A stretch of DNA of 64,000 nucleotides, taken from positions 33,892,420-33,956,419 of the forward strand of contig NC_049979.1 in the NCBI RefSeq assembly GCF_000003815.2, given 5' to 3'. The notes beneath the pieces are model-generated. The model did not search any database. It had not been told where the DNA came from and worked only from the letters and a program-made list of their open reading frames with translations. This stretch comes from Branchiostoma floridae. Lineage: Eukaryota > Chordata > Leptocardii > Amphioxiformes > Branchiostomatidae. Shown here piece after piece: positions 1-64,000 of this stretch (the first letter of the stretch is position 1; each line of letters starts with the position of its first letter). The translations under genes and the position numbers were made by a program.

Positions 1-252
1 CGTGTGTGTAAGTATGTATGTACACGTCTGAGATGGTATCTGGTGTGTTGTGTATGTGTTTCTATATATGTGTGCGCATGTGTGGGTGTTTGTGTGTGTG
101 TGTGTGTGTGCGCGTGTGTGTCTGTGAGAGCGTGTGTCTGTGTGTGTGTGTGGTCCGTGTGTGCATGCGTGTATATGTGAGTGTGTTGTGTGTGTGTGCA
201 TCTGTGTACAAATGTATGCGTCTCTCTGTGTGTTGTGTGTCTGAATGTATAT

Positions 253-283
<31 letters not shown>

Positions 284-590
284 CATGTTTGGATGTCTGT
301 GTATCTGTGAGTGCATGTGTCTGAGTGCATGTGTGTGTCTGAATGTGTGTATATGTCTCTGTGTGTTTTGTGTATGTGTCTGTGTGTGCGTGTGTTTTCT
401 GTGCATGTGTTCTGTGTGTGTGTCTGTGAGTGTGTCTGAATGTGTGTATGTGTCTGTACATGTGTGTTGACGTCTGTTTGTGCGCGCCTGTGTGTCTGTG
501 TATGTATCTGTGTGTGCGCGTATGTGTGTGTGTCTTTGTGTGTATCTGTATGTGTGCCTGTGTGTATAAAGTGTTTGTCTCTGTAGGTGT
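1..590. repeat. TG-rich microsatellite/minisatellite
   Basis: Almost pure GT dinucleotide and TGTGTGTC-like words with scattered substitutions. Both strands stay open for more than 140 codons only because the repeat lacks stop triplets; the predicted peptides are Cys/Val-rich or Thr/His-rich low complexity and are not taken as genes. The repeat runs off the window's left edge. Confidence 0.95.
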
Positions 591-849
591 CTTGTTAACA
601 TTTATCTATTACCTGTATCAGACCAGTTTGTACCTTTGCTTGTGTATCCATTTTTGGTACATTATCCAGCCATATGTCAATTGCATTGCATGAATAAAAG
701 TCATAAAATTCCTTGGGCATTTGTGATCACTTATTGAGAGACTTCTACAATTAATAACCTTGAAGTTCACTTTACTTGAGCACATTTTGATTTCTCATCA
801 ATTTTTTTTTCCTTTCCGTTATATTCGACTTGAAAGGGGAAAAGCTTAG

Positions 850-1565
850 CTACACAGGTGAAGCCTGATTGGCCACGAAGGAACCTGGAGAGTAACGTTA
901 CTATGAAGTTTTATTTAATTTCCTTCCGCGAGATAAAGTAGTCCTCGTCACGACTTAGGGGTCGACATGCCTTACAAGAAAGTTTGTCACTGGAGTGTAC
1001 ATCCACGTCTTTCCCTTCTTTACTATATCTAAGCTTCTACCTTTTCATACCATGCCATTGATGGTGTTTCAGTACCATGAAAATGCCACGTTACTGATGC
1101 TGGTGTTTCAGTGCCATGGATAGTGCAATTTTACTTCTATGTTGGTGTTTCAGTACCATGGGAAGTGCAATTTTAGTAAAGTTGGTGTTTCAGTACCGTG
1201 AAAAGTGCAATGTTACTAATGCTTAGCACCAAGAAAAGTGCTAAAAACAGGGGCGCTACGAAGACTGGAAGCGGATTTATCTGAATATTCGAATTGCTTT
1301 ATGGTGAGACAATAGTAAAAGACATTGTTTCACATCTCTGTGAGGTACAGTGCTGCATTCGAACGCCTTCACTACATATTTCAGGGTCACTGGGGTCAAG
1401 GCCAATCAATGCCATGTTCCACGGAGCGCTCGCGATTGTCAAGGGGTGTTCTAGAACTGCATTTATCCACGCTGTAGCACAGCAACCAAACATAACGCCA
1501 CTGCTGAACGAGGATACGCACGGATCTCTCGAGCTCCGCGTTTTGTCAAAGTGAATTTCCAAGTT
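850..1565 (+). repeat. Duplicated block, copy 1 (partner at 22345-22830)
   Basis: The order of shared words is the same in both copies: 'gcctgattggccacgaag', 'gccttacaagaaagtttgtc', 'aagcttctaccttttcat', an array of 'gtttcagtaccatgaaaa', then 'atttatccacgctgtagc' and 'aaacataacgccactg'. The copy lies directly upstream of the C2-type gene and may include its promoter or 5' UTR. The copies are diverged, with indels. The minus-strand frame across the last 250 bases is open in both copies, but no domain is recognisable, so a dispersed repeat is the safer call. Confidence 0.75.
1052..1233 (+). repeat. ~40-bp minisatellite with 'gtttcagtaccatg' core
   Basis: About four and a half degenerate units of roughly 40 bp, each with a core like 'gtgtttcagtaccatgaaaa' followed by 'gtgcaatnttact'. 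Further copies occur at about 22545-22680, and a single unit lies near 4635-4655. It sits inside the block duplicated at 22.3-22.8 kb. Confidence 0.8.
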
Positions 1566-1569
1566 TCCC

Positions 1570-4053
1570 ATGAAAATGGGGGTTCTCGACAAGGCGGCGT
1601 CAGCGTTCCTTTCAGTGGTACACGTGCTTTCATTGCTCAGGCCTGGAGGTAAAAGACAGAGCGGTGAGACAAAACTCAGTGTAACTGTCCACGAGGGCAA
1701 AGTCGGCCGACAGAGCCAGGGCAAGTATCTGGTAACAATGCGCCATGGCAAGGTAAAGATGCAAACCGCAAAGAAAAAGTCGGATGCACTGATCTGGGAG
1801 CATTCTACGGAGTTCGTGCCATGGTCGCCAACAGACCAACTGGTTCTGAAACTTCGTAAGGCGAAGCGCTGCAGATACACCACAGTTGGTGAGCTGTGCA
1901 TCGATGTTGCAGCGTACTAGAGTAGTGGACGGTTTACCACAGAAGTGGTGGTACATCATGGACCGACCCAGCAAAGGCGGGCGGAGGAATGAGGAAGTGT
2001 TCTTACAAGTTTCCGTTACTCTCGATGGCACGGAGGTGAAAAGTCAGCCTACACAGAACCAAGGTAAGAGGCGTCGGTTTCTTTTTCTATGCAGGGTGAC
2101 GTTGCATGTTAATGTTACGCTTTCTTGGCCATTCAAGTTATCTATCTTGAAAAGGAAAAATCAGCTAGTCTTTTACCATAAATATGAAAGTGACCACTCA
2201 ATTAACATTTTCAAAGAAGCAAAACGTTAAGACATATCAAGAGGGAATTGTGTTGTTTCCTTTAATATCCTGATGAAGTGACACTAGTCTAGATCTTACC
2301 TTACGAAAGTGAAATGATAAAAAACACACAGTATACGTTTTATATCTTTCTATCCAGTCTCAGCCATGCCTTTTGATGAGGGGACCGTTGAGGCATCCGC
2401 ACAGGGGAAGACGGGGACTCTGTCGGAGCTACAGAATCACCATGGCAAGGCGGTGGTAGTTTCACAAGAAAACAATGCAGACACACCCCATGACAACAGC
2501 GCTGAAGACAGCAAACAGTCATCTGTCGCTGGCGATATCGCAGACGTCAAACAAGACTCTTCGGATGAAGACACAGCGGACAGGTTTGCTGTTAACGAAG
2601 ACAGAGACGTTGACGCGTGCAGTTCCCCTGGTAACACGGACGTGACGCCCCTTCAAGTGTCCGGTGCTGCCGACGGTCCGGAGAGGAAGAGTGAGCTGCC
2701 AAAGGGTGAAGGTAAGAGGCGCTAGACTTATCTTGTGTAAAAGATTCATATCTTAAGTTTGTTTTCGCTTACAGCTTCAGACTTGCCTTCATATTTTAGT
2801 TTCTTTTCCCTTCGAATCCTAGCCATTGATAAAGCATCTGCTGAATGATAAGTGAATTATTTAGTAAATCCTGTACATTCTACTAAAGTGCCAGTTTTAT
2901 TTACATGTCCCATTGATTTGAATATATGGCTGATAATGATTGCAAATCCCAAAACTGATGCGGGTGTGCGAATAAAAAAAACTTTGGCTTTCATCTTCAT
3001 TTTTTACTCGCATGGTATGATTTATCTGACGACACAATGAGCCCTCGCTCATTTTTCACACTACGTTCTCAAGTTGATATTTTCATTAGTTGGGAAATTT
3101 TACGCAAGGAGATACATTTTCATAAGTTACACAAGTATTTTCCTTTCACTTCACGTTCTAGATGAAAGTGGCAAAAATAACGTGTATACCTTTATTTTAA
3201 GGTAACGTGCTGAAGAAAGATGCCGGACGTAACAACAGCTTTATAAGATGTTCATTTCTTTTAATTAGACCCAGCTAAGACGTCCGAGGGGACAGTCAAG
3301 ACTGAGCTGCAAGAGAAACCAGAGCTAGAGAATGACAAGATCAATGTTACCCAGGAAAAAGAGCCGGACGCACCATCGAACAAAAGCGGCAAGGACAGCT
3401 CACCACCAGCCGCTTTCGGCGACGTCGCAGACGTCAAAGTAGAGTCTTCAACAAGCTCGGCATCCAGCCTACCAGCCACAGCTCCAGATACAGCAGACAA
3501 ACGCCCTGCTGCCGGAGAAGGCGATGTCCTAGAGCGCCATCCTTCAGTTGTCCGTGGAGAACAGACGGATGCACCCGACAACAGCGGCGCGAAAACAGAC
3601 AGTCAGGCGACAACATCTACTCAAGGAGAAGGAGCATCTCTTACAACAACCACCCAATCGCCCAAACACAAGGACGCAGAAGATCCTCAGTACCAAGATG
3701 TCATGTCGTCAGTCGACAAGCTGTGGGCAGAGCTCCTTCTTGAGGGAGACTATGCGGAAAAGCTTCTCGCTCATGCCGAATCCCTTCGATCCAGACTCGC
3801 CACTACCGCCCCGCATGTTCTCCGGTACCCAGTTATCAAGAACATCATCGCTGCCGTGCCCGATCGCACATCTTACAAGCTACCCAAAACACAAGGACTA
3901 AGTTTGTGGGAGCTGCAAGACATCCAGAAGACCCTCACCAAGTCGGTACAAGATGAGAAGGAACGCGCGACCTACATCAAGCGCTGGTACTGGGAAGAAC
4001 TGGTCCGCGTGGCTCTGAAAGAAGCCCCTGAAGTATTTGGACCAGAGGACTGA
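1570..4053 (+). CDS. C2-like domain protein with acidic linker, three exons, one frameshift
   Basis: Exon 1 (start uncertain; open from 1570 and possibly entered through the 'ctcag' acceptor ending at 1640) reads as a C2 domain: LSVTVHEGK, KYLVTM, a T..K...LIWEH stretch, LVLKLRK, VGELCIDVA, then in another frame a WWYI...VFLQVSVT ending. The frame changes by one base near 1911-1918. Exon 1 ends at the donor after 2063. Exon 2 is 2364-2711 (or from 2357) and exon 3 is 3269-4053; all junctions are phase 1 with good GT/AG signals. Exons 2 and 3 encode acidic, Ser/Glu-rich sequence and resemble each other (SEGTV/DEGTV, GDVADVK/GDIADVK), so one is probably a duplicate of the other. The last ~115 residues are predicted helical and charged, ending FGPED; I do not recognise this domain. 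C2 domains usually bind phospholipid, sometimes with Ca2+, but the Asp pattern needed for Ca2+ is not evident. The frameshift may be an assembly error or a real lesion. Confidence 0.6.
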
Positions 4054-5615
4054 TGTGACAATTTTATATTACAGTTGTAAAATGCATTTCTGCATGTAGT
4101 AAATGTGTTATTGGGATTTAAACAATGGTGGTATTATTACAACGCTATCAGTCAATCAAACAACACAACGCGTTGTCACCAAGGAGGCAATTTATAAATT
4201 TTCAGCTGATCCAGCTGTACGTTTGGTGTGAACATAAAAAGGAACTTGCACTTCAGGAGCTCTTTTTTGAAGACCGATTCAACGTTGCTGTTTATTGTAT
4301 CAATTATTCGACCTTTTTCCTACACATTAACAGATGTCGAAACTAAGTGCATCGTTTACTGCACCGAATTTTTGTTCCTTTTGTCCGTTAAATATTCGAT
4401 TTGACCAACGTTTTCCATCCCTACACTCGCTACTATAATTTTCTTTTTTCGCTGTAACCACTGCAGAAAGACATTGTTAAAATTAGAAAGTTTTGCCAAG
4501 GCGCCAATTGTATTCACATTGATAGTAACAAGGAAAAAAGTGCAACAATCGTTGAATCACCACCTTTTCTTTTGTACTTTTGAACTTTATCATGGAATGT
4601 ATCTACCATGACATGGGCAACGTAACTACTCATATTTCAGTACCATGAAAAGGGAAACGTAGAAAACTCACCCTAGGTGTAAGACATGCCCAAGTGCCTT
4701 GTCAGGAACTGGATCCTTGCTCCTCTCCGCGAGTTTTCTCCATGTTGTACGATCATGTGCCATAGCTTCAGCTGAATTTAGACTTCATTAAGTGCATTTT
4801 ACAACACTTGGGGGTCTTCCCCGGGGTCTTGGGTTTTCAAACTCATGGTTAAAGACTTTGTGGATCAATGTATGTTGTGGTCTTCTTATTTATTACGTGC
4901 CCGACCCACCGTAGTCTTCCTATCATGTGCAAACATGAATTTTTCAACAGTATTTTTCAGATGTTCATAGCGTGTATGGGAGGACACCGGTGAATTGGTC
5001 TACCCGTGCGAGAAGGTTCAGTCCGACTGGGAACGTACCGAGTAGTCAAACTCGTGCTTGGGGGACTAGAGTACAGCTATCCGCCATCTGAAAACGAATA
5101 GATTTTGGGGCCCCTGGCGGCTTTTTATGGTACAACAATGAAACTTCTGGTGCTCCTAGTGCGTATTGTATAGTACTCTGCACTTAATTTATCCCTGGGG
5201 CAACGATATTGTATTATCAAGTTTGAAATCGAATAAACTATTTCCACTCATCTCTCTCATACATACTGACGAAAGATAGTGGATGCTACATGGCATGTAT
5301 AACCGTGTCCAAAATCATATCGAGTTGTTTGGGTAACTGCTTTTTGTCTTATCTTATTACCTGGATGTCTAATTTCCATCGACGTCTCTCATTCATAGAT
5401 ATGAGAGAGATGTTTTCGTACCGCGAAAAAAACAATAAACTCAATATCAATTCTTCAATATCTGTCTCGTCGTTTTATTCTTTCGACACCAGCAAACACT
5501 GAAAAGCAATACAAACTCGATACACAAGCAATGCTGAGTAGATAAAACATCAACTGAGCAAACATATCTGGAAAAGCCTGCTTTACGTATGCCCATGACT
5601 ATCCATCACTTTAAT
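4054..5615. other. Intergenic, no gene seen
   Basis: No frame has coding character, and no TIR or tandem array was found apart from one unit of the 'tttcagtaccatgaaaa' minisatellite near 4640. It contains the 3' flank of the C2-type gene. Confidence 0.6.
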
Positions 5616-6671
5616 AGGAGGAGATTCTCAAAAGATCATAATACGATGTTGCCAAGTAGGCATCTACAATATGCTCCACTTGAGGTCTTCAAACGAATTC
5701 GTAAAAACAAACACAATTCCTTTTGGAATTCTCGTCCAACATAGCATACACCTTACATTGTGGAATTTCCAACAGCGCTAAGTTTCACATAATATGTAGT
5801 ACAGAGCCTTCATAGGTTAAATTAAACATTACAGGTCCACCAAGGTACCTACAAAATTACTACTAGTCTACGTCAAGAAGAAGTCAGAGTGATAAAGAAT
5901 ACTTATATACTCGAGAAATCATACAACGCTTGCTAACTCCCCCCATTCTTACCAACCTATAGCCTATATCTATAGAAAATAAGGCGATACATTGAATATT
6001 TCTATCACAAGTTTACAGGTTATGGTGTTCTTACATTTTGATCTGAAAGGTTACATGAGAACGTACATGTACACCCTGCATTAGGCATAATGTGCATCAA
6101 CGTGCATAAACAATAATAAGCATTATGTGCATCAATATTAATTATGATAAATGTAAAATAATGACACTACAAGGATTGCATCACATATAGTTCACACTAT
6201 CATTCTGAATTTGATATGATAAAAGTCTGACATATACGGACATACAGAACTCTATGTCTATTCCAAATAATGCCTCTAGTGATCATTGGGTACTTCAAGA
6301 TACTGGCAAAAGCCCTACGTCTACAAAGAAAGCATCTCTTTGCCCTATGAAGATTGCAAGTCTTAGATTTCCATCCAAAACGGATTTGCAATCATTTTTA
6401 CTTAAGTATATTGTTCATTTTTTGCAACAAAAACCATCACTTGATGGCTTTTCAGTCATCTTCACCAAACGAAGCACAATCTTGAAATCAATTGCTTTTA
6501 TGTACCAGAATTACGCCGAACCGTTTGTTTTATTTTGTTTTGTTTCATCGTATGTAACTTCACTAGTATCAAGTTGCTCTGTCAATTCATTCTAATGATG
6601 TCACTACAAACCTCCGGAAATAATCTCCGCATTTTACCTACAGTAGATGTGGAGACTGATTTGTATTTAAT

Positions 6672-7031
6672 CGTGGGAGACGAAACGCATTTTATTTCCA
6701 AATGTCCATTCAACCCAAGCGAAAGAATCACTCTGTGAGCCACAAAGAGAAGCCACAAAGACTTATCCCAACTTCCCCACATTGACAGACGAACAGAAAG
6801 CCCTTTTTCTCTTGAAATCGCAGAACCCACAAATTTTAGAAAAAGTGGGGCCCTCTGTCTCCAAAAAGGAAGTCAAACCCAACCTGTTTAAAGATAGCGC
6901 CAACACTAGTACTAGAGTAGAAAAAAAAAAATTGTTTATAACTGTTCATTGTTACTTGTATATCTACTACGTTTATACCATGTACTTGCAATTAGCCCTT
7001 GGGCACGAACTTGCAAACAAATTTCTTTAAT
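6672..7031 (+). mobile_element. 5'-truncated LINE 3' end inserted in the left arm
   Basis: This encodes remnants of the C-terminal zinc-knuckle region of a non-LTR reverse transcriptase (ETHFISKCPF..., then a KSQNPQILEKVG motif) and ends in a tail 'ttagcccttgggcacgaact'. The same motifs and tail occur in reverse orientation at 42236-42600. TTTAAT precedes the insert (6666-6671) and closes it (7026-7031), as expected for a target-site duplication. The right arm has the uninterrupted site with one TTTAAT near 15955. The insertion therefore post-dates the arm duplication. Confidence 0.8.
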
Positions 7032-7103
7032 ACTAATAGTTTATCCCAGAAAATTAAATCAGCGGTTTAGCCTTCTTTACCCCAAAAAAGCACAGACTCA
7101 TAT

Positions 7104-8447
7104 TTACTGGGTTGCAGAATATGGTTCTTTCATATCATCGTCATTGTAATCTTCTGCGTTAAGGTAAATGTGTCCACAAGCCTGTGATTCTGACTCTGTT
7201 TCAGGTACAATTCTGTCGGGCCGTGTTTCCTGCATGCAGAAATCTATTGTCGCGTTTGGATCATTGCTACTACCTTCCTGATCATCACCCTGGGCGTGGT
7301 TAGTAGGTAAACCATTCTGGGCGTTCTGGTTGACATTGTTGTTTACAACTAAGCCAGCCGCCATGTTGTTTACTGGGGCTGGCGGGGCCTTTGTGTCATC
7401 TGGTTGTTTCCTAACCAGTGACGAATAAACAGCTAGCATCAGAACACAGACAAGACTGGTCACTCCAACAACCAGTGTTGGTAGATCTGGTGCCTTTGTG
7501 TGATTCAGTTCAACTTTGTTTGGTTTCTCACTCCCTAGTTCTAGATCGTTGGTCACTGGGGGCAACAAGTACGAAGTTAAGACGTCAGAGGGACGAATGT
7601 CCTGACGTTCTGTGGAACAAAACCTGTTAGGATTACAGGGCTTGGGTTTGAACCAATTAATTTCAGCTGTCGGATCCCAGACTACATAACATGCTGAGAT
7701 ATTAATATATTCATGCATCCTGTGAAGCTCTACGTTCTCTACTATAGGGGGTGTTTTACAGCGGAACATAGACTGGTCTCTGTACAAGGCACGTGCAATG
7801 TCACTCCCTCTGAGGAACTTTTCGCATCTTGGGGATGTTTTCTTTCTGCATTTCTCAACAAAAATTGCGATATCAATGAGCCAAATCATGTTGCAATAAC
7901 AGTGGAAAGGGTTACCCCTTATGACAGGTTCATATTGTATGATTAAACCACTTGGCACATGCAAGTCCCACCCAAGATCGCACATAGACAGTAATTTTAA
8001 GCTGTTGTAGGAAACGTCCACCCTTTTCAACTTAGGCCAGAATGACTTAACATGATAAAGGTTGACACAGGAGAGCTTATTATGTGACAAATCCAAAGAT
8101 ACTAACCTTGACATGTTCTTAAGACATTGCCACGGAAAGTAAGTTATTGCGTTGTTCCTGACGTTCATCGTCTTCAAGTACGGCAGGGAAATGCAGGGGA
8201 ATGTGGTTAGGGCGTTATTGGGAAGCTGAAGCCCAACGAGGTTTGAAGGCAGGTCTTTGGGAACACTCCTCAAGCCTTTGTTGTCACAATATATCCGGGG
8301 CAAAAGAGAATGCGGTGGCCCAAGTTTCTTATCGTTGTGCCAATTTTGAACGTTACATCCTTGAGATCGTGGTTGTGAAAGTGATGATGCTTCGCAATCA
8401 TATGGTACGTTCAAAATTATGACCACAAAAAACAGAACCGCGATCAT
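7104..8447 (-). CDS. LRR transmembrane receptor, left paralog (447 aa)
   Basis: Type I membrane protein. A hydrophobic signal peptide spans residues 1 to about 19. An LRRNT-like Cys region (C31, C54) follows, then about four LRRs around residues 56-155 with LxxLxLxxN patterns (LVSLDLSHNKL, LKRVDVSYNSL). The LRRCT cap is 179-232 (NPFHCYC...C...C). A short Ig-like start with a B-strand Cys and INW follows but stops after about 40 residues. The TM segment is about 322-344. The Asn/Asp-rich tail ends with a YLNAEDY motif; YxN is the Grb2-SH2 consensus type. The single open exon starts at the ATG matching the paralog's start; an earlier GTG-initiated extension is not conserved. It pairs with the 447-aa gene at 14542, 5' end to 5' end across the inverted duplication. 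A role in surface recognition is inferred. No LRR-TIR (TLR) tail is present. Confidence 0.85.
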   Translation of the reverse strand: MIAVLFFVVIILNVPYDCEASSLSQPRSQGCNVQNWHNDKKLGPPHSLLPRIYCDNKGLRSVPKDLPSNLVGLQLPNNALTTFPCISLPYLKTMNVRNNAITYFPWQCLKNMSRLVSLDLSHNKLSCVNLYHVKSFWPKLKRVDVSYNSLKLLSMCDLGWDLHVPSGLIIQYEPVIRGNPFHCYCNMIWLIDIAIFVEKCRKKTSPRCEKFLRGSDIARALYRDQSMFRCKTPPIVENVELHRMHEYINISACYVVWDPTAEINWFKPKPCNPNRFCSTERQDIRPSDVLTSYLLPPVTNDLELGSEKPNKVELNHTKAPDLPTLVVGVTSLVCVLMLAVYSSLVRKQPDDTKAPPAPVNNMAAGLVVNNNVNQNAQNGLPTNHAQGDDQEGSSNDPNATIDFCMQETRPDRIVPETESESQACGHIYLNAEDYNDDDMKEPYSATQ

Positions 8448-9357
8448 GCTGGCATGCTCTAGATACACGTAAAAAAATATTTCGTTGTTTTGGGATCAGG
8501 AACAAGGCTTATTAATCCTTTACTTATACAATGAAAACATTGGAAATATTTCTAATTGTAGTTTTCTTTGCATCCTCTAAACCCTTGATTCTTGTTGCCT
8601 GCTGTGTCAGAATGTTTATGGGTTAGCTTGTTTTATCTTATCGTTTGTGAGAAGGTTAGAGTTGGAGGTAAATCGATTAAAAATCTGTCACATGAACTAA
8701 AAAGAATCATGTGTCAGTTGAATCCTCCACTTTAGACAAATTATATAGCAACGCATATGTCAGCAGCGAATGTTGTATGATACTAAGTGCTATGTCTAAC
8801 CACTGACACTAACTGTACTGTTCTTGGGCCGGAGAAAACTGCTTCTTCCACCAAACCAACACTCTGTGGATTGGATGTCCAAGCCTTAGGTTCAGGTCAC
8901 CAGATGAACATTTTCCCTGGTCTACCAGATCTAGAAACCAACACAAAATAATAATGATCATAAATTTAAAGTTTTCAGGTGCCAAATAATAAACAGATAA
9001 ACACTAGAAATCAACAGTGATCAGCATGAAAATAAGTCAATAGGAACTAATTGAAATGCACAAAGATAAATCTTTTTGTACTGATCGTACGTATCAAAAA
9101 GGCACGTCAAATCAATTTATAAACACAGTGTCTGTTGTGAAACACATTTGTTACAATATTGAATCACTTGTCGCCGTCATTAGATGTGGTGCCTGTGTCG
9201 TATTTTGCAGTTTCAAACATTTAAACATTTTCTCATTAACTTACACCATAAAAAGGCCCAACAAAAAAAGCGAAGAGCAATTTTGGAACGTCTCTTCTTT
9301 CAAGCAAATATTGTCTGGTTTCTTGGACAGGAATATCTAAAATACACACATACGTTG
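8448..9357. other. Upstream flank of left LRR gene, conserved in the right arm
   Basis: There is no convincing coding sequence. The block 8780-8950, including 'gtccaagccttaggttcagg', is matched on the other strand at 14040-14180. It presumably holds the promoter/5' UTR of the receptor, but no core promoter motif could be assigned. Confidence 0.5.
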
Positions 9358-9642
9358 ATGAAGCAAAACCTCTCCTTGGTCTTTGAGATCTACGATGTCG
9401 TGGCTTCTCCTGTGAGGCGGCAGAAAATGAGAACATTTCATTGTCTGACTCTCTTGGAGGTAGATAATCAGTGTGGGAGTTTCGTCACTGCTATGAGATC
9501 ACGTAACGCAATATCGTGCTTGAGATATTGTCTTCAGCCAGACACAAGAATGCAAAAAGTCTTGACAGGTATTTTTGGGGAAGGCATTCAAGGACATGAG
9601 ACCAAGAACTGCACCGTTTGTTTCTTCAAGTTTTATGTCTAA
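9358..9642 (+). CDS. Small conserved ORF, left arm (94 aa), unknown
   Basis: The frame MKQNLSLVFEIY... to FFKFYV stays open and strongly similar to the frame at 13321-13614 on the other arm. An in-frame 9-base length difference near the middle of the first third is the only large change. It is Cys-containing (C-LRYC, CTVC) with no signal peptide or recognised domain. Because the whole arm is conserved, openness alone is weak evidence for translation. It is oriented away from the LRR receptor and could share a bidirectional promoter with it. Confidence 0.3.
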   Translation: MKQNLSLVFEIYDVVASPVRRQKMRTFHCLTLLEVDNQCGSFVTAMRSRNAISCLRYCLQPDTRMQKVLTGIFGEGIQGHETKNCTVCFFKFYV

Positions 9643-9970
9643 ATCACCGATTTAGTGTAAAAGAAGCACGAGCCCATTGATATCAACTTGAGGATAACTT
9701 CAACAACGGAATTCATGAACAGTATTTAGCACACTCACACACACAATATATGATATATAGATTTGTTTATAGTTCTTCATTTGTGGTGATGGTAATTTCT
9801 ATTTCAAAACGTCGATGCTGATATACCTGAAAATCCCCGCCACCATTTTTTAAATGATTCGGAATATAGAACGATGTCCAAAGGTCTTGTCCAAGGAACG
9901 ATCCCAGCAATATGTTCATGACAATGTACATATTATAGCAAAGTACCTGACTAGTTGCATTTGCTTACAG

Positions 9971-12285
9971 CTACACTACAAAAATCTTTTTTCTTATTTT
10001 TCTTGTTTTCTTGTTTTTTCTTACGAAGAGAAAACGTTTCTTGTATAAAGAAAGGTTGAGAAAAATCAAGAAACCTCCTATAAAACCTTTGTATGCTAAT
10101 TCCTACACAAAGATTTTCATTCTTGTTTTTCTTAACTGAAGAAAATATTTCTGATATAATGATCACTGAGCAATAATGTTCAAGAAATTTAAGTAAATCT
10201 TTCTTTTCCAGTCTTTACACAAGGTTTGCTTCTTGTTTGTTCAAATGGAAAATACTGCAGAATCTATCCTGAAGAATATCATTCTTGTCAAAAGCTATTT
10301 GTCTTTAGGATTTGTTTTTACCAGAATAACATTCTTGAACTTTCTTGTTGTCTTACTGTAGAAAGTCTGAGAAACATAATTCTTGGTTTTCATGCTATAG
10401 TTTTTTCATCACTTTCTTGACCAAATACAGATCAACAAAGAAAAGAAAAAAAAAGAAAATCAAGAAATTGCAAAACAACTTATAACTAGCATGAAATTCT
10501 TAAATGTTCTTGTAATCTTTATCCATAAAGTTTAAGAAAGACGTTTCTTGATTTCTTGATGAGATGTAAGAAGATATTAGCATATTTTTTTGAACTCACT
10601 TGACTGAATACTAATAAGGAAAACAAGAAATTATGAAACAAGCTATGACTAGCACAATATTCTTGAATGCTTCTTATCAAGAAAATTTAAGACAGATGAT
10701 TCTCGTTTTTCTTTATAAATGATATAATATTCAATGAAAACAATAAAAGTATAATTTTCTCCTTGTATTCTTGACAACACTACGTTTAAACAATTGGAGC
10801 ATCAAGATATGAGAAATAACTTAGAACTAGAATAATTTCATTTTGTTTTCCCAATACGAGAGTTTAAGAAAGATTTTCTACCAGTAAGAATCTTCCTTTT
10901 GCTAAGGATCATGGGAAATTACTCCCATCATCCTTTGCTGCTAATTTGAACCGGGAGTCACAGTTGCAAGTCACACTCATCTCCAGCTCTGTAGTTTTTT
11001 GTCTCAGATGTCCATTAGTTCTTATATTAACAGGGAACGAATAGGATGTGTTTAGAAATGACGATTTTCTGCACAATGTGGGACCTTGTATACAACTTGG
11101 CTAGCTTTTTTAGAGTTCCAAAATGCTACCGAAGCCAAAGCCAAGCCGGATGCCCCCCTCCCCCATGCAGGTATAATGTTAAACATCTTACTTGGAATAC
11201 GATTTCCAAAGCTACTATGTCTGTAGATGTATGTCATAAAACCAAACAGTAATTACAGAAGATGTAAGTAAAGTGAATGAAATTCTGCATAATATTAAGA
11301 ATTGACTATAATATTTGCAAGGAAGGAAATGTATAGAGATGTTCCAGGCCTTTACAGGGGGAGGGGGCGACATAAGGATTGATGATCATTCATGGTCTTT
11401 TTGTGTTGTTCTTAGGCTCAGTAACCTGCTGGTATACAAGGAGGATGTTCCCATCTCAACTTTGGAGAAGCCTTTAACAAGAAGAAGTCTTCATTATACT
11501 TGCAACACAGCAACATTGTAGCTCTAATGGTTTTATATGGACAATTAATTATAGTTGGATGCACGGTACTGTATCGGAAAAATTTCAATATTAAAGCATG
11601 CGTAGTTACAAAATGGTTGATTTTTGCATTCTTTGTTGGTAAGGAATGAATAATAGAGGTAAACACCACAAAACTTGTATGAAACATATTGATGATGATG
11701 AATATGATTGACATGTATTGACATAACTGTCAAAGTGTCAACATTGAGTTGTTTGTACACTTTATATAAGAATGTTAATCTTAATATAAGAAACTGATTC
11801 TAGGTTTGTAGTTGCAAGAAATTTAGTCTTGAAAACAGAATGGTATTGCAGGCACAAGAAACCCCAATCTCCATGCAAGAAAGCGATTCTTGGTGTACTA
11901 GATATAAGAAAATCACTCTTGGAGACAGAAAGTAAATCCTCATACAAGAACCTCAATCTTCATGCAAGAAAGTCGTTTCTGGTGTAAGAAATTCAGCCTT
12001 AGAGACAGAAAGGTATTCCTGGAACAAGAACCTCATTCTTAATATGAGAAATTCATTCTTCAGCATGCATGTATTAGAAATAGATTCTGACCTCAAGATA
12101 ACTATTCTAGAAGTTTTGGTCCATTAGCGATAAGACAAAAATTCTTAGCACAAGAAAAATATGGGTTTCTTGAATTTTCTCAAAACAGGGATTCTTGTAT
12201 ACAGAATAATACTCTTGCTGTAAGATCAGTTTCCTTTGTTCAAGAAAAAACAAGAAAAATAAGAAAATTCATTTTTGTAGTGTAG
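9971..12285. mobile_element. 2.3-kb TIR element with arrays of TTCTTG/CAAGAA
   Basis: The ends are inverted repeats: CTACACTACAAAAAT followed by TTCTTATTTTTCTTG on the left, and their complement ending TGTAGTGTAG on the right. TTACA lies one base outside the left end (9965-9969) and directly outside the right end (12286-12290). The left half is densely studded with TTCTTG and the right half with CAAGAA at roughly 15-25-bp spacing, giving symmetric subterminal arrays that could be transposase sites. No transposase frame is present, so the element is non-autonomous. The right arm of the inverted duplication carries the corresponding site without it (12949-12963). Confidence 0.8.
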
Positions 12286-12345
12286 TTACAACTACAGTTA
12301 CAGTATTGTGCAAACTATTCTCCTCTGTCATGGAAAAAAGACCAT

Positions 12346-12530
12346 CAAAAGATAGCTTACCTTTAAGAAAAAGCGGGAGGTCACTTCTTACGACGTCTGT
12401 TGGGGGCGGAGAGAGAACAGAAAACGTGATAAATAAACCATGCTATTTTTTTTCAAACAATGAACAAAATTTCCACCATGCGACTGGCTACCTTGACTGC
12501 CTGCCGAACATACATGGCCCATTTCTGCTC
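12346..12530. other. Unique spacer at the axis of the inverted duplication
   Basis: Short sequence between the end of the left arm and the first gap. No gene or repeat was seen. It may be part of the left arm whose partner falls in the gaps. Confidence 0.5.
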
Positions 12531-12630
12531 NNNNNNNNNNNNNNNNNNNNNNNNNNNNNNNNNNNNNNNNNNNNNNNNNNNNNNNNNNNNNNNNNNNNNN
12601 NNNNNNNNNNNNNNNNNNNNNNNNNNNNNN
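12531..12630. other. Assembly gap, 100 N
   Basis: A run of exactly 100 N, a conventional placeholder for unknown length. Confidence 0.99.
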
Positions 12631-12756
12631 GACAAATAGCTTTTGACAAGAATGATATTCTTCAGGATAGATTCTGCAGTATTTTCCATTGGAACAAACA
12701 AGAAGCAAGCCTTGTGTAAAGACTGGAAAAGAAAGATTTACTTAAATTTCTTGAAC
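12631..12756 (-). repeat. Orphan 126-bp contig, inverted copy of 10178-10303
   Basis: Base by base it is the reverse complement of 10178-10303, inside the CAAGAA/TTCTTG element, with only two differences. It lies between two gaps. The near identity contrasts with the more diverged arms, so it probably comes from an allelic copy of the same element placed here by the assembler, or from a second recent element copy. Confidence 0.85.
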
Positions 12757-12892
12757 NNNNNNNNNNNNNNNNNNNNNNNNNNNNNNNNNNNNNNNNNNNN
12801 NNNNNNNNNNNNNNNNNNNNNNNNNNNNNNNNNNNNNNNNNNNNNNNNNNNNNNNNNNNNNNNNNNNNNNNNNNNNNNNNNNNNNNNNNNNN
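12757..12892. other. Assembly gap, 136 N
   Basis: A run of 136 N, a size-estimated scaffold gap between the orphan element fragment and the start of the right arm. Confidence 0.99.
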
Positions 12893-12970
12893 ATGGTCTT
12901 TTTCCATGACAGAGGAGAATGGTTTGTACTTACTACTGTAATTGTAATTGTAACTAGATGTAAGCAAATT

Positions 12971-13070
12971 NNNNNNNNNNNNNNNNNNNNNNNNNNNNNN
13001 NNNNNNNNNNNNNNNNNNNNNNNNNNNNNNNNNNNNNNNNNNNNNNNNNNNNNNNNNNNNNNNNNNNNNN
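12971..13070. other. Assembly gap, 100 N
   Basis: A run of 100 N within the right arm. The left arm shows what should lie here, about 80 bases between 'gtccaaaggtcttgtcc' and 'tgcatttgcttaca'. Confidence 0.99.
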
Positions 13071-13320
13071 AGACAAGACATTTGGACATCGGTCTATATT
13101 CAGAATCATTTAAAAATGGTGGCGGGGATTTTCAAGTATATCAGCATCTACGTTTTGAAATAAAAGATTCACCACACCACAAATGAAGATCTATAAACAA
13201 ATCTATATATTATGTATTGTGTGTGTGAGTGTGCTAAATACTGTTTATGAATTCCTTTGTTGAAGTTATCCTCAAGTTGATATCAATGGGCTCGTGTTTC
13301 TTTTACACTAAATCGGTGAT

Positions 13321-13614
13321 TTAGACATAAAACTTGAAGAAACAAACGGTGCAGTTCTTGGTCTCATGTCCTTGAATGTCTTCCCAAAAAAGACCTGTAA
13401 AGCCTTTTTTCATACTTGTATCTGGCTGCAGACAATATCTCAAGCACGATATTGCGTTACGTGATCTCATAGCAGTGACGAAACTCCCACACTGATTATC
13501 TACCTCCAAGAGAGTCAGACAATCAAATGTTCTCATTTTCTGCAGCCTCACAGGAGAAGCCATGACACAATAGGTACGACAAATCTCAAAGGCCAAAGAG
13601 AAGTTTTGCTTCAT
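13321..13614 (-). CDS. Small conserved ORF, right arm (97 aa), unknown
   Basis: Counterpart of 9358-9642, with a three-residue insertion and otherwise close similarity (MRTFDCLTLLEVDNQCGSF, SCLRYCLQPDT, HETKNCTVCFFKFYV). No recognised domain. Conservation may reflect only the recent common origin of the arms. Confidence 0.3.
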   Translation of the reverse strand: MKQNFSLAFEICRTYCVMASPVRLQKMRTFDCLTLLEVDNQCGSFVTAMRSRNAISCLRYCLQPDTSMKKGFTGLFWEDIQGHETKNCTVCFFKFYV

Positions 13615-14541
13615 AAACGTATGTATGTATTTTAGATATTCCTCTCCAAGAAACCAGACAATATTTGCTTAAAGAAGAAACGTTCCAAAAGTGCTATTCG
13701 CTTTTTTGTTGGGCTTTTCTATGGTGTAAGTTAATCGGAAATGTTTAATGCATTGAAACTGCAAATACGACACAGGCACGACATCTAATGATGGCGACAA
13801 GCGATTCAATACTGTAACAAATATGCTTCACAACATGATAGTCACTATGTTTATAGATTGATTTGACATGATTTGACATGATACGTACGATCAGTACAAA
13901 GAGACTTATCTTTGTGGATTTTAATTAGTTCCTATTGACTTATTTTCATGCTGATTACTGTTGATTTCTAGTGTTTATTTGTTTATTGTTTGGCACCTGA
14001 GAACTTTTATTCATGATAATTATTATTTTTGTGTCGATTTCTAGATCTGGTAGACCAGGGAAAATGTTCATCTGGTGACCTGAACCTAAGGCTTGGACAT
14101 CCAATCCACAGAGTGTTGGTTTGGTGGAAGAAGCGGCCCCAAGAACAGTACTGTCAGTGTCAGCAGTTAGACCTAGCACGTACTATCATACAACATTCGC
14201 TGCTGACGTATGTGTTGCTATATAATTTGTCTAAAGGGGAGGATTCAACAGACAAATGATTGCAGTAGAAAGATTAGTTAATATTTTTCTTAGTTCATGT
14301 GACAGATTTTTGATCTCTTTGCCTGCAACTCTAACCTTCTCACAAACGATAAGATAAAACAAGCTAACCATAAACATTCTGACACAGCGGGCAACAAGAA
14401 TCAAGGGATAGAGGATGTCCGAATGCACTTAAGTACACTCAGAAATATTTCCAAGGTTTATAGTCTACAAGTAAAGGATTAATAAGCCTTTTTTTCAAAC
14501 AACGAAATCATATTTTTTACCTTTATCTAGCGCATGCCAGC

Positions 14542-15885
14542 ATGATTGCGGTTCTGGTTTTTGTGGTCATATTTCTAAACGTATCGTGTAATTTCGAAGC
14601 ATCATCACTTTCACAACTGCGATCTCAAGGATGTAGCGTTCAAAATTGGCACAACAATGAGTTACGTGGGCCACCGCATTCTCTTTTGCCCCGGATATAT
14701 TGTGACAACAAAGGCTTGAGGAGTGTTCCCAAAGACCTGCCTTCAAACCTCGTTGAGCTTCAGCTTCCCAATAACGTCCTAACCACATTCCCCTGCATTG
14801 CCCTGTCGTACTTGAAGACGATGAACCTCAGGAACAACGCAATAACTTACTTTCCGTGGTACTGTCTGAAGAACATGTCAAGCTTAGCATCTTTGGATTT
14901 GTCACATAATAAGCTCTCCTGTGTCAACCTTTATCATGTGAAGACGTTCTTGCTCAACTTGAAGCTAGTCAACATCTCCTACAACAGCTTAAAGACATTG
15001 CCTACGTGCGATCTTGGGTGGGACTTAAACGTACCAAATGGGCGTCATGTACCATATGAACCTGCTATAGGGGGTAACCCTTTCCATTGCGATTGCAACA
15101 TGATTTGGCTCATTGATACCGCGATTCAGGTAGAGAAATGCAGAAAGAAAACATCACCAAGATGCGAAAAGTTCCTCAGAGCGAATGACTTTGCACGTGC
15201 CATGTACAAAGACCACTCTTTGTTCCGCTGTAAAACACCCCCTATAGTAGAGAACATAGAGCTTCACATGTTGCATGAATATATTGATATCTCAGCATGT
15301 TATGCAGTCTGGGATCCGACAGCTGAAATTAATTGGTTCAAACCCAAGCCCTGTAATCCTGACAGGTCTTGTCTCGCAGAAGGACAAGACATTCGTCCCT
15401 CTGACGTCTTAACTTCGTCCTTGTTGTCCCCAATGACCAAAGATCCAGAACTAGGGAGTGAGGAACCAAAACAAGTTGAACTAAATCACACAAAGGCACC
15501 AGATCTACCAACACTGGTTGTTGGAGTGACCAGTCTTGTCTGTGTTCTGATGCTAGCTGTTTATTCGTCACTGGTTAGGAAACAACCAGAAACAACAAAT
15601 GCCCCGCTAGCCGCAGTAAACAACATGGCGTTCGGCTTAGTCCTAAACAACAGTGTCGACCAGAACGCCCAGAATGGTTTACCTACTAACCACGCCCAGG
15701 GTGATGATCAGGAAGGTAGTAGTAATGATCCAAACGCGACAATAGATTTCTGCATGCAGGAAACTCAGCCCGACAGAATTGTACCTGAAACAGAGTCAGA
15801 CACACAGGCCTGTGGACACATTTATCTTAACGCAGAAGATTACGATGACGATGATATGAAAGAACCATATTATGCGTCCCCGTAA
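14542..15885 (+). CDS. LRR transmembrane receptor, right paralog (447 aa)
   Basis: Same length and layout as the gene at 7104-8447: signal peptide 1 to about 19, LRRNT-like Cys pair, about four LRRs, LRRCT 179-232 (NPFHCDCNMIWLID...C...C), half Ig-like segment with INW, TM about 322-344, Asn/Asp-rich tail ending in YLNAEDY. By eye roughly four residues in five match the paralog. A stretch of about 33 tail residues is identical, while LRR-face and LRRCT positions differ often. The ATG at 14542 is chosen because the in-frame upstream codons contain no Met and the paralog starts at the same point. Head-to-head orientation with the paralog suggests possible co-regulation. No introns are seen in the coding region. 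Confidence 0.87.
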   Translation: MIAVLVFVVIFLNVSCNFEASSLSQLRSQGCSVQNWHNNELRGPPHSLLPRIYCDNKGLRSVPKDLPSNLVELQLPNNVLTTFPCIALSYLKTMNLRNNAITYFPWYCLKNMSSLASLDLSHNKLSCVNLYHVKTFLLNLKLVNISYNSLKTLPTCDLGWDLNVPNGRHVPYEPAIGGNPFHCDCNMIWLIDTAIQVEKCRKKTSPRCEKFLRANDFARAMYKDHSLFRCKTPPIVENIELHMLHEYIDISACYAVWDPTAEINWFKPKPCNPDRSCLAEGQDIRPSDVLTSSLLSPMTKDPELGSEEPKQVELNHTKAPDLPTLVVGVTSLVCVLMLAVYSSLVRKQPETTNAPLAAVNNMAFGLVLNNSVDQNAQNGLPTNHAQGDDQEGSSNDPNATIDFCMQETQPDRIVPETESDTQACGHIYLNAEDYDDDDMKEPYYASP

Positions 15886-16882
15886 ATAGGAGTCTGTACT
15901 TTTTTGGGTGGAGAAGGCTAATCCGCTGATTTGATTGTCTTTGATAGACTATTAGTATTAAATACATTTCAATCTCCACATCTACTGTAGGTAAAATGCG
16001 GAGATTATTTCCGGAGGTTTGTAGTGACATCACTAGAATGAATCTACAGAGCAACTTAATACTAGTGAAGTTACATACGATGAGCCAAAACAAACGGTTC
16101 AGCGTAATTCTGGTACATAAAAGCAATTGATTTCAGGATTGTTCTTCGTTGGGTGAAGATGACTGAAAAGTCATGAAGTGATGCTTTTTGTTGTAAACAA
16201 TGAACAATATTCTGAAATACAGCTCTTGAGTGCAAATCTTTTTTGGATGGAAATTTAAGAAATTCTTTCTTTGTACGATTAGATGTACGGCCTTTGCCAG
16301 CACTAGTATCTTGAAGTACTCAATTATCATCCACTAGAGGCATTATTTGGAATAGACATAGAGTATTGTATGTTCATATATATCAAAATCTCATCATACC
16401 AAATTCAGAATGATGGTGTGGACTCCATGTGATACAATACTTGTAGTGTCATCATTTTACATTTATCTGAATTGATGCACATTATGCTTATTATAGTTTG
16501 TTCACTATGATGCACATTATGCCTACTGCAGGGTGTACATATACTTTACCATGTAACCTTTCATATCAAAATGTAAAAACACCACCACCTGTAAACTTGT
16601 GATAGAAATATTCAATGTATCGCCTTATTTTCTATAAATATATGCTATAAGTTGGTAAGAATAAGGGACGTCAGCAAGCGTGTTATGATCTCCCGAGTAT
16701 CTGAATATTCTATGTGAAGGCTGATGACTAAATATGTAGCACAGTTGGAAATTCTACAATGTGAGGTGTATGTTGTGTTAGACGAGAACTACAAAAGGCA
16801 TTGTATTTTCTAAAGACGTGGAGTATATTATAGCAGCCTACTTGGCAATAGCAGTTTTTGATCTTTTGAGAATCTCCTCTCA
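15886..16882. other. 3' flank of right LRR gene, end of the right arm
   Basis: Non-coding. It matches the reverse complement of 5620-6660 and 7032-7100, with the intact TTTAAT site near 15955 where the left arm has a LINE insertion. Parts recur at 17228-17510 and 36960-37210. Confidence 0.7.
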
Positions 16883-16966
16883 GACAGTTGAAGTAACGGA
16901 TAATCGTGGACATTTATGTACAGATGACGTAAAGATTTTCGGATTATGTTTTATTCATTTGAGGTC

Positions 16967-17127
16967 TAAATTACAGTCTGTGAGCTCTAAATTACAAGGA
17001 GGCATGACCCTGGCGGGAAAGGGAGAACTCTGCCATTTCTTTGTCGGCATCAGAGTCATGCCTCCTCGTAATTTAGAGCTCGCAGATCCGTCGTCCGATC
17101 GATTTTCGCTACATGTGACGGGGGTAT
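16967..17127. mobile_element. Degraded palindromic MITE (family of 46276-46467)
   Basis: It shows inverted halves 'gagctctaaattacaagg' plus 'aggcatgaccctgg', and 'gtcatgcctcctcg' plus 'taatttagagctcgcag', then 'cgtccgatcgattttcgc' and an end 'gtgacgggggtat'. The left terminus is missing. The intact relative is at 46276-46467. Confidence 0.75.
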
Positions 17128-17227
17128 AACCAGGATTTCTCGTGTAGTGGCATTGTACTGCTTTGCAGTATTTACTGTTGTCATGAAAATAAATAGACAA
17201 GACTGATAATGAAGCAGAGTTTGCTCT

Positions 17228-17510
17228 TCACCATCTGCAACTTAATATTAGTGACATATGATAAAACTGAAAAAAAAACGGTTAAGCGTAATTGTAGTAC
17301 TGGAGTACATAAAAGTTATTGATATCAAGATTGTGCTTCGTTGGGTGAAGATGACTGAAAAGTCATCAAGTGATGCTTTTTGTTACAAACAACGAACTAT
17401 ATGCTGAAATACAGCTCTTGATTGCAAAGCGTCTTTGGATCAAATCTAAGACTTGGAATCTTGAGAAGGCAAAGAGATGCTTTCTTTGTAACCATAGGGG
17501 CAGCACAACA
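17228..17510 (+). repeat. Extra copy of the LRR 3'-flank repeat
   Basis: A direct repeat of 16050-16330: 'cggttaagcgtaattgtagt', 'gattgtgcttcgttgggtga', 'tcatcaagtgatgctttttg' and 'gaaatacagctcttg'. The same block is at 6250-6520 in inverse orientation, and other parts are at 36960-37400. This is a dispersed repeat of unidentified type. Confidence 0.7.
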
Positions 17511-18178
17511 ACAACTGTCATTCTGACTAAATATAGGCTTTTAGTCCCCTGGCGACGCCTATCTCCGAGTCGTGACGCTATGGACGGACAAAAACTTTGC
17601 CCATTCCGTCCTCTGTGACTGACAAAAATCGGTAATGATTGAACCAAGCTGAGTCTACCAGCAAAATTTGCCCCCACAAAATACAGGAAAGAGTATTTTA
17701 GAGGGTCTATATTTCAAAATTTTCCTAGGGGAGCATGTCCCTTTGGACCGTCGCTCCTTCAACTGAATTTCAATTCAAAATCCAAGGGAAGGAATAGACT
17801 CGCAGACCGGCTAGAACACATAAAGTCACATTTTTTGCGCGGATGGTAAGATTTTTTTCCACTTGAAGGTGAAAATTAAGTATTTGTGCTCCTACCACAG
17901 TAGTAGCTGTGACATATTCAATGTGCCAATGTTGCTAAAGTCTAGAATAGATCTACAAAAGGCCATTTTGATATCAAAGTACCACAATGACTATATGACT
18001 TATCGTATAACAGTGAAGACACAAGCTAAAGCAAAAGGATGATAAAACTGCTATTGAATGAACAGATCTATGGTGAAAACTTGCTCACCTAAAATTCTTT
18101 ACTATGGTCATGACAAGCTTTGACTAGCTAACAGAAAATACCACGATTAGTCAATTAAAACATTAGCAACGTTAATCG
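17511..18178. other. Intergenic, nothing recognised
   Basis: AT-rich, downstream of the LRR-Ig gene on the other strand. No coding frame and no repeat structure were found. Confidence 0.5.
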
Positions 18179-20800
18179 TCAGTACCTCTCGCTATTTTGC
18201 GAGCTAGGAAATGTCACATGATGATCATCAGCTGGATATTTTTGTCCCGTCTCTTCTTGTTGTTTTTCAACATCTTCCGTACCAGGAAATGTCACATAAG
18301 TATGATGTAAACTGTCGTCTTCATTGAACAGGTCTGGCTCTTTCTCGTTACAATGTTCTGTCTGTATGTCCTGATCTTCAGCATCTTCCGTCACAGGAAA
18401 TGTTACATAGTCATGATCTGGCATGTTAGCATCACTAACAGACCCGGAGACGAAGTCCTTGTCTGTGTTTTCTCCCTCACTTTGTAAATCTCCGGCTCCA
18501 GTTTCATTTTCTGTGCTAGCTTTAGGGAACGTCATATATTTTGGATCTGTGTCGTCTTCTCCTGTATCGTCCGAGACACTGGCAGAAAAATCCTTGGTCT
18601 TCTTCTCGTTATCATAATGTTCCCCTGCTCCTCCTGAATCTGAGAACTGGTTATCATTCTCGAAGTGTCCATCTCTGGCTCCTCCTGCATTTAAGAATTG
18701 GTCATCATTCTCATATTGTCCATCTCTGGCTCCTTCATTTAAGAACTGGTTATCATTCCCGTAGTGTCCATCTCTTGCTCCTCCTCCGTCTGAGAACTGG
18801 TTATCATTCTCATAGTGTCCATCTCTGGCTCCTTCTCCATCTGAGAACTGGTTCTCATTCTCGTAGTGTCCATCTCTGGCTCCTTCTTCATCTGAGAACT
18901 GGTTATCGTTCTCGTTATGTCCATCTCTAGCTCCTCCTGGATCTGAGAACTGCTCATCATTCTCGTAGTGTCCATCTCTGGTTGCTCCTACATCTGAGAA
19001 CTGGTTCTCATTCTCGTAGTGTCCATCTATGGCTCCTGTTCCATCTGAGAACTGGTTATCGTTCTCGTTATGTCCATCTCTAGCTCCTCCACCATCTGAG
19101 AACTGGTTCTCATTCCCGTAGTGTCCATCTCTGGCTGCTCCTGCATCTGAGAACTGGTTATCATTCTCGTAGTTTCCATCTATGGCTCCTGTTCCATCTG
19201 AGAACTGGTTATCGTTCTCATAGTGTCCATCTATGGCTGCTACTCTGTCTGAGAACTGGTTATCATTTTCGTAGTGTGCATCTCCTGTGTGTCCGACCGT
19301 GTTTGAAAACTGGTTGCCGTTCTGATAGTGGCTTTCTCTTGCAGAACCATCTGCCCCTGCACAAGGGGCAACAGGGGCATCATTTCCAGAGCCTCCATCT
19401 GCTGCATTTATATGTCCATTGTCCATCTGGCGTATTCCTTGAAACTTGTAAACAAAAGCGGTTATTGCTCCAAAGATAATGCAACAACCACAGAAAGATA
19501 CCAGTCCAGCAATAATAAGCTCTGTAGTAGACAGTAGTCTGGTAGGGGGAAGGTTTGGGGTATCCTTTTTAATAGCAATGTCATCTACTGGCACCATGTT
19601 ATCCTGGACTGCTGTTGGGTCCTGAGGGTTGTACTGTCTGGTGCTCCTCTCATTTGGTTTTGTTGTAATATCATCAGATTGAGCCATGTTATCTTGTCTT
19701 GCTGTTACGTCCTGGTACACTGCAGATGCAGTACCATTCTGGGTGTGGTCAGCAGTCACTTTGCATGTGTATGTGCCATTTCCCATCGGGAGGATGTTCA
19801 ACACAGAGTAGCACATTCTCTTTGTTTCTAGTCTTGAGGCGTTTGACCCTTTACACAATAGTTTGCTGACGTGGGTGTAGTTTTTGGAGAACTCGTAACT
19901 TGATGACCTGTGGTCTCCGTTTGGTGGTATCCATGAGAACTTCAGACCTTCCTGACAGTCTGTCTGGCAGGTGAAGGAAACGTTACCTGTAACAGTCCCA
20001 TTGTCTGTGATGATAGACACGTCAGGTGAGGCACACGTCAGGTCATCCCAACGGACATCTTCAATCAGCCTGGAGGTGCCAGTTTTATGATCCACGCACG
20101 GAATTTTCCACAGAAATTTCTTGTTATTTTCGAGAATGAATTTCTTGATTTCTCTCACACGGCAGTCACACCGAATCTTGTTGTGAATCAAATCCAACCC
20201 TTTGACATGCTTGAAGTCTCCAATATTTGTCACAGATGTTATAGGGTTGTTAGTCAATAACATTGTTCTGATAGACTCTGTACCTTGTGGAATACTAGAC
20301 AGGCAATTATTCTTGATAGACATGGACCTAAGTTTGATGAGTCTGGCAAAAGCAGTATTCGCAATGTGATATATCTTATTATCGTCCAAGTTTATCCTTC
20401 CAAGCTGCTCTAGTCCCTTGAATGTTTCTGCCTCCAGTCGCCTGATACTGTTCCGACGGAGATCTAGATCTTTCACACGCGGTAAGCTTTCGAAGCAGCC
20501 TGGTTGTAGATTCACAACATGACTGTCCTGTATGCGCAGGTCTATCAAAGACGTTAGACCATGAAAATCTCCCAGCCTGATATCTGTGATATTCTGATGC
20601 TGTAGTAATAATTCATGAAGAGTCGGTGGCATTGGTGTGGGGATGTGATGGAAACTGCAAGCTTTTAAACACCATAGTGCGTCCGGAAATTTCTCACAGC
20701 ATTGCAAACTAAAGGAAATGGTCGTGGAGATTGTTTCACCCCATATCACAAGAAGTAATGTACATGTGATAGACAAACTTATACACCTTGGGTTCGCCAT
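18179..20800 (-). CDS. LRR-Ig transmembrane receptor with tyrosine-motif repeat tail (873 aa)
   Basis: Single exon from ATG 20800. Signal peptide about 1-27; LRRNT-like Cys cluster 34-48; about six LRRs 60-210 (LTSLIDLRI, VKDLDLRRNSI, LGRINLDDNKI, LRSMSIKNN); LRRCT 210-256; one Ig domain about 258-364 (VSFTC, FSW, GTYTC); a stalk with two copies of a QDNMxxxDDIxxK motif; TM about 427-451. The tail is unusual. Residues 491 to about 735 are 15 units of about 17 residues (H-Y-x-N-D/E-N-Q-F-S-D...G-A-x-D-G), 12 of which keep a YxN motif. Residues after 750 carry four Y/H-V/M-T-F-P motifs about 40 residues apart. YxN is a classical Grb2 SH2 ligand and YxxF fits an endocytic YxxPhi signal. Many NxS/T sites are present. 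The domain order matches known LRRIG-type receptors. Ligand and signalling are unknown. Confidence 0.88.
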   Translation of the reverse strand: MANPRCISLSITCTLLLVIWGETISTTISFSLQCCEKFPDALWCLKACSFHHIPTPMPPTLHELLLQHQNITDIRLGDFHGLTSLIDLRIQDSHVVNLQPGCFESLPRVKDLDLRRNSIRRLEAETFKGLEQLGRINLDDNKIYHIANTAFARLIKLRSMSIKNNCLSSIPQGTESIRTMLLTNNPITSVTNIGDFKHVKGLDLIHNKIRCDCRVREIKKFILENNKKFLWKIPCVDHKTGTSRLIEDVRWDDLTCASPDVSIITDNGTVTGNVSFTCQTDCQEGLKFSWIPPNGDHRSSSYEFSKNYTHVSKLLCKGSNASRLETKRMCYSVLNILPMGNGTYTCKVTADHTQNGTASAVYQDVTARQDNMAQSDDITTKPNERSTRQYNPQDPTAVQDNMVPVDDIAIKKDTPNLPPTRLLSTTELIIAGLVSFCGCCIIFGAITAFVYKFQGIRQMDNGHINAADGGSGNDAPVAPCAGADGSARESHYQNGNQFSNTVGHTGDAHYENDNQFSDRVAAIDGHYENDNQFSDGTGAIDGNYENDNQFSDAGAARDGHYGNENQFSDGGGARDGHNENDNQFSDGTGAIDGHYENENQFSDVGATRDGHYENDEQFSDPGGARDGHNENDNQFSDEEGARDGHYENENQFSDGEGARDGHYENDNQFSDGGGARDGHYGNDNQFLNEGARDGQYENDDQFLNAGGARDGHFENDNQFSDSGGAGEHYDNEKKTKDFSASVSDDTGEDDTDPKYMTFPKASTENETGAGDLQSEGENTDKDFVSGSVSDANMPDHDYVTFPVTEDAEDQDIQTEHCNEKEPDLFNEDDSLHHTYVTFPGTEDVEKQQEETGQKYPADDHHVTFPSSQNSERY
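18600..19330 (-). repeat. 51-bp coding minisatellite in the LRR-Ig receptor tail
   Basis: Fifteen units, mostly 51 bp and two of 48 bp, encode the 17-residue tail repeat. All length changes are multiples of three, so the frame is kept. Units 6 and 9 have Asn and unit 14 has Phe in place of the Tyr; the other twelve keep Tyr-x-Asn. Confidence 0.93.
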
Positions 20801-22340
20801 CTCAGAGTTGTGTCTTCATAAAGATGTCCAATAAGTGGCCACTTAACATCACCATCCCTGGAATTAATTAGCATGTATTAATGTAAGAACTTTGGTCATT
20901 TCCAGATCGGAGTAGACATACTGTACCCTTACTATGAATACAATTCAGAGAGACGAGGTGAATGGGCCGTTCCTGCCGGGAAGATGTTTTAGGGCCACCG
21001 TCTTGCCACAACCTGGACATTTCCTTGGCCTCTTCTTCTTTGGACTTATCTTTGTGTTGGATGACTTCGATAGGTTGACTTGTCTTGGAAAAAGGACGAC
21101 TTTTTCTTACTTGGTTTGACGAGCGCCTACAAAGCTGTGGCCTCGCCGTGGCGACGACAAATGAAACTGAAACCCAAGCGGGCAAGAAAATGAAGCCCAG
21201 TTGTGTTCCCGGGCGAGTCTAAATAATCTATTTGGTGTTCTTCCAAACTCGTCTAAAGGGTGTTCGAATCTCTTCCACTCCCCAGACTTTTTAAGGAGAA
21301 ATTCTCCTGCTTAAATCTTACCAAGGACATTATATAAAATTGTCCTTGATTTCACAAGGCATAATATATACATAGTACTAGTTGAAGGGTGAAAGAGAAA
21401 AAGAAAATTCATGAATACAAAATACCTCAGAAAGATGGTAACATTAGATAGAGAATGGTCATCGCAAGGAGCGTATTTTGTTGCTTATTGTACTCCTAAA
21501 AATTGAAAAATATTGTATGAGACCTAGGACAAAATGACTTAATTATTGTAAAACGGAGGCAGAATCAAGTGTATGACATTGTCTATTATCATTTTGGCAC
21601 TTTTGGTCTTTTTCCCCCCTCCTCCATATTTAGGGGCCAAATTTTGCTGACAGACTAAGCTACGTTTAATGAAATTTCTTAGTGAAAAGATACACAAGCT
21701 AGGGTTTCAACTTGATTTTTTTCAATACTATACTATTCTCCCTCGTTTAAAATTGTTTTTCAATGGCCCTCCCCCAGGCCAAAAAAGAAAAATTCAAAGG
21801 CCTTCCCCCAGTGCACCAGCCCTCCCCAGTAGATATCGTACAATCCCTTATCATTCGGACATACATTGATGGCACCAGGTAATCTGTCTGGGAATTTCTG
21901 GGCAAGACAGATTTGATTGACAGTTCTATGCCACCACTAGTGCTCACACGAAAAAAAACACACTCTGATTAGTTCCATAACGGAGGTCAGTGACCTCCAA
22001 TGATCCAATGAAAAGTTCTTAACTGGAACTATGCGGCTCCAGATGTCTTACTGAGGGATGACTGCGTTGCGAGAGATGTCAGTTACCACAGGAATTACTC
22101 TACTGTATACTTCAATGGTGTTACGTACTTCCATGTACATGTGTAGTTGGAGGTACTGGGGATATATCTCAAGAACCGCTCGATGTATTGCGATGGATGT
22201 GGATGGTTAGCAGATAGGGTGACCCCGACAATGAAGGTTGCTGTTGTTCCTCCTGGCGATTGGCCTAAGTACTGCAGCAGCGATTTTGTTTGGATATTAT
22301 TGGTTGTGTCTGAGTGGTGGGACTTCACTAGGGTACAGCT
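20801..22340. other. Upstream region of LRR-Ig gene, no clear gene
   Basis: It probably holds the promoter/5' UTR of the LRR-Ig receptor. A minus-strand frame around 20935-21115 reads a basic segment followed by RKCPGCGKTVALKH, which looks like a small zinc-knuckle, but it lacks a start and splice context and I leave it uncalled. The rest shows no gene. Confidence 0.45.
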
Positions 22341-22344
22341 CAGC

Positions 22345-22830
22345 TACCAGCGTAAGCCTGGTTGGCCGCCAGGCAACGTCAAGAGTTTTATACAGTTTTC
22401 ATTGCCTTGTGCGACTTTGGTGGTCGATATGCCTTACAAGGAAGTTTGTCACTGGAGTCTACGTCTACGCGTCTTCTTAATTCATTATCGTTTTTTTTTA
22501 GTTTAAGAAAGCTTGTAGCTTTTCATTCCAGGAATGCCATTGATTGTGTTTCAGTACCATGAAATCTGCCGTGTTACTGAAGCTAGTGTTTCAGTACCAT
22601 GAAAAGGGCAATGTCACCGATGTTGATATTGCAGTACCTTGATGACAAGTGCAGTGTTACTGATGATGGCGTTTCGTCAAGGTTATCAATGCCATGTTCC
22701 ATGAAGCGCTCGCGATTGTCACGGAGTGTTCAAGAACTGCATTTATCCACGCTGTAGCACAGCAACCAAACATAACGCCACTGTTGACCGAGGATACGCA
22801 CGGATGTGAATTTCCAAGTTTCCCATTGTA
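22345..22830 (+). repeat. Duplicated block, copy 2 (partner at 850-1565)
   Basis: It carries 'gccttacaaggaagtttgtc', 'aagcttgtagcttttcatt', several 'gtttcagtaccatgaaa' units and 'catttatccacgctgtag' with 'aaacataacgccactgt' in the same order as 850-1565. It is shorter, and no C2-type coding sequence follows, so only the upstream block was copied. Confidence 0.75.
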
Positions 22831-22849
22831 ATAATTTTCACGCCTGTCA

Positions 22850-23540
22850 GCAATACACATAGTATGCTCCCCAGGGGAGGTCTTTGCTAAGCTGAAGACC
22901 CGGTGCTTCGAAACACCAGCATACCTTGGCAATGACTGATTAGGAAAATAGCTTAAAATTTAAAAAAAAAAAACACTTAGTAAAAGTAAAGAGCTTATAA
23001 AAATTGATACTTAATTGATTTATATACTAAATATTTATAAATACTCAGATAGAAAAAAATATATGAATACACAAACCAATCACCCCCTTGCTATCCACTC
23101 ACACACACAACAAATCACGAACGTCTTACCTGAAAAATCTGGTGTAACATCAAATAGAACATTGATAACACGATTTAACTTACATTAAGCATCTGTATTT
23201 AGTAATACAGTATTGAATGCACCATAAAAAATTCCTAACAATGCAGATCCCTGATACTATATACAAATTACATACACACCACCAATAAAGGGATTGGCAT
23301 GATTCTGAAAAGTTTTTGATAACTTTGATTCAACAATACCACATAAATGAGAATGGTTGATTCCAGAACCTCCCCATGGAGAACAATGGTTGCTTCCATC
23401 ACTTCAACATTGAGAAGAATGGTTTATGGGTTCCACTACATCATTGGGCTGATAGTTTTATAACTGTGAAGAAGAAAAACAGATGAATACCAAATCAAAG
23501 GTAAAATGACACATGGAATTAACATGGTCTTGTGTACTAG
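22850..23540. other. AT-rich intergenic, nothing recognised
   Basis: No coding frame, tandem repeat or TIR was found. A poly-A run lies near 22961. Confidence 0.5.
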
Positions 23541-23544
23541 ACAT

Positions 23545-24000
23545 AATGTATAGTGTGTTTAGCTGATGAACCCAGAGGTGCTGGGTTTGAATCCCACCTG
23601 ACATACCATTTGACCAGAATGCCCCTGTACTTCCAGAGCAAGCTGCTAGGGGGGCAAAACATACACCACTTCTTCCTTACATCACAAGCTATCTGCAAAC
23701 CAAAAAATCAAGATCATTGCATGTCTAGGTCAAAAGAGATACAAACAAGATACAAAAAATCAAAGTTCTGTTGCAGTACCAAGGTCACTTACCAGGGGGC
23801 CCAAAATCGACCTTGACCTTTGTCTTTTCAACTCCTACCCACATACCAAATATCATCACAATCCATTTAGATGTTCTAGAGCTATGGTGATCACAAATAT
23901 CCGGACACACAAACAGGCACAAAGACAGACAGACAGACAGACACACCAAAAACTATACCTCCATTTTTCATGGAGGTAATAATAAATAGATCATTCATCA
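23545..24000 (+). mobile_element. tRNA-derived SINE / LINE-tail element
   Basis: The head has a tRNA-like B box ('gggtttgaatccc' near 23581) with a degenerate A box before it. The tail has 'atggtgatcacaaatatccg', a (GACA)n tract at 23925-23943 and ends 'tttttcatggaggtaataat'. This pattern, a tRNA head with a LINE-like tail and short tandem end, is typical of SINEs. The family was not named. Confidence 0.6.
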
Positions 24001-24570
24001 TGCCATAAGCAGTTCTTCATCTCGCTTATTAGTCTGCCAGTTTGGAGCGTTTTATAAGCTGCAGCAGGAAAATTCCATAACATAATACCTCAAGACATAA
24101 GATGCATATTATGAAAAGTTCCTGGTAATGACAAAATGACCCCATGTACATTTATGACTGCAAAACACTTTCCTATTGGCCAGTAGGGTCCCACCCACAC
24201 AGCAAATCTTACAAACTCTAATTAGGCCACACCAATCTAATCTCCTGGTTCACAGAATTTAGAAAAAACATTCTGCTGATTGCAGAAGAGGAATATCAAC
24301 AGAAAAACAGAGGATATAATCTATATCTAATGGTACATGTAAGGGAGTCAATATGGTCAGATACTAGATTTCCTCTAACTTTTTGTTTCAATCATCATAT
24401 CTTGCTGAATTTGCACAGAGAAAAGTCAAAGAACTTGGAAAATAAATTGGTGCGAAGAGCCAAACCAATAAATAAATAAATAAATGATAAATAAACATTC
24501 ATCATGCCATTACATATTAAGCAGTTCTTCATCTGACTTATTAGTCTGCCAGTTTGGAGCACCACACCTC
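23995..24570 (+). repeat. Short direct repeat pair plus (AATA)n
   Basis: The words 'cattcatcatgccat', 'agcagttcttcatct' and 'ttattagtctgccag' occur in the same order at about 23993-24045 and 24497-24555. The second copy is preceded by an AATAAATAAATAAAT run. The flanks look like transposon debris. Confidence 0.6.
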
Positions 24571-24676
24571 ACCCAGAGCCAGCTGGAAAGAATTTGTTTC
24601 TTCTGACCAGAGATTTTGCCAGTAACAGTCTGTGAGACAGCTGGACACAGTTCAGTAAACCTGGAGCAGTCTTCGC

Positions 24677-25213
24677 TTACAAGGCTTCACTTAACGGTGG
24701 GTGTAACGAGTCACAAATTACATCTTCTAAGGAGTGAGAAATAAGTTGACAAATGTGGGCAAAATGATGATAGTACATACCATCAAACGGTGTAGTAGAT
24801 AGCGAACAGTACAATGCAGTATTACATGTATTGCTAATGATCTTATAATTTGGCATTATCATCGATTTTATCCAGGTAATCCAGTCATCCTGATCTAAGT
24901 TGAGACTAGAAAAGTTTGTTATGAAGATGATTTGGTTGCTTTTGCAAATAGTGCAGTTGAACAGTCCTAGCTGAACAGTTATCACCAAAACATTATCCAT
25001 CCCATGCATGCACTCATTGTTTGGGAGCACAACATCTGTCATTCTAAGCCTTAGGGAAATATATTCAATTTCATCAATATCACATGTTCTGAGTTTTTTT
25101 GATGGGATAAGATATTTTCCATCCCAGCAAGCAATTTTCTGACCAAGATGGAGACAGGTTCTGAAGACAGTCCTGTTAGTTTCTAACGATAACAGCTTGA
25201 TTGCCCTAACCAT
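24677..25213 (-). CDS. Hypothetical ORF (178 aa from ATG), unrecognised
   Basis: A 255-codon open frame with the first ATG at 25213. It is Cys-rich and contains motifs such as CDIDEIEY and HHFAHICQL, with a hydrophobic segment only in the part before the ATG. No domain is recognised and no splice partners are obvious. The length is longer than chance would readily give in AT-rich DNA, but repeats surround it. Treat it as unproven. Confidence 0.22.
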   Translation of the reverse strand: MVRAIKLLSLETNRTVFRTCLHLGQKIACWDGKYLIPSKKLRTCDIDEIEYISLRLRMTDVVLPNNECMHGMDNVLVITVQLGLFNCTICKSNQIIFITNFSSLNLDQDDWITWIKSMIMPNYKIISNTCNTALYCSLSTTPFDGMYYHHFAHICQLISHSLEDVICDSLHPPLSEAL

Positions 25214-25444
25214 GATAAGACCATGCCCAAAGCTTAATTGCAAACAAAGTAAAACAGTAGTATATACTACTAGTATACAGAATATCTGACAAAGAAGGAA
25301 AATGAAGTATACAGATAAGTTAAAACAGAAATGGCATCTAGTGAAGTATTTAACTTCAAAAAGAGGAAAAACGGGGAGAGGAATTTTCACGTGTCCATAA
25401 TTTTCATAGATAAACAGGTTAAGATTGGAGACTTTCAAAAGCAA

Positions 25445-26750
25445 GATTATTTCTTGTCAGTCGTCAAGGTGTGAAAAAGTTGGAAAAATAAACAATTCTT
25501 CCTATGAGTACATCAAACATGTATGTACACACACAACCACTCAATCTGATAATTAGTCTACTTCGCTCAGAGGGGGATCAGACCTGCTTCTCTTCCAACA
25601 GACTTAATTCTTAGATCTTTCATCTTTATTCATAATACCAGTATTGCAGATAGAGTTACCTGAGCAGCAGTACCTCTGAATACATTGATTTTACAGAATG
25701 GAGTAAAATCACATTATCTAATAGGTAGACAAAGTAGGTAAGACATTAACAGTAACGTTACATGAACAAAATAAAACAAATAAGCATTAATAATTTGTTA
25801 TGTACTAGTAGTCTGATAGTATGAAGTAGGAAGGAGTTGTGCAGTCGTAATATCATTGTGCAGGGGTTTTAACATCTGCCATGTGTGCATGTCTGAACTT
25901 ACTATTTTGCTGTTGCATTTATGAAGTATGTGCCGCTGTAATGGGTTTTTGGAATGGGAATATTATTTTTCTTGGGACTAATTTTTTTCCAAATTTGAAA
26001 AAAAAGGGTCAGGAAACCCAAGAAGTAACAAATTGAATTGGTGTGGTCTAAACAGTATCTAAAGACAATTTAATCTCTATGACTAGATAAGGTGCGAAGA
26101 CTACTACATGTATCTTATGCAGAAAACCCATACTTTCAAGAACATCTGAAGTAAACAATGCTGCCAATTTCAATGACCATACAATTTTTTCCAGTACAAA
26201 TTGCCATCGTTCTAGTAGCAAAATTAGTAGAAGAAAAGTATTACACTCAAGAACAGCACGAGAGCAATTTATCTTGTCCTCCTTTTTATCATTTTCATGT
26301 CTCATCTTTAAATTATGATTTTGATTGCACTTGATATGTACATAGCACTATGCTCAGTTTATTTAAGCTATCTGATATTCATGTCAATCATGATTACTTT
26401 TGGAGTTACTTACTTTGTAGATAAGACCAGTACACATTGCACAAATCTTAAGTTAATCCTCTTACAACAGTTGATGATGATTAGTACTTAGAAGCAATAA
26501 GATCATTTTACAACAAGTATAAAACATGAGACAAGGTGCAAGTTGTAATCAGAATTACACCTTAGCCAGAGTTTCAGCACCAGGGGCAGTACTCAGACAA
26601 CCACAGTTGTTACTGAGCACTTGTCTGGTGTTTGGATCACAGCCAGCGTGGAGCTTAATAATTTGAATGGTTGTCAGCTTAGTGTCTCATTCTGTATCAG
26701 ACCTAAGGCATTGGTCTCTTATAAAATGATTTATTCGGCTGTATAGAGAG
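25445..26750. other. AT-rich intergenic, nothing recognised
   Basis: No domain-like frame, TIR or tandem array was seen over this interval. Short minus-strand frames lack coding character. Confidence 0.45.
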
Positions 26751-26837
26751 AAATACAGCCAGGGCTGCCCTCCTAGCCGGAGGCTATTATCAAGGGGTAG
26801 CCCTGGTTAGAGTACTGGTATAAGATATTTCTGTATC

Positions 26838-27010
26838 TGTACATCTGTATCTATATAGCCGGTATAACCGCCCTTCGGCGTAACACACCAGCTTCTGTAT
26901 CTGTATCTATATAGCCGGTATAACCGCCCTTCGGCGTAACACACCAGCTTCTGTATCTGTATCTATATGGCCGGTATAACCGCCCCTCGGCGTAACACAC
27001 CAGCTTCGCA
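26838..27010 (+). repeat. 56-bp tandem repeat (three units)
   Basis: Three units containing 'agccggtataaccgcccttc' start at 26857, 26913 and 26969, so the period is 56 bp. The flanking 'gttccactctacga'-type sequence downstream suggests that the array is part of a dispersed element just upstream of the lectin-NHL gene. Confidence 0.85.
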
Positions 27011-27403
27011 GGCACGCGGCGCGGTAGCAGCTGGTTATATTACACTGAACGACCCGTCACACCTAACTTTTGCACATCTATCTGCAAGCGTTCTTTAAAG
27101 CTATCCAGAGAAGATGCCTTTACTGTGCTTGGTGACAACAAATTCCACTCTACGATAGATTACAGCATTAACGTTATGCTCACCAATATATGAGGTTTGT
27201 TTTTTGAACTAGATAACGCAAGATATGGATAACTTTGCCTACAGAGGCAAGCTGTGCTTGTCAAATACAAGTAAATCTTAAATTTCTTGCTGAAAAATAC
27301 AGGATTTTTTAAAACCTTTATTTAACCTTGATACATCATTCGGCTTGATTGCACCAAATCACCTTTTTAATAAGATCTCATTCTGGCTTTTTCACCAGAC
27401 ATA

Positions 27404-28355
27404 ATGAGCCAGTCAATCATAGGAGAAAACAATCCTTCAAATCATAGGGAGCAAGAAGGACTGACAAGCCCATTACAACATGAAGATAATCCAGAACCTG
27501 ATGATGTTCATGTGCTGGATGCAGAAAACACTGCAGGGTCAACAAAAATGTCAGCCTGCCTTAAAGTCTCTCCAAAAAAACAAGGAGAGGAAATGTTCAT
27601 TGGACAAAATCCAATTTACCTTACAAATCTAGAGGAGCTGACCAGCCCATTACAAAACGAAGAGGCCACGTATGTAACTGGCAATGGACCTGAACATACA
27701 AGTCAGTCTGATATGATCACGAATGAACATTTTTATGTAATTCCAGAAAATGAAGATTTGCCCTCCCCATCTACTGATGTATATTTTGTATCTGACAAGA
27801 ACAATACTGAAGAATCGGCCATGTACACTGCCTCTGCTGAAAATGAAGAACTAGATGCCAATGATCATGAACAAACTGAAGAAGAACCTAAACTCAAGCA
27901 AGCAGACAGTACAGTTGCCGTGACATCAAACACCAACAGGGATGCTGACAGATCTCAGCCCGACACTTCAGAAAATCAGCCCGACACTTCAGAAGATGAT
28001 GCCAACGATGAAGCCTGCCGTAAAGACCTCTACGACGATGGCGACATGCAACCGTACGCTGTTGCAGACATGTGTGATCACGAAACATATCTTCACACAG
28101 CAGCTTCAAGAGCACGGCAGACAGAGGAGCATAGAAATGCTGAACAAACAGGCAGTGACTCTAATGCACAGGAGGCTCGGAATTTCCATAGCAAAGGATT
28201 TCCAAACCCGATGTACGGAGCAAACGTTCCCCAACAGGCCTCGAAAGACACAGGAGCACATGATATTCAGAATCCTTCAATTGATTCAAATGAACTTAAA
28301 GGCAATCCGATGTACGTATCTAATGCTGGGCAGCAGGCCCCAGATGACGCCAATG
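27404..28355 (+). CDS. Exon 1: acidic tail with three NPxY motifs
   Basis: It encodes residues 1-317 plus the first base of codon 318. It is acidic, Asn/Gln/Glu-rich and probably disordered. NPIY is at 69-72 and NPMY at 268-271 and 301-304, with other Tyr in acidic context (HFYVIPE, VYFVSD, DLYDDGD). NPxY is the recognised PTB-domain and clathrin-adaptor signal, so endocytosis or PTB signalling is plausible. The donor is G|GTAAGA. Reading past it gives an artefactual extension to 28462. A QPDTSEN/QPDTSED doublet lies at about 185-197. Confidence 0.88.
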
Positions 28356-31300
28356 GTAAGATGACTGACACAAACTTGTTGTATTTCTGGACAGAAGGCC
28401 CACCTTGTTGTTCAATTCATACATTTTGTATTTGGAACCCAGGTTTTCGCCAACACAGTTGAGCATAGACTGTGATTTGCATTACGTATGCTGTGATTCG
28501 GGCCCCTGCACTGTGTTTTAAACAGTGGCTTTTCTGTTATTTTAGTATGAAATGTTGGCTTTACTTCATTGAATTTGGCCCTCAAAATGGTGGAAATTAT
28601 TTCTGAGGGTTATAGATTTCAAAATTTTTAGGAGGAGGATGCTCTCAGATGCCCCTACAATGGTCATGCACACCCCACATGGATTAAATACTCAGATGCC
28701 CACAACACTGTGAAAACACTGGAACCTTTCTTTTATTAAATCTGTCACCTGTACATGTAATAATGTTATAAATGATGGTCTAAATTCTTCACTACATTAT
28801 CCTGCAATCGTATTTTCATAATTACATTATGCCAAAGGAGGGATATGACTTAAAGGAGTCCAAAACTACACAACGGGTGATTGTTTTCTGAAAGATATTA
28901 ATTTTAGGACGTAAAATAGCCTTGCAACTTCACATTATACGATAAGTTTGTTTTTACTTATATCACAAACTCACTGGTTTAACTTTGATTATCAAACAAA
29001 CAGGCTGTTGTGCAGTCCATCGATGTTACTTGTTAGCTGCTTTGATGGTTGCCCTGCTCCTCATTGGACCTGCGGTCACAGGAATTCTCAAAGTAAGTGT
29101 TTGTAGCGTGAGATCGCGTGGCGCAGCGGTACTGAAAATGAGTACCTACGAGGGGCGGTCAATAAGTAATGTCCCTGACCCACTTCCAGTCGTCTGATCT
29201 AGATGAAATTTTGTATGTGTAATGATTAATATCTTTATAGGTTTTGAAAACACTAATTATTGTTTCTGATTTACTGGTGTTTGAACTGAGTCAGGTGCGA
29301 AATGGACCATGTGTGAAATGGAACCAGTTGAGTGTCGCGCAGTGATCCGGTTTTTGTATTTGAAAGGACGCACACCAAAGAAGACTTTTGATGAAATGAA
29401 AGAAACATATGGTGATGATGCCCCATCATATGACCTTGCAAAACGCTGGCATCCTGAATTCAAACATGGCCGGAAGTCTGTGGAAACAGCTCCCAGACCT
29501 GGTCGTCCCTCTTCTGCCATTGATGAGGCATCTGTTGGAGGACCAACCTGGGGTGTCATACAAAAACGGTGTCAGCTGCATCAAACGATGGGAGAAATGC
29601 ATAACCCTGGGTGGTTCCTATGAAGAGAAAGACTAATAACTGTGCCATGTTTCATTAATCTCCTGCTATAGAAAATGGGTCAGGGGCATTACTTATTGAC
29701 CGCCCCTCGTAGCTTTGGTTAGGGCCATCCATTGGATAGGACATTAAATGGAGGTCCCGTCTTTGGGGAGAGCCACACCTCCAGCACGTTAAAGAACGCA
29801 CCGCGATGGTGCGGTGTGAGTGGCTCAAAACCTACAGTTCCTGGCTGCAATTGGGGCAATTACTGTCGTATCGAGGAACAGCATTGATACACCTAAAACA
29901 AAAAGAGTGTGACAGCCACACACTGTTTTGAAAAAAAAGATGGGCCATGACTTTTGTACACATAAGGAACCCTCTGACATGCCTACAGTGGATGAGCATG
30001 CCTGTGGACACATTCCTGTACAATTCCTAGAATTCTTGCACACAATTCAGACTGCACGCAATACCGTACCATTAGGCTGACCCCTAAGGCATCGCCAAAA
30101 ATAGTAAATGTTAAAAGGCTTACTTTTTTTATGTAGAGCATCAGAGGTACCAACCCAACCAACCTTCAAGTTGGTAGCATCAATGGTACCAACCATCCCA
30201 CCCTCGGTAGCATCGAAGGTACCAACCCACCCAACCTTGCTAGCATTGATGGTACCAATGCACGAACACTTCGTAACATCGATTTTACCAACACACCGAC
30301 GTTTGGTAGCATCAATTATGATACCAACCCACGCGACGTTGGAAGCACTGATGGTACCAACCCACGCGACGTTGGTAGTATCGATGGTACCAACCCACGC
30401 CACGTTGGAAGCATCGAAGATACCAACCCACCCACCCTTGGTAGCATCAATGGTACCCATGGTACCAACCCAGTCAGTTGCAACACTGGTGGTACCTACC
30501 CACTCATCAAAGGTAAGTAATAGAAGTTCAATCTAACCTTAGGTAAAAAAGTTATAATGTTCAATCTAGTCACAGTTTTTCACAACATCTGCTCACCGAC
30601 ACCTGATTTCTTCGTCGTAGTCCAGATGTCAGAAAAATTTCCCGACAAGTCAAAATTATGTACCCAACATCTCCTGCTTGCATTTAAACTGCCAACTACT
30701 CCATTATTACATGCTCGTGTGCAGCCAAAGATGAAGGGAAGTAATAAATTACCATGCACTTTTTTTAACAAACAAACTACTGTTTCTTCAAATGGGTTGA
30801 ACATTTAATTCAGCCGAGGCATTTCAGAACAATAATCATTTTCGATGATTTGACCGTAAACTGGTAACCTTGTGTTAGACAGTTACAAAAATGGCGGAAG
30901 GAGACAAATCTCAATGTTCTCATTAGTATTTGAATTTTGAAACATTTATAAAAATTCACATTGAGAAAATAGAAATTCATGAAATGAAGCTATCATCGAT
31001 ACAGAAAGAGCCTGCCAAATGGACACCATGCATCTGTCTTGCCCAGCAGACAAGTTGCTTGTGATTGACGATGCCTTCTTTGGACGGAGGACCAGACAGA
31101 CCATGAGCGGCTGTAAATGTGGCTGGTTCAGCCGATGTAACTTGGATAAGTGTGGAGAAATAGAGGCAGGGTACGTAGAAGTACCATAGACTGACCTACA
31201 ATAATTCCACCCCTGACACCCTTAGTGCACTCCTGTTTGTAAGAATTGCCCTACAGGGCAAGTACTACAAAAAAATTTCTACTTGCCACAACCTCAACTT

Positions 31301-34034
31301 TTCACTGGCCCCAGAATTGTATTATTTTTACACATTTTACTTGTACTTTTACAATTAAAGGAAATCCTTCTATTTTTCTGTATAAAACATGTAACAATGT
31401 TTTCATCATTTACAAGACATATTTACAAGGATTCCTCAAGCTTGCTTAATTTACACCTTAGCTTAATGCCTAGTGACTTCATATTAAACATGGTAGCTGT
31501 TTTGGAACCTGGCATCTTGGCTTGCCAAAAATGATATTTTGATAAGCTAGAAAAGCAAACATTACGGAAACGTGCAATTGTTTACACTTAACAATGATTA
31601 TGCACTGTTTGCTTCTCAAAAGATCACTTGTATATTAACCGGGTAATCAACTTGATTAGCTGGCAGTAGGAATCAAGACCTATGATTTGTAAGATTCAAT
31701 GTTTTATAACATCAAAAGGGTGTATATTTTGTTCAGTGAATAACAAAGAAGTGAGGGTTGCTTGTAACCAGGAACTGTTGCATTTTAGTGTCATTGATGA
31801 CAAAAGCACTGTATTGTCATTAATTTTGTACCATCATGTATTTTCTTGTAATAGACAATTGCTAAACAGAGCTGAAGTCGTTGTAAGGAGGACATGTCAG
31901 GGTTTGCAGCAGTGCAACGTGGAAGTACTACTCTCTAGGTCTAGATTTGGTAACCCCTGTCCAAAAACGAAGAAGCACTTGGAGGTGACATACCATTGTG
32001 AAGGTGGGCACCGATATCTATTTCTCTTCTAATTGCAGGAATGTGTATCTAAACTAAATTTATTTTCGGGTACAGATCACAAAGTGGTACAAGTGTATGT
32101 GTCACACACAGCCAACCATGTTCTCCCAACCTTCTCCGGACCATAGTTGAGAGTTAAGCCCCTGTCACACATAGCCAACCATGGCCTCCCAACTTTCTCC
32201 AGTATATGGTTGGGAGTTAAGCCCCTGTCACACATAGCCAACCATGGCCTCCCAACCTTCTCCAGACCATAGTTGGGAGTTAAGCCCCTGTCACACATAG
32301 CCAACCATGGCCTCCCAACCTTCTCCAGACCAAAGTTGGGAGTTAAGCCCCTGTCACACATAGCCAACCATGGCCTCCCAACATTCTCCAGACCATGGTT
32401 GGGAGTTAAGCCCCTGTCACACATAGCTGACCATGGCCTCCCAACCTTCTCCAGACCATAGTTGGGAGTTAAGCCCCTGTCACACATAGCTGACCATGGC
32501 CTCCCAACTTTCTCCAGTATATGGTTGGGAGTTAAGCCCTTGTCACACATTAACCAATCTCCAAGCTGAGGTTAGGCTCCGACTGTTTTTTGACGTTTTC
32601 TTTAGGCGTTCCTATCGGTCTTTCTATTTTGTACCGTTTTGTTGATGTCTCGTGGCCGTGAGACATCAAGAAAACGGTACAAAATAGAAAGCCTGATAAA
32701 AATACCTAAAAAAACGTCAAAAAACAGCCAGAGCCTAACCTCTGCTTGGAGAGTACTAAATGTGTGAGTCTCAAGGGCCTTTAACTTTTAACATGACTAC
32801 ACAATGACCTCAACTGTCTCTTGTAGTGGTAAATGGTCATCTTAGTTTGTATCAAATGTTTTCCTCATCTCCATCTTCCATCATAGAGCCATGATCATGA
32901 TTCAATTCTATGGATGACATCCACACACGCATCAAGTTTGGTCCATTTCCGACAAACAAAGTTACGTCAAACTATACTGTAAATTGAACAAAATTTAAAG
33001 CACCTGCAAAATGAGTAGAAACATGAGGTGAATTTCCAAAAATATTGCAAAATGGATACTTAAATTTGTCTAGAATGCCAAAGTAAAAAAAAAGAAGGTG
33101 TTAAACAACAAAAATGAAGAGTCTATAATTGTCTGGATAGGATTTACCTATAGATTTGTTTTCTAACTTTTATAGTGTAAAAAGTGGTGCCCACTTTTCT
33201 AAGTGTTTTACTTTCTTTGTTTCCCCTGCAGAAAAGAAAGAAAGGGTCAGTTCCCGAGTAAAAACAGAGGGACTGGCTGTGTCCTCCGATAACGAGATAT
33301 TTGTGACCCATAAGAAAAGAAAATTAATCCAAGTCTTAAGCATGAAGGGTGTTAAACTTCGCAAAATCCCTACAGGAGACATGCAACCATGCGGTATAGC
33401 CACAGACCTCAACAACTCCCTGTGGGTTGTTTTGCGAGGCCGCGAAAATCGCCCCTTTTATGAAAATGCTGTCAGTCAGTACAGCAAAGATGGCCACGTC
33501 CTTGCCAAGTACAATTGCAACGGCCGATTCAGAATCCATGGGATTGCAGTGGACAAGCTTTCTGACAAGATCATACTGACAATAGATCGACATTCTAGTG
33601 GAAGCTACAATGCGGAAGCCGTGTGGTTCCATCCAACACAAGGGACACCAACATGTAACATGAGCAAGTTTGGGTCGATAGAAGGACAGGCACCAGAGGC
33701 TGTCACAGTGGACAAGAGAGGGAACATCTTCATAGCAAACTGGTACAATCATCGTGTTTTGAAGTATGACAAGGATGGAGTCTACCTTTCCAGTTTCGGC
33801 AGTCGAGGCACTGGAGCGGGGTATCTTAACGGGCCCTCCGGAATCTGTGTGGATAGTTTGGGCCGTGTGATTGTGGCTGATAGTGGTAACCAGCGAGTGG
33901 AGATGTTCACAGCTGAGGGGGATCATGTCTGCACCGTTGCCTACATCAGTAGACCAGTGCGTGTTGATATAGGTGGGGAGGGGCAGCTTGTAGTGTCCAA
34001 TTCAGCCTCTGTAACAATCTTGCCCAAACATTAA
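27404..34034 (+). CDS. Type II membrane protein with SUEL lectin and NHL propeller (839 aa, six exons)
   Basis: Reconstructed by splice phase: 27404-28355 (ends phase 1), 29004-29092 (ends phase 0), 30137-30512 (phase 1), 31005-31170 (phase 2), 31870-32003 (phase 1), 33232-34034 with stop TAA. The sum is 2520 bases, exactly 840 codons. Order of parts: cytoplasmic tail 1-318, TM about 326-346, repetitive stalk 348-472, SUEL/galactose-binding lectin 473-573, NHL beta-propeller about 574-839. There is no signal peptide, and His-Arg before the TM favours an N-in topology, so lectin and propeller face outside. SUEL domains bind rhamnose/galactose-type sugars, and NHL propellers bind protein, glycan or RNA in different families. 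An acceptor-like 'tttttcaccag' just before the ATG suggests a 5' UTR intron. AATAAA follows at about 34152. The exon joins are inferred and need cDNA. Confidence 0.82.
29004..29092 (+). CDS. Exon 2: transmembrane segment
   Basis: It is an 89-base exon between 'aaacaaacag' and the donor GTAAGT. It codes CCAVHRCYLLAALMVALLLI and a few more residues, one hydrophobic helix preceded by Cys and basic residues. Phase 1 in and phase 0 out fit exons 1 and 3. Confidence 0.82.
29149..29709 (+). mobile_element. Internally deleted mariner element in intron 2
   Basis: The TIRs are CGAGGGGCGGTCAATAAGTA and its complement, and TA flanks both ends (29147-29148, 29710-29711). Inside, a frame from about 29309 encodes the N-terminal HTH of a mariner transposase (IRFLYLKGRTPKKTFDEM, KRWHPEFKHGRKS, GRPSSAIDE). 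Another frame then gives its C-terminus (CIKRWEKCITLGGSYEEKD, stop TAA). The middle with the catalytic DDD/E residues is missing, so the element is non-autonomous. Confidence 0.92.
29830..30110. repeat. Dispersed repeat, copy related to 50640-50870
   Basis: 'acattcctgtacaattccta' and 'gaattcttgcacac' are matched by 'attcctgtgcaattcctaga' at 50780. Both copies end in a similar 'gactcccctgaggcgtcg' / 'gacccctaaggcatcg' stretch. The type is unknown, and the copy sits in intron 2. Confidence 0.6.
30137..30512 (+). CDS. Exon 3: GTNPxxLGSI-repeat stalk
   Basis: Residues 348-472: about ten degenerate 11-12-residue units of the type P-P-T-L-G-S-I-D-G-T-N. At DNA level this is a 33-36-bp minisatellite built around GGTACCAACC. 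Units include SINGT sequons that could be N-glycosylated. It joins the TM to the lectin and so acts as an extracellular stalk. The acceptor is 'atgtag', the donor 'aaag|gtaagt'. Minus-strand frames over it are shadows of the repeat. Confidence 0.82.
31005..32003 (+). CDS. Exons 4-5: SUEL-type lectin domain
   Basis: Exon 4 (31005-31170) reads ERACQMDTMHLSCPADKLLV then DDAFFGRR and several Cys. Exon 5 (31870-32003) reads VRRTCQGLQQCNVEV, FGNPCPKTKKHLEVTYHC. These are the hallmarks of the SUEL/Gal_Lectin fold (C...L.CP......A.FGR, C.G...C.V, FG.PCP...K.L.V.Y.C). The internal junction is phase 2. At about 100 residues it is a complete single domain. Both exons are easily missed because each is short. 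Confidence 0.85.
32098..32545. repeat. 63-bp tandem repeat in intron 5
   Basis: About seven units; the word 'cctgtcacac' recurs at 32161, 32224, 32287, 32350, 32413 and 32476. Each unit contains CTCCCAAC and GTTGGGAG flanking about 15 bases, so each could form a hairpin. Because 63 is divisible by three, minus-strand frames stay open, but this is not taken as coding. Confidence 0.92.
32544..32766. mobile_element. Long palindromic MITE (~220 bp)
   Basis: The left half, with 'aatctccaagctgaggttag', 'gactgttttttgacgtt' and 'ctattttgtaccgtttt', is the inverse of the right half, with 'aaaacggtacaaaatag', 'aacgtcaaaaaacagcc' and 'cctctgcttggagag'. The centre is around 'gtctcgtggccgtgagac'. The ends are 'cacacatt' and 'aatgtgtg'. 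It abuts the 63-bp array, whose units also contain 'cacacat'. Confidence 0.88.
33232..34034 (+). CDS. Exon 6: NHL beta-propeller
   Basis: After the acceptor 'cccctgcag' the exon codes residues 573-839. NHL-type repeats are visible: GLAVSSDNEIFVTHKKRKLI, PCGIATDLNNSLWV, IHGIAVDKLSDKIIL, PEAVTVDKRGNIFIANWYNH, PSGICVDSLGRVIVADSGNQ, ending NSASVTILPKH. Five to six blades are visible, close to the usual six. The extracellular placement, if the topology is right, differs from TRIM-NHL proteins, which are cytosolic. Confidence 0.88.
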
Positions 34035-34690
34035 AGCCACATGCATCCATTTGCTTCCCACCCATTCAAATTTTCACTCCATTCTTGTCATACTTCACAA
34101 TTCACTGTTTTGACCAATTGAAATTACTTGTTGAAAAAAAAAGATTGTCGTAATAAAGATTTTATTGAAATCAAAGAGTTAATACTGTATACAAAAATAT
34201 AATATACAGAATGATCAAGAGAATGTGATATAATTGATGTCCATGCAAATGACAAAATGTGAATCACCATTAGAGTTGAACTACATGTACCTAATACCAA
34301 AGATCCACTATGTTGTGTTATACCATCAAGTAATTTACGTATTGAGACTGCAGGCCTATTTCACTCTCAAGTCCATTCAAGCTCCTTCCCAGGATAACAA
34401 CAATTCAGATGTACTGTATAAAAGCAACAATTTTGAGGTAAAATTGTGCGAAAACTAGACATTTTGACAAAATTGTCACGTAACAACTACCTTCAGTTCC
34501 TACACGTAACGTTACATGTAGGATGATTGACAGCTCCGTCAGACGGTGAGCTAATGTCGTCCCATGGTACAAATTGACAATCTCCAAGAGCAAAAACAAC
34601 CATTGCAAGTTAAAGAATACAGTCTGACGTGAATATTAACAACAATGTGAAAAAATACTAGCAATGCAGAAATGCGTTTAATTTCAGCTA
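34035..34690. other. 3' flank of lectin-NHL gene
   Basis: An AATAAA-containing sequence at about 34152 probably serves polyadenylation. No gene is seen in the rest. 'acgtaacgttacatgtagg' near 34505 includes the TAACGTTA word common in this scaffold. Confidence 0.5.
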
Positions 34691-34694
34691 GTCA

Positions 34695-34900
34695 CGGGAT
34701 CCGGTGCAACGGTCTAATGGGTAGAGTGTTCGCCTTGCATTCGGTAGGTCGTGAGTTCAAACCCCGGTCGACTTTAAAAATGGTACATGCTGCTTTCTCT
34801 GCTTAGCACTCAGCATTCGGGAAAGAGTATGCAAGTTTAACACACACCACCACCAGTGGACTAGCCCCCTGCTGTAGTGATTGTTACACTAGTGCATGCC
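34695..34900 (+). mobile_element. tRNA-derived SINE
   Basis: Box A-like 'ggtctaatgggtagagtg' and box B-like 'ggtcgtgagttcaaacccc' lie about 25 bases apart, as in a tRNA, with a TGC-like anticodon loop. The acceptor stem does not pair, and a non-tRNA body follows. It is therefore a SINE head or tRNA pseudogene rather than a working tRNA. Confidence 0.7.
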
Positions 34901-34904
34901 TAAA

Positions 34905-35425
34905 AAATTTTCTGAAAATTCTGAGGAAAACTTGAGAAAAAACTAAACAGTTTCATTTGAACTTTTCGGACTGAGACCCACTGCGTCAGATACGGGCATT
35001 GCCTAACATTACACACGGGGCCATGTTCTATGCTATCCCGAGCCAAGCTACGAAGGTCCGATACGCAATTTTACTCAATTTCACACTTATGAAAAAAGGT
35101 AAAAGTGACACTAGAACTTGTCTGAACATTTTGTCTGAAAATTCTGAGGTAGATGTGAGGAAAAATCAACAATTTTTAATGTCTTTTCGGTCTCACATCG
35201 ACAGCGTCATGGTAGGGTATTGCATAACATTGCAACCGGGGGGCCATGTTCAATGCTACCCCGGGGCCAAGCTACGGAGGGCGTTGAACAGTTTTTCTGA
35301 AATTTTCACCGATAAAAAAGGCTAAAAGTGACACTATTCTGTGTCGGAACATATTGTCTGAAAATTCTGAGGCAAACTTGAGGAAAACTATGCAGTTTAC
35401 AGGAGATTCACTGACAGAAAAATGT
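34905..35425 (+). repeat. 223-bp tandem repeat, about 2.3 copies
   Basis: The word 'tctgaaaattctgagg' starts at 34911, 35134 and 35357, giving an exact 223-bp spacing. Each unit also has a 'ggccatgtt...atgctaycc' block. An open frame at 34999-35325 lies within the array and is not taken as a gene. Confidence 0.9.
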
Positions 35426-35429
35426 AGTA

Positions 35430-36950
35430 CGTGTTTTGTATATTATGTTGACTTACGCAATCCCAACCTATAACTGTGTTACCTTATCGTACTTCACATA
35501 TCTAGAAATTTTGAGAGAAAATGCGTATGAAATATCTTGGAAGTCAATCAAGACAAATAGCAACATGTTCTACAGAGAATATACAAGGTAAAACTTGGAT
35601 AAAACTTAGTATTTTCCCGTAAAAACATGGAAAATTCTTACCTCAGTTCTAACGGGACTCCCCATGTTCGCTCTCCTCTCAAAGTGCAGTGGCGCCAAAA
35701 GTTTGTATGGAAAATTCATCCGAACTTGAACGTGATTGGTGGTGATAGTGAGGGACGTACCATTTTGTTGTCCGGGTGGAATACAACACAGAAATAATTT
35801 CTATTTTCTTGTTTTGGGGTGTCGTCTTCGGAAATTGATATGCATTACAAAACAAATGTATCTGTAAAGTCAATCTGATTAAACAGTTAAGACGAAACTC
35901 ATAAGTCTATCGATCCAAAGGGGAAAGGGCGATTCAAAGATACCTTTCTCGGTCGATCTCATTGTCACCCTGACAGAAACGGGACGCACCATTTTTAGAC
36001 AACAGGTGCACCGGCCACCATCACCGTCTTGTAGGGGATATTTCAGTATACACTTTGGGGACGGGACGATTAGACGTTTTGTACACATTTGTTTGTTATT
36101 ATTACTAGTAGTTTTAAACCCTGAAACAAGGTTGTTGTAGGGACGAAAATGCCAGAAAAGTGCAAATCATACAAGCGAAATGGGGGAAAATTTAACATCA
36201 AATGAAGACTTTTTCCTGGCATGTATTTGATTGTCATTGTAACTTTTGAAATCGGCATATTTAGCAGTGACTGTTTATTGTCCATAAAACCATAACCATT
36301 CTATCGTAAGTCTTTGGACAAGAGTAGTAGCTATACAAATAGTATACAGTTTACCATAGTCGCTTAGTATACAGCTGTCATATCCGTTAGTTTTCGTCAC
36401 TTGCAATGAGCCCGCAGGCAAGAATATTATTATTGTTGGAGTCCATGAAAGTGTGACGTACTGTTTATTCACATGTACACAAAAACAGCAAGCTGGACTG
36501 TCGGGTGGGGAGGTGACATGTAGACGGAACAGCCGCTTCGGGATGTGACATGATATTGATGTCATCCCATCACCTCTTCTTGAACCATTTTCTTTAAGTC
36601 TCGAAAGAAATCGGCTCTGACAGTTCCAGATCACAAGGTATCTATACTAAATTTTGCTGCAGTACCGTGAAAAGTCTTGTGATGACTTTTATTCTCATTC
36701 CCTGTAACGAAACGAAACTGCAGGACAGGTGTCGCTGCTTACAGTTCAGATGCGTTCACAAAACGTAAAGTATTTACACATGTACAGACAGGTTTATGCA
36801 AAATATTTACAATGTGGTCACAAAGGAGTGTAAAACATCAATAACAGTTGCCAATTAACGGTGAAAAGATGTAACAGTTCATCTACTTCTTAAGAATACT
36901 GTCCCACACATGACTGAGTCTGTATCCCCCCCCCCCCTCATTTCGGTTCA
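35430..36950. other. Intergenic, nothing recognised
   Basis: Only short frames are present, none with domain character. A poly-C run lies near 36928. Confidence 0.45.
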
Positions 36951-36959
36951 TGACTCATG

Positions 36960-37440
36960 AATCCACTCCAGTCTGCATTAGGCATGTGCATGATACTTCA
37001 CAAACTAAGAATAATGTGCATCAATTAGGACAAATGTAACATGATGATAACAACCCCTACAAGTATTGTATCACATAGAGTCCACACTATCATTCTGAAT
37101 TTGATATGATGAAAGTTTGATATAAATGAACATACTGGGCTCTACATGTATTCCACATTGTGACTCTAGTTGATAGAACATTTAGTACTTCAAGATACTG
37201 GCAATATTTCCGTCCAAAAATGCTTCGTATTCAAGAACTTGGCTATAGAATGTTGTCCTTGGCGGAAAATTAACATGTTTGCGACAAAAGGTACCGTTTG
37301 ATGACAGTTTAGTAATCTTTGCCCGACAAAGCATAATCCTTCATAACTATCAATCTTTAACGTTCGATATTTACGCATACGATTTAGTCATTTCTACGTG
37401 CTCAATTGGTTTTTGCAGTTTCATCATTTGGAACCTTGTG
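36960..37440 (+). repeat. Distant copy of the LRR 3'-flank repeat
   Basis: 'cacactatcattctgaattt', 'gatatgat', 'tagtacttcaagatactggc' and the run 'ataatgtgcatcaattagga' match 6090-6320 and the right arm. This is a third location for this dispersed family, with no LRR gene beside it. Confidence 0.7.
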
Positions 37441-38372
37441 TGAATAATGGATTTGTATGCATAGGAAAGGTGGAAAACTTATGTTGATGGAAGTGCTGCC
37501 CCTACGGCCGGTGAGGCTATGGGACCGGTGAGGTGAGGTGAGATGCATAGGAGGGAGGTCAATCATCCAAAAACCTCTGGCTAAAAGCAGGCATCACTGC
37601 GGTGAATGACATTATGTGTGAAAATGGTTTCTTCCTGGAAGTAGAGACTTTAGTACAACAATACGAAATTGATATGGAATCTTTAGATGTGATTAACTGT
37701 AACTCTTTAGAATCTCCAGTAACCATAAAATGGAAATTCCTTTCGACAACAACCGGCAGAATTATATACCGGAAGAAACCATTAGCTTTCAACTTACAAG
37801 ACCAACATGCAAACACATGATTTACACATTTGCTGTGCCTACCAGTCAGCCAGAAATCCTACAATACACTGAAAACAAGAATGAATAAAAAAGATCAACA
37901 CTTTGCCATTCAAGTGTACAAAGAGCACAAAACTACAATAGTTTTAGTACAATATCATTCACAGTTTTTACCCACAAACTGATTTACATCATTCATTTTA
38001 TTTAAAGAAGATGCGTGTAAACGGGTCAAGCAGCTGTCCCTTTTGTCCATAAAAGTAATAACACACATATTCATAGATTGCCAAAATGTCAAGTCTTTTT
38101 GGCAAGAATATCACACATTCCTGGTGGAATGATGTCACACACTCCCAAGCTTTAATAAAAGGTAGATAATGCATGGACACATGGCACTCAGTTAAACACA
38201 GTTGTGCTGAACGTCAAGTATGATATCTTTAAAATCACGTCACGTTGTGAAAAACTCTGATTACATAACATACGCTCAAAGCTACAAAAAGAATATTTAC
38301 TGTTAGGGGTAAGCCACCACTGCACTGCAATGAATGTTTCTGTCTCTGCTACTGCTGTACCCTGTTGCTTAA

Positions 38373-38846
38373 AGGTATGCTACGGAGTATTTGAACAAAA
38401 CAAAAAGTAACTTTTCTTACTTTTTCTTTACATTGTTAGTTCAATCAACCCTATAGCATTGCATACCAATATTCAGGGAGAGATGCTGCGACATCATTGC
38501 ACCAAATAAGCATGTATAAAAATTGTTATCTTCCAACAAACAGATGGGCACAGGCCTGGTCTGGCTGGTGTTCCTTATCAGCCTGCCATGTGCTAACTGA
38601 TTACCCCACCCCGGGGGACCTACCGGTGGCAAACATGCTGTTGCTTACAAACAGGAGGGTCTAACTAGGGAGGTCAACGGGTTACGGCGACCCTAGAGCA
38701 GAATGTTTTGTAGGCTAATCCTTTACGTTGCAAACGTGAAAAATGACACAAAAGTGTCAAAAAGTGTCAAAAAGTGGTAGTCAATCTGACATTTCTTAGT
38801 TCTAGAATATTTCAAATTTGAGTGCAAAAAACTCCGTAGCATAGCT
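38373..38846. mobile_element. TTAA-flanked MITE (474 bp)
   Basis: The left end AGGTATGCTACGGAGT and the right end ACTCCGTAGCATAGCT are inverted repeats with one mismatch. TTAA lies directly outside both (38369-38372, 38847-38850). TTAA duplications are typical of piggyBac and Kolobok families. There is no coding capacity. Confidence 0.88.
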
Positions 38847-38985
38847 TTAAATAAATAAATAAATATGTGCAACATTACCAGTATTTGATTGTTCTGTCTA
38901 TTTTAGTGACCCGGAAGAAGAGTGATGGATCTCTACTATGTTGTATGTTAGTCTGTTAGCAACGAAACCCACCGTCTTATGACGG

Positions 38986-39884
38986 TTCATGCCTAGGTTA
39001 CACATAGCCGACTTTGGTTCCCGAACACTAGCCGACCCTTAGCCGACCCAAGTCGGCAGTAGTTCGGGAGTAGTCTGACCAGTTTAGGCCACGCCTATTT
39101 TTTAGCGCCGAACATGTCCCGAACACCTCCCGACCAGTAAATGACTTACTCCCGACTGTGTCCCAAATGCTAACTAACCTATCACCAACCATCCCGACCT
39201 CTAGCTGCAGACTGCCGAATCACCCCCGACTGATCCCCAACCGATTGCCGACCCTATTTCGACTTGAAATAGACATAATCAGCGATTTTCAAAAGAGTGC
39301 TCATTTTCGTTTTTAATCAAGAATGTCCTCTGTTCTATTTGTAAACATCACCAAGAGATCAAATTTAGATCACATATAGCTCCAGTGCGGCATTTATGGG
39401 TCTTTTTGTTTTTGGCTGGATGTCGGTCGTGTGAAGTTCGGGAGTGATTCGTCTACGTTCTGGCAATAGTCTTTTTGCTTGGGAATGAGTTAGCAGGGAT
39501 TTGTCTAAGGTCTTGGGGTAAATCATTGGTAAGTTGGAAACAAGCTGGGAGTAAATCAGCAATGTTTATGGCGTGGTTAAGATTTAATTTGATTGCTGAC
39601 TTACTCCCGAACACCAACCGAACACTAGCCGACCGTGCCGAACACCAGCCGACCACCAACCGACACATTCCAGAGTTGCCGTTCAGAGCCGAATGTTTTG
39701 AACATTTCAAAACATTCGGATGGAGCAGCCGAACACCAGCCGACTCAGCCGAACGCCAGCCGAACGCCATCCGACTCAGCCGAACGCCAGCCGACTACAG
39801 CCGACTAGCTCCCGAATCACTCCTAAACCATAGTCGGGAGAGAGTCGGGAGCCAAATTCGGCTATGTGTAACCTAGGCATGAAA
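38986..39884. mobile_element. 0.9-kb TIR element with internal CCGAACACCAGCCGAC-type repeats
   Basis: The left end TTCATGCCTAGGTTACACAT and the right end ATGTGTAACCTAGGCATGAA are perfect inverted repeats, followed inward by AGCCGA and its complement. The interior is filled with iterated 10-16-bp words like 'ccgaacaccagccgac'. Frames inside are shadows of these repeats. No transposase was found, and no clear target duplication was identified. Confidence 0.88.
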
Positions 39885-39939
39885 CACACCCAGTAACTTT
39901 CTAGCGAGGACAGGTCAACGACAATGACTACGGTTTGAA

Positions 39940-40620
39940 TAGCCCGAATGAGTGGCAGGCCATTCTCACCCTGTCTATCATGGCATCCGTGGTGAGTTAG
40001 GAACCTTTCCCATTTCGATCAATGCTGAGTTACAATTAATCAAATACTGGCACCGCCTAATAAACTTACCCGAAGATTCTTTACTCCGTGAAGCATATGA
40101 TGTTTTACTTTCTGGTGAATACGATTGGACGAATCATGTAACTGACATTCTCAACTATAATGGTTTTGGGCATGTATGGACAAACCCGAGGTCGTATCAT
40201 GTTGATATGCTAACCGACCAATTACGACTCCGTTTACAGGATATATACATACAAGAATGGCATTCTTCTATCCAAAATAACCCAAAACTTTCCATTTATT
40301 CCACGCTAAAGGAAAGATACGGACAAAAGAAGTATCTTTTAAATGTACACAGTTTTGAACTTCGTAGAGCAATTACAAAGATAAGAATCTGTAGTCACAA
40401 ACTGAATATAGAAGCCGGAAGATATACTAAAATTCCCCGTGACCAGAGGTTTTGTCCATTCTGCCCAAACGAGATCGAAGACGAACGTCACTTTGTAATG
40501 CATTGTTCTCGATATATATCAATATATCTGTGTTTAGTTGTACTGTAAGTATTTGTTATACATGTAGACCTTACGAAAGCCGCTGTGCTTTTGTCGTGTC
40601 AATAAAGATTTGTTTGTAAA
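39940..40620 (+). mobile_element. LINE ORF2 C-terminal fragment with 3' tail
   Basis: An open frame at 39952-40548 encodes the region after the reverse transcriptase core of a non-LTR element: GELGTFPISINAELQLIKYW, an IQEWHSSI block, then a zinc-binding end RFCPFCPNEIEDERHFVMHC. The 3' tail contains AATAAAG and ends in T-rich sequence. The element is 5'-truncated and ends abruptly after the HC motif. Confidence 0.87.
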
Positions 40621-40689
40621 TGTCATAAACACACACCAAGCAGGCACTGTACGGGAGTTCACACAAACAATTGATCTATATAACCGCCT

Positions 40690-40796
40690 TCTTCTATTTA
40701 TAACGGTTAAAAAGTTTACTTCATGACCAAAAGGTGAAGAGACTAAAGAGATCTTACGGCTTCAGAAGTCGTAACCGTTATAAATAGAACAAGGAG
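40690..40796. repeat. Inverted repeat hairpin
   Basis: TTCTATTTATAACGGTT and AACCGTTATAAATAGAA are perfect 17-base inverted repeats with a loop of about 60 bases. It may be a very short MITE or a transcript hairpin. Confidence 0.8.
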
Positions 40797-40902
40797 TCAG
40801 AAGTTTTTGAAATGACAGACCTGCAACAATTTTTGTCTCGTATTATCACGCGCTCCGTGACTTCAGTTGTATTAGCACACTTATACACATAGTAATGCAT
40901 CT

Positions 40903-40972
40903 TGGCGTAGTGGATTAACGAGTAGACTTTTTAACTTATGGTCTCGGGTTCGAATCCAAGTTGGTGTACTTT
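40903..40972 (+). repeat. tRNA-like sequence (pseudogene or SINE head)
   Basis: 'ggcgtagtggattaacgag' resembles an A box and 'ggtctcgggttcgaatcc' a B box. A T-tract follows the B box, as in pol III terminators. The arms do not fold as a full tRNA. Confidence 0.5.
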
Positions 40973-41574
40973 TTTTTTTTCGATAATATTTCACTATTTA
41001 TCACTTATACGATCGTTCATATTGAAATTTTACTTTCATAAGGGTTTGCTTCTTGTGTTCATTTCATAATGACCTTCTTGATACTATCTATTTGCGCTAT
41101 TACAGTGTGCATCTATTGAATTATATTGGAGTGATACTGGTAGTTTATTGGTGAAACATTACAGATCTGGCGGTATGGTTTACAAACATGTCTTCGCAAC
41201 TCGTCTGTAGAAGGAAACAAATGAAAGAGAGACCTTGCAGACAATCCTAGTTAAATGTGCACAATATACAGTCTTCATACATACCTTGTAACGGTATTTC
41301 GAAAATTGAACGCCAAAGAATCATGGTACGCAGTTCTAACTCAGTACAAGTAAGAATGTGGCTTTATTGCATTAGAAAATACAACGTTCGACTCCAAATA
41401 ACTAGCAAACTATTGAAAGAAAAAGGTCGACGAAAAATCGTTAATCAATAGACAATAGGTGTGAACTATTCATCCCTTTCCCTCGCGTTCCACTAGACCA
41501 GTACGTGGTAATTGGGTACTTTGCATTTGAAGGGATCGTGTCCTCGCTAGAAATCTACTGGTTGTGTTTTACTA

Positions 41575-42910
41575 ACGAGCACCCCCCCCCGCCCCCTACC
41601 AAAAGTACAAAACAAAGAAAGAAAAATAAACATACCTTCAAAGTTTCGGCCTAACGGTGCTAAGGTGAAAGAAATGTATCTTTTGGATTATATTACTTTA
41701 CTTCCTGACCAAAAAAAAAAAGTTTTGTTCAGGAATTTTATCAGGAGGATCCGCTTCTGTGGACGCCTCCGGTCACGGTCATTCTTCTTCTGACAGGCCG
41801 TATGTAGACAACCTTGTTGCTAAGCAACTATTGTAACCCCTTGTGACCCTTGTGCTCATCACTTGCTCTAGGACATTGTCTTTCTAAACCAACTTACGAA
41901 TACACGCTCTTCCTACTATAAAAGCAAAAGCAACCACATGTAACGAAACAGCCACCTGCCCCAAAAAACATAGTAACTTATCGGCAGTAGCCTTGTTATT
42001 GCAAATGATGAAGGAAGAATGCTGCTTTTTATTATGAAACTTAAATGAAAACGCTGAGAAATGATGTCCGGAAAATCTCATTCACAAACACGTCTGATCT
42101 TGAAGAACACATCGATTGATTCGGACGTATACGGATTTCAATCGTCATTTGGATAACATAGACTTGAGCCTACTCTTTTTTTATGTAGAGCGACTAATCC
42201 ACCAATCTAATCCCACCAAATTCGTAGTTAATAGTAAGTTTTATTGCAAATTCATGCCCGTGGGCTAATTGCAGGTAACATACAAGATTCAAACAGTGTA
42301 AAATACAATATCACAGGTGTCTAGTCTAAAACTAGTGAGAGCTAACTCTAGATCCTGGGTTATTGGGTTCGACTCCTTATTTGAAGACAGTGGAAGACGA
42401 AAGATCCCACCTTTTCTATTATGTGTGGGTTTTGTGATGTTAAAAGGAGGACTGTTTTCTTTTTATCATTGAATGTGAGAAAGTTTGGATGGAATTTGAT
42501 GGCCCCTTTGAACAGCTCTTTTCTTTCTTGGTTATAGAGAGGGCAGTTTGACATGAAATGTGTTTTACCATTCAAATAATGCGTTAATATCCATTCAACG
42601 CAGAGTGTAATGGTTGTTGAAAATCGCGCTTTCGCTTGTCACCCCGTTGAATAAAGCGCCGTTAGAAGTCTGCGAAGCCATGGCCAGCGCAGGGACTCCC
42701 TCTACCGGCATTAGAGAGCATTAATCCATGTCGGAACATTCAACATTTTGTTGTGTGTTTCGCTGTCACCGTCGCACATGCTCCTCACGCTTGCATAGAT
42801 GCACCACATACAACGGGGGCTGTGCGTGTACGAGCAACCCCACACCCACACAAACAAAAAACTACAAAACGAAGAAAACCGTAAACTTACCTTCAAAGTT
42901 TCGGCCCGAA
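41575..42910 (-). repeat. Two similar donor-like segments, 41620-41660 and 42862-42910
   Basis: On the minus strand both read 'ggccgaaactttgaaggta' with a GT donor context (GTATGT and GTAAGT). Both have a C-rich stretch about 40 bases downstream (41580, 42830). They look like duplicated 5' UTR exon ends, but no coding gene could be attached to them. Confidence 0.35.
42236..42600 (-). mobile_element. LINE 3' end, minus strand (same family as 6672-7031)
   Basis: On the minus strand: GKTHFMSNCPLYNQERKELF, LLLTSQNPHIIEKVGSFV, then after the stop a tail with TTAGCCCACGGGCATGAA and AATAAA. The LINE piece in the left LRR arm has the same motifs and a similar tail. The element is severely 5'-truncated. 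Confidence 0.85.
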
Positions 42911-43742
42911 GTGCACTTCATCGTAGAAATAACGTTATCCTATTTAGATACGAGACATACGACTATGGGTAGCATTTAAAAAGGTATAATCCCAATGCGT
43001 TTTGACAAACCGGCTTTAGCTAAACCCATACAACCCTACATTTTCACCATTACCAAGAAGCGAGATGAAGCTGAAACTATATGTGCATATGCTAGGCTGC
43101 ATCTACGATAAGTTAAAAAGAATCTTATTGAAGAGTAACGTTAACGTTATAACGTTAGGTCCTTTCCGGTGTGAGTGGATCACATAAATCTGTCCAGATA
43201 TGCAGCTTATACTGTTCAGTACAAACCTGGTGTGTAACGCTAACGTTATTATGCGGTTTAAGATATGAAAAAATACATATTAATAAACGTAACGTTATAT
43301 TTATGTGTGGCAAACATAGGCCTTAGTGCACTCGGGTCAGGTTACAGTACTCGCAATGTAGCAACTGGATTGACACACGGAAAGTGATCCGTATAAAGCA
43401 CACAAAAATAACGAAATAAATTGATAACTTACCTTTCCCCCTCCGAAACATGGTCAATAAGTTGTTAATCACCTACCCTGTTCCGCGCAAACCTTTCTTT
43501 GTCATGAATATTCATTTTATTCTTGATAATTCAAGAAGAAATACTCCGCCGAACCGCGTCTGTGTTTGTTACAAATATGGCGGACCTGTCAACAACCTGG
43601 TTGCCTGGTAACGTTTCCGATGTGACGTCATGAAAGAGCAACGTGACCTTGTGACGACATGAAAAACTGCGGTCTAGAAGATTGGATAACAATGACTGTT
43701 TGTGATATCAAATAACACTTTCCTGAGGTAATAGTACATAAA
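42911..43742. other. Intergenic with TAACGTTA words
   Basis: No gene is seen. The palindrome TAACGTTA or AACGTTA recurs, for example at 43137-43165, 43245 and 43293. Confidence 0.5.
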
Positions 43743-43747
43743 AAAGG

Positions 43748-43900
43748 AATGACCCTGTAGCTCAACTGGTAGCAGCCTGTTGGTCCCAATTAGTTGCTAA
43801 TGGGAAACTGGGAAGGGACGTATTGAAAAATGGGGGTCCTGTGTTCGAGGAGGTACCTTTAGCTCGTTGGAAGAGCTAGCAAACCCTCCCTGTAAGAATA
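43748..43900 (+). repeat. tRNA-like SINE remnant
   Basis: An A-box-like 'tagctcaactggtag' and a B-box-like 'ggtcctgtgttcgagg' are separated by a long insert. The second half repeats 'tagctcgttggaagagctag'. It is not foldable as a tRNA. Confidence 0.45.
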
Positions 43901-44094
43901 TAACGTTACCCTGCTACTGAAACAGCGAGGACACTTGCTGCCCTATGTGTCACTTGATGCTACAAGCGTCCGAACGTAGTAGAATAAGTAACGTTACAAA
44001 CTAGAGGGGTCGTATTTGCAAGAAAATACATAATGTTTATCTTACAGCTCTAGCAAACTACTGCTCTGTTTATTCTTCGTTTAGAGAAGAAGAC

Positions 44095-44149
44095 GAAAGG
44101 AAATGTGGATGGATGGAATGATGGAATGATGGATGGATGGATGGGTGGA

Positions 44150-44197
<48 letters not shown>

Positions 44198-44228
44198 GGT
44201 GGGTGGATGGATGGATGGATGGATGGAT
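44095..44228 (+). repeat. ATGG and GT microsatellite
   Basis: (GGAT)n / (ATGG)n tracts flank a (GT)n tract. Confidence 0.95.
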
Positions 44229-44569
44229 TCTAATGACTGCTGATAGTGACTTGTCTCTGCGGATTAGTTATTTTCTTGTTGTGAAACACACTGGCTTATA
44301 GAGTGGGTGGTTTAGTTTGATCTTAATTCGAGCGTTCAAATGTGATATCAGCTTCTACAACTACATGTGCCACTAGAGAGTAATCAGCAATTATTTGTGG
44401 CCCGAGAAGAAACCACGACATCATTAGCACGATGAAACACTCTATATGGCGTGTGTGTGGCTTCTAATGTTTCACAGGCCAATCAGTGATGCCCACTGCA
44501 CCTGTTGCTCTAACGTTAATGCGTTTAGAAACAAAGACGTCAAATCGCATATATATGCTACAGGGCTGG

Positions 44570-44700
44570 AAATACCACCTGCATATGCAGGTTAGTGCAG
44601 GTGAAATTGGAGCTGTGCAGGTATCTTTGCTTTCTACCTGCACCTAACCTGCACTGGTCCATGCACTGATTGTACACGCTCATAGTGGGGCTAGTACTTC
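44570..44700. repeat. CAGGGCTGGAAA element end with TGCAGGT repeats
   Basis: CAGGGCTGGAAATACC resembles a hAT-type terminus (CAGGG...). It is followed by alternating TGCAGGT and ACCTGCA words capable of hairpins. The other terminus is not visible, so it is a partial element. Confidence 0.5.
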
Positions 44701-44787
44701 CCGATTGGCGGTAAAGGCCATATAGATCACCATTCTGGTGGCCCTACTTTCCTTTGTCCTAATCCTCGAGATCATCCTTTTGTGATC

Positions 44788-44788
<1 letters not shown>

Positions 44789-44818
<30 letters not shown>

Positions 44819-44853
44819 CTCTCTCACTCTCTCTCTCACTCTCTGTGTTTTAT
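44789..44853 (+). repeat. (CT)n microsatellite
   Basis: CT dinucleotide tract with TTTCTT interruptions, just upstream of the GPCR start codon. Confidence 0.95.
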
Positions 44854-45090
44854 CTATTTTATTCTATACATCCTATTCTCGTAATCACGATGGAATAATG
44901 ATTAATAAGGCTACTCGCGGATGCTGCTACTCGAGGATGTTGTTGCTCGTATTCAGCGCTGTGCTTCGCTACGTTGGGGCAACATTTGCTTCTGAACCCG
45001 GCTTCAACTCGACAACTGAAACGGGCTTTTCAATCGACTCATCAACCCTGCACAACGGTTCGTTTGAGGACTGTGGCATCAATACACCCA

Positions 45091-46160
45091 TGTCCAGTAT
45101 CAGGGTGAAATGTACGAAGTTGTCCTAAGTTAAGTTAGATGTCAGAAGTTGTCCAAAGTTATCCAAAGTTGTCCGAAGTTGTCCGAAGTTATGACGTCAC
45201 GCTAACCATGACGTCATCCTAACTTTGGACAGTCAGTCAGGGGGTGTACGGAGTTGTCCGAAGTTGTCCGAAGTTATGACGTCATCTTAATTTTGACGTC
45301 ATCCAAACTTTGTATAAAAAGACGGGGGGTTACCGAAATTGTCGGAAGTTGAGACGTAAATATAAAAGTGATTAGATCGAGATCTAAAAAGTCTGTGTTT
45401 TTGGTGGGACATAACGTTAAGAGGAGAAATAAAAGACAAAAAGACATGAAATAAGTGAATTTGTTACAATGCATGAACATTGATTTTGTGCTGATTAATG
45501 TGCATCTATATTTTATTTGTTTATATGCGTGAGTGGTGTGTATCTTATTTACATATGTATAAGTTTTTACTATGTGTTAATTAACTTTGGACAAGTTCGT
45601 ACACATGCCGCCCTACCCTGCCTACTGTACGAAGTTAGATGACGTCACATAACTTTGCACAACTTAGGACAACTTTGCACACTTGTTGACCTACCCTGCC
45701 TACTGTCCGAAGTTAGATGACGTCACGTAACTTTGCACAACTTAGGACAACTTTGCACACTTGTTGACTTACCCCGCCCACTGTCCGAAGTTAGATGACG
45801 TCACGTAACTTTGCACAACTTAGGACAACTTTGCACACTTGTTGACCTACCCTGCCCACTGTCCGAAGTTAGATGACGTCACTTAACTTTGCACAACTTA
45901 GGACAACTTTGCACACTTGTTGACCTACCCCGCCCACTGTCCGAAGTTAGATGACGTCACGTAACTTTGCACAACTTCGGACAACTTCGTACACTTGACA
46001 CCTTACCCTGCCTACTGTACGAAGTTAGATTACGTCATCCAATAAATGTTTTGACGTCATCTGTGACTCCCAATATAGCCTCAAAACCAGTAGGAAACGG
46101 TTGTAACTTCGTACAACTTCGTACACCCTAACTTCGTGCACTTCACCCTGATACTGGACA
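45091..46160. mobile_element. 1.07-kb TIR element with 78-bp tandem repeat, inside the GPCR
   Basis: The ends TGTCCAGTATCAGGGTGAA and TTCACCCTGATACTGGACA are inverted repeats, continued inward by 'tgtacgaagttgtcc'-like words. The interior has 'gtccgaagtt' repeats and a 78-bp tandem array: 'gaagttagatgacgtca' starts at 45631, 45709, 45787, 45865, 45943 and 46021. CATCAATAC occurs near both ends (45077-45085 and 46167-46175), a likely 9-bp target duplication with a few bases between it and the TIR. There is no transposase frame. Confidence 0.88.
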
Positions 46161-46275
46161 TAGCTCCATCAATACGACATTCACCGTCAGTTCCAGAGCA
46201 TCAGGAAAACTCACATCAAACGTCTCCAAATGTTTGGAAAACGTTTCAATAGGTCCGTCGTTTCCCGACCCCGTA

Positions 46276-46467
46276 ATACCCCCTTCACATTAGGCGCGAT
46301 TCGATCGGACGACGAGCCTGCGAGCTCTAATTTACGAGGAGGCATGACCCTGATGCCGACGAAAAAAATGGACATTTCCCCCTTCCCGGCCAGGTCATGC
46401 CTCCTCGAAATTTAGAGCTCGCAGACTCATCGTCCGATCGAATCGCGCCTAATGTGAAGGGGGTATT
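46276..46467. mobile_element. ~190-bp palindromic MITE inside the GPCR
   Basis: ATACCCCCTTCACATTAGG to CCTAATGTGAAGGGGGTAT, with TA on both outer sides. Inner halves GATCGGACGA, 'gcgagctctaatttacgagg' and 'aggcatgacc' are mirrored. It lies between the N-terminal domain and TM1 of the GPCR. A degraded relative is at 16967-17127. Confidence 0.9.
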
Positions 46468-47324
46468 ACACAGGCTCCCGCGTACGCTGCAGTATGTCTT
46501 GGCTTCTGGTCGGTGGTGGCAAACAGCCTCCCTCTAGCTGCCATCATGAAACACGAACATCTCCACACACCTGCGTACATCCTCATGGCCAATCTGGCTG
46601 CCAGTGACGTTCTGACGGGTATAGACTTCAATATTTTTGCCGGTTGTTCGGTTTTGTACTACTTCCACACCGAGACCAACCCGTCCGAAACCATGTTGCG
46701 ACTCCAGTTCACGCTCCTCTTGCTCTCCGGACTGTCCTCAGCCTACAGTTTGCTAGCCTTGACGACCGAGCGCCACTGGTTCATCGTCCACGGGATGACA
46801 TACGTCAACAAAGTCACCGACGACAAGTGTAAGGTCGTTGTCTTGATCGTCTGGCTGTGGTCTGTGTTGTTGGCGATGCTGCCAAACTTCGGGTGGCACT
46901 GCGCGAGCCGTGCGGAGGAGGGATGCCTGCGGAGGATTGCTCCTCAGCTACGTGGTGCTCATCTTAGCGTTCGTTTTCATCCCGATGGCCGGGATCGTCT
47001 TTTTCAACCTGAGCGTCTTCTGGTGTCTCTGGAAACACGTGAACGCCATCGCTGCACAAGAAGCCGCCGTGCGTCAGCAGAAAATCTGCAGTCACCGTCG
47101 TCATCATCACCGTTGTGATCCTCGTGGGGTGGTTGCCATTTTCTATCAAGATGACCATGTTCACCCAAGACAGCGTTTCAATGGCTGTGTTTGTCTTCAT
47201 CATCTTGAACTCCGCCATCAACCCTGTGATCTACGGGTTCCGTCTACAGGAGGGCCGACGCGGTGTCGCACGGCTCTTTCGTAACAACCACTTGCACGCC
47301 GGAAACGTCGAACTCAATCCGTAG

Positions 47325-47955
47325 ATTGAACGGAGCAGAAACTCTCATCAAATAGTCTGTTATTCTTCGGTCGCCGGTGCCAGTAGGGGCTGTAGCCCTG
47401 GTCGGGCTGTGAAGCTACAAATTCGTCCCCTGAACTGTAGAATACCGCGGGGATATCGGGGTTTTCAAGGGTACGTCTCTACATATATTTGTTGCCGGGT
47501 CCCGGGTTGATTTTAACTCCGACATAAATAAAACAAATCCGGGGCCCGGTCGGACCCAAATTTAGGTTATTTTGCTTTCATTTGCTTCATGTCTTTGACT
47601 GAAAGAATACTCGGTTTCTGTGAATTCTCTGTAAGTCAACGCAATCGTGAGCCCAGCTTTAATATCCATATTATAAGATATCTTTATTCTACAAGTCTAC
47701 ATTTCATGATATACAAATATGAGAAGAAACTGTGTTTAGTATGAAGTGTTGTACTATACATGTAGAACATAACATCTCCAGTTCCTTATGTATTTGTACA
47801 GCCACATCAAAAAATGAATACATGAAAAATTCGAAGCTATGGTCTTTGTATTTTATATTTATCATTTATTCTGTGGTTGCGGTTAAGGGAAGCCTTTAAT
47901 GCGCTTCAATCCAATCACTGTAAAACGACTTTCAAGAGGCGAACTGGCCCCATCT
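47325..47955. other. 3' flank of GPCR, no gene
   Basis: Contains 'gacataaataaaacaaatcc' as a possible old polyadenylation region near 47521. No coding frame was seen. Confidence 0.45.
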
Positions 47956-47961
47956 AGTAAT

Positions 47962-48181
47962 TACTGTAAAAGAGAAATGTTTACGTCGATTTAAATTCGC
48001 GGGATGGAAAAATGGAGTGTTCGCGGTGTTTGTTTGTTTTTTAAGTTCACGGTTGATAATTTAAACAAGGGTTTCGGCGGTTAGAAGACAAAACAAGAAA
48101 ATTTTGACGGTGGTATTCAGGTCTCGGCAAATTGGTCACCGTGAACATAAAACCATCGCGAACATTTCCGCTTTTACAGTA
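47962..48181. mobile_element. 220-bp MITE with TACTGTAAAAG ends
   Basis: The left end TACTGTAAAAGAGAAATGTT and the right end AACATTTCCGCTTTTACAGT are inverted repeats. TA at each end suggests Tc1/mariner-type targeting. A diverged half copy ('ctactgtaaatttggaaatg') starts at about 51584. Confidence 0.8.
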
Positions 48182-48189
48182 CCTGATAA

Positions 48190-49495
48190 TGAGAACGGAT
48201 GTTTGTCCGTCTAGCCCGTAAATCTACCCTAATGGGAGTGAAATCAGGGCAATAACGTCAGGTGTTCAGCTGGAAAATGCACCGCCTAAATGATCGTGAC
48301 ATTTTATACGCGACGGAAGAAAAGTACAGTGTTGTCAAGATAAGGCGTATTGGATGTCACACATATGAATGCATTGTGAACCTAAATGTAAAGGTGGTCC
48401 AATAGCATTTTTAGGCCGCGGGGGCTTTTTTTCTGGACTTCCAACGACCTTTCATCCACTGTTGTCGTCACACTCGCGACAGGTCACATGTTCATGTCAC
48501 GTGTCTAAAGCGTTTGGGTCAGACGACTGAAGAGGACTGAGTGATTCCATTTGTAAATCGAAACTCCTGAAAGTACTCCTGTGATAGTGGCAGCCTAGAT
48601 GTGTGTTGTCCACAGCTACACCTGTTGGTTTTAAAAAAAATCAATTCATGAATGAAAATCAAGTATGGTATCTTTTTCATTGAAAATTTATGCAGTGATC
48701 ATTCCAAGATACGATTCTACTCCCGTTTTCTATCGCTAGTTTTCCTCGAGTAGTATGGAAACAAGGTCATATCATCCGTGTCAAGTCAACAGTTGGGTGC
48801 AGTACGTAATCGACACGGTAGATGGCACTTCAAGCTTAATGTAATACTTCGTGCATTTGCAATGATTCGGTACATTCTACTTTTATTTTTCTCGATCCGG
48901 ACCCAGGGGGGAATTTATACCATTGATATGCATTGCATTACGAAAATGAAGACATCATATTTACAGGAATTACGTTGTATGCTTTGCGAATTAAAGTGTC
49001 AACTTAAACTGAAAATTTATTACTAAGTCTAGATCTATATTGAACGTCTAATCAATGATAATTCTAGAAATACCATACCTGTTCAACGTGATATTAATGT
49101 AACTTACTTTGCTGGTCTTACTTGTGCTGGGTAGCGTTGTTAAGTCATCCTAACAAGGAAAATGGTAAAGAATAAGTCGTCATGATTTTAGACAGACTTT
49201 GAAACAGGACAAACCTAAAGCAATCCTTTACAATGCAGATACATATTGGCATAGAACAAACGATCAATTTATAGACAGTAAAATCTAATGGGAACTTTTT
49301 GCTAAACTACTTCAGCGAAGAAACAAAACTGATTGCAACATTCAAAGGGTAATAAAATGTTTCGTTTTCTCCATTTTACTGCATCATTGTAGCTGTATGT
49401 TATTATCATATGTAACTGTATTATGTATTATGATTGAAGGAAGACATGGTGCGTTTATATACACCGATATGAGTACTCTTAAATAGTATTGTCAG
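48190..49495. other. Intergenic, nothing recognised
   Basis: Only short frames without domain character are present. Confidence 0.45.
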
Positions 49496-49499
49496 TGAA

Positions 49500-52400
49500 C
49501 TATGATGCTGTGGGTTGTAAATACACTTTATTTATCTCAGGTAAAACGAAACATTTTTGGGTTGAAGAGCGATGAATACTTTGTGTGTTTGTAACCTTGT
49601 ACTTGTCGCATTTCCGTTTTAATTCGTCGTAATTCCGCTTGGTTATTACCCACATCACAGAGAAGACAACTGCCACGACTAGCGCCAATGTGAGGAAGAC
49701 TGCGAGACAAACAGTTGTAGTATCCGTGCCTGTGTTGAGAAGTCATGATATCATTGTTTAAAACCGTTATGGCCTAAGTTGCATGTAGTTCAATTCGTTG
49801 ATACAACATGGTTTATAGTTTTATCTATTTTTGATTACCAGTGCTTTACTTATTTGTAAAGTGGAGTTGTCTTCCATGTAGGATGATCATCTACACAGAT
49901 AAATAAAACATCGATGTCTTTCGGTAAATCTGAATAAGATAACTACATTTCGATGTGGATCGTAGTAGCACTGGGTAGGATATAAACTAGTCTACTTTAA
50001 TGTCTGGTGGGCGTTTTGGCGGTTTTATCTATTTCACACAATACCCCGTTGCTAGTAGCCGTAGTCTTTTCGCGGTCTACCGACGTGGTTAGCAAAAGGA
50101 AGACAAGATTGGCAATAAAAATATTATTGCCATGACGACGATTGAGGGGAACAACAATACAGCTCAAATCAGAAATAGGCTGGAACTTCCCTGTCGCACT
50201 ATCCCTGGCACAATATACGAGCCCACCTGTAACATAAACCTACAGCCAGCAGAAATATACTATCCCTGGTACAGCACAATGGTCTGCCAGTAACCTAAAC
50301 CTACAGCTGAACACTACAGTGTGTAGTGGAGGATAAAAAATAAGGAAGAACCAACTGTTTCCAGTACTTCCGTCCTTGAATGACTTTCTTGCACCTCACA
50401 TGGCTGTCCTACTTCGTAATATTCCAGTCCTTGGATAGTATAGTAAGGCCTCAAACAATTACGTTTGGCTCTGAATATGATAACCATCTGGATGCCATCA
50501 TTCAAGATCATGACCTGTATATAAAGTATTTCCTGTCTGCCTGTGGCCTTGAACAAACTCTAGAAAAGAAAATGTATCCTTCATAACATAACATAACCAA
50601 GACAACGTGATCCATTGGACAGAGTGTCCCTGTCTACCATTTAAGTTTCAAAGGACAAATTCCTCCAGGGAACCAGTGTGACCTACATTCCACCATTGCA
50701 TACCAGAGATACATCTGGAACAGATTTGGGGGGGTGGGGGCTTGCATACCCAGCATACTGCATTCCTGTGGAAAAATTCCTGTGCAATTCCTAGAATTTT
50801 TGCAGACTGAATGCAATATATACAACTTGACGACTCCCCTGAGGCGTCGTCAAAAAATTGAGGCAACAAATACTACAGAGGATATGGCACCCAGGTTACC
50901 TACCGCCACCCTCCTAAATGGTTTTAACTATATAAACAAAGGTTTGTCCATACCTTGCAGTTTTCTGGCGTTCTCTACGTCTGGGTCGGATTTGGCCTCT
51001 AGTAGTAAATATAAAGAAAACAATTTTGAAATAAGACAAAACATTTCTTACTCACCAAAACAGAACAAGGACGTTATATGAGAAGTAGTAAGCTGTAAAT
51101 ATAGTTACTACAATGACGAATAACCAAACAAAAACGTTAAGCAAATTTGCAAAATCAACATTGCTACATACCTGTTACATTGACGTAAACCCTTGCATTT
51201 CCGTAGCCCTCGCCATAGAATCGTATCTCAGTCTCTATAGACATACTGTTGGTCACATTTACAAGTTCAAACGTCAGGCCTCCAATTGAAGAGTCCTCCG
51301 ACCACCATATCGTCATGTTAGCTCTGTTATGGAACATATTTACACAGCCAACGACTCCATTTGGGGTCGTCGTTTCACAGTAGCTCTCTCTGTCCTCCGA
51401 CCAAACTGTAGCTCTGAGATTTTCGGCATTGTGTACGTCTGTGCTGATGCTGAAAGACAGTCGTGCTGTTTGGCCGACTTCTACCGTTACACTGGAGCGG
51501 GTGGGCTGCACCTGCACATCGTTACCGCTAGAGGCCGCCACCACAGCAACACCTGAAAAAGGTGGGGATACAACATGATATATCCTCTACTGTAAATTTG
51601 GAAATGTTTGTGGTGTTTTTATTTTCGTAGTTTCACGGTGACCACTCCGCCGCAAAATTATGACGTCGCAATACGTTTCGATTGATATACTGTTCTGCAT
51701 TATTGTTCCAACCGCAAACTAAAATGCTATTTCTGTTTTTAACACGAAATTACGTCCCCGAAAAAATATATTAAATGGATTCACAGTTTGATGTACCTTG
51801 CATAGTACTGTTTTAAATAGGCCATACATGACATTAACAGTGCCAATATCCCCATCACGGTCTCTGAACTTATGCCGATGCACATATTTGTCTGACCTTA
51901 CAGGTCCTTTGTCCTCATCGATTGGTTATTTACACGTTAGAAATTTCTAGAGCGTCAAAGGTACGACATACGTGAGCTCACTGCCAACAGTTCTGAACTT
52001 CCGACCCACAAGCGTTCCTAAGATCTCCTATTGTGCTAGACCAAGTCTCAGAACACGCTAAATAGTTCGTACCATACTCCTAGCTGCTATCATTCATTGG
52101 ACAAATTATAATTATAGACGTCTAAAATGCGAATCCTTCCGAGCAACGTACGTCTTTCCTTGTACCATGCATGATGACCATATATGGGTAAAGATTTCAG
52201 GTGGAGCCATGCATGCCTTTTATATCATGTAACGTTAACAGTCATTTTACCATATTAGGATTGTCACGAGGAAATGACTCGACAGAACACCAGGTGGCTC
52301 ACAGAGTGTGACCTTATTATCATACATATGTAAACAACAAGCGTCACACCTGTTGCATTGCGCAATCACCGTATAGTATTCTTATAGCGGGTACATATTG

Positions 52401-53411
52401 TCTAGATTAAATATTACACGGTCAATATCTTGATTGAGTCTTGATTACGGCCGATTGAAATAGACGTTCATGCACATCTTTATATAACGTTAAATGTGTC
52501 ACATCTCAATGCCAAAACATGTCTGTACATGTACTTGAAAATTAGATGGGTCCTACAAAGGCGTCCCCTGGGGATTTTTTTCATGCAAGAAAAAAGTAAA
52601 CAAACGCACATGCAAATGGTTGTTTCGTCCCTGAGTGCTAATGCAACGTAATAAGATCACGGTTATGTGGGCATTAAAAACATGTCGGAAAAGGAATAAC
52701 TTTTCTGAACATTTCCGACGCCCCTACACTACATGAAGTCATATTTCAGAAGGACGCCATAGTCAAATTCATTCGCATCCTCTTGGGGAATCCCCACAAT
52801 ATGGTTGACCTATATGTCGTTTCACCCAAGCTTGGTTGAGTGTTAATGATACGGTTTATGCTTGCCATAGTTCAATAAGCTTCCAATCATGATGTTATGT
52901 CTCAAATTTGTAACGGTAGTTTTAGATTCCCAATATGACATTAATGATACATATCTGTATGAATAAGCAAATTCATACCGAAACGCTAGTGAACAAAACA
53001 AGTGAAACGTAATGGATATACGGTATACAACAAAGATATGAGAAAACAATAACAGCATCGAAATCTGATAGGTTAACTCACTGACATATGAATTACGAAG
53101 TTCCACTTCAACTAATCCATTATCTCTGACCCCTGTAGCCAATGGTCAATAAAACGACCCACATTTTGAATATTGATTGTATCAGTTGATGCTAGTATAG
53201 AAGTCGGTCATTAGTTACACTGTTTCTGATATTTCATTGTCCACATCAGTCTAACTTGTAGTTCCATAACGGCAATTAACAGATAAACTCATACATTTAT
53301 GTACACTACAAAGAGGGCAATAGTAATTAAGATTCACACACCTTGATCAAAAATTCCTTCTCCCAGCAGTACACAGACAGCGAAGAAGTAGAAAGATAAA
53401 GAACCCCCCAT
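49500..53411 (-). CDS. Single-Ig transmembrane protein, modular phase-1 exons (226-258 aa)
   Basis: Exon A, 53411-53342, is a signal peptide (MGGSLSFYFFAVCVLLGEGI...). Exon C, 51552-51172, is 127 codons with one Ig-like domain (VEVGQTARLSFSI, ATVWSED, C-x16-C pattern, several NxS/T). Exon E, 49729-49500, is TM (CLAVFLTLALVVAVVFSVMW), a basic stop-transfer and a short tail with NYDEL and VYLQP. A+C+E is 681 bases, exactly 227 codons. All junctions are phase 1. Two more short phase 1-1 segments with good splice sites lie between them (53132-53082, 51 bases; 50998-50954, 45 bases, EAKSDPDVENARKLQ) and could be optional exons. A cell-surface recognition or adhesion role is inferred from the layout. 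The ligand is unknown. Confidence 0.75.
50640..50870. repeat. Dispersed repeat, copy related to 29830-30110
   Basis: Shares 'cattcctgtgga', 'cctgtgcaattcctag' and a 'cctgaggcgtcg' end with the copy in intron 2 of the lectin-NHL gene. It lies between the Ig and TM exons. Confidence 0.6.
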
Positions 53412-54190
53412 CTTCTCTGTCTTCTCCGGTGTAACATTAAATAGAGGGCGAACAATCTTCCAATAAGAAGTCAGTTAAGATGCCCTAACCTAGAACCTGG
53501 AAGATCGAGTCCAGTTGATAAGTAGTACGTTTATTTTGTCGATTTCGTCCACATATGTCCTATGCGTGGCTCACTCTACAGTCAAAACGTAGGAATACAT
53601 GCATGACTATGTAACTACTATTAAAAGGTTGTTTTCCATGAGTCACGGGAAACACGAAGGCATCACGTGAACAAAGGAACTGGGCGACACGGCTTTGTTG
53701 TCGGGCTGTTTGAACAGGACAGGGGTCGATGAACTTCAGGCCACTTCCGCTTTTCTCATTCATCTGCTACCCAGAAATTGTGTTCCTAGCAGTAGTTTTT
53801 TTCCCTAAAGTGTATAAAAGATAACAGTGTCGTATCTTCCATTAGCATTGTAAATGGCATTGTAAATAGCATGAAGTGTGAAGAAATATATAAACCTGTA
53901 TTCTTCCTTCTGTGGGAAATTATTGCTTGAAACCGTCGGTGATTAAATCATGGCTGTTAAAGTACAACTACCGGGTGTGACAACCCTACAAAGTTCCGTC
54001 ACGTAAAAGGTTATCGCTTCTCCGAACGATCATTGCCATTTCCTAGCGCCCGATCTTGAATTTTTAATGCTCTGGACCCGTTCAATGTAGCACATTGGAA
54101 TCCTTCGGAAAAAATTCGGAAGACATATTTATGTGTTGCTAAAGCCGACAGAAGCAACGGATTACAGTGTTTAGTATATAAAAGTTTTCA
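53412..54190. other. Promoter side of the Ig gene, nothing recognised
   Basis: Sequence upstream of the signal-peptide exon. No coding frame and no repeat were seen. Confidence 0.45.
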
Positions 54191-54215
54191 ATTATTGAGA
54201 CCACACGTACACTGC

Positions 54216-54282
54216 ATGTTTTGAATCATGTCAACATGTCTTGTTTTGAATCATGTCAAAATGTCTTGTTTTGAATCATGCA
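54216..54282 (+). repeat. Three copies of 'gttttgaatcatgtcaa'
   Basis: A unit of about 25 bp, 'tgttttgaatcatgtcaana' plus 'tgtct', occurs three times in direct orientation. Confidence 0.85.
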
Positions 54283-54289
54283 TATGTTT

Positions 54290-55380
54290 ACATGTCATGT
54301 ATGAGTTGTCTTTGAGGCGTTATACAAGTTTTAAATAATTTTTATTTTTCGTGGCTGTTCTTGTGCGGGGGAGGGGGGGGGGTCAATGAGCAACTTTGTA
54401 AGTACCTTTAAATTCATATTGTCCTATTGAGAAAAGCGATTTCAAATGCTTTTTCATACTGTATATACATGTAAGGAAGCATTCTGAAGTACACACCATA
54501 GACACTGTAGGCTGATCTGCTTACTACATTTATCATGATCAGACTTGCTTGTGATGTCAGTTACTTAAGTGACATCTGTCCACACTGAAGCGTTGAATAA
54601 AATGAGATACTTACAGTCAGAAAACATTTATGGATTGTGTTTGTTTAATTGAAAAGATGTTGCAGTTGTGAATACTGTCATCATCATGGGACATGTATGT
54701 AGAATAGATGCTTTGACACTTCAGATTTGAGGCTGTGACCAACAATGGCCTAGTACTGAAGTGCATAATATGAATCACTGACTACATGTACTAGATCATA
54801 ACTCACACAATATGGATCAATGTTACATATGATATCAATCTCTCAAAATTTGCAATACGATTTATACTAATCTAACCTTTAGATTCAACCAGATTTTCCA
54901 TTACATAGAGTGTATCCATGTTCAATGACGTATTATGTATCAATGCAAATCTAGGAAAAATCAATACACACTAACGGTTGAAGACAGTTGTTGTATCATA
55001 CTACGTTGACATCTTCGTAAGTCGTACACCATCATTAAAGCTTCTTGCATAGTAAAACAGCAAAGCACTCTCGAGCTCTTCATTGATTTAAAAAATCTTG
55101 TAGCCAGACATTTGATACCAAATTATTTGATATAAATCTCCATCATCAATTCATACTAGTAAAACATTATATATTTTTTTCTCCGTCATCAATTGATAAC
55201 ACATTATATAACGCTATTTTTGTTTCCACATCATCAATTGAGTTGTTACATGATAGGTCTGTACCGCCTCCAGCGTTTTCATAATATATGATAATATAAT
55301 ATTGCTATTTGAGGAGTTTCATGGACCACTGATGCTCAAAATGCGTAAGACTAATTTTTGTTTTAAAAAGTGCTATAAAC
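54290..55380. other. AT-rich intergenic
   Basis: A poly-G run lies near 54370. 'catcatcaattgat'-type words repeat around 55140-55240. No gene. Confidence 0.5.
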
Positions 55381-55384
55381 CCTC

Positions 55385-57830
55385 TTGTTATGCAAAACAC
55401 GAGAAACAACAGAACGGACATCACGAAGCTCTGCAGTGGAGGTATCCTGTCACAATTGGTGAAGAACAACACAAAGGGCGATGCAGTGTTGGATCTTATA
55501 ATAACAAACATGAGAGACAAGTACCAACGTCCTATCATCCTTCCCCCAGTGGGTCTCAGTGACCACTCGTCAGTCCTTTGGTCTCCAGTTGTGAAACCTG
55601 CTGTCAACAAGATCACGAAGAAGACCGTGCGACGGATGGGTGAAGCTGAAATGCATGAGTTCGGGAAGTGGATCACGTCCCACGACTGGTCCGAAGTGCA
55701 CGAAGCAGAAGGAGTAACTGCAAAGGCGGACACCTTTCACGCGACACTTAATGAAGCCATCGAAACCCACTTCCCAACTAAAGTTATCACAATACACAGT
55801 ACTGATAAACCCTGGGTGACACCCCAGATTAAACAGCTCATCAGTCTGCGACAGAAAGCCTTTCACAAACAAGGCAGCGTCACCTGGAAGTTTTACCGGA
55901 ACCTTACTCAACGCGCACCGGCTAGAGCGAAACGAGTCACTACAGTGACCGGGTGGCCTCCCTCAAACATGCTAATCCACGGCGCTGGCATCAGGAGGTA
56001 ATGAACATGGCCAATGTGAGTAAAGGTAGTGCAGAATCCCGGAACTGAACAACGAGGACAACGCAGCCTTTGCAAACATCATCAATGGAAAGTTTGCTGA
56101 AGTCTCTAAAGCACTCCCGGCACTTGATCTCTGTCAGCTGCCCACCTTCCTACCCGCTACAAACCAACTCCCCACCCTGCATGTTTGGGATGTGTATCAG
56201 CGGCTTCTGGCTGTCAAGACGTCAAAGGCACCTGGTCTAGACAATATTCCCCTGAAGCTACTCCGCGAGTTTGCCTGCGAACTGTCTACACCGTTCTGCC
56301 ACATCCTTAACACATCATTCAAGGAGGGAGTTGTACCGAACCAGTGGAAGCAGGCGGTCGTTGTGCTCCTTCCTAAAACGCACCCTGCCAGTTTAGATCA
56401 GCTACGACCCATCTCCCTAACTTCGCAGTTTTCGAAAATAGCAGAGTACTTTGCATTGAAATGGATTCTACATGACATTAAGTTTGACAAGAGACAGTAT
56501 GGCAGCCTTAAAGGTCACTCGACCGTTCACGCCCTAGTCAGCTTAGTGGACAATCTATGTAAAGATACTGATGCTTCAAAATCCATCTGTACCTTGGTGG
56601 CTACTGACTTTTCTAAGGCCTTTGATCGAGTACACCACAACACTGTAATCCTAAAACTGTTAAACAAAGGTCTGAGGCGCGAGTTGATTCCTTGGGTTTG
56701 CGACTTCATTTCCGATAGGAAGCAGTGTGTTCGGTACCGTGGTGCGCTGTCCAGTTGGGAACATCTCTCCTGTGGTGTTGCTCAGGGCACCCTACTCGGT
56801 CCCATCCTGTTTCTGACTCTTATTGACGATGCCGCAGGTAACACCAACATTCCTACGTGGAAGTACGTGGATGACATGAATCTGCTGGAGTCTAGAGCCC
56901 TCCACCAGCCTTCCACCCTTCAACATGAGCTGGACGAGCTACACGCATGGTCTACCAGCAACCACATGCTGTTGAACAGTGGCAAGTGCCTCACCATGCA
57001 TGTGACCTTCTGTCGTAACCCTCCACTACTCCCACCACTGCAGATTCGTGACACACCTTTAGCCGTTGTTCCCAGTCTTAAAGTACTTGGACTACACATC
57101 CAAAATGATCTGAGATGGGACAAACAGGTCGACCAAATGCTGAAGTCCTCATCGAGGAAGCTCTACCTCCTCAAACGGCTAAGAAAGTTCGCTCTGTCAT
57201 CAGCGGACTTGACAACGATCTGCACTGGCTATGTCAGGCCCATCCTTGAATATGCGGCTCTGCATGGTCACCTGGGCTGACACGCACCCAGTCTGACAAG
57301 CTGGAGAGAATACAGAAGCGTGCGTGCCGTATCATCTTAGGCAACGCCTACACAGGCTTCCTTCCCGCACTGCAAACCCTCAGACTTGTAACACTAGCAG
57401 AGAGAAGGGAGCAGCTCTGTCTCAAGTTTGCACGGACATTGCTGAACTCGGAATTCAGAGAATGGCTGCCTGCGACTAGGTTCCAGATCTCCGGACGAGC
57501 CACTAGAAATAGCCACAAACTTAACAGTCATAAGTCTCAAACAAACCGATATAGCAATTCACCGATTCCGTATATGAGCAACCTGCTCAATGCATCCGGT
57601 CCATAATTCCAGCATCAGTCATTATACATATCCATGTCACTAAAATAATACTCCTCTGTGATCAGACAATCGTGCAAACGAAATTTTAACCTATGTATAT
57701 ATGTGTATATAGTACTTATTCCTAGTAATGAGTAATATTTGATTGTGTGTTTCTAATGTAAATTGAATGCAATTCAGTGGTCCCACTGCGAATTTTCAAT
57801 AAAGTCATCATCTCATCTCTCATCTCATCT
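55385..57830 (+). mobile_element. 5'-truncated CR1/Jockey-type LINE with reverse transcriptase
   Basis: It starts inside the endonuclease domain: the frame 55390-56001 has AVLDLIITNM and PVGLSDHSSVLW. After a break, 56192-57280 encodes the reverse transcriptase: SKAPGLDNIPLKLL, LRPISLTSQFSKI, TDFSKAFDRVHH, GVAQGTLLGPILF and the catalytic YVDDMN. The C-terminal part continues in another frame (LERIQKRACRIILGNA). The 3' tail has AATAAAG and ends in a (TCATC)n tract at 57803-57829. At least two frame breaks make it non-functional. The exact clade was not resolved. Confidence 0.93.
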
Positions 57831-58497
57831 CAGAATAAGACAAAATGCCAGCAAAAACTATATCATATGGTTTGTATTGATCTATTTGGATGGGTCACTG
57901 GGAACGTCGTAATTGTCTTTACAGCAGAGTAGCTGTCATTTTACTGTCATTTATAGCATATCCTTCCTAATTTGGCAACAGACAAGTGCATACATTTGTA
58001 GCAATATAGCAGAATTGTCTTCCGTTTTGTGTAATTTTGTTGTAATCTAAGTCATACTTTTACGTATTACGCAATATCTAAATTATTAGAAATCGCCAAA
58101 ATAACATTACAGTACCGTAGTGAACGAACCCAGTGTCGCACCGGTGCCCCAAGTGGTCGCATTTGCTCCGTTACATCCTGCCACGTTGAGTTTACATCAC
58201 AACCCCTTTTTAACACAGCTTGCTCGTTTAGGAGGAATTGAATTGGTTTTTTTTCAAGTAGTAATGAAAAGTACATGTGTACAAAGTACATTATGTTACA
58301 TATCGCATGAGTAACATAATATAAACGAAAATAACATAAGTGGCTAATCCTAAGTATACGTATGTACTAATGTAGATATCCGTACCCATGGTAACAACAC
58401 ATCTTGTTTATACACAGCAATCATGCAGATAGTACAGGGCAGCTCACCACAGTACTGTTACATAATTAAGTGTAGCACAGCATTGACCAAAACAAGT

Positions 58498-58720
58498 GTA
58501 CCCGATCAACCGACTAGGTTGTGATAATAAGTACATGTGTCTCCTATCACATGGGTAAGAGTACATTTGACCAGCACAGGGAAGTTGAAACAAGTATGTC
58601 TACAAAGTACAGCTATTCGTGGTGGTGGTAAAAGTACATGTGTCTACTATCACATGGGTAATGGTAATGATACATTTGACAAGCTCAATGAGATTGAGAC
58701 TAGTATCTTAGCTATTATAC
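58498..58720 (+). repeat. Two-copy repeat of ~105 bp
   Basis: 'aagtacatgtgtct', 'ctatcacatgggtaa' and 'tacatttgac' occur in order at 58530-58573 and again at 58631-58682. The word 'agtacatgtgta' also appears at 58269. Confidence 0.75.
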
Positions 58721-59013
58721 AAGGAAAAACATACAAGCCTTTTTCTCATGTACATATACAGGCTATTATGCATAACTACTATACTCCACATGATTTCCAC
58801 GATTAACATGGAAGAATATTTGTGATACATGTAGATGGTTACAAAACAACAAGTTATTATTTACAATCAAGACTTTATCTTTTTGACAATGGGTATACTT
58901 CACAGTATGTTATAACACAGTAGCCTGGACTTGAACTATCTCTTATCTACTATGGGTTAAATTTTTTTATGAGTAAGAGCATTGAATTGTTTCAACTTAA
59001 ATGACATTGAATG

Positions 59014-59345
59014 TTATCGAGTCAAAGTAGTTATCAAGACTCTATCACAGGTGTTCGGCAAATCATTGATACTGTGCGAAATGGCGTGTTCCCACGTCCA
59101 TACCTCTATATTCCAAGTTGGATACTCTAATGCTTTGTCAATGAGTGGCAGAAAGTCTTTGTTGCCAGAACTCAGAATAATGGTCCCCCTGTGTCTTTCT
59201 TTTGTTCGACAAAAGAGGTGGCATCGAATGTTAGTTGAGTATCAACACCTTTTTCTTTATTTGCTGCATTTCTATCCTTTACGTCTACGTTCCAACCCTT
59301 TTCCTCCATATTCTTCCACAGTGAATCATTAGGAGGCGGCCTAGA
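59014..59345 (-). pseudogene. NYN (PIN-like RNase) domain fragment, frameshifted, 5' part in gap
   Basis: From the gap edge the minus strand reads SRPPPNDSLWKNMEEKGWNV, then EKGVDTQLTFDAT, and after a frame change of two bases in a run of five G (about 59184-59188) GTIILSSGNKDFLPLIDKAL, IEVWTWEHAIS, to stop at 59014. This order (SRPP, EK-VDT...D, LxSGxxDFxPLI, VEVWxW) is that of NYN domains, PIN-fold ribonucleases. The first Asp of the usual SGDxDF is Asn here. A second possible shift near the end would give LDNYFDSITF, which also fits the family. Gap-edge sequence quality may explain the breaks. Confidence 0.65.
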
Positions 59346-59884
59346 NNNNNNNNNNNNNNNNNNNNNNNNNNNNNNNNNNNNNNNNNNNNNNNNNNNNNNN
59401 NNNNNNNNNNNNNNNNNNNNNNNNNNNNNNNNNNNNNNNNNNNNNNNNNNNNNNNNNNNNNNNNNNNNNNNNNNNNNNNNNNNNNNNNNNNNNNNNNNNN
59501 NNNNNNNNNNNNNNNNNNNNNNNNNNNNNNNNNNNNNNNNNNNNNNNNNNNNNNNNNNNNNNNNNNNNNNNNNNNNNNNNNNNNNNNNNNNNNNNNNNNN
59601 NNNNNNNNNNNNNNNNNNNNNNNNNNNNNNNNNNNNNNNNNNNNNNNNNNNNNNNNNNNNNNNNNNNNNNNNNNNNNNNNNNNNNNNNNNNNNNNNNNNN
59701 NNNNNNNNNNNNNNNNNNNNNNNNNNNNNNNNNNNNNNNNNNNNNNNNNNNNNNNNNNNNNNNNNNNNNNNNNNNNNNNNNNNNNNNNNNNNNNNNNNNN
59801 NNNNNNNNNNNNNNNNNNNNNNNNNNNNNNNNNNNNNNNNNNNNNNNNNNNNNNNNNNNNNNNNNNNNNNNNNNNNNNNNNNNN
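59346..59884. other. Assembly gap, 539 N
   Basis: A size-estimated gap between the NYN fragment and the 155-bp satellite. It probably hides more satellite units and the 5' part of the NYN exon. The minus-strand frames reported across it are N only. Confidence 0.99.
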
Positions 59885-62140
59885 GTGGTTGGCCGTTTCG
59901 ACTGGTGTGACATTGTACGGAAGGACTAAAATGCCCTGTAGTATTGTAGTATTGTAGTAGGTCTTGCCGCTACGAGGGTAGCGGGGCATGTCACTTCTCG
60001 TGTACGGGACGACCTGGCCTTTCAGCCGTAAAAGATATTGTGGTTGGCCGTTTCGACTGGTGTGACATTATACGGAAGGACTAAAATGCCCTGTAGTAGT
60101 GTAGTATTGTAGTAGATCTTGCCGCTACGAGGGTAGCGGGGCATGTCACTTCTCGTGTACGGGACGACCTGGGCTTTCAGCCGTAAAAGATATTGTGGTT
60201 GGCCGTTTCGACTGGTGTGGCATTATACGGAAGGACTAAAATGCCCTGTAGTAGTGTAGTATTGTAGTAGATCTTGCCGCTTCGAGGGTAGCGGGGCATG
60301 TCACTTCTCGTGTACGGGACGACCTGGGCTTTCAGCCGTAGAAGATATTGTGGTTGGCCGTTTCGACTGGTGTGACATTATACGGAAGGACTAAAATGCC
60401 CTGTAGTATGGTAGTATTGTAGTAGGTCTTGCCGCTACGAGGGTAGCGGGGCATGTCACTTCTCGTGTACGGGACGACCTGGGCTTTCAGCCGTAAAAGA
60501 TATTGTGGTTGGCCGTTTCGACTGGTGTGACATTATACGGAAGGACTAAAATGCCCTGTAGTATTGTAGTATTGTAGTAGATCTTGCCGCTTCGAGGGTA
60601 GCGGGGCATGTCACTTCTCGTGTACGGGACGACCTGGGCTTTCAGCCGTAGAAGATATTGTGGTTGGCCGTTTCGACTGGTGTGACATTATACGGAAGGA
60701 CTAAAATGCCCTGTAGTATTGTAGTATTGTAGTAGGTCTTGCCGCTACGAGGGTATAGGGGCATGCCACTTCTCGTGTACGGGACGACCTGGGCTTTCAG
60801 CCGTAGAAGATATTGTGGTTGATCGTTTCGACTGGTGTGACATTATACGTATGGTCTAAAATGCCCTGTAGTAGTGTAGTATTGTAGTAGGTCTTGCCGC
60901 TACGAGGGTAACGGGGCACGTCACTGCTGGTGTACGGGACTACCTGGCCTTTCAGCCGTGGAAGATATTGTGGTTGGCCGTTTCGACTGGTGTGACATTA
61001 TACGGAAGGACTAAAATGCCCTGTAGTAGTGTAGTATTGTAGTAGGTCTTGCCGCTACAAGGGTATAGGGGCATGCCACTTCTCGTGTACGGGACGACCT
61101 GGGCTTTCAGCCGTAGAAGATATTGTGGTTGGCCGTTCCGACTGGTGTGACATTATACGAATGGTCTGAATTGCCCTGTAGTAGAGTAGTATTGTAGTAG
61201 GTCTCGCCGCTATGAGAGTAGCGGAGCACGCCACTGCTGGTCTACGCGACGACCTGGGCTATCAGCCGTAAAAGATATAGTGGGTGATCGTCTCGACTGG
61301 TGTGACATTATACGGAAGGTCTAAAATGCCCTGTAGTAGTGTAGTATTGTAGTAGGTCTTGCCGCTATGAGGGTAGCGGGGCATGTCACTGCTGGTGTAC
61401 GGGACGACCTGGGCTTTCAGCCGTAGAAGATATTGTGGTTGGCCGTTTCGACTGGTGTGACATTATACGAATGGTCTGAATTGCCCTGTAGTAGTGTAGT
61501 ATTGTAGTAGGTCTTGCCGCTATGAGGGTAGCGGGGCACGCCACTGCTGGTGTACGGGACGACCTGGCCTTTTCATGCGGTAAAAAATATTGAGGTTGAC
61601 CGTTCCTACTGATGTATTACATTATACGGATGGTCTGAAATGCCCAGTAGTAGTGTAGTATTGTAGTAGATCTTGCCGCTACGAGGGTAGCGGGGCACGC
61701 CACTGCTGGTTTACGGGACGACCTGGGCTTTCAGCCGTAGAAGATATTGTGGTTGATCGTTTCGACTGGTGTGACATTATACGGAAGGACTAAAATGCCC
61801 TGTAGTATGGTAGTATTGTAGTAGGTCTTGCCGCTACGAGGGTAGCGGGGCATGTCACTTCTCGTGTACGGGACGACTTGGCCTTTCAGCCGTAGAAGAT
61901 ATTGTGGTTGGTAGTTCCCACTGGTGTGACATTATACGGATGGTCTTAAATGCCCTGTAGTATTGTAGTATTGTAGTAGGTCTTTCCGCTGTAAGGGTAT
62001 CGGGGCATGCCACTTTTCGTGTACGGGACGGCCTGGGCTTTCAGCCGTCGAAGATATTGTGGTTGGTCGTTTCGACTGGTGTGACATTATACGGATGGTC
62101 TAAAATGTCCTGTAGTATTGTAGTAGGCCTTGGGTATCGG
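59885..62140 (+). repeat. 155-bp satellite array, about 14 units
   Basis: The word 'gtggttggccgtttcgactg' starts at 59885, 60040, 60195, 60350, 60505 and 60660, exactly 155 bp apart. The first six units are nearly identical; units after about 60800 carry more substitutions and indels. Each unit has a variable GTAGTATTGTAGTAG-type microsatellite segment and a 'gccgctacgagggtagcgg' palindrome-like core. No unit has coding character. Confidence 0.97.
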
Positions 62141-64000
62141 GCACACTGTTCACGTACGTATTCTATTAGGCCAGTGACATGAGATTTGTTACGTTATGGC
62201 CCGTAAAAAGAAATGACTCTTTGACTAGTCATTTCTGCCTTTTATATCAATTATATAATCCAAAATCAGTGTTTTGTTTAATCCTGTAATGACTACCGTA
62301 GGGGTTGAACATTCGCACCACAATTAATTATACTTCTTTTCATGGCGTATTAAGGAGGAACAAGAAAAGTGTAGCGTTGTGTTGTGTTAATGGAAAATGT
62401 CATATTTTTCTGTTGTACTTTGAATGTTTAAATGTCATGGTCCCATGTCTTCGCATGTAGACTGAAATTAGTATCCAAATGGCAAGAACGCACGATTACC
62501 CATATCATTAGAAAAAAATACTTCCAATTTGTATCACAAGGCAGAAAGCAGTCTTCAAATGTCATGTTGCGTTCGAGTCTTAAAAAGTTCTTTCATCCTA
62601 TGAGTGTTTCAATATAGGTACGGTACCTTGTTATTTACAACCTAAGTTCCCATAATGATATCTAAGACCAAGGATCCTGCGTGTAATAAAACATTGGATT
62701 TACACAATTCACAATTGACTTGGATCACTGACGTTCTGTTTAAAATACGTCTGACGTTTTACCATGTCGGAATAATCCTTCATATGTTCTCAACATTTGC
62801 TCGATACTTTGGTATCACTGTAGAGTACCATACATAGATAGAAATCCTCTGTTTTAGTTATTGAAAAGTAACACTTTTCAGTATTGTCGATGGGATACGA
62901 ATGCATGTAATATGCAAAGTTTAACATGTCTGACGGATAAACCGTTACCTGAATGCACATGTACATGCGCAGCTCCAAGTTTATATGTAGGTTATGGAAA
63001 CCAGTCTTATTTCTCTCCACGGGCTTTCACAAGAAAAAAAATACAAACACATTATATGTTTTCGCACTGTTATTGATATCTAGACACGCCGTTGCAATAG
63101 GTTCTATATTCTTTCAAAACATTTGAATTTGAACTTGTTTGGTTTAGATTCTCGATGTTCTTCATAATGCATCATCTATTGAAACAGAGGACGAATAGCT
63201 AGAGACAACACCCTGACAAAGCATATCGCAACGAATTTGGCGGACTTATAATTAACTGACGTGTCGACCTTAGAACACAAAATTGCAGAGCAGTCGGTTA
63301 GTTACGAGTTAACTTTACTTGTCACCAGCCAAACAGCAGTAGCACGGTCCCCAGTTTATTCTATTTCAAAATGGTTAGTTTTAGAGATCATCCTCTTACC
63401 GTTTTCTCGGGCCATTGTATGTTTTCATTTTTATCTACCCGATCACATTAAACGCGGCTTGAAGACATACGAACATCGGTCGATGGGCGTATTACTGTCC
63501 AAAACATCATTTAGAGATCCAAGACCCATCAGCCGATCGATTTCATGCTCTGTGACAAGGAATTTCGTGGGAATTATACATGTATATCTACAGAAAAAAT
63601 TCGAACCCTTTCGCTTACCTCAATCGCATTTTGTTGATAATGAAGATGAAATTCACTTTCATCCATAGAAGATACAATTTTGAAGTGTTCATGTAGTAAC
63701 ATTACCCCTGAAGATGACATCTGAAATATATGTCATATATAGCTCAGAAAATCTTAGCTCAATATTGAAAGGCTGTATATAATCAAAAGTCACTGCATGA
63801 AAAAAAAGAGGTCGATCGGAAGATGGGGTTGACCAAATCGGCTCACACTTGGAGTGTGAGATAGGTATGTAAAACTATAAAAAGCCATGTAATTAAAACC
63901 CTCAAGCTATGTCTACCCACGCTATAAGGTTATGTGTGTTTGTGAGTGTGTGTATGTGTAGAAGACCAGCATTACTCAAGAATACCTGGATGGACTGTAT
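62141..64000. other. Right-end intergenic, nothing recognised
   Basis: A 135-codon frame at 63261-63668 shows no domain or splice context. A GT-rich tract lies at 63931-63960. Confidence 0.45.

What the first reader, a model, noticed from the sequence alone, without database searches (positions are those of the whole stretch)
27404..34034. A type II receptor joining a SUEL lectin to an NHL propeller, with NPxY tail
Six exons join in consistent phase to exactly 840 codons, giving an architecture I do not recall as a described family: NPxY cytoplasmic tail, TM, repetitive stalk, SUEL sugar-binding domain, NHL propeller outside the cell. The lectin exons are short and lie in a repeat-filled intron, so gene finders could easily drop them and report an isolated NHL exon. 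Two binding modules on one stalk plus three NPxY motifs suggest an endocytic or signalling pattern receptor.
Basis: partly seen in the sequence, partly recalled or inferred. Interest (0 to 1): 0.82.

Follow-up and report, generated by a model that had tools for sequence, protein, structure and literature searches.

The report
Lancelet receptor family with hypervariable propeller
This animal gene is one of about a dozen cell-surface receptors that carry a lectin and a propeller on a stalk, and the propeller's likely binding face has been pushed to change by natural selection, as expected of a system that recognises varied targets.

Summary
Six GT-AG exons join to 839 codons plus stop: NPxY tail, TM exon, GTN-repeat stalk, a full SUEL lectin split over two exons, and NHL propeller. 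It is not a gene-finder chimera. Of 14 loci in this genome with an NHL exon at least 58% identical, 13 have the tail and the first lectin exon upstream, same strand and order. All nine places matching the TM exon at E up to 10 lie between tail and lectin of such loci. One relative read in full keeps all six exons and splice sites.

New: across 12 copies the NHL exon shows strong diversifying selection (2dlnL 172; 12 null simulations reached at most 4.7). Selected codons sit at positions matching RNA contacts of the LIN41 propeller: 16 of 30, against 15 of 237 elsewhere. Ten genes from a separate NHL cluster on C17, meant as a control, show the same.

Best reading: a germline-diversified family of type II recognition receptors. 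Ligand, trafficking, topology and transcripts are untested, and the structure predictions never came back.

The parts
27404..28355 (+). Exon 1: cytoplasmic tail, 317 full codons, with NPIY, FPNPMY and NPMY
29004..29092 (+). Exon 2: transmembrane segment (29 codons), single signal-anchor candidate
30137..30512 (+). Exon 3: stalk of 11-residue GTN-type repeats (33-bp unit)
31005..31170 (+). Exon 4: first part of the SUEL lectin domain
31870..32003 (+). Exon 5: second part of the SUEL lectin domain
33232..34034 (+). Exon 6: NHL propeller (266 full codons) and stop; positively selected codons concentrated at top-face loop positions of blades 4-6
34152..34157 (+). AATAAA, candidate polyadenylation signal 118 nt after the stop

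Best explanation
The gene encodes a type II membrane receptor of a lancelet multigene family. Shown by sequence: tail, TM, repeat stalk, SUEL lectin and NHL propeller form one conserved exon set (tail, lectin and NHL at 13 loci), and the NHL exon is under positive selection at positions that correspond to ligand contacts of a TRIM-NHL propeller. Inferred: lectin and propeller stand outside the cell on a flexible stalk; the SUEL domain gives a glycan or protein foothold; each gene's propeller face binds its own target; the FPNPxY tail drives internalisation and/or PTB/SH2-type signalling. Duplicated genes thereby give a germline repertoire of recognition specificities, most simply for microbes.
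For: Exon set recurs in order and strand at 13 of 14 close NHL loci; all nine TM-exon matches lie inside such loci; one relative read in full. M2a over M1a 2dlnL 171.7; gapless set of 11 copies 171.7, M8 over M7 188.2, subset of 8 copies 131.6, each quarter with its own tree 8.6 to 76.9; 12 null simulations at most 4.68. Selected codons: 16 of 30 LIN41-contact positions against 15 of 237 others, bottom loops 3 of 56; the count peaks at zero when the position set is slid by up to 12 residues. Pocket identity 0.37 against 0.79 elsewhere, 12 of 12 pockets distinct. FPNPxY in 10 of 11 tails compared. NHL exon: three cysteines in 12 of 12 copies and NNS in 12 of 12.
Against: No transcript, ligand or localisation data. 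Copies are paralogues of one genome, so gene conversion could inflate the test, although each quarter with its own tree stays significant. The intended control, ten C17 NHL genes, shows the same pattern, so it is not specific to this receptor. The signal is in blades 4-6 (14 of 15 positions), not blades 1-3 (2 of 15). Usual rhamnose-binding letters are partly lost in this copy. The diverged tail in L037 lacks NPxY at the aligned place. The near-copy has a frameshift in its NHL exon.
Confidence: 0.62

Rival explanations
1. The diversified face serves self/non-self, gamete or allorecognition between lancelets rather than microbes.
For: Positive selection and many duplicate copies fit either; SUEL relatives in the PDB list include egg-type rhamnose-binding lectins and latrophilins.
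Against: Nothing here speaks for a reproductive or colonial role; lancelets are solitary (recalled).
Confidence: 0.2
2. The propeller binds extracellular nucleic acid, keeping the RNA face of TRIM71/LIN41.
For: Closest solved relatives by sequence are Thin and TRIM71, and the diversified positions match the LIN41 RNA contacts (PMC5908797 section 8 part 1).
Against: Pocket letters differ widely between copies and are not uniformly basic, which points to varied ligands.
Confidence: 0.07
3. The apparent selection is relaxed constraint, gene conversion or misalignment among decaying paralogues.
For: Average NHL dN/dS is near 1 (0.95; M0 0.84); at least three copies carry defects near or in the NHL exon (C1 copy frameshift; L026 early stop two residues before the usual end and L035 shifted end).
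Against: A class with omega near 5-6 and a class near 0.1-0.2 coexist in one exon; strands and bottom loops are nearly invariant; gapless columns and separate trees give the same; null simulations stay below 5; the selected sites cluster at predefined positions.
Confidence: 0.05
4. Gene-finder chimera: tail/TM, lectin and NHL exons belong to two or more separate genes.
For: Such false fusions are documented for lancelet gene models (PMC4967905, abstract and section 12); weak acceptors at exons 2, 4, 5.
Against: Same order, strand and splice phases at many loci; no in-frame ATG ahead of the NHL domain in its open frame; the ATG inside the TM exon is not kept in the C18 relative.
Confidence: 0.04

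Closest known systems
TRIM-NHL propellers (Thin, TRIM71/LIN41, TRIM2, TRIM3, Brat)
   Same: NHL propeller fold by sequence (Thin E 9.4e-49, TRIM71 3.2e-41); the ligand-contact positions of LIN41 are the diversified ones.
   Different: No RING, B-box or filamin match in the joined protein; joined to a TM and a SUEL lectin; family under positive selection.
SUEL/rhamnose-binding lectins and latrophilin lectin domains
   Same: Complete SUEL domain over the Pfam cut-off; matches 5h4s at 2.7e-19 and latrophilin 1 at 8.3e-7.
   Different: Four Cys in the middle loop against fewer in 5h4s; Q for E, FGR for YGR and NPC for DPC in this copy, while the copies on C7 (L035) and at C18:4.0 Mb (L058) keep CE and YGR. 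Latrophilin's 7TM and other domains are absent.
Teneurins
   Same: Type II receptors with an extracellular NHL propeller (recalled).
   Different: Sequence match only 6e-4; no EGF or YD-type match in the joined protein; carries SUEL instead.
Coral tachylectin-2
   Same: Propeller protein of putative immune role under positive selection (PMC2880987, passages).
   Different: Five-bladed, soluble lectin fold, not NHL, no TM or SUEL.
Diversified lancelet receptor families (TLR, NLR, SRCR, CTL, FBG, LRR)
   Same: Large, fast-turning germline families in lancelets (PMC4284660, passages).
   Different: Other scaffolds; the words NHL and lectin do not occur in that main text.

Membership tests
SUEL lectin domain (PF02140) | Profile match over the curated cut-off along the whole domain | tested here: met
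   43.1 bits against 31.4, profile 1-80 of 80
SUEL lectin domain (PF02140) | Sugar-binding letters (CE.., YGR, DPC; roles recalled, letters seen in 5h4s) | tested here: inconclusive
   Window has CQ, FGR, NPC; L035 and L058 keep CE and YGR, several copies keep DPC; no binding data
NHL propeller (PF01436) | NHL repeats over the cut-off | tested here: met
   64 bits against 20, E 7.5e-18
TRIM-NHL proteins | RING/B-box (and often filamin) before the NHL domain | tested here: not met
   None in the joined protein at E up to 1
Teneurins | EGF repeats and YD shell with the NHL propeller | tested here: not met
   None in the joined protein at E up to 1
Latrophilins (ADGRL) | SUEL followed by olfactomedin, GAIN and 7TM | tested here: not met
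   No 7TM or olfactomedin match
FxNPxY endocytic receptors (LDLR type) | Cytoplasmic FxNPxY motif (LDLR motif recalled) | tested here: met
   FPNPxY in 10 of 11 tails compared
FxNPxY endocytic receptors (LDLR type) | Motif-dependent internalisation | not testable with these tools
   Needs a cell assay
Type II membrane receptor | Single TM signal anchor, N-terminus inside | tested here: inconclusive
   One hydrophobic exon after a long hydrophilic tail, Cys-rich lectin beyond it; no topology program was run
Germline-diversified recognition family | Multigene family with positive selection focused on a ligand face | tested here: met
   face by alignment to LIN41, not by a structure of this protein

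The most novel reading that the evidence does not exclude
Lancelets use the NHL propeller, known as an RNA- and protein-binding part of cytosolic TRIM proteins, as a germline-diversified recognition scaffold: outside the cell in these SUEL-NHL receptors, and also in a tandem cluster on C17 (64 NHL rows listed in 0.7 Mb) of which the one gene examined shows a coiled-coil-like region and no TM or lectin in the part seen. The variable top face would play the part that the concave LRR face plays in other repertoires.
Probability: 0.42. Interest if true: 0.9.

Novelty: new variant of a known kind. Interest (0 to 1): 0.78.

Why it matters
If true, it adds the NHL propeller to the short list of folds that animals diversify for recognition, in the basal chordate group used to study the origin of chordate immunity. 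It is also a well-supported SUEL-NHL domain combination in animals whose novel combinations have been disputed as prediction errors (PMC4967905). The selected positions name the residues to test, and the 12 aligned copies are a ready panel for ligand screens.

Tried and rejected
Separate-gene reading: rejected because tail, TM, lectin and NHL exons recur together. Secreted isoform from the ATG in the TM exon: that ATG is not kept in the one C18 relative read in full. NHL exon with its own start: no ATG in its open frame ahead of the domain. Paralogues inside the window: none by tblastn. Selection from the near-copy alone: too little divergence, 1.1-5.2% in exons and 3.1-3.9% in introns. The C17 NHL cluster as a negative control: it shows the same pattern. 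Papers: SUEL with NHL and amphioxus, SUEL with NHL repeat, SUEL lectin with NHL: none; amphioxus with NHL and domain combinations: none (21); amphioxus, NHL and TRIM as whole words: none (103); a five-term search needing four terms returned only the coral paper, in which NHL does not occur (104). Searches are listings from which some papers were opened.

Limits of the selection test: my own codon-model script; topology and relative branch lengths from a nucleotide tree with one fitted scale; empirical posteriors, no BEB; 12 null simulations. One search used 12 copies; the gapless test dropped L035 and all gapped columns; L035 was cut where its frame shifts; L026 ends at its early stop. Pocket positions come from published LIN41 contacts, but I placed the blade anchors by hand after seeing the alignment; for blades 4 and 5 the direct alignment agrees.
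Full report
What was checked. The window is G000:C1:33892420-33956419 of a genome of 513,431,437 bases in 431 contigs. Pfam finds the full SUEL lectin domain across the exon 4/5 junction and NHL repeats in exon 6. The lectin matches rhamnose-binding lectin 5h4s at E 2.7e-19; the NHL exon matches the propellers of Thin (9.4e-49) and TRIM71 (3.2e-41). The two lectin exons together are flanked by phase-1 introns, a symmetry that PMC4284660 connects with shuffled exons in lancelets (passages).

Is it one gene? Lancelet gene models have produced false domain fusions (PMC4967905, abstract and section 12 read), so this mattered. An inverted copy of the gene lies about 123 kb away (C1:33796622-33790167, minus), with DNA pieces 88-96% identical, most of the length at 92-96%. 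It keeps all splice sites, and its gaps in tail and stalk are 6, 6, 21, 3 and 33, 99 nt, but its NHL exon has a 1-nt gap, so that copy's frame is broken. A search with the NHL exon gave 14 loci at 58% identity or more; below that come one partial match at 53% and the rest at 47% or less, in a capped listing. A search with the tail gave 15 loci: 13 upstream of those NHL exons on the same strand, and two at C18:3.98 and 4.00 Mb. A search with the first lectin exon gave 19 places: 13 at the same 13 loci, one after each of the two further tails, four elsewhere. A search with the TM exon at E up to 10 gave nine places, all between tail and lectin of family loci, five at E below 1e-3 and four at 0.13-0.82; four of the 13 loci gave no TM match. 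The one close NHL locus without tail or lectin match is C18:13602801. Around 11 fetched NHL exons (L025-L035, 1.5 kb flank each side) a lectin exon was found in seven. One relative, C18:18123233-18129444, was read in full: six exons, all splice sites kept, 901 residues plus stop; amino-acid identity 0.79 tail, 0.72 TM, 0.70 stalk, 0.91 and 0.69 lectin, 0.76 NHL; dN/dS 0.53, 2.51 (29 codons), 1.03, 0.45, 0.55, 0.95. The tail locus at C18:4.00 Mb has a diverged tail without NPxY at the aligned place (EPNSMY), a TM, a GTN stalk and both lectin exons, and then only a broken stretch that resembles the family's NHL. I conclude that the architecture is real.

Topology and tail. The sequence shows one hydrophobic exon after a long hydrophilic tail and a Cys-rich lectin beyond it; no topology or signal-peptide program was run, so type II is inference. 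The NHL exon has three cysteines invariant in 12 copies (columns 96, 142, 234), NNS in 12 of 12 and N-[ML]-[ST] at the second site in 11 of 12; two of the three cysteines (96, 142) have no counterpart in the ten C17 exons aligned. FPNPxY is present in 10 of 11 tails compared, the eleventh having FPNPIH, and the cassette is repeated up to three times in one copy.

Selection. Twelve NHL exons (window plus L025-L035) were aligned. With a codon-model script of my own, M0, M1a and M2a gave lnL -4932.3, -4791.5 and -4705.6; 2dlnL 171.7, omega 4.6 at 16.7% of codons. Without L035 and all gapped columns: 171.7 on 257 codons, omega 5.8 at 14%; M7 against M8 188.2; a subset of 8 copies 131.6; halves 47.7 and 112.9; quarters with their own trees 8.6, 52.0, 33.4, 76.9. 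Twelve simulations under the fitted M1a gave at most 4.68. The second lectin exon, 8 copies and 42 codons, gave 7.4; of seven sites with posterior above 0.6, four are in the loop before FG[DN]PC. Tails of 8 of the 11 copies, 279 codons, gave 21.1 with M0 omega 0.93, so a weaker signal exists in the disordered tail too.

Where the selected codons lie. Zebrafish LIN41 contacts RNA through C563, R564, R581, S582, R611, K628, D629, Y658, W660, R676, R707, F722, R752, R770 (PMC5908797, section 8 part 1 read). Chain positions in 6fpt_A are these numbers minus 415, checked against letters printed. They fall on the two residues before and the one after the proline that precedes strand A, or on the two residues after the aspartate that follows strand B. 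Placed on all six blades of this exon that gives 30 positions: 16 have posterior above 0.8, against 15 of 237 others (Fisher p 9.5e-10); bottom loops have 3 of 56. In the gapless set it is 17 of 29 against 14 of 228. Sliding the set by 1 to 12 residues either way lowers the count from 16 to between 0 and 12, with the fall steady over the first four residues each way. The signal is in blades 4-6 (14 of 15), hardly in blades 1-3 (2 of 15). Mean pairwise identity is 0.37 in the pocket, 0.79 elsewhere and 0.82 in bottom loops; all 12 pockets differ. That DA and BC loops share a face follows from LIN41's contacts and from general knowledge of propellers; no structure of this protein was obtained.

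Control. Ten NHL exons from the C17 cluster, of 64 rows listed there, were meant as a control. They show the same: 2dlnL 163.5 on 252 codons, pocket 12 of 26, others 5 of 213, bottom 0 of 56, p 8e-10. So top-face diversification is shared by at least two lancelet NHL expansions and is not peculiar to this receptor. The one C17 gene looked at has a coiled-coil-like and then disordered region before the NHL and no Pfam domain above cut-off in the part seen; exons further upstream were not examined.

Mechanism. Best supported: a diversified recognition family. Shown: architecture, family, and selection at ligand-contact positions. Inferred: topology, a glycan or protein foothold by the SUEL domain, target binding by the propeller, uptake or signalling by the tail. 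The lectin of this copy lacks letters usual in rhamnose-binding lectins (Q for E, FGR for YGR, NPC for DPC), which the copies on C7 and at C18:4.0 Mb keep in whole or part, so sugar binding by this copy is uncertain.

Known or new. Searches found no paper with SUEL and NHL, none with amphioxus, NHL and domain combinations (21), none with amphioxus, NHL and TRIM as whole words (103), and none containing NHL in a search for positive selection, propeller, hypervariable and lancelet (104). They cover open-licence papers only. The nearest precedent seen for a selected propeller is coral tachylectin-2 (PMC2880987, passages). Passages were also seen of PMC12373286, PMC2575513 and PMC9634614, the last describing variable loops and pocket rims among human TRIM NHL domains.

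Noticed in passing
G000:C17:18.29-18.97 Mb (L047-L057): Tandem cluster with 64 listed NHL rows (capped list); ten sampled copies show the same positive selection on the propeller's top face.
   Followed up: partly
window 18179-20815 (-): LRR receptor-like open frame whose C-terminal tail carries about 13 copies of a 17-residue tyrosine-containing repeat (DGHYENDNQFSDGGGAR type; 51-bp array 18627-19284).
   Followed up: no
window 7104-8495 (-) and 14464-15885 (+): Two inverted LRR membrane-protein paralogues with similar tails; further copies near C1:33.766 and 33.783 Mb.
   Followed up: partly
window ~1240-53740 against C1:33.758-33.829 Mb: Many stretches of the window recur, mostly inverted, at 80-96% identity in the 135 kb before it: a broad segmental inverted duplication, or unmerged haplotype sequence; not resolved.
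   Followed up: partly
window 29146-29712: Mos1-type transposase fragment (HTH_48) between 63-nt inverted repeats in intron 2, absent from the inverted copy of the gene (563-nt gap); another copy at C1:33992692.
   Followed up: partly
window 32543-32767: Fold-back element with 60-nt arms in intron 5, next to a 63-bp tandem array at 32100-32550.
   Followed up: no
window 46453-47118 (+): Exon of a rhodopsin-type GPCR (7tm_1, E 1.5e-21).
   Followed up: no
window 56030-57280 (+): Reverse transcriptase of a retroelement (RVT_1).
   Followed up: no
window 59885-62125: 155-bp tandem array, 14 copies, with a similar stretch at C1:33958173-33959628.
   Followed up: no
G000:C18:4002500-4011500 (L037, L058): Older relative: diverged tail without NPxY, TM, GTN stalk, SUEL exons that keep CEG and YGR, and a broken NHL-like stretch.
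   Followed up: partly
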